Source: Candidatus Thalassarchaeaceae archaeon
Lineage (GTDB): Archaea > Thermoplasmatota > Poseidoniia > Poseidoniales > Thalassarchaeaceae
Assembly: GCA_029250605.1 (NCBI GenBank)
Contig: JAQXEZ010000015.1
Span: forward strand, 1 to 38,038
Reading direction: 5' to 3'
DNA length: 38,038 bases
A program made the translations under genes and the position numbers. Below the pieces are notes generated by a model. The model saw nothing but the letters and a program-made list of their open reading frames with translations. It was not told where the DNA came from and ran no database searches. Every line of letters starts with the position of its first letter. The first letter of the stretch is position 1. Shown piece by piece: positions 1 to 38,038 of the stretch.

Positions 1-781
1 CTATTGCTCGAACCTGCTCAACGATAGCATGCTCTCCTAGTAGAGAGTCGGCCAACCCATCCGCTAGCACTTCGTTTGCTGCAGCCCTCCCGCCTATCGA
101 GGTCGGGACATTGACGATCTTGTTTTCAGCCCCCAATCCCCTCAACAGTTTTTCGAAGCCCTCTCTCGCCATTCCCGGTCCGCAGATAATCAGGGGCATC
201 TCATCCGGGAAGACCATCTTGGTCTCCTTTGCAACCTTCTCGAAGAACTCCTTGCTAACTGCTGATGAGTCCCCTATCCTCTTCCCACCGCCTCGCAAGT
301 TGAACTGCGATACGTCACGAATACCATGATTGGCAACTTCGAAGATCAGAACCTCGTCATTCTCGACAACAATCAGCCCGGAACGCGCCCTGGTCCCAGA
401 TGAGATCGCCTCCTTGATCAGAGCATAGTCGGCTCTCGACAAACCCCCCTCCCTCGTTAGCTCTATCTCGCCTCCCGAGGAAATGACATGGGTGTGGTGG
501 CTTCCGATGTCGATCTTCGCCTCCTTGATTATCCCATGCACCCTGAGGTTGTCGGTGAATGGTTGGAAAGCTGTCTCAGAGGATTCCAGGACAATCCACA
601 TGGGCTTCCTCTCAGCGCTCTTTGCCCTACCGTCCTCCTTGGTCCCGGTCGTAGAGTCTCTTCTGTGAGACAGCATCCCCACTAGGCAACCCGTGCCGCA
701 TACCTGGGATAGAACCCACAGGTCGTCATCGCCCTCAATCCTCAGCCTCAGACCCTCGTCCAGCCTCTTGACGCGACGCAT
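1..781 (-). CDS. pelA: Pelota (Dom34-family) mRNA surveillance / ribosome rescue factor, C-terminus cut by window edge
   Basis: Reading the minus strand from ATG at 781 gives 260 codons without a stop up to the window edge. The start MRRVKRLDEGLRLRIEGDDD, the segment KIDIGSHHTHVI and the central domain (LIVVENDEVLIFEV, then PLIICGPGM) match archaeal pelota/Dom34. This eRF1 paralogue enters the A site of stalled ribosomes and, with an aEF1A-type GTPase and ABCE1, splits them. The family is about 350 residues long, so the last quarter (third eRF1-like domain) lies outside. A GGAGGGTGGAG stretch sits just upstream of the ATG and fixes the start. The gene is divergent from aroE, with about 74 bp shared between them. 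Identification is by recognition of conserved segments, without alignment. Confidence 0.9.
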   Translation of the reverse strand, partial: MRRVKRLDEGLRLRIEGDDDLWVLSQVCGTGCLVGMLSHRRDSTTGTKEDGRAKSAERKPMWIVLESSETAFQPFTDNLRVHGIIKEAKIDIGSHHTHVISSGGEIELTREGGLSRADYALIKEAISSGTRARSGLIVVENDEVLIFEVANHGIRDVSQFNLRGGGKRIGDSSAVSKEFFEKVAKETKMVFPDEMPLIICGPGMAREGFEKLLRGLGAENKIVNVPTSIGGRAAANEVLADGLADSLLGEHAIVEQVRAI

Positions 782-855
782 TGCTCCACCCTCCGGCACT
801 CTCGGTGAAGGGGCGCTCTTGAAACCTTCATCGGTAACCACCCGTAGCGAGGCCC

Positions 856-1581
856 ATGAGTGGCCCGGCATTCTGGGGCATTGCAGGTAGCCCAATCTCC
901 CATTCGCTAACTCCCAGGCTCTTCTCGATTGTTGGTTCCTACCTGGGGGTGGATCATTCTGAGCAGGTCTTCATCGAGGCGACCAGCATCGCGGAGTTCG
1001 AGTCACAGGCGTCCTCACTGGAAGGGGAACTGTGGCTATCGTGCACTGCTCCACTGAAGCACTCTCCACAAGCCAGACTCGGTGTCTCGGGGCCCCGGGG
1101 AGTCAATGCGATTAACCAACTGATGAGGTCCGAGGGGAAGTGGTCGGGGACTAGCACAGATGGCCTAGGTTTCATCTCAGCCTGCAGGCATATCGGGATT
1201 GACCCAAATGGGTCGGTGCTCAGAATGAGGGGCGGTGGCTCAGCAGCACGCTCAATCGCGGCCGCTTGGTCGTCGCATGGCGGTTCGATAATCCCAGAAG
1301 TGGGCCGCAGGGAGCTGATTAGTGGCCCATGGGATGGCAGCATAGTGATCAACGGGGATTCCGATCTAGCAGTCGATCTCGATGCGGAACCAGCCGGGGG
1401 CGGATCTATAGAGATGGATTCTGATAAACAGGTTTCGATATCCTATGGGAGGGGGGCGTCTACTGACGATTTCGCTGTGGTGATGGTAGCTGCCCAGCAC
1501 CTCGAGGCTTGGAAACTCCTCTTCGCCCCGTCAAGAGCAGAAGAAATACCCAGCCTAAGTGAGGTCCTTTCGGTAATCTGA
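856..1581 (+). CDS. aroE: Shikimate dehydrogenase (NADP+), short variant
   Basis: This 241-residue protein should reduce 3-dehydroshikimate to shikimate in aromatic amino-acid synthesis. The substrate-binding half begins WGIAGSPISHSLTPRLFS, matching the family GxPxxHSxSP signature. CTAPLKHS carries the presumed catalytic Lys68 and STDGLG the presumed catalytic Asp102, with RGVNAIN equivalent to the usual GAVNT. The nucleotide-binding half has a glycine-rich turn (RGGGSAARS) in place of GAGGAA, then ends in AAQHLEAWKLLF, like the family QaxxxFxxW segment. Typical AroE is about 270-285 residues, and the shortening lies in the Rossmann half. The start is the first ATG after the pelota divergence. 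It ends 2 bp from the stop of the convergent membrane gene. Function is likely, but cofactor binding is uncertain because of the reduced NADP domain. Confidence 0.8.
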   Translation: MSGPAFWGIAGSPISHSLTPRLFSIVGSYLGVDHSEQVFIEATSIAEFESQASSLEGELWLSCTAPLKHSPQARLGVSGPRGVNAINQLMRSEGKWSGTSTDGLGFISACRHIGIDPNGSVLRMRGGGSAARSIAAAWSSHGGSIIPEVGRRELISGPWDGSIVINGDSDLAVDLDAEPAGGGSIEMDSDKQVSISYGRGASTDDFAVVMVAAQHLEAWKLLFAPSRAEEIPSLSEVLSVI

Positions 1582-1583
1582 TG

Positions 1584-2387
1584 CTATTCTTCGGAGTCCG
1601 AAGAATTGCTGCTCCTATCGTATGCGATGCAAGGAGACAGCGTAATAATGCCAATAAACCCGAGAATCATGAGATAATCCATCGGCGACTGTGCGGGCGC
1701 TCCTTCTCCCACGGACCAGAAATATTGGGAGATTATGATGGCAACCGCTACCATTGCGCCACCATGCCAAGGACGCATTTGTCCTACCTCCATGCCTATT
1801 ACGGCCGTCAGTAGGAACCCCAGAACTCCGATTACGCCCAATGCCAGTCCGCCCTGTGCGATCGTCTGCTGGGTAGAGTCTAGTACGATGGTGAATTCAT
1901 CATCATCACCATTGTCTTCTGTGTATTCGCCCTCCGTAGCCATATCTGCGATACCTGACATCATGAATATCATAAACAGAGCGAAGACGATCCAAAGTAT
2001 GCCCAGCCTCTGCAGCCTGGTCTCGTCATCTAGGCCCAATGTAGGATCGCCAGTCGCCATTGCTGGAATGTAGGCAATTGAACCTATCATGATCATCATG
2101 AAAACAGCCCAGAACATCATCTCATTCTCGCCCGTAGCCAATCCAATTATGATCATCAATGCTGGAATCCCCAAGGTTACCCCAATCCTCGCGTTTGGGA
2201 CTGAAAGGAAGAGTGCCAAACCGGCACCCGCCATCATCACCAGAAAGAGGTATTGCATATTGTCCTCTACTCCATCCTCCACCGACCAGTACGCGAAAAC
2301 AGCAAAAATTGCCAACTGAGATAGCATCAGAAGGGATTTCACCGAAAGGTCAATTGTTGGTATTTTGTACATGGCATTGTCATCCAT
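1584..2387 (-). CDS. Multi-spanning membrane protein of unknown function
   Basis: I do not recognise a family. The 267-residue protein has about eight hydrophobic segments (roughly residues 18-36, 45-62, 68-86, 92-110, 130-150, 182-205, 212-230 and 238-256). An acidic extracytoplasmic-looking loop at about 155-172 (EDNGDDDE) lies between them. The short C-terminal tail is serine- and aspartate-rich (SSNSSDSEE). No catalytic motif is visible. The start is ATG 2387, which lies about 26 bases downstream of a good TATA-like element and so suggests a leaderless transcript. Its stop is 2 bp from that of aroE, facing it. Confidence 0.7.
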   Translation of the reverse strand: MDDNAMYKIPTIDLSVKSLLMLSQLAIFAVFAYWSVEDGVEDNMQYLFLVMMAGAGLALFLSVPNARIGVTLGIPALMIIIGLATGENEMMFWAVFMMIMIGSIAYIPAMATGDPTLGLDDETRLQRLGILWIVFALFMIFMMSGIADMATEGEYTEDNGDDDEFTIVLDSTQQTIAQGGLALGVIGVLGFLLTAVIGMEVGQMRPWHGGAMVAVAIIISQYFWSVGEGAPAQSPMDYLMILGFIGIITLSPCIAYDRSSNSSDSEE

Positions 2388-2408
2388 GCAAACATCGGGA
2401 AAAGCATC

Positions 2409-2416
2409 CTATATTA
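2409..2416 (-). promoter_or_regulatory. TATA-box-like promoter element for the 1584-2387 membrane gene
   Basis: On the minus strand the sequence reads GTAATATAGG, with its AT core centred about 26 bases before the ATG at 2387. This is the usual archaeal TATA position for a transcript that starts at the initiation codon. No Shine-Dalgarno sequence precedes the ATG, which agrees with leaderless initiation. This is a prediction from position and composition only. Confidence 0.45.
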
Positions 2417-2436
2417 CTGGGGGTTGTGGTTTTTTT

Positions 2437-3987
2437 TCACAGGGGGATGTTTCCGTGCTTCTTGGGATGGACCAACTCCCTCTTGGAGAGAAGGGGCCGC
2501 AGTGCTTTGACCAGGGCCATCCTCGTCTGGGGCGGCTCGATCACATCGTCCAGCCAACCATGCCTGGCGGCAACGTAGGGATCACCGAACTTCTCCCTGT
2601 ACTCGTCAACCAGCTCCGAGTGCCTCTCGGACCTGTCATCCGATTCGGCTAGCTCTGCCCTGTGGATGATGTTCACCGCCCCCTCGGCTCCCATCACCGC
2701 CAACTCTCCGGTAGGCCATGACACGTTGTAGTCGGATCCAAGGTGCTTGCAGCTCATTGCGAGATATGCCCCCCCGTATGCCTTCCTGGTGACAACGGTG
2801 AGCTTGGGTACCGTCGCTTCTGCGTATGCGTACAGCAACTTGGCACCGTGCCTGATTATCCCACCCCACTCCTGAACGGTCCCTGGAAGGAACCCCGGGA
2901 CGTCAACGAAAGTCACGATTGGGATGTTGAAGCAGTCACAGGCCCTGATGAATCTAGCTGCCTTGATCGATGCGTCGATGTCCAAGCAGCCTGCCAGAAC
3001 AGATGGTTGGTTGCCGATGACTCCAACGGCGTGCCCATCGAGTCTAGCGAAGCCGATGACAACGTTCTCCGCGTATGAGGGGAATAACTCGAGGAATCGC
3101 TTGTCATCGAACACCTGGTCGATGACGCTCCTCATGTCATACGGTCTGTCTGAGTCTTGGGGGACTAGCTTCTCCATCCCCCTACACTTCCTGTCCCACT
3201 TGTCCCCAGAACCCAGAATGGGAGGCTCTGACATAGTGTGATCGGGCATGTGGGAGAGGATCTCTGCGGCCATGTCGAAGGCCCCCCTCTCGCTATCCGA
3301 TACCAAGCACGCAACACCGCTTCTGCTGGCATGGTGGTTCGCACCGCCAAGGGTGTCCTCGTCGATCTCTCCCGATACGATCTCGGGAATCACGTAGGGG
3401 CTGCGCATGAACATCCTGCCTCTCTGCTTTCCCAGGATGACGAAGTCGGAGAGTCCTGCCGCTAGAGCACTCGTTCCCGAAACAGTCCCAAGGACGATCG
3501 AGATCATCGGTACCTTTCCGGAGCAGGATACGAGGCGGTCCAGTAGATTGCCGTTCGAACCCAGTGAGGTGACTCCCTCGTGAGCACGCTGCCCATCTCC
3601 GTCCCAGATTCCAATTATGGGGATGCACGCCTTCTCTGCGAACTCGACAACCTTGCAGATCTTCTTCGCATGCATTTCCCCCATGGTCCCGGAGAAGACT
3701 GAGAAGTCCTGTGAGAAGCAAGCCACCCTCCTACCGTCCAGCATTCCGTGCCCGGCAACGACACCATCCCCCAGAGGAGCATGCAGGTGCATGCCGTGTT
3801 CGCCGGCCCTGTGTCTAACGAACGCATCGACCTCAACGAAGCTATCATCATCCAGTAGGTCGAGAACCCTCTCTCTCGCCGTTTGTGATCCAGACTCCCT
3901 CATCTTCTTGATTACGTTTCTATCGCCCGGTGCCCTGGAGTCCTGCCTGATCGCATCCAGATCGTCACTAGGGGATGCTCTTGCCAT
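2437..3987 (-). CDS. Acyl-CoA carboxylase carboxyltransferase subunit (propionyl-/methylmalonyl-CoA type)
   Basis: This 516-residue subunit should move the carboxyl group between carboxybiotin and an acyl-CoA, in a propionyl-CoA carboxylase or methylmalonyl-CoA decarboxylase type complex. The second crotonase-like lobe is canonical: PGFLPGTVQEWGGIIRHGAK, KAYGGAYLAMSCKHL and WPTGELAVMGAEGAV. The first lobe is divergent. DGDGQRAHEG (129-138) replaces the usual DSGGARIQEG, and SGTSALAAGLSD (170-181) replaces the usual GGAVYSPAxTD. I chose ATG 3987 (MARASPSDD) because GGGTGG lies just upstream; it gives the normal family length and avoids overlap with gatD. Longer reading is possible from ATG 4014. 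No biotin carboxylase or biotin carrier gene is in the window. The acyl-CoA substrate cannot be assigned; icmF 17 kb away suggests short-chain acyl-CoA metabolism. Confidence 0.82.
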   Translation of the reverse strand: MARASPSDDLDAIRQDSRAPGDRNVIKKMRESGSQTARERVLDLLDDDSFVEVDAFVRHRAGEHGMHLHAPLGDGVVAGHGMLDGRRVACFSQDFSVFSGTMGEMHAKKICKVVEFAEKACIPIIGIWDGDGQRAHEGVTSLGSNGNLLDRLVSCSGKVPMISIVLGTVSGTSALAAGLSDFVILGKQRGRMFMRSPYVIPEIVSGEIDEDTLGGANHHASRSGVACLVSDSERGAFDMAAEILSHMPDHTMSEPPILGSGDKWDRKCRGMEKLVPQDSDRPYDMRSVIDQVFDDKRFLELFPSYAENVVIGFARLDGHAVGVIGNQPSVLAGCLDIDASIKAARFIRACDCFNIPIVTFVDVPGFLPGTVQEWGGIIRHGAKLLYAYAEATVPKLTVVTRKAYGGAYLAMSCKHLGSDYNVSWPTGELAVMGAEGAVNIIHRAELAESDDRSERHSELVDEYREKFGDPYVAARHGWLDDVIEPPQTRMALVKALRPLLSKRELVHPKKHGNIPL

Positions 3988-4030
3988 GTTCCACCCAAGT
4001 GCAAGTCGGTTCATCAGCAAACCGGAGGGA

Positions 4031-5398
4031 CTAGGACCTGGAGAATGTGGGATTCTCACCCACCAGGTCCATCTCCCAACCCCTCTCGACCGACTCCTTG
4101 CCACCGACCGAGAGTAAGTGATGCAATTTCACCAAGGCCGATCCCGGCGGACATAGGGATCCATGACCGATTATCCCCATGTCTTTCTGGTCTCGGCCCT
4201 TCGAGTAGACGTTCATGTTGACGGGACCGTGAATCGCGTTCGTTACCACTACCACGACTCCCCCTTGGGCTATGTGGTCCGCTAGCATCATCCTAAGTCT
4301 GGTATTCTCCAGGCTATCATCCTCTGGGTTTGAAATCGGGAGGTGCCCCAAACCTGACCCGTGGAAGAGCAATGCGTCGAAGCCAGAGTCTATCGCTCCC
4401 TGCACTTGGTCAGGATGCAAATGGGGGTCGGAGATGAATTGGGCGATTCGTATCGACTCGTCGAACGGCTTCGGCGATATCGCCTCGACCCTAGCGTCAT
4501 GGGCCTCTGGTGAGTAGTCTATCCTCGCCTCATTCCCATCGATGAAGACATGCCCCAGAACATCCTGGTTAATCGGTTTGAAGGCATCCCTACGGGAAGA
4601 GTGGTACTTCCTGCAAGCACATCCTGGAAGAACGGCACAGCTACCATCCGAGGAGCTTGCATGCACGATCACCACTGAAGAATCCCGGTACCCAGAGGGA
4701 GTTGGCCCATGAGCTGCCCATTGTACAGAGGCGATGAGGTTCTCCGCGGCATCCGAGGATCCCCTATCGGGAGACCTCTGAGAGCCAGTGAGGACAATTC
4801 TACCAGGGGGCCTACCCCCTTGGCCCGACCATCCGTAAGAGATCGCTGCAGCCGATAGGTGCAAGGTATCAGTCCCATGGGTGATGACGCATCCAACCGC
4901 TCCTTCTGCGAAAGCCTCCTCGGTCGCCTTCAGCATTCTATTCCAATGCCTCGGACGAAGGTCGTCCGACCACATGTTGCCAAGTTTTACCGCACGAATC
5001 CTTGCTATGCCACGAAGTTCAGGAACAGCATCTAGGAGCTCGTGGGGGTCAAACCTGGCCGTCACCGCTCCTGTAGCATAGTCTACTTTGCTAGCAATCG
5101 TTCCACCGGTGTGGATGAGGTGTACGAGGGGCAGAGACTCATCTTGCGGCTCGATTTCCTCAAACTCCTCCTCGATCGTCGGCATCTCGTCGAGTACCTC
5201 GAACGAATCGACGTATGATTCTGGGAATGAAACATTGTAGCCATTCTGCAACTTCATCGTGATCAACTTGTTCCCTGAACTGGGCAGGGCGATTCCGGTA
5301 TGCTCTGCCTTCCCAGCCCACGTCTTCACCACCAGTTTGACGGGAGTTCCGGGCTTTGGCCAATCCTCCATGATTGCGGGCAGGGAGCCTCGGTCCAT
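4031..5398 (-). CDS. gatD: Glutamyl-tRNA(Gln) amidotransferase subunit D (archaeal GatDE)
   Basis: GatD is the amidase-side subunit of the archaeal GatDE complex, which converts Glu-tRNA(Gln) to Gln-tRNA(Gln). It releases ammonia from glutamine or asparagine using an asparaginase-type fold. The N-terminal GatD domain (PGTPVKLVVKTWAGKAEHTG) is followed by an asparaginase domain. HTGGTIASKVDY (96-107) supplies the first catalytic Thr, and THGTDTL (173-179) supplies the Thr-Asp pair. At 455 residues the length is normal. ATG 5398 is used; TTG 5401 (one codon earlier) and ATG 5371 (starting MEDWPKPGT, nearer the conserved domain) are alternatives, none with a Shine-Dalgarno. It lies directly downstream of tRNA-Met on the same strand. 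The partner GatE is not in the window. Confidence 0.92.
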   Translation of the reverse strand: MDRGSLPAIMEDWPKPGTPVKLVVKTWAGKAEHTGIALPSSGNKLITMKLQNGYNVSFPESYVDSFEVLDEMPTIEEEFEEIEPQDESLPLVHLIHTGGTIASKVDYATGAVTARFDPHELLDAVPELRGIARIRAVKLGNMWSDDLRPRHWNRMLKATEEAFAEGAVGCVITHGTDTLHLSAAAISYGWSGQGGRPPGRIVLTGSQRSPDRGSSDAAENLIASVQWAAHGPTPSGYRDSSVVIVHASSSDGSCAVLPGCACRKYHSSRRDAFKPINQDVLGHVFIDGNEARIDYSPEAHDARVEAISPKPFDESIRIAQFISDPHLHPDQVQGAIDSGFDALLFHGSGLGHLPISNPEDDSLENTRLRMMLADHIAQGGVVVVVTNAIHGPVNMNVYSKGRDQKDMGIIGHGSLCPPGSALVKLHHLLSVGGKESVERGWEMDLVGENPTFSRS

Positions 5399-5422
5399 CA
5401 AAGGCTCGCTTGTATCAGGTTT

Positions 5423-5572
5423 TGGTGCCGGGAGCGGGACTTGAACCCGCGACCTTCGGATGTCTCAGACATTTTCGGCTAGGCATGATGCGCTCATCGT
5501 TCGCGTCAGCAGAGAAATCTCCGCCAACTGTTCCCTATGAGTCCGACGCGCTACCAACTACGCCACCCCGGC
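5423..5572 (-). tRNA. tRNA-Met (CAU, elongator type) with an intron; CCA encoded
   Basis: The minus strand folds as a complete tRNA. The acceptor stem pairs GCCGGGG with TCCCGGC, with a G-U at the last pair. The D stem is GCGT/GCGC, the anticodon stem TCGGA/TCCGA, and the T arm GCGGG TTCAAGT CCCGC. Discriminator A is followed by an encoded CCA (5423-5425). The anticodon CAT is at 5537-5539. Exon 1 is 5536-5572 and exon 2 is 5423-5461, giving 73 nt plus CCA after removal of the 74-nt intron. Overall identity favours elongator Met; a CAU tRNA-Ile2 (which would need agmatidine at C34) cannot be wholly excluded by eye. Confidence 0.92.
5462..5535 (-). other. Archaeal tRNA intron (position 37/38) with bulge-helix-bulge junction
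   Basis: The 74-nt insertion lies exactly between A37 and A38, the commonest archaeal tRNA intron site. Around the splice sites, CTCA (tRNA positions 32-35) pairs with TGAG near the intron 3' end. This makes the 4-bp central helix, flanked by 3-nt bulges TA^G and AC^A where the splicing endonuclease would cut. The anticodon stem forms the outer helix. The helix on the intron side looks weak (only G-C and G-U visible), so this may be a relaxed motif. Confidence 0.85.
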
Positions 5573-5681
5573 ATATCATCAAGGCGGGAGAAGAGGCCAT
5601 TTGAGCATTGCCAGTAATGCAACAGCAACATTGCCCCCACACGCAGGGTTGATGTGTCGTCCTCTCTCGCCAGAACCAACC

Positions 5682-6608
5682 ATGGTCGATGTCGATACCG
5701 CCCTAAGGGCCAGCGCCTATTCCGGCAAGAAGGGGGGCGGTTCGAAGGGAGGGGACAAGAAGTCCACCTCTCTGGAGCCATTCGACCCATCCGCTCACGC
5801 TGAGAAGGAGAAGGCCGATGCAATTTCCATGTGGCTAGTAATCTTCTTCGGCCTATCTGTTGCTTTGCTGATGAGATTCTACATGATGCCAGGAATGGAT
5901 AGCTCGCAGCAGATACTATGGCTTCTCCCTCTCCTAATGATAGCACTCATCCGCCCCCTACACCAACTAGTGGTCCCCACCAGATTCTTCGAACAATTCA
6001 CTACTGGAAACTGGGTCAGGGCCTCTTTCCTCTACCTGTTCACGTGGCTCGCTCTATCCTTCGCCTTGGTTAACCCGCCAATCGCTGACATTGCAGCCCC
6101 ACATCTCGCCGGAGCAATCGACATAGCCAGCAGCGAGGGGATTTCTGACTCAGACCTGGAGGGGAGGGTCTACGAGATCAGGATCTCACAGGACTCAATT
6201 CCTGTTATTCTCGGACTGGGAGTCAGGGACAACGTAGATGCACGTAATTCGACGATGAACCTCACCATTCACAAAGTGGGTCAGATGGACCCGATAGTCA
6301 GTGTCTACGGATTGGTTTCTGATATTGCAGACGACGGCCCATCTGACACTTTCGACTCCGTCGATCCCAACGACTGGGTCAGGGGGCTGAAGAAGAATAC
6401 TCTAACTGGCGATTACTCGGGACCCAAGGTAGCACCTCATTCGGAAGATGTCTCCATGGCATGGAACCTGTGTCCAGATGGCTGCGGTCCGGGAGAGTAT
6501 GTAGTCCACATCTCCTTGATGGAGGAGGGGGAGATGATCCCATGGGAGGACGGCGACAATACATGGGCGAGGGAGTACACCCTCAGCATCCTGCAGTCCT
6601 CTTCCTAG
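5682..6608 (+). CDS. Membrane protein with large extracytoplasmic domain, unknown function
   Basis: I do not recognise this 308-residue protein. It has a Gly/Lys-rich N-terminal tail (residues 15-30) and three hydrophobic segments (about 49-66, 77-92 and 111-130). A soluble C-terminal half of about 175 residues follows, probably outside the cell. That half looks beta-rich and contains one close cysteine pair (CPDGCGPG). ATG 5682 (MVDVDTALRAS) is chosen because the upstream in-frame sequence overlaps the region in front of the tRNA and is not protein-like; TTG 5601 and ATG 5652 would also be in frame. It converges with rfcS, their ends overlapping by 4 bp. No operon partner is present. Confidence 0.65.
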   Translation: MVDVDTALRASAYSGKKGGGSKGGDKKSTSLEPFDPSAHAEKEKADAISMWLVIFFGLSVALLMRFYMMPGMDSSQQILWLLPLLMIALIRPLHQLVVPTRFFEQFTTGNWVRASFLYLFTWLALSFALVNPPIADIAAPHLAGAIDIASSEGISDSDLEGRVYEIRISQDSIPVILGLGVRDNVDARNSTMNLTIHKVGQMDPIVSVYGLVSDIADDGPSDTFDSVDPNDWVRGLKKNTLTGDYSGPKVAPHSEDVSMAWNLCPDGCGPGEYVVHISLMEEGEMIPWEDGDNTWAREYTLSILQSSS

Positions 6609-7561
6609 TTGCCTATCATCCCGCAGATCCTAGCAGCCATGGCATCGAGTTGCAACGACTCTCCCCCGCCCTCGACCATCCTGAAGTCGCATTCCGCCAT
6701 CGCCTCGGTCACAGCGAGTTTTTGGGTCTCATCCAGGAATGCCACCCCGCCTAGTTCTCGATGGAGCTGGTTGACAAGGTCCGTCCCTGCTAGTCCGAAC
6801 CTGTCGAGGATTCCCCTCATCCTTCTTCTTGCTGGCTGGAACCCATCCTCCTTGCAGGCCAGGAAGAAACCATGGAGCTCCTCTGGAGGGGCAGTTGCAG
6901 TTGTCTCGTAGACTAGATCCCTAGTCACGTGCGAATCGAGCGACGCGGCAACTTGCAGGGATGTGATTGCCTTCCTGAGGTCGCCTAGGCTGACTTTCGC
7001 TATTGCCTGTGCTGCTTCCTGCTCGAGGTCAACCCCTTCGCTACCCGCGACTTCGATTACCTTCTCCAGCACCTTCTCCGTGTTCAGCGGCCTGAACCTG
7101 AAAACTGCGCACCGGGATTGTATCGCCTCGACTATCTTGGACGAGTAGTTGCATGACAGGATGAACCTGCATGTCTCGGCAAACTGCTCCATTATCCTCC
7201 GCAGAGCCCCCTGAGCATCGGGAGTCAGAGCATCGGCCTCATCCAGGAAAATTACCTTGAACGTGGTCCCTGGCATCGGAGCGGTCCGAGCAAACTGCTT
7301 GACCTTGGTCCTGATCGACTCAAGTTTCCTCTCGTCACTGGCATTCATCTCCAGAAGGTTGCTTCTGAAGCCCTCTCCGAATACGTCTCTCGTCAGGGCC
7401 AGAGCCGCTGTCGTCTTCCCAGTACCAGGCGGGCCTGCGAACATGAGGTGAGGGAAGGTACGGGACTCAGAGTAGGCCTTCAGCCTGTCAACCACCGCCT
7501 TCTGCCCCTTCATCTCGCTTACAGAACGCGGTCTGTGCCTCTCAACCCACAATTCGCTCAT
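6605..7561 (-). CDS. rfcS: Replication factor C small subunit (clamp loader ATPase)
   Basis: RfcS forms, with the large subunit, the clamp loader that places PCNA on primed DNA. All AAA+ elements are visible in this 318-residue protein. The RFC box is near the start (WVERHRP), Walker A is GPPGTGKTT (43-51) and Walker B is FLDEAD (105-110). Sensor 1 is FILSCNYSSK and the arginine-finger motif is SRC (149-151), followed by the lid and C-terminal collar helices. The length is normal for archaeal RfcS. ATG 7561 is the only sensible start. It lies 62 bp downstream of panB on the same strand. The large subunit is not in the window. Confidence 0.96.
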   Translation of the reverse strand: MSELWVERHRPRSVSEMKGQKAVVDRLKAYSESRTFPHLMFAGPPGTGKTTAALALTRDVFGEGFRSNLLEMNASDERKLESIRTKVKQFARTAPMPGTTFKVIFLDEADALTPDAQGALRRIMEQFAETCRFILSCNYSSKIVEAIQSRCAVFRFRPLNTEKVLEKVIEVAGSEGVDLEQEAAQAIAKVSLGDLRKAITSLQVAASLDSHVTRDLVYETTATAPPEELHGFFLACKEDGFQPARRRMRGILDRFGLAGTDLVNQLHRELGGVAFLDETQKLAVTEAMAECDFRMVEGGGESLQLDAMAARICGMIGN

Positions 7562-7623
7562 GATGACCTTACCCTACCCGTTGGCGGGCGTCCTTGAAGG
7601 TTGGGGGGCATTTCTCCTCCGCA

Positions 7624-8478
7624 TCAATAGCTCTCTTCTTCGGAGGGGAAATCCCCCTTCCTCACGTCTTCGATGTAACCCTTGACTGCTCCGTCAACGG
7701 CCTCTCCCAGATCCGCATAGCGCCGCAGGAATCTAGGGGAGAAGTCCTTGGTAATTCCGAGCATGTCGTGCAACACCAGGACCTGTCCGTCGCAATCCGC
7801 TCCGGCTCCGATTCCTATGGTGGGAATATCTAGTGACTCACTCACTCTCTTGGCCAGGTCAGCCGGGATCTTTTCAAAGACAATAGAGAAGCAACCCGCA
7901 TCTTGGAGTGCCTTCGCATCCTCCATGAGCTTCCCCGCTTCTTCTTCCTCCTTAGCCCGAACAGAGTATGTTCCGAATTTGTAAATCGACTGGGGAGTCA
8001 GTCCAAGGTGACCCATGACTGGGATGCCTGCAGTTAGGATCCTCTTGATCGAGTCGACAATCTCCGTCCCTCCTTCGATCTTGACTGCGTGTCCTCCCGA
8101 TTCCTTCATGATCCTGATCGCACTCTTCAGAGCCAGCTTTGAATCTCCCTGGTAGCTTCCGAAAGGCATGTCCACGACAACGAGCGCCCTGTCTACCGCG
8201 TTCACCACGCACTGTGCATGGTAGATCATGTGGTCGAGGGTAATTGGCACGGTCGTGTCGTTCCCGGCCATCACGTTTGAGGCGGAGTCCCCTACAAGGA
8301 TGACGTCAACTCCAGCCCCGTCAACTAGCCGAGCTAACGAGTAGTCGTAAGCGGTGAGCATGGCAATCTTCTCGCCAGAACGCTTCATTTCCTGAAGGAC
8401 GTGTGTTGTAACTTTCTTCGCTCGACTGGATACCAAACGCTCACCCGGGACTACTCCCAGTACGGTTGCAGACTTCAA
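7624..8478 (-). CDS. panB: 3-methyl-2-oxobutanoate hydroxymethyltransferase (ketopantoate hydroxymethyltransferase)
   Basis: PanB adds a hydroxymethyl group from methylene-tetrahydrofolate to 2-oxoisovalerate, the first committed step towards pantothenate and CoA. Family segments are clear: [15 protein letters not shown], the metal-binding [33 protein letters not shown] with the catalytic Glu, and IGIGAG. The longest reading starts at TTG 8478 (284 residues). A second TTG at 8436, just after GGGTGAG, would give [15 protein letters not shown], closer to the usual family start, so the true protein may be about 270 residues. It is 16 bp downstream of the permease gene, in the same orientation. 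Some archaea make CoA precursors by other routes, so its presence indicates a PanB-dependent route here. Confidence 0.95.
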
Positions 8479-8494
8479 TCACACGCCCAGAGAT

Positions 8495-10225
8495 TCAATC
8501 CTCAGGCTCGATTTCTTCAGCCACAGTCAGGAACTCCTCGATGTTGATCAATCCGTCCTCGTCCTCGTCACCCCAGTGGAATAGGTCTCGGATTAATCGA
8601 TTCTTCCTGTGCTTGCGACCACCCGGTATCACTATCGCATCGTCGGGAATGTTCGGACCACCACTGACAATGTATCCGAGGGCCTTTAACGCGCTGATGA
8701 ACTCATCCAGGTTCAGATTTCCAGTGCCTTCTGTGTCAGCGGCATGGAATGCTGCATGAACCCGACGCTTCTCGACCTCGTCAGGATCCGTCAGCATCTT
8801 CTTTGTGGTTTCCCAGGGGGTAATCTCGTCCACTACCCTATCCTTCCCATAACTCCTGAAGATAATGGTCCCCAGGATGATCGCTACAATTGCCCCGATG
8901 AGGGACTTAGTCCCCATGAAGTACAGTAGGGCACCTCCTCCAAATATCCCGAACAACTGGATTAGAGGATATAGGAGCCATGGAGTCTTCCATTCCGGAT
9001 GGTACCAGGCATGTGATTCGGAGGAACTACGAAGAACAATCACGCAGGCATTGATTAGCATGAATGCCATAATCTGGAATCCAGAAGCTAGTTCGGCCAC
9101 ATCATGAACTGGTAGGAATATGATTGCCAGGCCCATCGCTATTCCTGTTCCGACAATGGCCCAATGCGGAGTCCCATACTTTCCATGGACATTCTCTAGG
9201 AATTGTGGCAGCAGCTTGTCCCTAGCCATAGCAAAGGGGAAACGCGAAGACGCCAGAATCCCTGCGAGCGCCATCGATGTCATCGTCACAACAGCCAGAA
9301 CAGCAGCGATTGCCCCAACGGTTCCCCCGCCCACTGCCTCAGCGAAGATGTACACCGGGTCCTCGCTAGCACCGTGATCCCCATGCATGTACTCCGATGG
9401 ATCTACAGCGGCAGCCATGACCATGGTCACGGTCACATAGAGTAGACAACTGAAAAGTAGCGACAGAAGTATCCCGTACGGCATGTTCCTCTCCGGATTC
9501 TTGATCTCGCCACCCACTGCTGCAATCTTAGTAACCCCGGCATAGGACACGAAAACAAATGCAGAGGTGGACGCGACGTCATCCCAACCGCCGAAGGCTT
9601 CCCGCGACGTCACTCCATTCCAATCTAAATCCTGGGTCACTACGGCATATGCGCATAGGGAAAGCAGGTAGAATGTCGAGAACATTACAATCGGGGTCTG
9701 GATCTTCTTGATTCTCTTGACCCCAAGGATGTTGATGGCAACAATAATGGCTAGTAGTGCCAATGAGGCTGTCTCGAGGTTGATGTCAATTCCGATTAGG
9801 TCCTCAATGACCCAGAGATAGGCCTTGAATCCAATCAATGCGAAGGCAGACTTCAGCATGAAGTTGGCCCACAGACCAAGGCCCGCTATTGTCCCAACTA
9901 GGGGTCCGAAAGTCCTCTCGACATACACGTACGAGCCTCCTGAAGAAGGCATAGCTGTGGAAAGCTCTGACTTAGATATTGCACCCGGGAGGACCAATAG
10001 TGCTGCAATCAGATATGCAAGCCAGACCCCTCCTACAGGATGGGTCCCTCCCCCCATCTCTAGCATGGCTAGAGCGGGAAGTACGAACAAACCAGAACCA
10101 ATCATTGCTGATAGGGAGATTATCACGACTGAGAAAAGCCCCAATTTCCTCTCCAGAGTATCGGAGACAGCCTCTATGGGGGTCAGAACGATGCCCACCA
10201 GGTCCTTTGGACCGTAATTCCGCAT
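8495..10225 (-). CDS. APC-superfamily amino-acid permease with C-terminal EF-hand pair
   Basis: This is a secondary amino-acid transporter in the cell membrane. Residues about 30-465 hold roughly 12 hydrophobic segments, with the APC signature SAMIGSGLFVLP in the first helix, and SYAGVTKIAAVGGEIKNPER in the middle. The protein then continues about 110 residues into a soluble tail with two EF-hand loops. One is at 497-508 (DTEGTGNLNLDE) and one at 553-564 (DEDEDGLINIEE); the second is fully canonical (DxDxDG, Ile at 8, Glu at 12). Family members without such a tail are about 430-480 residues. The EF-hands could let Ca2+ gate transport from the cytoplasmic side; this is inference. The substrate is not predictable. 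ATG 10225 is divergent from the FKBP gene. Confidence 0.88.
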   Translation of the reverse strand: MRNYGPKDLVGIVLTPIEAVSDTLERKLGLFSVVIISLSAMIGSGLFVLPALAMLEMGGGTHPVGGVWLAYLIAALLVLPGAISKSELSTAMPSSGGSYVYVERTFGPLVGTIAGLGLWANFMLKSAFALIGFKAYLWVIEDLIGIDINLETASLALLAIIVAINILGVKRIKKIQTPIVMFSTFYLLSLCAYAVVTQDLDWNGVTSREAFGGWDDVASTSAFVFVSYAGVTKIAAVGGEIKNPERNMPYGILLSLLFSCLLYVTVTMVMAAAVDPSEYMHGDHGASEDPVYIFAEAVGGGTVGAIAAVLAVVTMTSMALAGILASSRFPFAMARDKLLPQFLENVHGKYGTPHWAIVGTGIAMGLAIIFLPVHDVAELASGFQIMAFMLINACVIVLRSSSESHAWYHPEWKTPWLLYPLIQLFGIFGGGALLYFMGTKSLIGAIVAIILGTIIFRSYGKDRVVDEITPWETTKKMLTDPDEVEKRRVHAAFHAADTEGTGNLNLDEFISALKALGYIVSGGPNIPDDAIVIPGGRKHRKNRLIRDLFHWGDEDEDGLINIEEFLTVAEEIEPED

Positions 10226-10304
10226 GCTTTACCGGCCTAACACACCCCAGTTGAAGGTTCTCCTCACCCAACAGGTTAGATACTGCCCCCTCTGGCCCTC
10301 GCCC

Positions 10305-10793
10305 ATGAGCGATACAGTAGAGCAGGACACAGTAGCATCGGTGCATTACACCGGGACATTCGTAGATGGGGACCAATTCGATAGCAGCGAGGGCAAGGAT
10401 CCATTGGTTTTCCTAGTCGGCCACGGACAGATGATCCCTGGATTCGAGCAGGAGGTCCTCGGAGCAAAGGTGGGGGAGAAAAGGGAGTTCACGCTTACAC
10501 CCGATCGAGCCTATGGTGAGAGGGACGACGACGCCATCCAGAAGATAGAGAAGAGCCAGTTCCCAGAGGGGATGGAGCTGGAAGTAGGCATGGTCGTAGG
10601 TGCACATAGCGACCAAGGCCCAATTCAATTCACAATCACCGAGATCGATGGCGACGTAGTTTCGGCAGACTTCAACCACCAGATGGCTGGCAAGACGCTC
10701 CGCTTCGAGGTCGAGGTAGTCGAGGTCAGGGCCGCCTCCGAGGAGGAACTGGCACATGGGCACGTCCATGGGCCAGGTGGGCATCACCACTAG
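10305..10793 (+). CDS. FKBP-type peptidyl-prolyl isomerase, SlyD-like
   Basis: This 162-residue prolyl cis-trans isomerase and chaperone has the FKBP domain start (VASVHYTGTFVDGDQFDSS), then FLVGHGQMIPGFEQEVLG, as in SlyD and archaeal FKBPs. An IF (insert-in-flap) domain follows at about residues 70-120, and the protein returns to FNHQMAGKTLRFEVEVVEV. The C-terminal tail is histidine-rich (HGHVHGPGGHHH), like the nickel-binding tail of SlyD, so metal binding is plausible. There is no signal peptide, so it is cytoplasmic. ATG 10305 begins right at the domain and is preferred over the upstream in-frame ATG 10224. A weak TTAGATA element about 27 bases upstream could be its TATA box. Confidence 0.92.
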   Translation: MSDTVEQDTVASVHYTGTFVDGDQFDSSEGKDPLVFLVGHGQMIPGFEQEVLGAKVGEKREFTLTPDRAYGERDDDAIQKIEKSQFPEGMELEVGMVVGAHSDQGPIQFTITEIDGDVVSADFNHQMAGKTLRFEVEVVEVRAASEEELAHGHVHGPGGHHH

Positions 10794-10836
10794 CCCATTC
10801 AGAAGAGTTATCTCCCTCTCCAATAATCCATACAGG

Positions 10837-11859
10837 ATGAGGAAGCAGGCACCGTTGGTGGTGGCCTTGATGGTCATGGCCTCAATAGCGGGTTGCTTTG
10901 GCACAGGCTCCGAAGATGGGCCGGCAGGGGCAGAATCCGAGAAGGACCCCCTCCGGATCAATCACATTCAGATGAAGGGAACCCACAACTCATATCATGT
11001 CGAGCCCCTTATCTCACCTACAAGGGAGTACATGTACACTCACCAAAACCTTGACTTCCAAGCCTCTCATCAAGGAGTCAGGCAATTCGAGATTGATGTC
11101 TGGTGGGATGTCAGGGAAGGCCTCAGGGTCTACCACAACCAGTACGATTCCGGCACCACTTGCCCCACTTTCGAGAACTGTCTCTCAACCCTTCTAAGTT
11201 GGTCCAACGAGAACCCACTACACCACCCGATATTCATCTGGATAGAACCCAAGGACTGGCCTGAGCAAGCCACTGAAGTCACGACCACTCTGGAACTATC
11301 TGGACTCTTGGAGGACATCGAGCAGGAGATAACTCAGTTCTGGCCATTGAACAAGACGATTACGCCGGATGACGTCAGAGGGGAAAGCCCTTCTCTGAAG
11401 GAGGGGATAGCTGCCAAAGGCTGGCCACTCCTGGAAGATAGCAGGGGCAAGGCCATCTTCGTCCTACTAGCACGTGGGGAGTCTAGGGATCTGTATGTGC
11501 AGACACATCCTGGGCTAGTCGGCGCTCGTATGTTCACCCTGTCAGACGAGGACAGCAACGAGGCCGTCATCTTCTCCCTAGCTGACCCTATAGGAAGTGG
11601 CGAGGAGATTTCTCGTCTGGTTAGCGAGGGATACATCGTACGTAGTCGGGCTGACAGCGGAGGCGAGGAGGCCGACAACAACGACACGACCAGGCTCGAC
11701 GCCGCTCTCGCGGCAGGGGCTCACAGCATTTCCACCGATTACCCCGCACAGGTTGATGGTTTGGAATACTGGGTCGAAATACCCGAAGGAACCCCAAGCA
11801 GATGCAACCCCGTCTCATCACCAGAATGGTGCGCTTCAGAAGACATAGAGGACCAGTAG
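10837..11859 (+). CDS. Lipoprotein resembling Ca2+-dependent phosphatidylinositol-specific phospholipase C
   Basis: This 340-residue secreted protein starts with a hydrophobic signal and a lipobox (SIAGC, Cys20), so it is probably lipid-anchored on the outer face of the membrane. The rest resembles the PI-PLC-C1-like branch of the TIM-barrel phosphodiesterases. KGTHNSYH has His50 and His54, QFEIDVWWD follows, and VYHNQYDSGTTCP has His100; two histidines act as acid and base in PI-PLC. The segment ISTDYPAQV near the end fits the last barrel strand. ATG 10837 is chosen because it opens the signal peptide; earlier in-frame sequence overlaps the FKBP gene. Archaeal membranes contain archaetidylinositol, a possible substrate, but glycerophosphodiesters from other organisms are equally possible. 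The substrate is not shown by the sequence. Confidence 0.75.
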   Translation: MRKQAPLVVALMVMASIAGCFGTGSEDGPAGAESEKDPLRINHIQMKGTHNSYHVEPLISPTREYMYTHQNLDFQASHQGVRQFEIDVWWDVREGLRVYHNQYDSGTTCPTFENCLSTLLSWSNENPLHHPIFIWIEPKDWPEQATEVTTTLELSGLLEDIEQEITQFWPLNKTITPDDVRGESPSLKEGIAAKGWPLLEDSRGKAIFVLLARGESRDLYVQTHPGLVGARMFTLSDEDSNEAVIFSLADPIGSGEEISRLVSEGYIVRSRADSGGEEADNNDTTRLDAALAAGAHSISTDYPAQVDGLEYWVEIPEGTPSRCNPVSSPEWCASEDIEDQ

Positions 11860-11868
11860 TTGCCGTAA

Positions 11869-12519
11869 TCACGCCTTCGCGACGACCTTCAGCTCGATCG
11901 CAATCGAAGTCGGCAGCGCATCTACTGCCACCGTGGTCCTCGCAGGAAGTGTTTCCGAGAAGTACTCGGCATACACCTCGTTGTATCCAGTGAAGTCACG
12001 CTCCATGTCAATCAGGAAGACGAGGACATCTATCACGCTCTCCAGTCCCGATCCGTACTCCTCTAGGATGACTCGGATGTTGTTAATCACCGCGTGAGTC
12101 TGTGCCTTGATGTCGTAATCCAGGGGGTTCCCGGACTCGTCCTTGATCGGTCCGCCTGGGATTTCGTTTGTTTCGGGCTGACGCGGCCCCATTCCGCTGA
12201 CGAAGATCAGGTCTCCAACCCTTTGCAGATGCGGATATGCGCCTACTGCAGAAGGACCTCCATCCGCGATGAAGGGCCCGTCCTCGCTGGTCAGCTTTCC
12301 TGCCGCCTTGCTGCCAACAACAGCGCCCACCACTCCTCCAACTGGTCCACCGACTGCTACTCCTGCTGCTGCCCCTATGGCGCGACCAGCGGACTTGGCC
12401 AATGACCCCCCCATCTCTTCGTAAATCTTCTCGACTGCTTCAGACGGTGCTGCGATGATGCCTTCGACCATGCTCGCCCTCTTCTCCTCGGGCGTCATCT
12501 CATCTTCATCTGACATCAT
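11869..12519 (-). CDS. RidA/YjgF-family protein with N-terminal glycine-zipper segment
   Basis: Residues about 95-216 are a RidA-family domain (imine/enamine deaminase fold). DLIFVSGMGP, the central helix THAVINNIRVILEEYG and LPARTTVAVDALP with the conserved substrate-carboxylate Arg are visible. In front is an unusual stretch of about 90 residues. It has an acidic start (MMSDEDEMTPEEKR), an amphipathic part, and then GRAIGAAAGVAVGGPVGG, a glycine zipper like those of membrane-inserting peptides. The ATG at 12519 overlaps the stop of the upstream dioxygenase gene (ATGA), so translation is coupled. It is the last gene of the dioxygenase operon. In known aminophenol meta-cleavage pathways a RidA-family enzyme deaminates 2-aminomuconate, which fits here but is inference. 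Confidence 0.85.
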   Translation of the reverse strand: MMSDEDEMTPEEKRASMVEGIIAAPSEAVEKIYEEMGGSLAKSAGRAIGAAAGVAVGGPVGGVVGAVVGSKAAGKLTSEDGPFIADGGPSAVGAYPHLQRVGDLIFVSGMGPRQPETNEIPGGPIKDESGNPLDYDIKAQTHAVINNIRVILEEYGSGLESVIDVLVFLIDMERDFTGYNEVYAEYFSETLPARTTVAVDALPTSIAIELKVVAKA

Positions 12520-13439
12520 AGGGCCCCCCTGTCCAAGACTCCGCGATCCCCATGGTAGTGCTCGACATCGTCTTCGTCGAATTCCTTGTCGCCCACTGAT
12601 CCGGATGCTGGCGTCAACAACACAACGGCTCCCCCGGAGCCATGGAGGGCCTCGTAAGCCAGGACCTCGCCAGTGTAGTTGTTGTGTTGCCCCATGGTGG
12701 CCGACATCCACCAAGCCGGCTTGTAAGCAACAACCTTCTGCACGCGTATCTGCCCGTGAATCTCCCTCGAGAGCTGACTGAGGTCCTCCAATCTGCCATC
12801 ATCGAAGAACTCCAGAATCTTCCGATTCCACTCGTCGTCCTTGGCCGAGTGAATCCTGTCTTCCGTGGGGTCGATGTGCTCAGTGAACATCCTGTTGGAG
12901 AGGCTCGATACCACAACGACAACGGCTTTCTTGCCCTGCTCTTGAATCGCATCACGAGCAGACTTGCCTAGCACGATGGTCTCGGCCCGGTTCGCATACA
13001 TGTTGCTGGAAACGATGCATGCGGGAATGCGGTTTTCTGGGTTCAGGAGCTTGAGGGCTACGACAGAACCAGTGTCAATTGGAAAACCATCGTATGCCAC
13101 TGTTCTGGATTGAAGTCCCCTGGATTCGGCAGCATCCCTGAATGCCTCTGCGAACTCAACGTCCATCCTAAACTTGTATGGCATGCTGCCTAGGAAGTGG
13201 AAGTCATCGTCCACGTGAACCCACTCGGGTTCGGGATGCGCCTGAATCTGATGTCCGATTATGCTTGGCCAGGTCGTAGAGTACACCAGAATGAGGTCCG
13301 CCTCGCTCTCCTCAATTCTTTTCCTGCAAGTCTCGTATGCATCCCTAAGCTTACCGTAGCCATCACTGGCTTCCGGTGAGAGGAGAGGCTGTGGATGAGG
13401 GGGGCAATAGACCCCGAATAGAATATCTGGACCAGTCAA
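12516..13439 (-). CDS. LigB-type extradiol dioxygenase, non-catalytic (alpha-like) subunit
   Basis: This 307-residue protein is a paralogue of its upstream neighbour and of the alpha subunit of 2-aminophenol 1,6-dioxygenase. It keeps the N-terminal CPPHPQP turn. However, the second metal-ligand position reads YSTTWPS (no His) and the catalytic-acid position reads SSLSNRMF (Asn for His), so it is unlikely to bind iron itself. It probably forms the structural partner in an alpha2beta2 enzyme. The start is TTG 13439, supported by GAGGTG five bases upstream that overlaps the end of the preceding gene; no nearer ATG exists before the conserved domain. It lies 9 bp after the catalytic subunit and overlaps ridA by 4 bp. 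Confidence 0.83.
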   Translation of the reverse strand: MTGPDILFGVYCPPHPQPLLSPEASDGYGKLRDAYETCRKRIEESEADLILVYSTTWPSIIGHQIQAHPEPEWVHVDDDFHFLGSMPYKFRMDVEFAEAFRDAAESRGLQSRTVAYDGFPIDTGSVVALKLLNPENRIPACIVSSNMYANRAETIVLGKSARDAIQEQGKKAVVVVVSSLSNRMFTEHIDPTEDRIHSAKDDEWNRKILEFFDDGRLEDLSQLSREIHGQIRVQKVVAYKPAWWMSATMGQHNNYTGEVLAYEALHGSGGAVVLLTPASGSVGDKEFDEDDVEHYHGDRGVLDRGAL

Positions 13440-13444
13440 TAAAA

Positions 13445-13450
13445 CACCTC
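13445..13450 (-). promoter_or_regulatory. Ribosome binding site deciding a TTG start
   Basis: The minus strand reads GAGGTG, then five bases, then TTG at 13439. This strong Shine-Dalgarno lies over the stop codon of the upstream dioxygenase gene, which indicates coupled translation and identifies TTG as the start. Confidence 0.6.
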
Positions 13451-14354
13451 AGAGCACTATCTCGCGCGTGGCTTCCATGGGATCCCATGCGGCGATCAGG
13501 TTCCCAGTCCCGATCACCGATTGGTATCCGTAAATCTCCGCTGGATAGTTCGGATAACCCATTGCAGCCATCATCCACGTCAGACCCCCGGCCTCGGTCT
13601 CCGCGATTGTCTGCTCCGTGAATTCAGGCATTATGTCGATTACTTCCCTCATCTTCCCCCCTCTCATCAGATCCACGAGCTTCATGTCCCAGACATATTG
13701 GCTGTGATTGTATATGTGCTCCCGACTCATGTCTTCGGGCAATGGCGACTCAGACACGAAGTGCCGATGTGAAAGGCTGTGGCTGCTGATTAGAACCACC
13801 TTCTTCCCACTCTCTTCAATTGCCTTCGCACATGCTTCCCCCAAAGCACTGGCTTGTTCGTTCATCACCTCGGGAGAGTAGTAGTGAGCGTTTCTGTTGC
13901 TGCTGATAGTGACGAGTGGCTTGTCCCAGTCGGGATTCAGCATGTGGCACGATGTGATAGTGCCGTAGTCAATTCTGAAGTCGGGATTCCGCATCATCTT
14001 GGTGATGATGCCCGATTCACCCGCGATCTCGCACATCTTCTCTGCCAAATCAACATCGACTGATATGTCATAGTTGAATCGGAAGATGTTAGGGAAAACC
14101 GGGTCTACAGATTTAGACTTGAATTCTGGCAGCCCTAGGAAATGCGTCCCAATGTAAGTCTGCCAATGGGGTGTGAAGATTACCATTGCATCGTAGTCAA
14201 TCGTTTTCAGTTTCCTCGCCAGTCTGTTGTAACCCCATCTCAGAGTCTCCCATCCTCCTTCGGAGAAAGCCTCGTTCTGTTCCGGATTCTCGGCATACAC
14301 GACATGCGGCGGGTGCGGTGCGAGGCAACCAAGCACAATCTCTCCCTTCGCCAT
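13449..14354 (-). CDS. LigB-type extradiol dioxygenase, catalytic (beta-like) subunit, similar to 2-aminophenol 1,6-dioxygenase
   Basis: This 301-residue enzyme should open an aromatic ring next to a hydroxyl (or between hydroxyl and amino) using Fe(II) and O2. Class III extradiol features are visible. LAPHPPHVVY gives His14 and IFTPHWQ gives His63 as metal ligands, Glu252 or Glu254 in AETEAGGLTWM is the third ligand, and SLSHRHF gives His196 as the catalytic acid. Spacing closely follows the beta subunit of 2-aminophenol 1,6-dioxygenase (His13, His62, Glu251, His195 as I recall them). ATG 14354 starts directly at the domain with no Shine-Dalgarno. It is the first gene of the operon that continues with the alpha-like subunit and a RidA protein. 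The real substrate (aminophenol, catechol-like, or other) is not shown. Confidence 0.85.
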   Translation of the reverse strand: MAKGEIVLGCLAPHPPHVVYAENPEQNEAFSEGGWETLRWGYNRLARKLKTIDYDAMVIFTPHWQTYIGTHFLGLPEFKSKSVDPVFPNIFRFNYDISVDVDLAEKMCEIAGESGIITKMMRNPDFRIDYGTITSCHMLNPDWDKPLVTISSNRNAHYYSPEVMNEQASALGEACAKAIEESGKKVVLISSHSLSHRHFVSESPLPEDMSREHIYNHSQYVWDMKLVDLMRGGKMREVIDIMPEFTEQTIAETEAGGLTWMMAAMGYPNYPAEIYGYQSVIGTGNLIAAWDPMEATREIVL

Positions 14355-14436
14355 GATACTGCGAGGTCGTGAAATCCAAAGAAAACCTTCCGGCTCGTCC
14401 AGTAGACTTCATGGGGGGTCTTGGAGACGTCTCTCC

Positions 14437-14844
14437 ATGAAGTGGGACGAGCCCCCTCTATGGCCAGTAGTAGTCCCAAGCCTAGTCGGATTTTTCGCCG
14501 CTTGGACCCCTCACCTATTCGACTGGGTCCCAAGGCTGTGGGGCTGGGTCCTACCATCTCCGTTCCTTGGCCTAGTTTTGCTAAGTCCGTTGCTGTATTT
14601 CTCCCCTAAGCCAGCGGGTGGCAGGATTGAGTTGGTCATCGGGGCAAATGTCGCAATGCTCCTAGCCATAATCCCACAGGTCTTCTTCTTCGTCTGGTTC
14701 ATCGTTGTGATTCTTTCCTGGATCTTCCAGTCGATGTACGTATGGAGGCACAACTATCCGCCTTTCAGAATCGGAACTTGGATAGGGATGGGGGCAGTGT
14801 CCGGGCTATTCATTGGCGATCTTTTCGCTCACTTCGTCCTCTGA
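14437..14844 (+). CDS. Small membrane protein, unknown function
   Basis: I do not recognise this 135-residue protein. It has four hydrophobic segments (about residues 8-24, 36-54, 66-98 as a long or double segment, and 113-131) joined by short loops. Trp and Pro are frequent, and there is no conserved catalytic motif. ATG 14437 (MKWDEPPLW) is chosen; the frame is open from 14353, but the extension is arginine- and serine-rich and overlaps the dioxygenase promoter region. Its end overlaps the convergent PAP2 gene by 39 bp. It could be a lineage-specific protein. Confidence 0.55.
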   Translation: MKWDEPPLWPVVVPSLVGFFAAWTPHLFDWVPRLWGWVLPSPFLGLVLLSPLLYFSPKPAGGRIELVIGANVAMLLAIIPQVFFFVWFIVVILSWIFQSMYVWRHNYPPFRIGTWIGMGAVSGLFIGDLFAHFVL

Positions 14845-16215
14845 GAAATACAGCCCACCGATAACCAAGCCAGTAATTGCGAAGGCAGGAATGGAGAAGA
14901 TTACGGCAGACCACAGCAGGCTTCCGTCCACGTACTCGATGGTGATCCTGACCTCGCCGACCCCCGAACCCTCTTGATTGGTGACCAAAACGAAATGCCC
15001 GTCATAAACCGAAGGCGTCTCAACCTGATGGTTCAGTGAATCGCCAGGTTCTAGCAAGCGAACGTCATCAACAGATAGAGACTCCCATTCTATCACGCCA
15101 CCCTTGGCGTGCCCCTCTACCGCGTCCCGGTGGATAATGAGGACCTCCACGGCCTCATCCCCCACGTTCCTGATCTCCACATCTGCTGGGTGCCAGAGGC
15201 TGTGGACCTCGATGACATCGAGATTCACATCCCCCGGCCCTACCCTCATTGTCGGCGCATCCTCATCCGTCCCCGGGCCATCGACTACCACTGTGAGTAG
15301 GATGAATGCGCCAATTAGGGAGAATGCTACCGAGGTGTATGCCACCTTCCTAGCAGGAATCAGGGATGTCAACCCATTTTCTCTCAGGGACCTGAGTTTG
15401 GGTTGCATATTGTGTGCGAAAAGAGCACAGACTACCGCTAGCATCGCTCCGGGAACTACGTCGGAAATCCAATGGATTCCTAGGTACTGGATGCTGAATA
15501 GGTAGATTGGGACGTTAGCCGCCACGAACAGGTCGAACTCCCTATGTCGCCACTCCCTCATCTCGATCCCGAGTCCCTTAACATGCAGTCTGTTGATTGC
15601 TAGTAGACCAAGTGGGATTCCCATATGCAGGCTGGGGAAACCGTTGTCCAATGGGTCAGCTTCAGTGAAGAAGAACAGGTTCCATGATCTGTGGTACATC
15701 AGGGCATCCATCCCCGGAAGGAATGAGGAGGTCACTTCGATATTGAAGAAAAGATATAGAGGAACTGCGAGAACGTAGGCTACGAAGTAGTTCAATACCG
15801 CCTTATCGGCCATAACCTCGTCTCTGCAGAGGATATAGTACATCGGACTGAACCAGATTAGGAATAGGTAGACGAAGAGGTAGTGGAAAGAAAGAACATC
15901 ACTCAGCACCTCATTTCTGAATGTCTCTTGCACCCAGAGCGTGAACCCGCCTTCGAGCCCATGGACATAGTGGGTGAATCCCCCGACTCTGGGCTTGATC
16001 GCCTCATTGTGTTGATCGATGAATGCCTTGAACCCATACATCACAACGAAAATCGAAATGTGCCACTTGTACCCCTTCTCCTTGATTTCCTCGAATAGTT
16101 CAGAGAGTGGAACCCTCATCCCCGGCTCGTCCCTTGTAAGCAGTCTTTGCAGTGGAATTGTCATCAGGAAGATTACTCCCATCACCGTTTCGGAGGGTCC
16201 GAACGGCCATTCCAT
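14806..16215 (-). CDS. PAP2-superfamily membrane phosphatase-like protein with C-terminal extracytoplasmic domain
   Basis: This roughly 469-residue membrane protein resembles the PAP2_3 (inositol phosphorylceramide synthase-like) branch of lipid phosphatases. About six membrane segments in the first two thirds carry motif 2 (GFPSLHMG, with the PSxH His) and motif 3 (YLGIHWISDVVPG, the nucleophile-type His and Asp). The Arg usual in motif 3 (SRxxxxxH) is Ile here (SIQYLGIH), and the first motif (KxxxxxxRP) is not evident. After a further helix comes an extracytoplasmic beta-rich domain of about 130 residues, then a final membrane helix and a short acidic tail. ATG 16215 (MEWPFGPSE) is preferred; TTG 16236 is possible. 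It probably acts on phosphorylated isoprenoid or lipid head groups, or transfers phospho-groups; this is inference. Confidence 0.72.
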   Translation of the reverse strand: MEWPFGPSETVMGVIFLMTIPLQRLLTRDEPGMRVPLSELFEEIKEKGYKWHISIFVVMYGFKAFIDQHNEAIKPRVGGFTHYVHGLEGGFTLWVQETFRNEVLSDVLSFHYLFVYLFLIWFSPMYYILCRDEVMADKAVLNYFVAYVLAVPLYLFFNIEVTSSFLPGMDALMYHRSWNLFFFTEADPLDNGFPSLHMGIPLGLLAINRLHVKGLGIEMREWRHREFDLFVAANVPIYLFSIQYLGIHWISDVVPGAMLAVVCALFAHNMQPKLRSLRENGLTSLIPARKVAYTSVAFSLIGAFILLTVVVDGPGTDEDAPTMRVGPGDVNLDVIEVHSLWHPADVEIRNVGDEAVEVLIIHRDAVEGHAKGGVIEWESLSVDDVRLLEPGDSLNHQVETPSVYDGHFVLVTNQEGSGVGEVRITIEYVDGSLLWSAVIFSIPAFAITGLVIGGLYFSEDEVSEKIANE

Positions 16216-16320
16216 GGCTGTACCGATAATCCCCAAGTCATGAAAGTTACACTGTTGAGTCTTCCCACCCCAAGGTTCGGGCTCCCCAACCCATAAGTCG
16301 TGTTACTTCGGGCGAATTCT

Positions 16321-16785
16321 ATGGATGGCCACGAACTATGGCTCTCGCAGTGCGAGAAAATGGGATTCCATCCTTCTCCGAGGAAGTACGAGGATGGTAC
16401 CAGAACGTCCCAGGATGCAGCGGACCAGTTGGGATGCGAAGTGGCCCACATCGCCAAGTCGATTGTATTCGAAGGCCATGAGGGGGCAGTGGTAGTGATC
16501 ACTTCCGGTTCTAACAGGGTCGAGAGGAAGAGGAAACTGAAGCGGATTCTGGGTTTCAAACCCGGAATGGCCAGTCCCGAATACGTCCAGGAAAGTACTG
16601 GATATGCCATTGGTGGCGTCCCTCCATTCGGACACATGGGCCCTGTAACTGTCCTGATGGACCAGGACCTGATGCAATACGAGATGGTATGGGGAGCAGG
16701 TGGGACGCCGCAGACAGTTTTCCCAATCACCCCTCAAGAACTCAGGGATGTATCAGGTGCCTTGCTGGGGGATGTGAAGCAATAG
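16321..16785 (+). CDS. YbaK/ProX-family aminoacyl-tRNA deacylase-like protein
   Basis: This 154-residue cytoplasmic protein has the YbaK fold signature. HIAKSIVFEGHEGAVVVITS contains the conserved Lys of the active site, followed by a basic helix (RKRKLKRIL) and GGVPPFGHMGPVTVLMDQDL, the family GGxxPxG segment. YbaK-type enzymes remove wrongly attached amino acids from tRNA (for example Cys from tRNA-Pro). ATG 16321 is used; GTG 16300 is in frame seven codons earlier. Its TAG stop is immediately followed by the ATG of the glycosylase gene, so the two form an operon. Which mischarged tRNA it clears is unknown. Confidence 0.88.
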   Translation: MDGHELWLSQCEKMGFHPSPRKYEDGTRTSQDAADQLGCEVAHIAKSIVFEGHEGAVVVITSGSNRVERKRKLKRILGFKPGMASPEYVQESTGYAIGGVPPFGHMGPVTVLMDQDLMQYEMVWGAGGTPQTVFPITPQELRDVSGALLGDVKQ

Positions 16786-17523
16786 ATGGCAGACGCAATC
16801 GCAGAGTTGACCCGTGCGGCAGCAGGACTGAGGAACGATGCCGAAGAGTTGGCCCGTAGAATGGAAGCCGAGGGTGTCGCTGATTGCGTTTACAACCCTC
16901 TGATGTATGCATGGGAGATCCATGAGGAATTCATTCGCTTATCGGGCGGCGGTGGCGCCAAGACCGTCCTCCTTGGGATGAACCCAGGACCCCACGGAAT
17001 GGGTCAGATGGGCATCCCCTTCGCCGCAACTTCAGTAGTTAGGGACCTGCTGGGAATTTCCGGAATCGGTGTTGGAAAACCGGCCCTAACTCACCCAAAA
17101 AGACCAGTGAACGGTCTAAATCACCCGAAGGAGGAAGTATCTGGAACAAGGCTTTGGGGTCTTCTTCGGGACAGATACGGAGGGGTAAGGAAGATCTTCC
17201 AGAACGTCTTCATCGTCAACCACTGCCCATTGATGATACTCGACGGCCCGAGGGGGACCAACGTCACTCCCAACAACATAAGCGGCCCCGTTGTGCGTGA
17301 TTTGTTAGAGAGGTGTGACCAGCACCTCAGGGAGGCTGTCATGGCATTGGGTGCCGAGGAGGTTATCGGAATAGGTAAGTTCGCCGAGAAGAGGGCAAAT
17401 GCGGCTCTCGAAGGGATGGGCATCAGGGTCAAAACATGCTGGCACCCATCTCCGGCTTCACCTCTCGCCAACCGGAACGGCGGGGCGGATTGGCGTGAGA
17501 ACGTTAGCGCCGTGCTTCCCTGA
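16786..17523 (+). CDS. Uracil-DNA glycosylase of the SMUG1 type
   Basis: This 245-residue DNA repair enzyme should remove uracil or oxidised pyrimidines from DNA. The SMUG1-type first active-site motif is clear: LLGMNPGPHGMGQMGIPF (63-79), compared with GMNPGPFGMAQTGVPF in animal SMUG1. KRPVNGLNHPKEEVSGTRLW, the FIVNHCPL segment (catalytic-pocket Asn) and the DNA-intercalating WHPSPASPLANRNGG motif near residues 221-235 follow. There is no Fe-S cysteine cluster, which separates it from the family 4 and 5 enzymes common in archaea. It starts with ATG one base after the YbaK-like stop codon. A T-rich hairpin-like GTTG-TTTTTG-CAAC lies just after its stop and may help terminate transcription. 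Confidence 0.88.
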   Translation: MADAIAELTRAAAGLRNDAEELARRMEAEGVADCVYNPLMYAWEIHEEFIRLSGGGGAKTVLLGMNPGPHGMGQMGIPFAATSVVRDLLGISGIGVGKPALTHPKRPVNGLNHPKEEVSGTRLWGLLRDRYGGVRKIFQNVFIVNHCPLMILDGPRGTNVTPNNISGPVVRDLLERCDQHLREAVMALGAEEVIGIGKFAEKRANAALEGMGIRVKTCWHPSPASPLANRNGGADWRENVSAVLP

Positions 17524-17559
17524 AGGTTGTTTTTGCAACACTTAATTCACTAGACAACA

Positions 17560-17567
17560 GTTAAGTT
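17560..17567 (+). promoter_or_regulatory. TATA-box-like element before the acyl-CoA synthetase gene
   Basis: The sequence TTAAGTTT, inside an otherwise AT-rich spacer, is centred about 27 bases upstream of ATG 17590 and 15 bases upstream of the alternative TTG 17578. Its spacing favours a leaderless transcript starting at ATG 17590. This is positional evidence only. Confidence 0.35.
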
Positions 17568-17589
17568 TCCAGATGCATTGTCCAAGCCC

Positions 17590-19383
17590 ATGTCAGCGAA
17601 GACCACACCCCAATACCTGATTGATAACGCGGAAAATTACCCAGACGAGGCCGCAATCTCCTCCAAGGATAAAAACGGCAACTGGGACGTGACGACTTGG
17701 TCCCAGTTCCTTGACGACGTGATGGACCTCTCCAAGGCTCTAATCGCACACGGGTTCGAGAAGGGCGACAAGCTCAGCATTTACTCATACAACCGGAAGG
17801 AGTGGTACGCCGCATACTCCGCAGCCAACATGTGCAATGGCGCTGCTGTCGGTGTCTACCACACTTGCTCACCAGAGGAGGTAGAGTGGGTAGTCGGCAA
17901 CTCAGACTCCAAGGTGGTCTTCGTCGGAAACAACCCGATGGACGGTGGAGATCCGGCCAAGATGTGCACTAACCGGCTCCACGAGGCACTAGCATCGCTC
18001 GACAAGGTCGAGTCGGTGGTCGTGATGGACGGCGTCGACATGCCAGATCACCCGAAGACAGTGCCTTGGCTCGATTTCATTTCAGCTGGCAGGGGCGTTG
18101 AGGACTCTGCTGTCTTGGAGAGGCTATCTAGCATAAATCCAGACGACACCGCATCCTTGATCTACACATCCGGGACAACTGGCAACCCAAAGGGAGTCGA
18201 GCTAACTCACGACAACTTCGAGGCGGAGATAGCCGGAGTCTCGGCCATAGCCAAGTTCAACCAGGGCGATGGTTACGTCTCATGGCTCCCATGCGCCCAC
18301 GTGTTCGGGCAACTAGCAGACAACCACATCTGGGTTAGGGACGCGATGCACATGCGCGTGGTCAACTCCCCTCTGGAGTCGATAGACTACGCCAAGGAGG
18401 TGGAACCATCCCTATTCATCGGAGTTCCGCGAATCTACGAGAAGGTCTACTCTAACCTGGTCGCCGGCCTCGGTAGCAAGGTCAAATGGCTGAGCCTGCC
18501 GATCCTGAAGGGAATAGTCAGGAAGAAGGCGAAGCAGAAGATCGGCTTCTCAAACCTGAAGTACGCTATCACGGGGGCGGCCCCAATCAATCCCGACATC
18601 CTGCACCTCTTCCACAAGTTGGACATCCCCCTCTTCGAGGGATACGGAATGACCGAGACCACGGCCGGAGCGACGATAGGCTTCTCTGGAAACAACAAGA
18701 TAGGAACCGTCGGGAAGCCGTTCGTAGGTGAGATTAGGATCCACGACCCGAATGAGAAGGGGGACGGGGAGATACAATTCCGCGGCCGTCACATCATGAA
18801 GGGCTACTACAACAACCCGGAGGCTACTGCAGATACAATGACCGAAGACGGCTGGCTCAAGTCCGGAGACCTCGGTAGGGAGGACTCAGAGGGATACGTC
18901 AGCGTCACCGGGCGCATTAAGGAGATATACGTCAGCTCAGCAGGTAAGAACATCGCACCACTCGTCATTGAGGAGACGATGAAGTCAATCCCACTCGTTT
19001 CGCAGTGCATGCTAATCGGGGACAACAGGAAGTACTGCAGCGCCCTATTCACCCTGGACGTCAGCGTGATACTGAGGGACAAGCACGGCATGGACGGGGC
19101 AAGGGTCCCCAAGGATCCGGCGGAGCAGCTGGAGAAGCTGAAAGAGTTCGGACACGACCTAAGCGAGTACACCGACAGTCCGGAGATTTTCGCCGAGATA
19201 CAGGAGCACGTCAATAGGCTGAACGGGCAGTTCTCCAACCCCGAGCAGCTGAAGAAGTTCACAATACTGCCTAGGGACCTAAGCGTCGACCACGGCGAAT
19301 TGACCCCGACTCTGAAGATCCGGAGGATCCAGATCAGGGAGAACTGGGCCGACGAGATAGAGGCCATGTACGCAGGCGCCTAG
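17590..19383 (+). CDS. Long-chain acyl-CoA synthetase (AMP-forming)
   Basis: This 597-residue adenylate-forming enzyme activates a fatty acid with ATP and CoA. Motifs in order: YTSGTTGNPKGVELTHDN (ATP-binding P-loop-like A3), SWLPCAHVFGQ, IGVPRIYEKVY, the AITGAAP segment, EGYGMTETTAG (A5), KSGDLG with the adenine-ribose Asp (A7), and GRIKEIYVSSAGKNIAP leading into the C-terminal domain. The layout is that of the FadD15/ACSL-like long-chain type rather than acetyl-CoA synthetase. ATG 17590 (MSAKTTPQY) is chosen over TTG 17578 from promoter spacing. It is separated by 11 bp from the LysE-type gene downstream. It could feed fatty acids into beta-oxidation, or into acyl modification in a cell whose membrane lipids are isoprenoid. 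Confidence 0.93.
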   Translation: MSAKTTPQYLIDNAENYPDEAAISSKDKNGNWDVTTWSQFLDDVMDLSKALIAHGFEKGDKLSIYSYNRKEWYAAYSAANMCNGAAVGVYHTCSPEEVEWVVGNSDSKVVFVGNNPMDGGDPAKMCTNRLHEALASLDKVESVVVMDGVDMPDHPKTVPWLDFISAGRGVEDSAVLERLSSINPDDTASLIYTSGTTGNPKGVELTHDNFEAEIAGVSAIAKFNQGDGYVSWLPCAHVFGQLADNHIWVRDAMHMRVVNSPLESIDYAKEVEPSLFIGVPRIYEKVYSNLVAGLGSKVKWLSLPILKGIVRKKAKQKIGFSNLKYAITGAAPINPDILHLFHKLDIPLFEGYGMTETTAGATIGFSGNNKIGTVGKPFVGEIRIHDPNEKGDGEIQFRGRHIMKGYYNNPEATADTMTEDGWLKSGDLGREDSEGYVSVTGRIKEIYVSSAGKNIAPLVIEETMKSIPLVSQCMLIGDNRKYCSALFTLDVSVILRDKHGMDGARVPKDPAEQLEKLKEFGHDLSEYTDSPEIFAEIQEHVNRLNGQFSNPEQLKKFTILPRDLSVDHGELTPTLKIRRIQIRENWADEIEAMYAGA

Positions 19384-19394
19384 TCGGTGAGGCA

Positions 19395-20018
19395 ATGGAA
19401 CCTAGCGCATGGGTCGCCCTAGCAACGGTATTCACGTTGGGCGCGATGAGCCCTGGACCGTCATTGGCAGTGGTTCTCAGGAACACTATGGCTGGAGGCC
19501 GCAGCCAGGGCATATCCACAGGGATCGGCCACGGAATCGGTTTCGGCATCTACGCCTTCCTCGCGGCTCTAGGGATAGCCACGGCACTTTCGGCCAACGA
19601 GGACGTAGAGCAGTTCCTCCGAGTGGGCGGGTCGCTGATCCTCCTGTGGCTGGGAGTCACTTTCCTGCGTCACGCCATGGCAGGCCCAAGGAAGGTTTCC
19701 GAAAACGGTGAATCTCATGGCCACTCCGACAGGGTAGGCTTCGTTCAAGGCTTCTCGATAGCGCTGCTCAATCCCAAGATAATGGCATGGATGCTGGCGC
19801 TGTATGCCCCCTTCATCGAAGCCGACTCCTCACTGGAGACTCTTATCGGAATGGGTATTCTGGGTATGTTCATCGATGGAACTTGGTATGTGACTGTCGC
19901 CACTGTCTTGACTTCTGGTAACAGAGCCGATGCCCTAAGGTCAAAGGCCCACTTAATCGATGGGGCGATGGGGGTGGTAATGTTCCTCTTCGCATACGTC
20001 CTAGTTGGGGGATTCTGA
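19395..20018 (+). CDS. LysE/RhtB-family amino-acid exporter
   Basis: This 207-residue membrane protein has six hydrophobic segments and the LysE-family first-helix signature GAMSPGPSLAVVLRN (residues 16-30), then GISTGIGHGIGFGIY. GFVQGFSIALLNPKIMAW in the middle is also typical. Family members export amino acids such as lysine, homoserine or threonine; the substrate here is unknown. ATG 19395 follows GGTGAGG with good spacing. The 11-bp gap after the acyl-CoA synthetase gene suggests co-transcription. The cytoplasmic loop contains a His-rich bit (GESHGHSD). Confidence 0.88.
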   Translation: MEPSAWVALATVFTLGAMSPGPSLAVVLRNTMAGGRSQGISTGIGHGIGFGIYAFLAALGIATALSANEDVEQFLRVGGSLILLWLGVTFLRHAMAGPRKVSENGESHGHSDRVGFVQGFSIALLNPKIMAWMLALYAPFIEADSSLETLIGMGILGMFIDGTWYVTVATVLTSGNRADALRSKAHLIDGAMGVVMFLFAYVLVGGF

Positions 20019-20021
20019 TGG

Positions 20022-20492
20022 TCAGAATGCCCCCATTGAGATCAGAAAGGCAATCAGCGCTAGGAACAACACCGCTGGAAGGCCTATCAGAGTAGTAAGA
20101 AGCCCGAATGCGAAGTACTTGTTCCCTCTCACGAAACTCCAGACGATCCCTCCAATCAGCCCTATTGGCCATACCAACCAAGAGAGCGTGAAGAATAACT
20201 CCTCCAAGAAACCACTCTGGGAGCCAGACTCGGCAATTATGACGAATAGGAATGAAGTCATCCACATTGCAATCGGGGTTGGGATCAGTCCAATCGCGAA
20301 CCATGCACCGTTGGAAAGGCCCTTGCTCTCCGTATTGGGATCCGCCCAATATGGGGAATTTTCCCCCTCGCCCCCGAACGAGGTTACATCCCCACTGAGC
20401 AGAGTCTCGCTTGTTGCTGAGGCCGAGCCTTCCCCCCAAGGACCCTCATCATCACCAGGGGAGATTTCAATCGCTTCTGGCCTCTCTTCCAC
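20022..20492 (-). CDS. Small membrane protein with acidic N-terminal tail, unknown function
   Basis: I do not recognise a family. The 156-residue protein has a hydrophilic, acidic N-terminal region (residues 1-60, rich in Glu, Gly and Ser). Three or four hydrophobic segments follow (about 63-88, 96-120 and 128-153). GTG 20492 is the first possible start after an in-frame stop; GGGGAG lies about 15 bases upstream. It converges with the LysE-type gene, the stops 3 bp apart. The region between it and icmF (20493-20657) holds no convincing gene; it probably contains both promoters. Confidence 0.6.
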   Translation of the reverse strand: MEERPEAIEISPGDDEGPWGEGSASATSETLLSGDVTSFGGEGENSPYWADPNTESKGLSNGAWFAIGLIPTPIAMWMTSFLFVIIAESGSQSGFLEELFFTLSWLVWPIGLIGGIVWSFVRGNKYFAFGLLTTLIGLPAVLFLALIAFLISMGAF

Positions 20493-20657
20493 TTCTCGGG
20501 GGAACTCTCCCCTAGTCTTGAATCATGCCCCGGAAATGCCCAAGATGCCATTTGCCACAGTCAACGCATTCTTGTGGTGTCATGTTTTCGGAATGTCGTG
20601 GAAAGCAGCTCCGGCAGCGGCACAACCGATGCCCCAATCACGGCCTCGGGCGGGAAA

Positions 20658-23600
20658 ATGCCCATCCGAGTCATCACCGCAGCAGCGATTTTCGATGGCC
20701 ACGACGCAGCGATAGGCATCTTCCGGCGGATACTCCAGAGTCAGGGTTGCGAGGTGATCCACCTTGGCCACGACAGAGGTGCCGACGAGGTCGCACGCGC
20801 AGCCATCCAGGAAGATGCCCACGCTATCGCAATCACATCATACCAAGGAGGGGCAGTCGAGATGTTCACCCACACCAAGGAGATCCTGGATGAGGGGGGC
20901 TTCGGGCATGTCTTCTTGTTCGGCGGAGGTGGGGGGACCATCCTTCCGCACGAGATCAATCATCTCGCAGACAAGGGAATTTCTCGAATATACTCCCCAG
21001 ACGATGGCAGGGATTTGGGACTAGTCGGAATGGTACGGGATGCAATGGGGGAGGCATCGGGTGTAGATCTGCTAGAGAGTTCCAGGTTCGATTCCATATC
21101 AGGTCCGATCGATGCAGACGATCATGGTTCAGTATCCATGCTGCTGACCATGGCAGAGAACTCCCAAACTGACCACTTCTACGACGCCCTCTCAAAGGCT
21201 CGCTCTAGGGAGAAGGGGTCGGAGTGCCCCGTTGTCGGGATCACTGGGACGGGAGGCGCGGGTAAGTCTAGCCTCATGGACGAGGTGATGCTGAGGATTC
21301 GCAGAGACAACCCGGATGCCAGGGTCGCACTCCTAGCCACTGATCCCACTAGGAAGAAGACCGGTGGCGCCTTGCTGGGGGATCGAATCAGGATGAACTC
21401 CCTCTCCGACCCAAATCTGTTCATGCGCTCCTTCGCTAGCAGGGAAAGTGGGCGGGAGATAGCAGATTGCGTCGATCGAGCAGTCGAGGCCTGTCAGGCG
21501 GTCGGCTTCGATCTGGTCCTAGTCGAGACCAGCGGTATCGGCCAGGGTAATGATGCGATCACAGAGGTCGCAGACACCTCCATCTACGTCACAACCAGGG
21601 AGTACGGGGCACCGAGCCAGTTGGAGAAACTAGCAGCCCTTGACTTCGCCGACATCGTGGTACTGAACAAGTTCGACAGGCCCGGAGCCGAGGACGCGCT
21701 GACCGAGATTCGCAAACAGTTCCTTAGGAACCGGGAGGCCTTCGGCGAGAGTCCAGAGTCTATGCCAGTAGTGCCTACCATCGCCAGCCAGTTCGCCGAT
21801 GCAGGCGTAGATAGGCTATGGGAGATGATGGCCAACCTACTAAACGAGAGGTTCGGAACCGAATTCTTCTCCAGCAAACCTCGTCTGGGCTCAGACGGTC
21901 TCCCCAATCGAGACACCCCAATACCCCCGGAGAGGCAGGGCTACCTAGCCGAGGTCTCCTCAACTGTGAGGGACTATCACAAGAGGTCCGAAGACGTGGC
22001 AAGATCAGTCCGTCAGGTGCAGCAACTCGAAGCAGCAGCCAAACTGCTGGAATCCTCAGGCAAGAAGGATGCCCACCAGGACCTAATCGACGAGGCGAAA
22101 GATGTCCGCGGCACGATTCCCGAAGCAGCATGGGAATCTCTGGCAGATTTCGACTCAAAGGCCGAGGCGTATCGCTCCGGCCAGGCAAGCTATTCCGTCA
22201 GGGGGAAGGAAATCCCAGTCAAGACGACCCACGAGACACTTTCTGGCACCAAGGTCCCAAGAGTCGCCCTGCCAACCACAGAGGACTGGGGGGACAGGCT
22301 GTTGTGGATTCGAAAGGAGAACGCCCCCGGGTCATTCCCATACACTGGTGGAGTCTTCCCATTCAGGAGGGAGGACGAACTCCCAGTCAGGATGTTCGCA
22401 GGAGAGGGTAGCGCAGAGAGAACAAACAAGCGCTATCACTTCTTGTCAAAGGATCAGCCTTTCAACAGGCTATCAGTGGCATTCGACTCTCCCAGCCTGT
22501 ATGGGAACGACCCGCAGGAGAGGCTCGATATTTTCGGGAAGGTCTGCGAGTCCGGAGTCAGCATCAGCACGGTGGACGAGATGGACCGACTGTTCGAGGG
22601 CTTCGACCTATGTGCTCCGAGCACCTCGGTCAGCATGACCATCAACGGCAATTACTGGTGGCACCTTGCTGCCTTCTTCAGGGTGGCCATCAGGCAGCAG
22701 ACCAGGAAATTCGTCGAGGAGAATGGCAGGGATCCAAACGAGAAGGAATCCAAGGAGATTCGCATCTACGCCCTATCCACTGTGAGGGGCACCGTACAGG
22801 CAGACCAGCTGAAGGAGGCCATGGGTCAGAACACCCTAGTCTTCAATCTGGACACCGCCCTGAGGATGATGGGAGACGTCGCCGAGTTCTACGTCAACAA
22901 TGGCGTCCGCAACCACTACTTCGTCAGCATCAGCGGGTACCACATCGACGAGGCAGGGGCAAACCCAATCACGCAAGCAGCACTCACTCTCTCCAACGGA
23001 CTCACCTACGTCGAGCTGTTCAAGGCCAGAGGGCTGGATCCGGACAAGTTCCTCCGGAACTTCTCGTGGTTCTTCTCCAATGGGATGGATCCCGAGTATG
23101 CAGTGATCGGCAGAGTCTCCAGGAGGATCTGGGCAATAGTGATGCGAGATCTCTACGGAGTCGAAGAGAGGGGTCAGAAGCTCAAGTACCACATTCAGAG
23201 CAGCGGGCGCTCCCTCCATTCCCAGGAATTCACATGGAACGACTACCGAACTACCCTGCAGGCCCTCTACGCTCTCGCGGACAACGCTAACAGCCTCCAC
23301 ACCAACAGTCGAGACGAGGCCTTCGGCACTCCCACCGAGGACACCGTCAGGGATGCAGTAGCGATTCAGCTGATACTGGCCAAGGAGTACGGCTGGCTGA
23401 GGAACGAGAACCCACTTCAAGGATCATTCGTAGCGGACTTCCTCACTGATGAGGTAGAGGAGAAGGTCCTCCGAATCTTCGAGGAGATGCATAGCAGGGG
23501 AGGGGTCCTAGGGGCACTAGAGGTCAACTACCAGCGCAACCGTATTCAGGACGAGGGGATGCTCTACGAGCACCGCAAGCATACCGGAGAGATGCCAATA

Positions 23601-23894
23601 GTGGGTGTCAACACGTTCACTGACCCGGACTCATCCACCCCCTCGGCAGAGGAGTTCGACATCGACGTGACCAGGTCGGACGAGTCTGAGAAGATGATGG
23701 TCATTAGCAGGAACAGGGATTTCAAGGAAGCACACTCGAAGGAGTCCGAGGAGGGCTTGGCCAGGCTCAAGCAAGCCGCACGCGAAGGCGACAACCTGTT
23801 CGAAGTGATGATGGAGATCGTGGAACACTGCTCCGTGGGCCAGGTCACACAGGCACTATTCGAGAGCGGTGGCAAGTTCAGAAGGAACATGTGA
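20658..23894 (+). CDS. icmF: Fused isobutyryl-CoA mutase (IcmF): B12 domain, MeaB-like GTPase and mutase in one chain
   Basis: This 1078-residue adenosylcobalamin enzyme interconverts isobutyryl-CoA and n-butyryl-CoA. The order is that of IcmF. A B12-binding domain (1-135) has the ligand His in FDGHDAAIG. A MeaB-type G domain (about 190-420) has P-loop GTGGAGKSS, an ETSGIGQG switch and NKFDRPG for guanine. A linker then leads to the mutase barrel (about 530-1078). Two residues that separate isobutyryl-CoA from methylmalonyl-CoA mutases are in the isobutyryl state: Phe580 (RMFAGEG) and Gln724 (MGQNT), where methylmalonyl-CoA mutase has Tyr and Arg. Their 144-residue spacing equals that of the residues I recall from Cupriavidus IcmF. 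ATG 20658 is chosen because the B12 domain starts at once. Reverse flux could serve branched-chain amino-acid breakdown. Confidence 0.95.
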   Translation: MPIRVITAAAIFDGHDAAIGIFRRILQSQGCEVIHLGHDRGADEVARAAIQEDAHAIAITSYQGGAVEMFTHTKEILDEGGFGHVFLFGGGGGTILPHEINHLADKGISRIYSPDDGRDLGLVGMVRDAMGEASGVDLLESSRFDSISGPIDADDHGSVSMLLTMAENSQTDHFYDALSKARSREKGSECPVVGITGTGGAGKSSLMDEVMLRIRRDNPDARVALLATDPTRKKTGGALLGDRIRMNSLSDPNLFMRSFASRESGREIADCVDRAVEACQAVGFDLVLVETSGIGQGNDAITEVADTSIYVTTREYGAPSQLEKLAALDFADIVVLNKFDRPGAEDALTEIRKQFLRNREAFGESPESMPVVPTIASQFADAGVDRLWEMMANLLNERFGTEFFSSKPRLGSDGLPNRDTPIPPERQGYLAEVSSTVRDYHKRSEDVARSVRQVQQLEAAAKLLESSGKKDAHQDLIDEAKDVRGTIPEAAWESLADFDSKAEAYRSGQASYSVRGKEIPVKTTHETLSGTKVPRVALPTTEDWGDRLLWIRKENAPGSFPYTGGVFPFRREDELPVRMFAGEGSAERTNKRYHFLSKDQPFNRLSVAFDSPSLYGNDPQERLDIFGKVCESGVSISTVDEMDRLFEGFDLCAPSTSVSMTINGNYWWHLAAFFRVAIRQQTRKFVEENGRDPNEKESKEIRIYALSTVRGTVQADQLKEAMGQNTLVFNLDTALRMMGDVAEFYVNNGVRNHYFVSISGYHIDEAGANPITQAALTLSNGLTYVELFKARGLDPDKFLRNFSWFFSNGMDPEYAVIGRVSRRIWAIVMRDLYGVEERGQKLKYHIQSSGRSLHSQEFTWNDYRTTLQALYALADNANSLHTNSRDEAFGTPTEDTVRDAVAIQLILAKEYGWLRNENPLQGSFVADFLTDEVEEKVLRIFEEMHSRGGVLGALEVNYQRNRIQDEGMLYEHRKHTGEMPIVGVNTFTDPDSSTPSAEEFDIDVTRSDESEKMMVISRNRDFKEAHSKESEEGLARLKQAAREGDNLFEVMMEIVEHCSVGQVTQALFESGGKFRRNM

Positions 23895-24008
23895 GGCGAA
23901 CCCCCTCTCGCGGCTTTTCCCAAACACCCCACTAACTCGTGTCCCGAAACGCACCACTGCCTCAATGTTCTTAACCCCAAATGGAACGACTGGCGTTGTT
24001 GTCGGTGA

Positions 24009-24015
24009 TTTATTT
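24009..24015 (+). promoter_or_regulatory. TATA-box-like element before the smc operon
   Basis: TTTATTT lies in the 142-bp spacer after icmF, about 25 bases before the smc ATG. A Shine-Dalgarno-like GAGGTGA also lies in the gap, so if this is the TATA box the leader would be very short. An upstream promoter (for example near CTTAACC at about 23970) is also possible. Confidence 0.3.
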
Positions 24016-24036
24016 CCCGGTGACAGAGGTGAAGGG

Positions 24037-27000
24037 ATGCATCTAGTCAGGATTGAGGTCGAGAATTTCAAGTCGTTCGGAGGAGAGACAACCATCCCCT
24101 TCGAAGAAGGGTTCACAGCCATCACAGGCCCCAACGGAAGCGGCAAGTCAAACTGCGGGGACGCCATAGGATTCGTCCTCGGCCCCAAGTCCACCCGCTC
24201 ACTCAGGGCCTCCAACGTGTCAGAGCTCATCTTCAACGGGGGGAAGACAGGCAAACCCGCGAAGCACATGTCGGCGACGTTGGTCTTCAGCAACACGCCT
24301 GAGATCGGAGGAAGGAGGAGGCTACGCACAGATTCGGACGAGGTCTCATTCACGAGGACGGTTCGCCTAAACAGGAAGGGAGCCCCAGTTACATCATACA
24401 GGATCAATGGGGAACCATCCACGGCAACCGAGATGCGCAGAATCCTCTCGGAAGCCGGATTGAGGGGCGACGGGTACAACGTAGTCCTACAGGGCGACGT
24501 CACAAACCTAGCAACCATGACTCCGCACAAGAGGCGAGGAGTCCTCGAGGAAGTCGCAGGGGTAACTGCCTACGACGAGGAGATCCGCAAGGCGAACACC
24601 CAGCGAAAGCACGTGGAGAGCAGCATAGAGACGATCGACATCTTCGAGGCCGACCAGAAGGGCCGGCTAAAGGAACTCGAGAAGGAGAGGGAGCAGGCCC
24701 TGAAGTTCAGGGAGCTGAAGGGAGAGGCCGACCTGGCCAGACTGACCCTCGAGCAATCTAGGCACAGAAACAGGCAGGGAGAGGTGGAACTCCTCTCGGA
24801 AGAGAGGTCCAACTACGTCACGAAGGAGAAGGAAATATCCAAAGAGATGCTGGAATCCAGCCAGAGGCTAGACGAATACGACAAGGAACTAGTCCAAATC
24901 GGCAGGGAGATGGAAGGGGTACTCGGTGGTGATGCCAAGAAGATCTTGGACAGCATCAAACAACACGAAATCGACATGGAGACGGCCTCCGACAGAATCG
25001 GCGACCACAAGAGGGCCATCGAGACCTCCGAGGGGGAGGTCGAGATCCTAGTTCGAGAGAGGGAGGGTGCCGACACCGCGCGCTCGCAGGCCGAGCAGAG
25101 CATCACCGAACTCCGGCAAAGCGTCTCGGACTCCAAGGCCGCGCTAAAGAAGGCCGCCGATGATGAGGAAGAGGCCAGGAAGGCAATTCAATCGGGAGAC
25201 AAGCACGGACGTGATCTTAACAGGCTCCTGGGGAAGGCCACTGAGGGCGAGCAGACCGCAAGCACAGCATACTCTCAAGCCCAACTCGACTTCGATCGGG
25301 CGAACCAGAGGTCACAGATTGCATCCGAGAACCTAGCCGGCATAGAGCAGGCCTTCGAGACCGCAGAGCTAGAGAGGGACGACCAAGCCCTCATGGGCGA
25401 GGACCTAGAGGATTCCAGCCCAGACACCAACAGGGAGTCATTGGCAAAAGAGCTGATGAGCCTCCAGAAGCAGGAGAGGTCACTAGTCGACGACCGAGAC
25501 AGAGCCGAGTCCAAGTTAAGGAACGCCGAGATGGGACTCGCCAAGGCCAAGGCAAGGATGGAGGCCAGGTCAAGCACCCCTGGATCAGCACACACGCTGG
25601 CAGCCCTATCCAAGCTCAGGGAGAGCGAGGAGATCCACGGGATACTTGGGACTCTGGGCGAGCTGGCGACCCCGAAGGACCCATCTCACGAGGAGGCGCT
25701 GTCATTCGCATTCGGAGGCGGGCTCAGGAGCATCGTCGTGACATCCGACCACGTAGCCTCGAAGTGCATCGCATGGCTACGCAAGAACGGAGGCGGGAGG
25801 GCGACCTTCCTCCCTCTCAACAAACTTTCAGTCTCACGCCCTCAGGGCAGGACACTCCTCGTAGCTAGGAATCAAGGGGTGGTGGGATTCGTCCACGATC
25901 TTCTGGAATTCGACCCCAGCGTCGAGACCGCCGTCCGTTATGCAGGGAGGAACACGCTTGTCGTCGACTCCATGGACGTGGCGAGGGAGAACATGGGAGG
26001 GGTCCGGATGGTCACGCTAGACGGAGCCGTCATCGAGAGCTCAGGCGCAATGACCGGGGGCTCGTCATCGAAGAGGGATCGGCCGAGGTTCGACGGATCA
26101 GGGGCAGGTAGCTCCGGGATAGACAGGATGGAGATGGTCGTCCAAGAGGCAGGCCTACTGTTCTCCACCGTCGACGGCGCTCTGAGGGAATTACGCAGGA
26201 GCCAGCAGGAACTCAGAGACAGGATCCACGGGCTAGACAACGACGATCATTCGGTCAGGGTTAGGAACTGGAAGGCCGACATGGAAAGGGCCGAGAAGGG
26301 CGTCATCGAGATCAGAACCAAGCTCAAGGCGTCCAACAAGGAGCTCCACGAGTGCGAGTCTGAGAAATCCAGACTCTCAGGTATTTGCGAGAGCGCCCGA
26401 GTAGCCCTAGAGGAAGCATCGGCCGCTCGCACCGGTGCCGCGGAGGACCTGCAGAACCACACCCCCGATCACCTCTCTGACAAGCTAAGGGAGGCAGAGA
26501 GAGTCAGGACCGAGGCCGAGAGGACACGTGTCATGTCGGAGGCATCGATCGAGACATCCACCCAGCAGCTGAAGATTCTAACTGACAGGGTGGCTGTTCT
26601 AGAAAGGCAAGTAAAGTCACAGCAGGAGTCCATATCACGCGCAGAGAAGGGGATCGGCGAACTCAACTCGAACATTCGCGAGTCCGAGTCCGCCCTCGTC
26701 GAACTCAGGGAGCAGGCGTCGCAGTTCGACGAAGAGCAGAAGCTCCTGAACGACAAGAGGGACGAGATCGTCGAGGAGAGGGCCAGCCTGAGGTCCTATC
26801 TGGAGAGAATATCCCAGGAGAGGCAGAACATTTCCGGACGACTAGAGGAACTAAGCGTACAAATCAAGCAGAGGCGCGAAGCGCTGGACGAGATTGTTGC
26901 CGAGCTGGAGGAAGCAGGCATCCCAATCCCGCCAGAAGACGCGCATCTGCCAACAGTCGTGGAGGCGGAGCGGAGCGTGCAGGGGCTCGAGCGCCGCCTC

Positions 27001-27942
27001 CGCGCCCTCGGGGATGTCAACATGCTCGCCATAGAGCAGTACGACGCTGCCGCCTCGCGAATCACGGACCTCATCGCAGACGGCAAGCTCCTGAGGAAGC
27101 GCAGGGACGAGCTGTCCACGATAGCAGACCAGCTGGAGGATGAGCGAAAGACGCGTCTCCTCAACGTCTTCGAGCACGTGAACAACAACTTCCGAAGGGT
27201 GTACGAGATACTGCAGCCCACAGGCAGGGGCGAGCTGAGACTAGAGAACATCGACAGTCCCTTCGAGGGCGGTCTGGAGATGGCTTGCGTCCCACCGGGC
27301 AAGAGCCAGAACACCAGGAGGACAGCATTGTCCGGAGGCGAGAAGTCGATGGCCGCCCTCGCACTTATTTTCGCCATACAGGACTACGAGCCCAGCCCAT
27401 TCTACTACTTCGACGAGGTGGACCAGAACCTCGATCCATTCAACTCCGAGAAGATCGCAGCCCTCTGCAGGATGAGGAGCGGGATGGCACAGTTCATCAT
27501 GGTCACACTGAGGAAGGTCAGCCTCACTCTGGCCGACCACCACATCGGGATCACACACGCCGGCAACGGGTGCAGCCAGAGGATAACCGACTTCGACAGG
27601 GCAGCAGCATTGGACCTGAGCGAGGAGATAGAGGCCGAGGAGAAGGCCAGGGCAGCCTCCGAGGCGGAGAGGGAGGCTATGCCGGAACTTCCGTCCCCCG
27701 CTGACATGCCGAAGACCCCCGAACCACTCCCAGCACCGTCTAGCCTCGGTGGCCTCGCCGACAGGGCCGGGATCGACGTCCCGGAGGAGGGCATTCCCGA
27801 TCCCGAGGGCGAGGGGCTCCAGAGCCTCAGGGAAAGAACCGAGGATGTCAGCGAGGACATCGAGGAGTCGGAAGCGGCACTAGCAGAGGAGCAGGAAGAA
27901 TCACCACCTAGCCCTAGCATCGAAGTGAGGGAGGACGCATAG
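24037..27942 (+). CDS. smc: Chromosome segregation protein SMC
   Basis: This 1301-residue SMC ATPase forms the ring that organises and condenses the chromosome with ScpA and ScpB. The N-terminal head has GPNGSGKSN (Walker A, 31-39). Coiled coil 1 runs to about 520, the hinge lies at about 525-690 (HGILGTLGEL, GGGLRSIVVTSD) and coiled coil 2 runs to about 1030. The C-terminal head has the signature LSGGEKSMAALAL (about 1098) and Walker B FYYFDEVDQNLD. Beyond the head is a Pro/Glu-rich, probably disordered tail of about 110 residues, which makes the protein longer than the usual 1170-1190. ATG 24037 (MHLVRIEVENFKSF) follows GAGGTGAAGGG. The GTG start of scpA overlaps the stop codon by one base. 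Confidence 0.97.
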   Translation: MHLVRIEVENFKSFGGETTIPFEEGFTAITGPNGSGKSNCGDAIGFVLGPKSTRSLRASNVSELIFNGGKTGKPAKHMSATLVFSNTPEIGGRRRLRTDSDEVSFTRTVRLNRKGAPVTSYRINGEPSTATEMRRILSEAGLRGDGYNVVLQGDVTNLATMTPHKRRGVLEEVAGVTAYDEEIRKANTQRKHVESSIETIDIFEADQKGRLKELEKEREQALKFRELKGEADLARLTLEQSRHRNRQGEVELLSEERSNYVTKEKEISKEMLESSQRLDEYDKELVQIGREMEGVLGGDAKKILDSIKQHEIDMETASDRIGDHKRAIETSEGEVEILVREREGADTARSQAEQSITELRQSVSDSKAALKKAADDEEEARKAIQSGDKHGRDLNRLLGKATEGEQTASTAYSQAQLDFDRANQRSQIASENLAGIEQAFETAELERDDQALMGEDLEDSSPDTNRESLAKELMSLQKQERSLVDDRDRAESKLRNAEMGLAKAKARMEARSSTPGSAHTLAALSKLRESEEIHGILGTLGELATPKDPSHEEALSFAFGGGLRSIVVTSDHVASKCIAWLRKNGGGRATFLPLNKLSVSRPQGRTLLVARNQGVVGFVHDLLEFDPSVETAVRYAGRNTLVVDSMDVARENMGGVRMVTLDGAVIESSGAMTGGSSSKRDRPRFDGSGAGSSGIDRMEMVVQEAGLLFSTVDGALRELRRSQQELRDRIHGLDNDDHSVRVRNWKADMERAEKGVIEIRTKLKASNKELHECESEKSRLSGICESARVALEEASAARTGAAEDLQNHTPDHLSDKLREAERVRTEAERTRVMSEASIETSTQQLKILTDRVAVLERQVKSQQESISRAEKGIGELNSNIRESESALVELREQASQFDEEQKLLNDKRDEIVEERASLRSYLERISQERQNISGRLEELSVQIKQRREALDEIVAELEEAGIPIPPEDAHLPTVVEAERSVQGLERRLRALGDVNMLAIEQYDAAASRITDLIADGKLLRKRRDELSTIADQLEDERKTRLLNVFEHVNNNFRRVYEILQPTGRGELRLENIDSPFEGGLEMACVPPGKSQNTRRTALSGGEKSMAALALIFAIQDYEPSPFYYFDEVDQNLDPFNSEKIAALCRMRSGMAQFIMVTLRKVSLTLADHHIGITHAGNGCSQRITDFDRAAALDLSEEIEAEEKARAASEAEREAMPELPSPADMPKTPEPLPAPSSLGGLADRAGIDVPEEGIPDPEGEGLQSLRERTEDVSEDIEESEAALAEEQEESPPSPSIEVREDA

Positions 27943-28934
27943 TGATATTCGGCGAGCAGATGAGGGATGACGTTGTCCTCCGCCTGCTCGAGGGGCAGCC
28001 AAACCTGGAGACGAGCAAGTTCCTGGACAGGCTGATGGAGCTTTCGACGCTGGAGGAGGCGGAGCACCAGTTCCTCATCGACCCGTTCGACAGGTCCGTC
28101 GCCCTAGTCTTCCAGATGTTCCAGTCCAGCGACCTTGACCCATGGGACGTCGACCTCTCCAGCTTCATCGAGATGTTCAACGAACGGATCCAGGGGGCGG
28201 AGAACATCGACCTCCCGTCGTGCGGACGCATGATCAGGATGGCATGGTCGATACTGCGAGGGCAGGCCAACTCCCTGATAGAGCGCCAGGAGAGTGCAAT
28301 GGACTTCGAGGAGGACGTCGAATGGGACTTCGACGGAGGCTGGGAGGCCGAGTTCGACGACGCCGACTACAACTTCTCGGTCGGCGTGATGTCCGGAGCG
28401 GCCGACGATACACTGCCGTCGATGTTCGAAGGGCGCATTCACGGCAAGGAGGGGAGACATGTCACACTCGGGGAGCTACTCCTGGGCCTGAAGGACGCAA
28501 GCAGGATCGCGGAGGAGCAGAGGACCAGGGAGAGAATCGCCAAGGAGAGGAGGGAGGCTCACGACAGGGAGAGGGCACGATTCAGCGGCAGCCTCCACGT
28601 CGAGGATCTGGAGGGGGACCTCAAGAGGACGTGGGAGGCGCTGAAGTCCAGGAACCATCCCTCACAGGGGGTTGCCCTCAGAGAGGTCGCCGAGGAACTG
28701 AACCGGAAATCCCCAGACAGGCTCAACAAGAAGGAGTCGAAGACGGAGTCCCAAGTCACCGCATTCGTCTCCACCCTATTCCTGACCAACAGAGGGTACA
28801 TCTCGCTCGACCAGGAGGGCGGCTACAACGGCCGCATCGTCCTCGGAGACCTCTGGGGGGAGTCCAGGGACTACGACGAGCTAACCGAGAGGCTGCACCC
28901 CAAGTCCGATTCAATGGGGGCCCCCAATGTCTGA
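27942..28934 (+). CDS. scpA: Segregation and condensation protein A (kleisin)
   Basis: ScpA is the kleisin that bridges the two SMC heads. The 330-residue protein starts with the N-terminal helix-turn-helix region that touches the SMC neck (FLIDPFDRSVALVFQMFQSS, then LDPWDVDLSSFIEMF, matching the family DPWDIDI segment). A charged variable middle (about 125-215) follows. A C-terminal winged helix (VTAFVSTLFLTNRGYISLDQ) binds the other SMC head. GTG 27942 shares its G with the last base of the smc stop, indicating coupling. Its 3' end overlaps scpB by 8 bp. The acidic insert (DFEEDVEWDFDGGWEAEFDD) in the middle looks lineage-specific. Confidence 0.93.
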   Translation: MIFGEQMRDDVVLRLLEGQPNLETSKFLDRLMELSTLEEAEHQFLIDPFDRSVALVFQMFQSSDLDPWDVDLSSFIEMFNERIQGAENIDLPSCGRMIRMAWSILRGQANSLIERQESAMDFEEDVEWDFDGGWEAEFDDADYNFSVGVMSGAADDTLPSMFEGRIHGKEGRHVTLGELLLGLKDASRIAEEQRTRERIAKERREAHDRERARFSGSLHVEDLEGDLKRTWEALKSRNHPSQGVALREVAEELNRKSPDRLNKKESKTESQVTAFVSTLFLTNRGYISLDQEGGYNGRIVLGDLWGESRDYDELTERLHPKSDSMGAPNV

Positions 28935-29547
28935 GCCAGCACTGGCCACCATCCTGGAGGCCATCCTTTTCGGAGCCGGCCGCTCGATGTCCCTGGAGGA
29001 GCTCTCCGAGATGCTCGGGGAGCCGAAGGGCGTGATGCACGTCGGGCTCTCCACCCTGAGGAAGGAAATCGAGCAGAGGGAGGGGAGCGCCCTCCAGCTA
29101 ACTGACGTCTCCGGCAGGTGGATCCTCGAGGTCAGACCCGAGATGTCCGCCTTCCTCCCCGAGACCTTCAGGGCGGACATACCCACGAGGCTCCTCCCAG
29201 CAGCCGCCCTCATAGCCTACCACCAGCCAATGCAACAGTCACAGCTGAAGGACATGCTCGGACAGAAGGCGTACGACCACGTGCGCGACCTAGCCGCCAT
29301 GGGCCTCATAGACAGGAGGAGGGAGGGCCTGACCAGGCGCCTCACCACGACCAGGAGATTCGCCGAGTACTTCGGGTGCCCGGAGGTCGAGTACAGAAAG
29401 GTCCGCGCATGGTTCAGGTCCGAGGCTAGCAAGCAGGGACTCACAAGCGCCGAGTTAGCCGCATCCCTAGCTCCCGAGGAGCAGATGTCGATATCCGAGT
29501 TCTCCGAGGGGGCCACCCCGGAGGTCGAGGCCGGTGCCGAAGAGTGA
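28927..29547 (+). CDS. scpB: Segregation and condensation protein B
   Basis: ScpB is the winged-helix partner that binds ScpA in the SMC complex. The 206-residue protein has the first winged helix (TILEAILFGAGRSMSLEELSEMLG) and the second (LLPAAALIAYHQPMQQSQL, then RDLAAMGLIDRRRE and a wing TRRLTTTRRFAEYFG). This pattern matches the family IAYxQPxxRxxI segment. The C-terminal 40 residues are acidic and probably unstructured. ATG 28927 lies inside the end of scpA. It is the last gene of smc-scpA-scpB; the following lipoprotein gene is 66 bp away. Confidence 0.94.
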   Translation: MSEPALATILEAILFGAGRSMSLEELSEMLGEPKGVMHVGLSTLRKEIEQREGSALQLTDVSGRWILEVRPEMSAFLPETFRADIPTRLLPAAALIAYHQPMQQSQLKDMLGQKAYDHVRDLAAMGLIDRRREGLTRRLTTTRRFAEYFGCPEVEYRKVRAWFRSEASKQGLTSAELAASLAPEEQMSISEFSEGATPEVEAGAEE

Positions 29548-29613
29548 GCGACCCTGTCCTGCCTCAGACCCACAATAGAATAGATGCCCAGACCATGGCA
29601 GGGTTGAAGTCGT

Positions 29614-31446
29614 GTGCACTTAGGCACAAACGTGGCAGAACGTAGTATTGCTGTACTGTTGGCGCTGGTCTTCTCCCTCGCACCTCTCTCGGGATGCCTC
29701 GACTCAGAGTCAGAAGAGCAAGACCAAGAGCCAGAGCATTGGCTCCCCTCGGTCGAGAATCGCTCGGAAACCCACTACCACTCAGACGATGTGTTCTCCC
29801 GAGTCTCTTGGAACGGGTCCTTCGGGATCGGCGAGGCCCTTTCCATCTACGTCCCGGTCCCTGAGATAGACGCCACAGACGGAGGGGCAGGGGTAACCGG
29901 AGGCGCCGAGGTCCACCTAGGTCTATGGCTCCCTGTGATAGAGGGGTGCGATTGGGAGTCAGGTGAGCTGGCCGACGGGTGTAAGGTCCCGGTGCTAGCC
30001 GAGATAGGCCCCTACTACGACGACGGCGATGTTGATGCCGTTACCCCCGCGGACAGACTAGGCCGCTTCCTCATCGAGAACTTCGTACCCCACGGCTATG
30101 GGGTCGCGCAGGTCTCGGTATTCGGAACGGGGGAATCCAACCACTGCATGGACCTGATGGGTCATGACGAGCAGGCCGGCATCAAGGCGGCAGTCGACTG
30201 GCTTGGATCCCAAACATGGTCGAACGGGCGAGTCGGCGCGATAGGGAAGTCGTACGACGGAAGCACCCCATGGAATGCAGCCGCAGCAGCGTCCGAGCAT
30301 CTGGCTACCATCGTACCGATGTCCGGACTCATAGGCGTCCACGACCTGATGTGGCGAAACGGAAGCATGGAGTTCCGAGGAGCAGTCATGCACAACGGGG
30401 TCTACGGTTCCTTCGGACTAGATGGGGACGGCGGCGACATCGAGAACGCCTGCGAGGGGTACCTGGAGGGATACTACGCAGGACCTGCTGCGTACATGAC
30501 TGGAGACAACCTAGCTTGGACGGGATCCGACTACTGGGAGGAGAGGCACTTCCTGACAAGGGCCCTTGACGTTTACGGGGGCTCGATATACATCATCCAT
30601 GGGATGCAGGATTGGAACGTTGACCCGCACATGGCGTTCCCCGTGCATCAGATGTCCATCGATGCCGGCTTCGACGTGAAGGGCCTCTACGGCCAGTGGG
30701 GGCACGACTACCCGGACCGCGAGGAGGGTCACTCCGGGCTCTCCAGCGGGAGGGGGGCGGAGGCCTACCCATACACCCTGCGCTGGGACTGGGCAGACGA
30801 CCTTCTCGAGTGGTTCGACTTCTACCTGCGCGACATAGGCCCGCAGCCACGGCTGATTGCCGAGATCCAGGACAACATGGGGGGCTGGAGAGTTGAGTCC
30901 ACATACCCCCCTGAGGATGTAGAATGGTTGATGGTGGGGATGGACGAATGCCAAGTCCTGCTGGGTGGGGCCACGATCACCTCCAGCAGCCAGACCACGA
31001 TCGAGTGCCCGTCCTTCGAGGCGGAAACCCGCATCGTGGGCACGCCTACATTCCACATCGAGGCCCAGATCGGGCTGCTGTCAACTTCTGGTCACCTGTT
31101 CGTGGAAATGGTCCGCACGTCCGATGAGATGCACCTCGGCCATGCCGTGATGGACCTCCGGTTCCACGCCGGGGGGAAGGAGGGGCAGACACTAACGCCC
31201 GGGAGCACGGTTCTAGCCAAGATGGAGTTCTTCGGGATGGACGTCGTAGTCCCTGCGGGCGATGGGATAACCCTCCTGATCACACAGACGGGGGAGGACT
31301 ACGTGCCGAGCCCGGTCTCGACCCAAGCAGTGACAGTATCCCTTGACTCTGCTAGCATCCTGGGGCTATCCTCGGTGAATCGAACTTGTAGCGACCTATT
31401 CCTCCCGCCCATGCACGATGCTTACCCGTTCTGCGAGTCCGAGTGA
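29614..31446 (+). CDS. Lipoprotein serine hydrolase of the X-Pro dipeptidyl-peptidase / CocE (S15) type
   Basis: This 610-residue protein has a signal peptide and lipobox (LAPLSGC, Cys at about 27), so it is anchored outside the membrane. The alpha/beta-hydrolase domain shows the triad: Ser213 in GKSYDGS, Asp333 in [10 protein letters not shown] and His364 in [17 protein letters not shown] and the [18 protein letters not shown] region match S15/CocE enzymes, and the C-terminal beta-sandwich (from about residue 430) is the usual jelly-roll domain. It probably cleaves X-Pro dipeptides or esters from extracellular organic matter; which one is not decidable here. GTG 29614 is used, and a second GTG 18 bases on would also leave the signal peptide intact. 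It is transcribed alone after scpB. Confidence 0.85.
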
Positions 31447-31466
31447 AGGTAGGAATCAAGTATCGC

Positions 31467-32225
31467 TCATTCTCGGTTTCTGAGGCCCTCGTACAGGAGT
31501 GCAACCTCTAGCAAGACCAGCATTGGGCCACCCACTAGGAATAGCGAGATTGGGTCCGGTGGTGAAATGAGCGCACCAAGGAAAAGCGCAGCGAACCAGA
31601 TAGCACCTCTGTTCTCCACTATCGACCTTCTCTCGATAAGGCCAGATCTGAGTAGCAGGACGGCCAGTATCGGAACCTGGAAACCCAATACGGAAGAGAA
31701 GTACAGCCCAGTGATGAAACCTACCCAAGACTGCAACTGCCAGGTCGACTGCAGGCCAGATGCAGCTGAGTCCTCGGCCAGGTACTGCAGCAGGAAGGGG
31801 ATCAGGACATTGTGAGCATAAACCAGGCCCATCGCCCCCAATGCAGCAACAGTCAGTATTGCCGAGACTGCCCTGGTAGTCCCTGAGCCATGGGACAGCC
31901 GAGCTGCAGCCCCGGGAAATGAACCACTCCCAGCCCATGACAGATCTAGGATGATTGCCGCTATCGTCATCCCGAATGCAATCTGCACGGCAATCCTTAG
32001 CTGGAGCAAGATCACCTCAAGCGGCTGTAGGATGATGATCTCGACCCCTACTGGGATGTAGCCTTCAGAATCCAGCAGCCATTCGATGATCATCTCAGCT
32101 ATTGGGTAACCGGAAACGAAGCCTATCGCGAAAACCCCTAGGTACAACTTCCTCCTCTTGTCGAGATGGGAAATCAGACTCCTGAACTCGCCGCTCTCAA
32201 ACATCCCTAGCAGACCCTCGCCCAT
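31467..32225 (-). CDS. tatC: Twin-arginine translocase subunit TatC
   Basis: TatC is the receptor part of the Tat system, which exports folded proteins carrying a twin-arginine signal. The 252-residue protein has the N-terminal cytoplasmic signature SHLDKRRKLY (family HLxELRxR), then six hydrophobic segments. The conserved LQPLEVILLQLRIAV follows helix 2, and a segment equivalent to WxYxxxxxxFGxxFxxPI appears as WVGFITGLYFSSVLGFQVPI. The last part has GALISPPDPISLF, typical of TatC (TPPDPxSQ). ATG 32225 is used. It lies 43 bp downstream of the DRG GTPase gene in the same orientation. TatA-type partners are not seen in the window. Confidence 0.9.
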   Translation of the reverse strand: MGEGLLGMFESGEFRSLISHLDKRRKLYLGVFAIGFVSGYPIAEMIIEWLLDSEGYIPVGVEIIILQPLEVILLQLRIAVQIAFGMTIAAIILDLSWAGSGSFPGAAARLSHGSGTTRAVSAILTVAALGAMGLVYAHNVLIPFLLQYLAEDSAASGLQSTWQLQSWVGFITGLYFSSVLGFQVPILAVLLLRSGLIERRSIVENRGAIWFAALFLGALISPPDPISLFLVGGPMLVLLEVALLYEGLRNRE

Positions 32226-32268
32226 GTGCTAGGATAGGCATCACATTGGTGAATACATCGATTGCCAG

Positions 32269-33387
32269 TTACGACTTCCTGAGGATTATGGTCAGGATGT
32301 CATCGTCCTTCAACAGGTGATCCAGCCCCACTCTCTGCCAATCGAACTTCGCACTCGGTCCCTTCACCCTAGCATAACGGAACTTCCTCAGGAAGTCCCG
32401 GTGGAGCTTGGCGCACACGTCTCTCACTCTGGACGTGTCCTTCACGATCAGGGGCTCGACTAAATCAGCCTCCTGGCCCTGCGGCTTGAGGTATATCGAC
32501 ATGAACCCTAGGTTATCGAAGATGAAGTCCTTCATCTCATCGATGCCCTCTCCAGTCTTGGCCGAGACGTTGAGAATCGGCCATCCATCAGGGAGTCCCT
32601 CGTAGGCCCTCTCCAGGTCCTCCTCGTTTGCCAGATCGATCTTGTTGACCACGACGACAGACCTGCTGTAGATTCGATTGCCAGCCAGGGTGTCGACGAT
32701 GTGGTCGTCCGTCACGTCTGTCCTCAAGGTAACCGTGGCAGAGACAATTCCGAATCCCCTGATTATCCCTTGGATCTCCTCCTCGCTCATGTTCGTCTGC
32801 TCGAGTGTCGATCGAACCTCTATCCCCCCTCTCCTGGTTCTGGTCACGAATACCTGGGGGGGTCTCTGATTCAACCGCATCCCTGCCTTCCACAGTTCGT
32901 CGTCAAGTATCTGGAAGTGCGACTTCTGGAATGGGTCGATAACGTACAGTACCATGTCGGAACCTCTGATGACGTTCAGTATCTCCTTGCCCCTCCCCTT
33001 GCCCTCTGAGGCTCCTTTGATCAGTCCCGGGAGGTCCAGGATCTGTATCTTGGCACCCCTGTGGTCCATCAACCCGGGTATGCAAGTCAGGGTTGTGAAG
33101 GCGAAGTCACCGGTATCGGACTCGACATCGGTTAGTTGGGATATGAGGCTGGACTTACCCACGCTGGGGAATCCGACCAATGCAACTGAGGCATCACCAG
33201 ACTTCTTGATTTCGAAGCCTTGGTTACCCCCACTCGACCTGGAGTGGGCCTGGGCCTTCTCCTGCTTCTGCCTGAGTGCTGCTATCTTGGCCTTCAGCTT
33301 CCCTATGTGTCCCTGCGTGGCTTTGTTGTACTTCGTCTTGGAAATCTCATCTTCCAGGGACTTGATCTGCTCGTCAATAGTTGCCAT
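32269..33387 (-). CDS. DRG-family GTP-binding protein (OBG/DRG type, TGS domain)
   Basis: This 372-residue GTPase belongs to the DRG group of translation-associated GTPases found in archaea and eukaryotes. An N-terminal coiled coil (IDEQIKSLEDEISKTKYNKAT, then GKLKAKIAALRQK) precedes the G domain. That has GFPSVGKSSL (G1), TTLTCIPG (G2), LDLPGLIKGAS (G3), VVVNKID (G4) and SAKTGEG (G5). An S5D2L-like insert lies between G3 and G4. The C-terminal TGS domain starts near MSIYLKPQG and ends LKDDDILTIILRKS. The length is normal for archaeal DRG. ATG 33387 follows a G-rich leader (GGGGGGCGG). It is divergent from the 33514 gene and probably co-transcribed with tatC. Confidence 0.95.
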   Translation of the reverse strand: MATIDEQIKSLEDEISKTKYNKATQGHIGKLKAKIAALRQKQEKAQAHSRSSGGNQGFEIKKSGDASVALVGFPSVGKSSLISQLTDVESDTGDFAFTTLTCIPGLMDHRGAKIQILDLPGLIKGASEGKGRGKEILNVIRGSDMVLYVIDPFQKSHFQILDDELWKAGMRLNQRPPQVFVTRTRRGGIEVRSTLEQTNMSEEEIQGIIRGFGIVSATVTLRTDVTDDHIVDTLAGNRIYSRSVVVVNKIDLANEEDLERAYEGLPDGWPILNVSAKTGEGIDEMKDFIFDNLGFMSIYLKPQGQEADLVEPLIVKDTSRVRDVCAKLHRDFLRKFRYARVKGPSAKFDWQRVGLDHLLKDDDILTIILRKS

Positions 33388-33513
33388 TCCAAAACCGCCC
33401 CCCTAGCATCTACTGTTGAGGGTGGCATGGCCCCACATTCTTGAATTCGGTGGAAAGTTAGCACCTGAATCCATCGAGCGAGGGTATTTGGACACCAGCG
33501 GTTCATCGGGTGC

Positions 33514-34191
33514 ATGGTCGATGTGATGCTCCATCTTGTCGACCGAGGGTTGCTCGACGAGATAATGTCAATGACAGTGGAGGATATCTATTCTGCGATG
33601 GAGGGATCATCCCTCAGAGCATCCAGGCCCGAGGCAGATCCCAGATTCCATCGTGACTTCGACGTAGACTTGGAGGGGGAGGTACTCGAACTAATCGACG
33701 GGTCAGCCGATTTAGGTGGGGGGGAGAAGCTCTCACAGGCCATCGACGACGCTTCTATGGAACTCCGGCTCCTACTCGCCAAGTGGTGCTCCTCGGCCCA
33801 GTGGAGGTGCTGGGAAGCGCGCCTATTCCTATATGTAGAACCGATGCTGGAGGGGCCCGTAACAGATTCCGACGACTTCCTCCTACCAGAGGTGTGGGAT
33901 CAATTCTCAGAAGCCCTTTCAAGTACTGACAGGTCATCATACTCCGAGTCGGTGGTATTGGACTGGATGTCTAGGAGGGAGGATATGGGCGAGACGATGG
34001 AGCCGGCCGAGGACCCCATGATTCTGCCCACCATGGAATCCCACCGGACACTGAGCGAGTCGCTCTTCAATGCCATGGAATCGCTCAGAAGGTCAGAGAT
34101 GGAATTGATGGCTGGCAGGGAGTTCCTAGAGGCCGGCAGGTGGATGCTCGGGAGGGCGAAGATGTCCGAGGCGTGGGGGTCACAGGGTTGA
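33514..34191 (+). CDS. Unknown protein translationally coupled to nadM
   Basis: I do not recognise this 225-residue, acidic, soluble, mostly helical-looking protein. No signal peptide, membrane segment, zinc site or catalytic motif is evident. One fairly conserved-looking block is LLLAKWCSSAQWRCWEARLFLYVEP (about 88-112), with two cysteines and three tryptophans. The C-terminus (RRSEMELMAGREFLEAGRW) is probably a long helix. ATG 33514 is used, and an ATG four codons on is an alternative. Its TGA stop overlaps the TTG start of nadM (TTGA), so the two are made together. Coding use matches its neighbours, which supports a real gene. Confidence 0.6.
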   Translation: MVDVMLHLVDRGLLDEIMSMTVEDIYSAMEGSSLRASRPEADPRFHRDFDVDLEGEVLELIDGSADLGGGEKLSQAIDDASMELRLLLAKWCSSAQWRCWEARLFLYVEPMLEGPVTDSDDFLLPEVWDQFSEALSSTDRSSYSESVVLDWMSRREDMGETMEPAEDPMILPTMESHRTLSESLFNAMESLRRSEMELMAGREFLEAGRWMLGRAKMSEAWGSQG

Positions 34192-34799
34192 GCGATCTGC
34201 CATTGGAGCCACTGCCTCCAGAACAGCCCCCAGAGTCGGGCGTGGTGGTCCTGGGAAGGTTCCAACCCGTCCACAAGGGTCATGCCCTGATGATTCGAGC
34301 TGCCGATGACTGGCGTTCCGCAAATGCAAGCGACAAGGGGCTAATAATCGCCATCGGGTCATCCAACCAACCACCTTCGATCAGGAACCCATGGTCCTCG
34401 GAAGAGAGGGCTGCCATGCTCCGGGCATGGCTGGCCTCCACCGGGTTAGAGGCTAAGATAGTGGCAATCCCAGACATCGAAGATCCGCCCAATTGGGTCT
34501 CCCATGCCGAGAAGTACCATGGAAGTGCAGGATCCATCTTCACCACCGATGCCGAGACAGCAGAGCTCTACGAGTCATCTGGGTGGCAGGTGATAATGGG
34601 TGAGCTGGAGCATCGCGACTCGTATGAGGGATGGAGGGTCAGGGCAACAGCCCAGATGCTGTCGACCGTCCATGACGAGGACGGAGTTAGATCGGTTTTG
34701 GGGACCTCGGTCCCCGATGCGGTTGTTTCCATTATGTTGGATGAGGGGTCACTAGGGAGGCTCGCATTCATGGGCGAGGGTGGGGAGCCAGTAGGATAG
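34188..34799 (+). CDS. nadM: Nicotinamide-nucleotide adenylyltransferase (archaeal NadM type)
   Basis: NadM joins NMN and ATP to form NAD+. The nucleotidyltransferase signature is VVLGRFQPVHKGHALMI, with the HxGH motif. Archaeal NadM features follow: IAIGSSNQPPSIRNPWSSEERAAML (family SSxxSxTxxNPFTxxER) and YEGWRVRATAQML near the C-terminus, equivalent to the ISTxxxR-type segment. The start is TTG 34188, overlapping the stop of the preceding gene, with a G-rich stretch upstream. This gives 203 residues, slightly longer than the usual 170-180 because of a Pro-rich N-terminal tail (LEPLPPEQPPES). Its end is 15 bp from that of the large repeat protein gene, facing it. Confidence 0.9.
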   Translation: MSDLPLEPLPPEQPPESGVVVLGRFQPVHKGHALMIRAADDWRSANASDKGLIIAIGSSNQPPSIRNPWSSEERAAMLRAWLASTGLEAKIVAIPDIEDPPNWVSHAEKYHGSAGSIFTTDAETAELYESSGWQVIMGELEHRDSYEGWRVRATAQMLSTVHDEDGVRSVLGTSVPDAVVSIMLDEGSLGRLAFMGEGGEPVG

Positions 34800-34814
34800 G
34801 CTACGACCATTCGT

Positions 34815-37800
34815 CTAGAAGTCATCGAACTCGTCGAACTCGTCCTCACTCAGTTCCTCGTCGAACTCCTCGACCTCGTCCTCGCTGATTTCAGGAGTTT
34901 CCTCGACCGGAGTCTCAGCAACTGCTACTGGCTCCTCTGAGATTTCCTCGTCGAACTCCTCGAACTCGTCCTCCTCGAACTCCTCTGTCTTGTCCCCTCC
35001 ACTCGTCAAGTCGCGCCCTTGGAGCATTTCCTTGAGCTGGGCCTCGAACTCGTCCTCGCTGACCTCGGGGGCCTCTTCGACCACCGGGGCCTCTTCCTCG
35101 AACTCATCCTCGCTGACTTCATCGATGACCTCCGATTGACCCTGGTTTTCTTCTACGGAATCATCGTCATCCTCCAGGTCTAGGTCTCCCAGGATGTCAT
35201 CGTCATCATCGCCCTCGTTGTCATCAACTGCCTGTTCCACATGGCCTAGCCTTGCCTTGAACTTCGCCAGCTGGATGTCGTCCTCCTCGAGTCTTGAGAC
35301 CAACTTTGCCTTGTTCCCTCCAATTGTCAAGTCGCGCCCTTGGAGCATTTCCTTGAGCTGGGCCACAGTCATTGAGTTGTAGTCCACAGGCTCTGGTTCT
35401 TCCACTTCCTCCGGAGTTTCGTCTTCTGTATCCGCTCCTTCGACTTCGGGATCTTCGGACATCATGGCTTCGAATTCGGCCTCTTGCTTCCTCTTGTACG
35501 ACCTGTATCCGACAACTGAGACAATTAGCAGGATTACTGCAGCCGCGGCACCCCCTCCAATTAGTACGGGGTCGATTGGCTTGTCCACACAGGAGGTGCT
35601 GCCCTCCACGGGCTGGTGCTGTCCCGAGGGGCATTTCGTCAACACCGAGGAGCCCGGTGACTCTACGAAGTATCCAGATGGAGCGACTATGCAATTGGTC
35701 TGTCCGGCTTCTGGCTGGTAAGTGCCCTCTGAGCAGGCTGTCTGCCCAGTTGAAGCCTCAACTTCGACGAAGTATCCCGGTTGTGCCTCTTGGCACCCCG
35801 ACTCCCCTCCTAGGTCTTGCCATGTCCCTGGTTGGCATGGTAGTTGCTCGGTGGAACCAAGGGAGTCGACGTAGTATCCTGGAGATGACTCTGCGCAACT
35901 GGTCTGACCTGCTGCCGACTGGTAGGTCCCAGACGGACATGGGTTCGAAACCGCCATGCCATCTAGGCCGACGATGTATCCTGGCGGGGCACTCTCGCAC
36001 TCTATGCTTCCGAACTCAGATTGGAACGTCCCACTGGGGCAGGGAGTCTGCTCATCAGCTCCTGAGTTGGGAGCATGGAATCCAGGCTCTGCGCTATTGC
36101 AGGTGGTCATCCCCGTCTGGTTCTGCCACGTACCAGGGGGGCATGGCGTCTTCTCAATGGCCTTCGTACCGGTCACGAAATAGCCCGGCCCCGCAGAGAT
36201 GCAGCTTTCCTGTGCTTGGCCTGGTTGGTAGGTCCCGGATTGGCAGCCAGTCTGTGTGGTGGAACCTTCCGCGCCAACGTAGTAACCCGGGTCAGCATCC
36301 TCGCAGATAGTCTGCTTCACGTTGGGTTGGTATGTTCCAACAGGGCACGGGGTGTGATCGGACTGGCCCGTACCGGCGACATAGTGACCATCGCCAGCGT
36401 CAAGGCAACTCACCTGTCCTGTGCTTGGCTGGTATGTCCCCGCTTCACATGGAGTGGGAGTCATGGCCTGTGTAGTGTCCACGAAGTAACCCGCCTCGGC
36501 TTCGGTGCATTCGGTCATCCCATAGGCGGATTGGTATGTTCCAGCCGAGCACGAGGTCTGGCTACCAGCACCAGATGGGGTAGTTTCGACGTAGAATCCC
36601 GGCTCTGCATCTATGCATGCCTCGACAGTCTCGGCTCCCTCTTCGGGGTTGTACTTGCCCGGCAGGCACTTCGTCTGGCTGGATGAGCCGATTGAATCCA
36701 CGTAGTAGCCTATGTCCGCGGTCATGCAACTCTGCCTAGCGGTGCTGGGCTGGTACTCTCCGAGTTGGCAACTCTCCTGGGACGTCGCCGCTGATTGTTC
36801 CACGAAATGGCCCGGCGTCGCGTATATGCAACCGGTCTCCCTGGGGTCTGGCTGGTACGAACCAGGGGAGCAGGCAACTTGCGATGATGATCCCGGGGAG
36901 GCAGCGAAGTAACCCGCCTCGGCCTCCAAGCAGTCAGAAGAGACAACGGATCCCGTGAATGAGTTGTACGTCCCCGCATCGCAGGGCGTTTCGCTCGCGG
37001 AGCCGGAGACATCTACGTAGTGCCCCACATTTGCAGATAGGCATTCTGTCTGCGCGTAGTAGGGTTGGTACGATCCAGGGGAGCAAGCCGTCTGGCTGGT
37101 TGAGGCCAGAGAGTCGACGTAGTTCCCTGGATCTGCGTCTATGCATGAGGCCTGTCCCGGCGATGGTTGGAACTCTCCGAGTTGGCAGGGGCTCTGAGAG
37201 GTTGATCCGGGATAGGCGATGTAGTAGCCCGGTTGAGCGTCGATGCAGTCGGAAGAAGTGGTGGAACCGGTCATGTTGTTGTACGAGCCAGCGGAACAGG
37301 GAGTCTGGCTCGACTGCCCCTCCTGTTCCACGTAGTACCCGGGGCTGGCTTGGACGCAATCTAACGGGTCGCTAGAGCCAGAATTAGGGTTGTACGTCCC
37401 CAAACCACAGGGGGTCTGGGAGGTCGAACCGTTCGTGTCCACGTAGTACCCCGGGGACGCCGGGGCGCACGAGATCTGCCCCGTCTGGTCGGTCCAAGTG
37501 CCGAGGGCGCATTGGGTCTCATTCGTGTTCCCGTAACCCGATGCGTAGTGTCCCGGGTTGGCATCGATGCAGCTGGACTGCCCCGTCTGGTTCTGCCAAG
37601 TCCCTGGAGAGCACTGAGTAGGGGAGGACGCTCCGGCCCCGGAGTAGTTGCCCGCCGGTGTGTCTAGGCAGTCCGTGGAGGAGTTGGATGATGAGTTGGG
37701 GTTGTAAGTCCCCGCATTGCAGGGAGTCTGGCTCGTGGACCCGTTGGTGCCCACGTAGTGGCCCGGCGATGCCGGCGTGCAGGCGGCCTGACCGGTCATG

Positions 37801-38038
37801 TTGTTCCAGGTGCCCAGCCCACAGGGGGTCTGGGACGTAGACCCGTTGGTGTCCACGTAGTGGCCCACGCTCGCGTTCATGCAGCTGGGCTGGCCGGCCT
37901 GGTCCTGCCAGGTGCCGATGGAGCATGGCGTCGGGGCCGATGCCCCGGGCCCGGAGTAGCTCCCAGCAGGCACGTCACCGCAGTCGGAGGAGGAGTTGGA
38001 ACCGTTGCTCGGGTTGTACGTCCCCGCATCGCAGGGCG
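34815..38038 (-). CDS. Giant surface protein: tandem two-Cys (ephrin-receptor-like/GCC2-GCC3) repeats, one TM helix, cytoplasmic SAP domain; N-terminus beyond window
   Basis: The minus-strand frame is open from the window edge to the stop at 34815, giving about 1073 residues; the N-terminus is outside. At least 24 tandem units of 34-39 residues follow the pattern PCxxGTYQPxxGQxxC, then xxAxPGYYVxxxGSTSQT, two cysteines each. They resemble the GCC2/GCC3 or ephrin-receptor-like repeats of extracellular proteins. After the last unit comes one membrane helix (IGGGAAAAVILLIVSVVGY, about 35510-35570) with a positive stop (RSYKRKQ), so the repeats are outside. The inner part has a SAP-like motif (VAQLKEMLQGRDLTIGG, then NKAKLVSRL; 35285-35376), a second broken copy (34988-35049), and a very acidic Glu/Asp/Phe tail. 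A role in adhesion or envelope structure is inferred; no characterised homologue is known to me. Confidence 0.85.
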   Translation of the reverse strand, partial: PCDAGTYNPSNGSNSSSDCGDVPAGSYSGPGASAPTPCSIGTWQDQAGQPSCMNASVGHYVDTNGSTSQTPCGLGTWNNMTGQAACTPASPGHYVGTNGSTSQTPCNAGTYNPNSSSNSSTDCLDTPAGNYSGAGASSPTQCSPGTWQNQTGQSSCIDANPGHYASGYGNTNETQCALGTWTDQTGQISCAPASPGYYVDTNGSTSQTPCGLGTYNPNSGSSDPLDCVQASPGYYVEQEGQSSQTPCSAGSYNNMTGSTTSSDCIDAQPGYYIAYPGSTSQSPCQLGEFQPSPGQASCIDADPGNYVDSLASTSQTACSPGSYQPYYAQTECLSANVGHYVDVSGSASETPCDAGTYNSFTGSVVSSDCLEAEAGYFAASPGSSSQVACSPGSYQPDPRETGCIYATPGHFVEQSAATSQESCQLGEYQPSTARQSCMTADIGYYVDSIGSSSQTKCLPGKYNPEEGAETVEACIDAEPGFYVETTPSGAGSQTSCSAGTYQSAYGMTECTEAEAGYFVDTTQAMTPTPCEAGTYQPSTGQVSCLDAGDGHYVAGTGQSDHTPCPVGTYQPNVKQTICEDADPGYYVGAEGSTTQTGCQSGTYQPGQAQESCISAGPGYFVTGTKAIEKTPCPPGTWQNQTGMTTCNSAEPGFHAPNSGADEQTPCPSGTFQSEFGSIECESAPPGYIVGLDGMAVSNPCPSGTYQSAAGQTSCAESSPGYYVDSLGSTEQLPCQPGTWQDLGGESGCQEAQPGYFVEVEASTGQTACSEGTYQPEAGQTNCIVAPSGYFVESPGSSVLTKCPSGQHQPVEGSTSCVDKPIDPVLIGGGAAAAVILLIVSVVGYRSYKRKQEAEFEAMMSEDPEVEGADTEDETPEEVEEPEPVDYNSMTVAQLKEMLQGRDLTIGGNKAKLVSRLEEDDIQLAKFKARLGHVEQAVDDNEGDDDDDILGDLDLEDDDDSVEENQGQSEVIDEVSEDEFEEEAPVVEEAPEVSEDEFEAQLKEMLQGRDLTSGGDKTEEFEEDEFEEFDEEISEEPVAVAETPVEETPEISEDEVEEFDEELSEDEFDEFDDF
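35005..35364 (-). repeat. Exact 39-bp direct repeat (35005-35043 and 35326-35364) inside the SAP-encoding part
   Basis: The two copies are identical base for base and encode AQLKEMLQGRDLT. The copy nearer the membrane helix belongs to a complete SAP-like motif. The distal copy is followed by SGGDKTEEFEEDE, so the second half of the motif has been replaced by acidic sequence. This looks like a partial internal duplication. Confidence 0.85.
35590..38038 (-). repeat. Tandem repeat region encoding about 24 two-cysteine units, with a 312-bp higher-order period at the distal end
   Basis: Units of about 102 bp repeat throughout. Near the window edge three successive units (36+34+34 residues) form a block that occurs twice, with 312 bp spacing. 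For example, the CCGGAGTAG element is at 37639 and again at 37951, and units 1-3 read like units 4-6 in protein. Nearer the membrane helix the units have diverged. This points to recent expansion at the N-terminal side. Confidence 0.85.

Follow-up and report, generated by a model that had tools for sequence, protein, structure and literature searches.

In the LEM/HeH proteins of the inner nuclear membrane, the LEM domain of metazoan members binds BAF, a protein, and direct binding of DNA is possible for the HeH domain in fungal ones (PMC4810098). A Cys-rich domain with a size of 26 nm and 26 disulfides has been described in the Chlamydomonas mastigoneme protein MST1 (PMC11015965). Two surveys report on the GH families of MGII archaea: one records just one such family for MGIIa and no family for MGIIb (PMC6864105), and the other records GHs for algal oligosaccharides both in MGIIa and in basal MGIIb (PMC6336850). 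In the open-licence literature, no prokaryotic system that ties surface enzymes to the genome or to ribosomes was found.

Here, we describe a giant surface protein of a Poseidoniales archaeon, the gene for which lies at one end of a 38,038-nucleotide stretch of DNA (hereafter, ‘the window’, meaning the whole stretch analysed). Judged from its sequence, it is probably a membrane-anchored, glycan-acting protein that is carried on a disulfide rod and docked inside the cell by a SAP domain, a type of domain that often binds DNA or RNA.

The complete gene

The coordinates assigned to the open frame by the initial annotation are correct (Table 1). The window comprises the whole of contig C14. The frame is still open where this contig ends, and the 5′ part of the gene is located on contig C2 (in locus L005, where it begins near base 17084 and continues to the end), which rules out a reading of the gene from a single contig. 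The full gene, which the initial annotation had proposed to seek on the adjoining contig, was recovered there: joining C2 and C14 at their exact 137-bp overlap yields a protein of 1921 aa that begins with a signal peptide and a beta-helix head. The order of the parts is confirmed in a relative (G018), in which a complete and uninterrupted gene of 2478 aa is found on a single 279-kb contig. A chimeric assembly as the source of the fusion is ruled out by the presence of all parts on that one contig and by the repetition of the TM-SAP end in eight genomes.

An NCBIfam search with the window protein returned no family. For the convergent neighbour, the NMN adenylyltransferase models of NCBIfam remain below their cut-offs and the general domain TIGR00125 scores 31.6 bits (cut-off 27.7); by motif, a gene of this kind adjoins the ortholog in five of eight relatives (L058-L062).

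Table 1. Features of the surface-protein gene and its surroundings in the window.
Feature	Position	Strand	Basis
Nicotinamide-nucleotide adenylyltransferase-like neighbour, convergent	34140..34799	+	NCBIfam
Surface-protein gene, C-terminal 1073 aa	34815..38036	-	ORF; runs off contig end (contig C14)
Acidic cytoplasmic tail after SAP, repetitive (DEFEEFDEE-like)	34815..35279	-	
Partial SAP DNA duplicate, first half only	34983..35043	-	61 bp, 92% identical to 35304-35364
Post-SAP helix, QLAKFKARLGHVE			
SAP domain	35280..35384	-	Pfam; pN/pS; low-confidence model
Basic juxtamembrane segment, YRSYKRKQEAEFEAMMSED	35451..35507	-	pN/pS
Segment with single TM helix (PIDPVLIGGG...VVG)	35508..35579	-	Hydropathy, model helix
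24 Ephrin_rec_like two-Cys units (28 in joined protein)	35589..38036	-	Pfam, motif and Cys counts
Exact 137-bp overlap with end of contig C2 (G000:C2:97625-97761)	37902..38038	.	

Architecture outside the membrane

The N-terminal half of the joined protein (~680 aa) is a beta-helix. This enzyme-like head is absent from the initial annotation, which missed it because the contig ends. A profile of the domain (A2) matches, over partial stretches, 3VST (XylC, a GH120 xylosidase; 2e-11) and 5MQP (BT_1002, of family GH141; 1e-6). The Pfam model GH141_M stays below its cut-off of 27 bits, both in the joined protein (21.3 bits) and in the G018 relative (21.0 bits), and NCBIfam provides one weak match alone (20.6 bits versus a cut-off of 380). 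Invariant D/E/W/R columns are present in the head alignment (A2). In a structure model of the head (pTM 0.75, pLDDT 73.6), the fold is predicted to be a right-handed parallel beta-helix, the handedness following from the matches to 5MQP and 3VST. These are the best Foldseek matches of the model, with TM-scores of 0.34-0.44 and 13-14% identity; the foremost, 5MQP, is found with an E value of 9.1e-14 and TM-scores of 0.37-0.44.

The head is followed by the Cys repeats. The initial annotation had claimed at least 24 two-Cys units of the Ephrin_rec_like type, and Pfam agrees: PF07699, the model of these repeats (also called GCC2-GCC3), is matched in 13 stretches with 189.8 bits (cut-off 23.1; E 5.4e-57) and has matches in nine of nine orthologs, and the part in the window contains 24 C-x2-G-x-aromatic motifs and 48 Cys, the last at residue 816. 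The joined protein contains 56 Cys in regular spacing, two per unit; its 28 units are a lower bound if the 137-bp overlap conceals further identical ones. The best fold match of the repeats is the Cys-rich rod of the mastigoneme (E 1.7e-8).

Membrane passage and cytoplasmic tail

Hydropathy reveals two peaks only in the joined protein, namely the N-terminal signal peptide (encoded on C2) and a single TM segment (peak 2.69 at residues 1672-1690), where the structure model also has a helix. The segment is followed by YRSYKRKQ, in accordance with the single TM helix and basic stop-transfer claimed initially. With a pN/pS of 0.04, the basic juxtamembrane segment is the most conserved of six stretches compared. 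N-x-S/T sequons number 44 before the TM helix and 0 after it. Signal peptide, stop-transfer, and sequons together uphold, as a predicted topology, the proposed layout of Cys repeats outside and SAP inside; the contrary arrangement, with repeats and SAP on the same side, did not emerge. The SAP domain is thus predicted to be on the inner, genome-containing side of the membrane.

The SAP-like motif exceeds the Pfam cut-off (PF02037, 43 bits versus 23.9; E 3.3e-11), and the SAP profile matches nine of nine orthologs (E up to 0.01). The pN/pS of the domain is 0.148, compared with 0.375 in the linker, and these sequence comparisons indicate that it is under purifying selection. A chance motif is ruled out by the Pfam score, the pN/pS, and the matches in all nine orthologs. 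The initial annotation had assigned LKEMLQGRDL to a SAP helix-turn-helix, a claim that a structure prediction might have refuted; the model did not refute it and places a helix-loop-helix at the SAP (helices 238-247 and 255-285), albeit with low confidence (pLDDT ~53-71, and <50 at the loop, 249-254). The SAP segment by itself found no match in a PDB sequence search at E up to 1, and HeH (PF12949) did not match the segment of the window at E up to 0.01. An HeH/LEM profile weakly matches five of the nine orthologs, with a best E of 0.00032 on a scale on which, elsewhere in the clade, E 0.00037 corresponds to 20.6 bits versus a cut-off of 28.9. In six of eight orthologs, the SAP core has a net charge of 0, and in the other two one of -1, +3 being found in the window only; the values in the orthologs argue against simple non-specific DNA binding.

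The acidity noted initially for the inner tail is borne out by 92 D/E and 15 K/R among the 231 residues after the TM helix. A second, incomplete copy of the SAP, which the initial annotation does not mention, is found in the window gene only and in none of the eight ortholog tails, one of which (L064) ends at a contig end.

Occurrence of the layout

The search for orthologues that the initial annotation had envisaged located the TM-SAP end in eight of 27 other same-genus genomes. It was not found in five same-genus genomes that contain the head with 81-93% identity (G002, G015, G019, G020, and G021); the head loci of all five end within a few hundred bases past the head or, in one case (L157), inside it, such that these absences may equally be gaps. 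Beta-helix relatives occur in other genera, where three of 20 show a C-terminus and all three end without a SAP; 15 of the 20 reach a contig end, and one (L194) is too short. The frame of another genome (G060, L182) stops early and seems to be split into two frames. Paralogs have short tails, which in two genomes end in something resembling half a SAP. Across the order, beta-helix giants are present in 78 genomes out of 292, which suggests, at the level of sequence, a glycan-acting surface repertoire.

The implication that the layout stands alone was not borne out: TM helices combined with SAP domains recur across the order with other ectodomains. By hydropathy, 31 of the 71 SAP proteins recovered from 12 relatives are membrane proteins, a plain count that we do not take as an enrichment. 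They comprise S8 and M28 peptidases, a ParA-linked family, and polytopic proteins, with the SAP predicted inside. Hydropathy was the sole TM predictor for SAP proteins; L109, L139, L141, and L142 (weak windows of 1.62-1.74) were counted as soluble, and weak ParA-linked proteins (from 1.62) as membrane proteins because their relatives have clear helices. Of the 31, 23 were examined for charge, Cys, and sequons. All 23 have fewer Cys on the SAP side than on the other. Basic residues beside the TM helix are more numerous on the SAP side in 17, equal in one, and fewer in five, all five belonging to the ParA-linked family; one or two sequons lie on the SAP side in eight of the 23, in some cases more densely than on the other side. 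The opposite charge bias and these sequons render the predicted topology weaker for the families concerned.

A ParA-type gene adjoins the SAP-TM protein in eight of 12 genomes by motif (one was checked by Pfam); no ParA was found by motif beside it in four of five genomes with the f2 family. Further SAPs in the clade are found on Pus10 and FKBP-type proteins, and those closest to the SAP described here, orthologs aside, are on the ribosomal proteins eL32 and eS1 of these genomes. In eS1 of the same genome, the SAP likewise follows an acidic linker. The multiplication of SAPs is characteristic of this order and of the class to which it belongs.

Discussion

By sequence, the protein is a type I single-pass surface protein: a signal peptide is followed by a right-handed beta-helix head that resembles GH141/GH120, by no fewer than 28 two-Cys units in a rod, by a TM helix, and, on the predicted inner side, by a SAP on an acidic tether. 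We tentatively take the SAP to be a docking module, likeliest for nucleic acid; as a whole, this reading seems to us to have a chance somewhat below even. The rod would hold the head away from the membrane (by ~37 nm if scaled like the Chlamydomonas mastigoneme rod), the head would there bind or cut polysaccharide, and the tail would dock the protein to something in the cell interior. Two observations make nucleic acid or a complex containing it (the nucleoid, or ribosome/RNA) appear to be the likeliest partner: the closest SAPs in these genomes are those of eL32 and eS1, and the clade has SAPs on the predicted inner side of a number of membrane proteins that are unrelated to one another, including a family found beside a ParA-type ATPase.

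The charge of the SAP core and the very acidic tail, however, make a protein partner about as likely as the tether to nucleic acid or the nucleoid put forward in the initial annotation, which stays an inference. An identical architecture in which the SAP is a protein-docking module for a cytoplasmic scaffold or sorting partner, without contact with nucleic acid, deserves to be taken seriously, even if on balance we doubt it: core charges of 0 or -1 in very acidic surroundings favour it, as do the weak HeH/LEM matches (obtained with orthologs rather than with the window's own SAP) and the binding of BAF by metazoan LEM domains (PMC4810098), whereas the ribosomal location of the nearest non-orthologous SAPs and the lack of a known candidate protein partner weigh against it. 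That same ribosomal location, together with the SAP after an acidic linker in eS1 and the SAPs on Pus10 and FKBP-type proteins, would fit a tether to ribosomes or RNA, in which an RNA ligand common to the membrane SAPs and to eS1/eL32 ensures that surface proteins are translated close to the membrane; the ParA-type gene that adjoins a SAP membrane protein hints at DNA instead, and we consider such a tether improbable.

Finally, the tail could be a fused or decaying passenger without an essential role on what is no more than an enzyme or adhesin anchored at the surface. The finding of the SAP on this protein in the genus only, the three relatives elsewhere that end without it, the broken second copy, and the short-tailed paralogs with their two half-SAP-like ends all point that way; retention in nine of nine orthologs with the tail seen (a set found by that tail) and purifying selection oppose it and leave it very improbable. 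Returning to docking on nucleic acid, a broader version, which we think unlikely, would see in Poseidoniia a general inside-docking system in which the nucleoid or ribosomes are what SAP tails tie stalked glycan enzymes, peptidases, and a ParA-linked protein to, making it a prokaryotic counterpart of the LEM/HeH proteins, by which chromatin is held at the inner nuclear membrane. In any such form, the clade may tie its surface to the cell interior via SAP tails on several membrane proteins, and, if these tails bind nucleic acid, they would form a physical link between surface enzymes and the genome or ribosomes in these uncultured archaea of the ocean.

Relation to described proteins

The enzymes of families GH141 (BT_1002, 5MQP) and GH120 (XylC, 3VST) resemble the N-terminal domain by profile and by model; they are set apart by the low identity in the fold match. 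The Cys-rich domain of MST1 is alike in being the best fold match of the repeats; MST1 itself polymerises into a double-helical filament. The other SAP membrane proteins of Poseidoniales (S8 subtilase-TM-SAP, SAP-TM-M28 peptidase, and SAP-TM-ectodomain beside ParA) likewise have the SAP on the predicted inner side and differ in their unrelated ectodomains and in the N- or C-terminal position of the SAP. LEM/HeH proteins such as Src1/Heh1, MAN1, and LAP2 belong to the eukaryotic nuclear envelope, the likeness seen between them and the window protein is that of the small SAP/HeH fold, and non-metazoan members have a pair of membrane domains and keep both termini inside (PMC4810098); what the window protein would have in common with them is a membrane-anchored helix-extension-helix domain that is predicted to face the genome compartment.

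Gene reconstruction and domain order

The initial annotation described a surface protein with two-Cys units outside, one transmembrane (TM) helix, and a SAP motif and acidic tail inside, and this description is borne out by motif and residue counts (24 C-x2-G-x-aromatic repeat motifs, 48 Cys), by hydropathy (one strong TM), and by the Pfam scores of both domains (Ephrin_rec_like, 189.8 bits against a cut-off of 23.1; SAP, 43 against 23.9). The inside part comprises 231 residues, with 92 D/E against 15 K/R, and sequons number 44 outside and 0 inside. The segment YRSYKRKQEAEFEAMM is listed between the TM and the SAP domain. A second, broken SAP copy occurs in the window gene alone.

The window is the entire contig C14 of a 1.48-Mb genome in 20 contigs. 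The first 137 bases of C14, read on the gene strand, are identical end to end to the end of contig C2, and the joined frame encodes 1921 aa (signal peptide, head of ~680 residues, 28 two-Cys units, TM, SAP, acidic tail). Cys spacing across these units is regular, a gap of 14 or 17 residues being followed by one of about 20, and their number may exceed 28. The join is supported by a genome of the same genus (G018), where a contig of 279 kb holds the same parts in one unbroken frame of 2498 codons (2478 aa if counted from its first Met). Their order there is signal peptide, head (89% identical to that of the window protein), an additional block of RCC1 type, Ephrin_rec_like repeats, TM, SAP (42.5 bits), and acidic tail. 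Most other ortholog contigs stop within the gene, which indicates that the repeat arrays tend to break assemblies. The architecture, i.e. an anchored surface protein with a disulfide rod and a SAP dock inside, is nearly certain.

Head and rod

A profile of 35 head sequences matches, over partial stretches, 3VST, a xylosidase of family GH120 (2e-11), and 5MQP, which is the GH141 glycoside hydrolase BT_1002 (1e-6). The AlphaFold2 model of the head (pLDDT 73.6, pTM 0.75) is strand-rich, with 5MQP as its top Foldseek match (E 9.1e-14, TM-score 0.37–0.44) and 3VST also matched (2e-10). These profile and model matches predict that the head folds as a right-handed beta-helix like those of glycan-acting enzymes. 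GH141_M falls short of the Pfam cut-off (21.3 versus 27 bits); the window protein is probably glycan-acting, and we infer that the head may have enzyme activity. Published surveys disagree on the number of glycoside hydrolases in this archaeal group (PMC6336850, PMC6864105).

Within the order, 78 of 292 genomes carry the head; they span 13 of the 22 genera, and the open frames reach 5082 aa. Among 20 head relatives examined, 15 reach a contig end and 1 of the other 2 lacking a visible C-terminus is split; in the 3 with a visible C-terminus (L187, L195, L196) a TM is followed by a short terminal tail, and SAP is absent from all three C-termini.

The modelled repeats best match the Cys-rich domain of a Chlamydomonas mastigoneme protein (E 1.7e-8), reported as 26 nm long (residues 1176–1853) with 26 disulfides (PMC11015965). 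Scaling from that domain, the 958-residue rod would measure ~37 nm.

Conservation and predicted membrane side of the SAP domain

TM-SAP orthologs occur in 8 of 27 other same-genus genomes (72–83% identity over the whole 122-residue query); the other 69 relatives gave partial matches only, among the matches listed (best first). Pfam finds SAP in all nine sequences (window plus orthologs), for which pN/pS is 0.234 in the repeats, 0.250 in the TM, 0.040 in the basic juxtamembrane stretch, 0.375 in the linker, 0.148 in SAP, and 0.225 in the post-SAP helix. The tail model (pLDDT 69.1) has one TM helix, and helices 238–247 and 255–285 at SAP (block pLDDT 53–71, loop under 50).

Topology signals were examined in 23 of the 31 membrane SAP proteins described below. 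Seventeen have more basic residues next to the TM on the SAP side than on the other, one has as many, and five have fewer; these five all belong to the ParA-linked family. The SAP side is poorer in Cys in 23/23. It carries 1–2 sequons in 8/23, at a density that in some exceeds that of the other side. The signal is clear for the window and G018 proteins and fair to weak for the other families.

SAP proteins across the clade

SAP matches occur in 68 of 194 genomes of the phylum: 48 in the order (3–11 each), 5 in another family of the class (3–6 each), and 15 outside the class (1–2 each); the genomes without a match, among those listed (n = 20), all lie outside the class. The window's own genome has four above cut-off: besides the window protein, eS1 has a SAP at its C-terminus and eL32 one at its N-terminus, and the fourth lies on a SAP-TM-ectodomain protein of 706 codons. 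Twelve genomes at least 90% complete yielded 76 matches (74 exceeding the cut-off), of which 71 were recovered as proteins and underlie the class counts.

By hydropathy, 31 of the 71 are membrane proteins. Each genome has one member of the SAP-TM-ectodomain family, 12 in all. The others are seven SAP-TM-M28 peptidases (Pfam identifies M28 in all 4 that were scanned), two orthologs of the window protein, two S8 subtilase-TM-SAP proteins (both Pfam-identified), seven polytopic or small proteins, and, in G030, a surface protein of 1564 aa with a SAP that scores 18 bits by Pfam (below cut-off) versus 24.4 in the genome search. Five further S8-TM-SAP proteins, one Pfam-checked, lie beyond the 12 genomes (L066–L069, L073). 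The remaining 40 include eL32 (11), eS1 (9), FKBP-type (5), and Pus10 (5) proteins, classes assigned by clustering with some members checked by Pfam; the Pus10 SAP is above cut-off in L140 and below it in L144 and L146. Tails of RCC1/GCC-repeat paralogs (L208, L210, L228, L229; genomes G019 and G015) end in YMYSEDLTVGQLKK or YMYSEDLTVGQIRKKD, which resemble the first half of SAP and are possible remnants of it.

A ParA-like gene lies directly downstream of the SAP-TM-ectodomain gene in 8 of the 12 genomes (by motif), and another directly follows the 706-codon gene in the window's own genome. One such ParA-like gene has AAA_31 and CbiA/ParA domains above the Pfam cut-off, and a ParA_partition match of 94.7 bits, under that model's cut-off of 180. 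The pair is a candidate membrane–nucleoid link.

Coordinates of the window gene, its domains, and related loci
Feature	Location	Strand	Remarks
Window gene, C-terminal part	34815-38036	minus	Open frame, 1073 aa
TM hydropathy peak	Joined-protein residues 1672-1690		
SAP domain	Joined-protein residues 1733-1767		
Two long adjoining frames in window	20574-27942	plus	Start codons GTG; lengths 1106 and 1357 aa; AT skew of the stretch reaches 0.33
SAP-TM-ectodomain protein	L026:829-2949	minus	ParA from 828 down
SAP-TM-ectodomain protein	L116:2934-5033	plus	ParA 5103-6053(+)
SAP-TM-ectodomain/ParA locus	L076		
Giant surface proteins, GH141/GH120-like head	L187:2408-17656	minus	Also loci L177-L193
G030 giant	L145:477-5170	plus	TSP_3-like ectodomain (below cut-off), TM, basic SAP-like tail at contig end
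S8 subtilase, RCC1 and Ephrin_rec_like repeats joined	L017:4557-11153	minus	Own genome, 2198 codons
SAP on ribosomal eS1 and eL32	L018:3464-4381; L025:1087-1821	minus; minus	Own genome and relatives
SAP on FKBP-type, Pus10, ThiF + AAA ATPase proteins	L121:1696-2547; L146:2830-4620; L109:2594-5422	plus; minus; minus	

Possible partners of the SAP domain

The initial annotation raised a nucleic-acid tether. The closest non-orthologous SAPs are those of eL32 and eS1 (17–21 of about 35 residues identical), a similarity that favours a nucleic-acid setting; however, the net charge of the SAP core, +3 in the window, is 0 in 6/8 orthologs and −1 in 2/8, which speaks against it. Means elsewhere are 0.8 (eL32), 2.3 (eS1), and 2.2 (ParA-linked). 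The acidity of the tail alone excludes nothing, since in eS1 of the window's genome, too, the SAP is preceded by an acidic linker.

The layout of the window protein is a variant of a SAP membrane-protein habit that marks the clade; we found no description of this habit in searches of open-licence papers, and consider it the more interesting result. In eukaryotes, the inner nuclear membrane holds HeH proteins that are able to bind DNA directly, and metazoan LEM domains bind BAF (PMC4810098). An HeH/LEM profile matches 5/9 orthologs weakly and gives no match to the window's own segment. The SAP dock of the window protein may likewise bind DNA, as HeH proteins can, or a protein, as LEM domains do.
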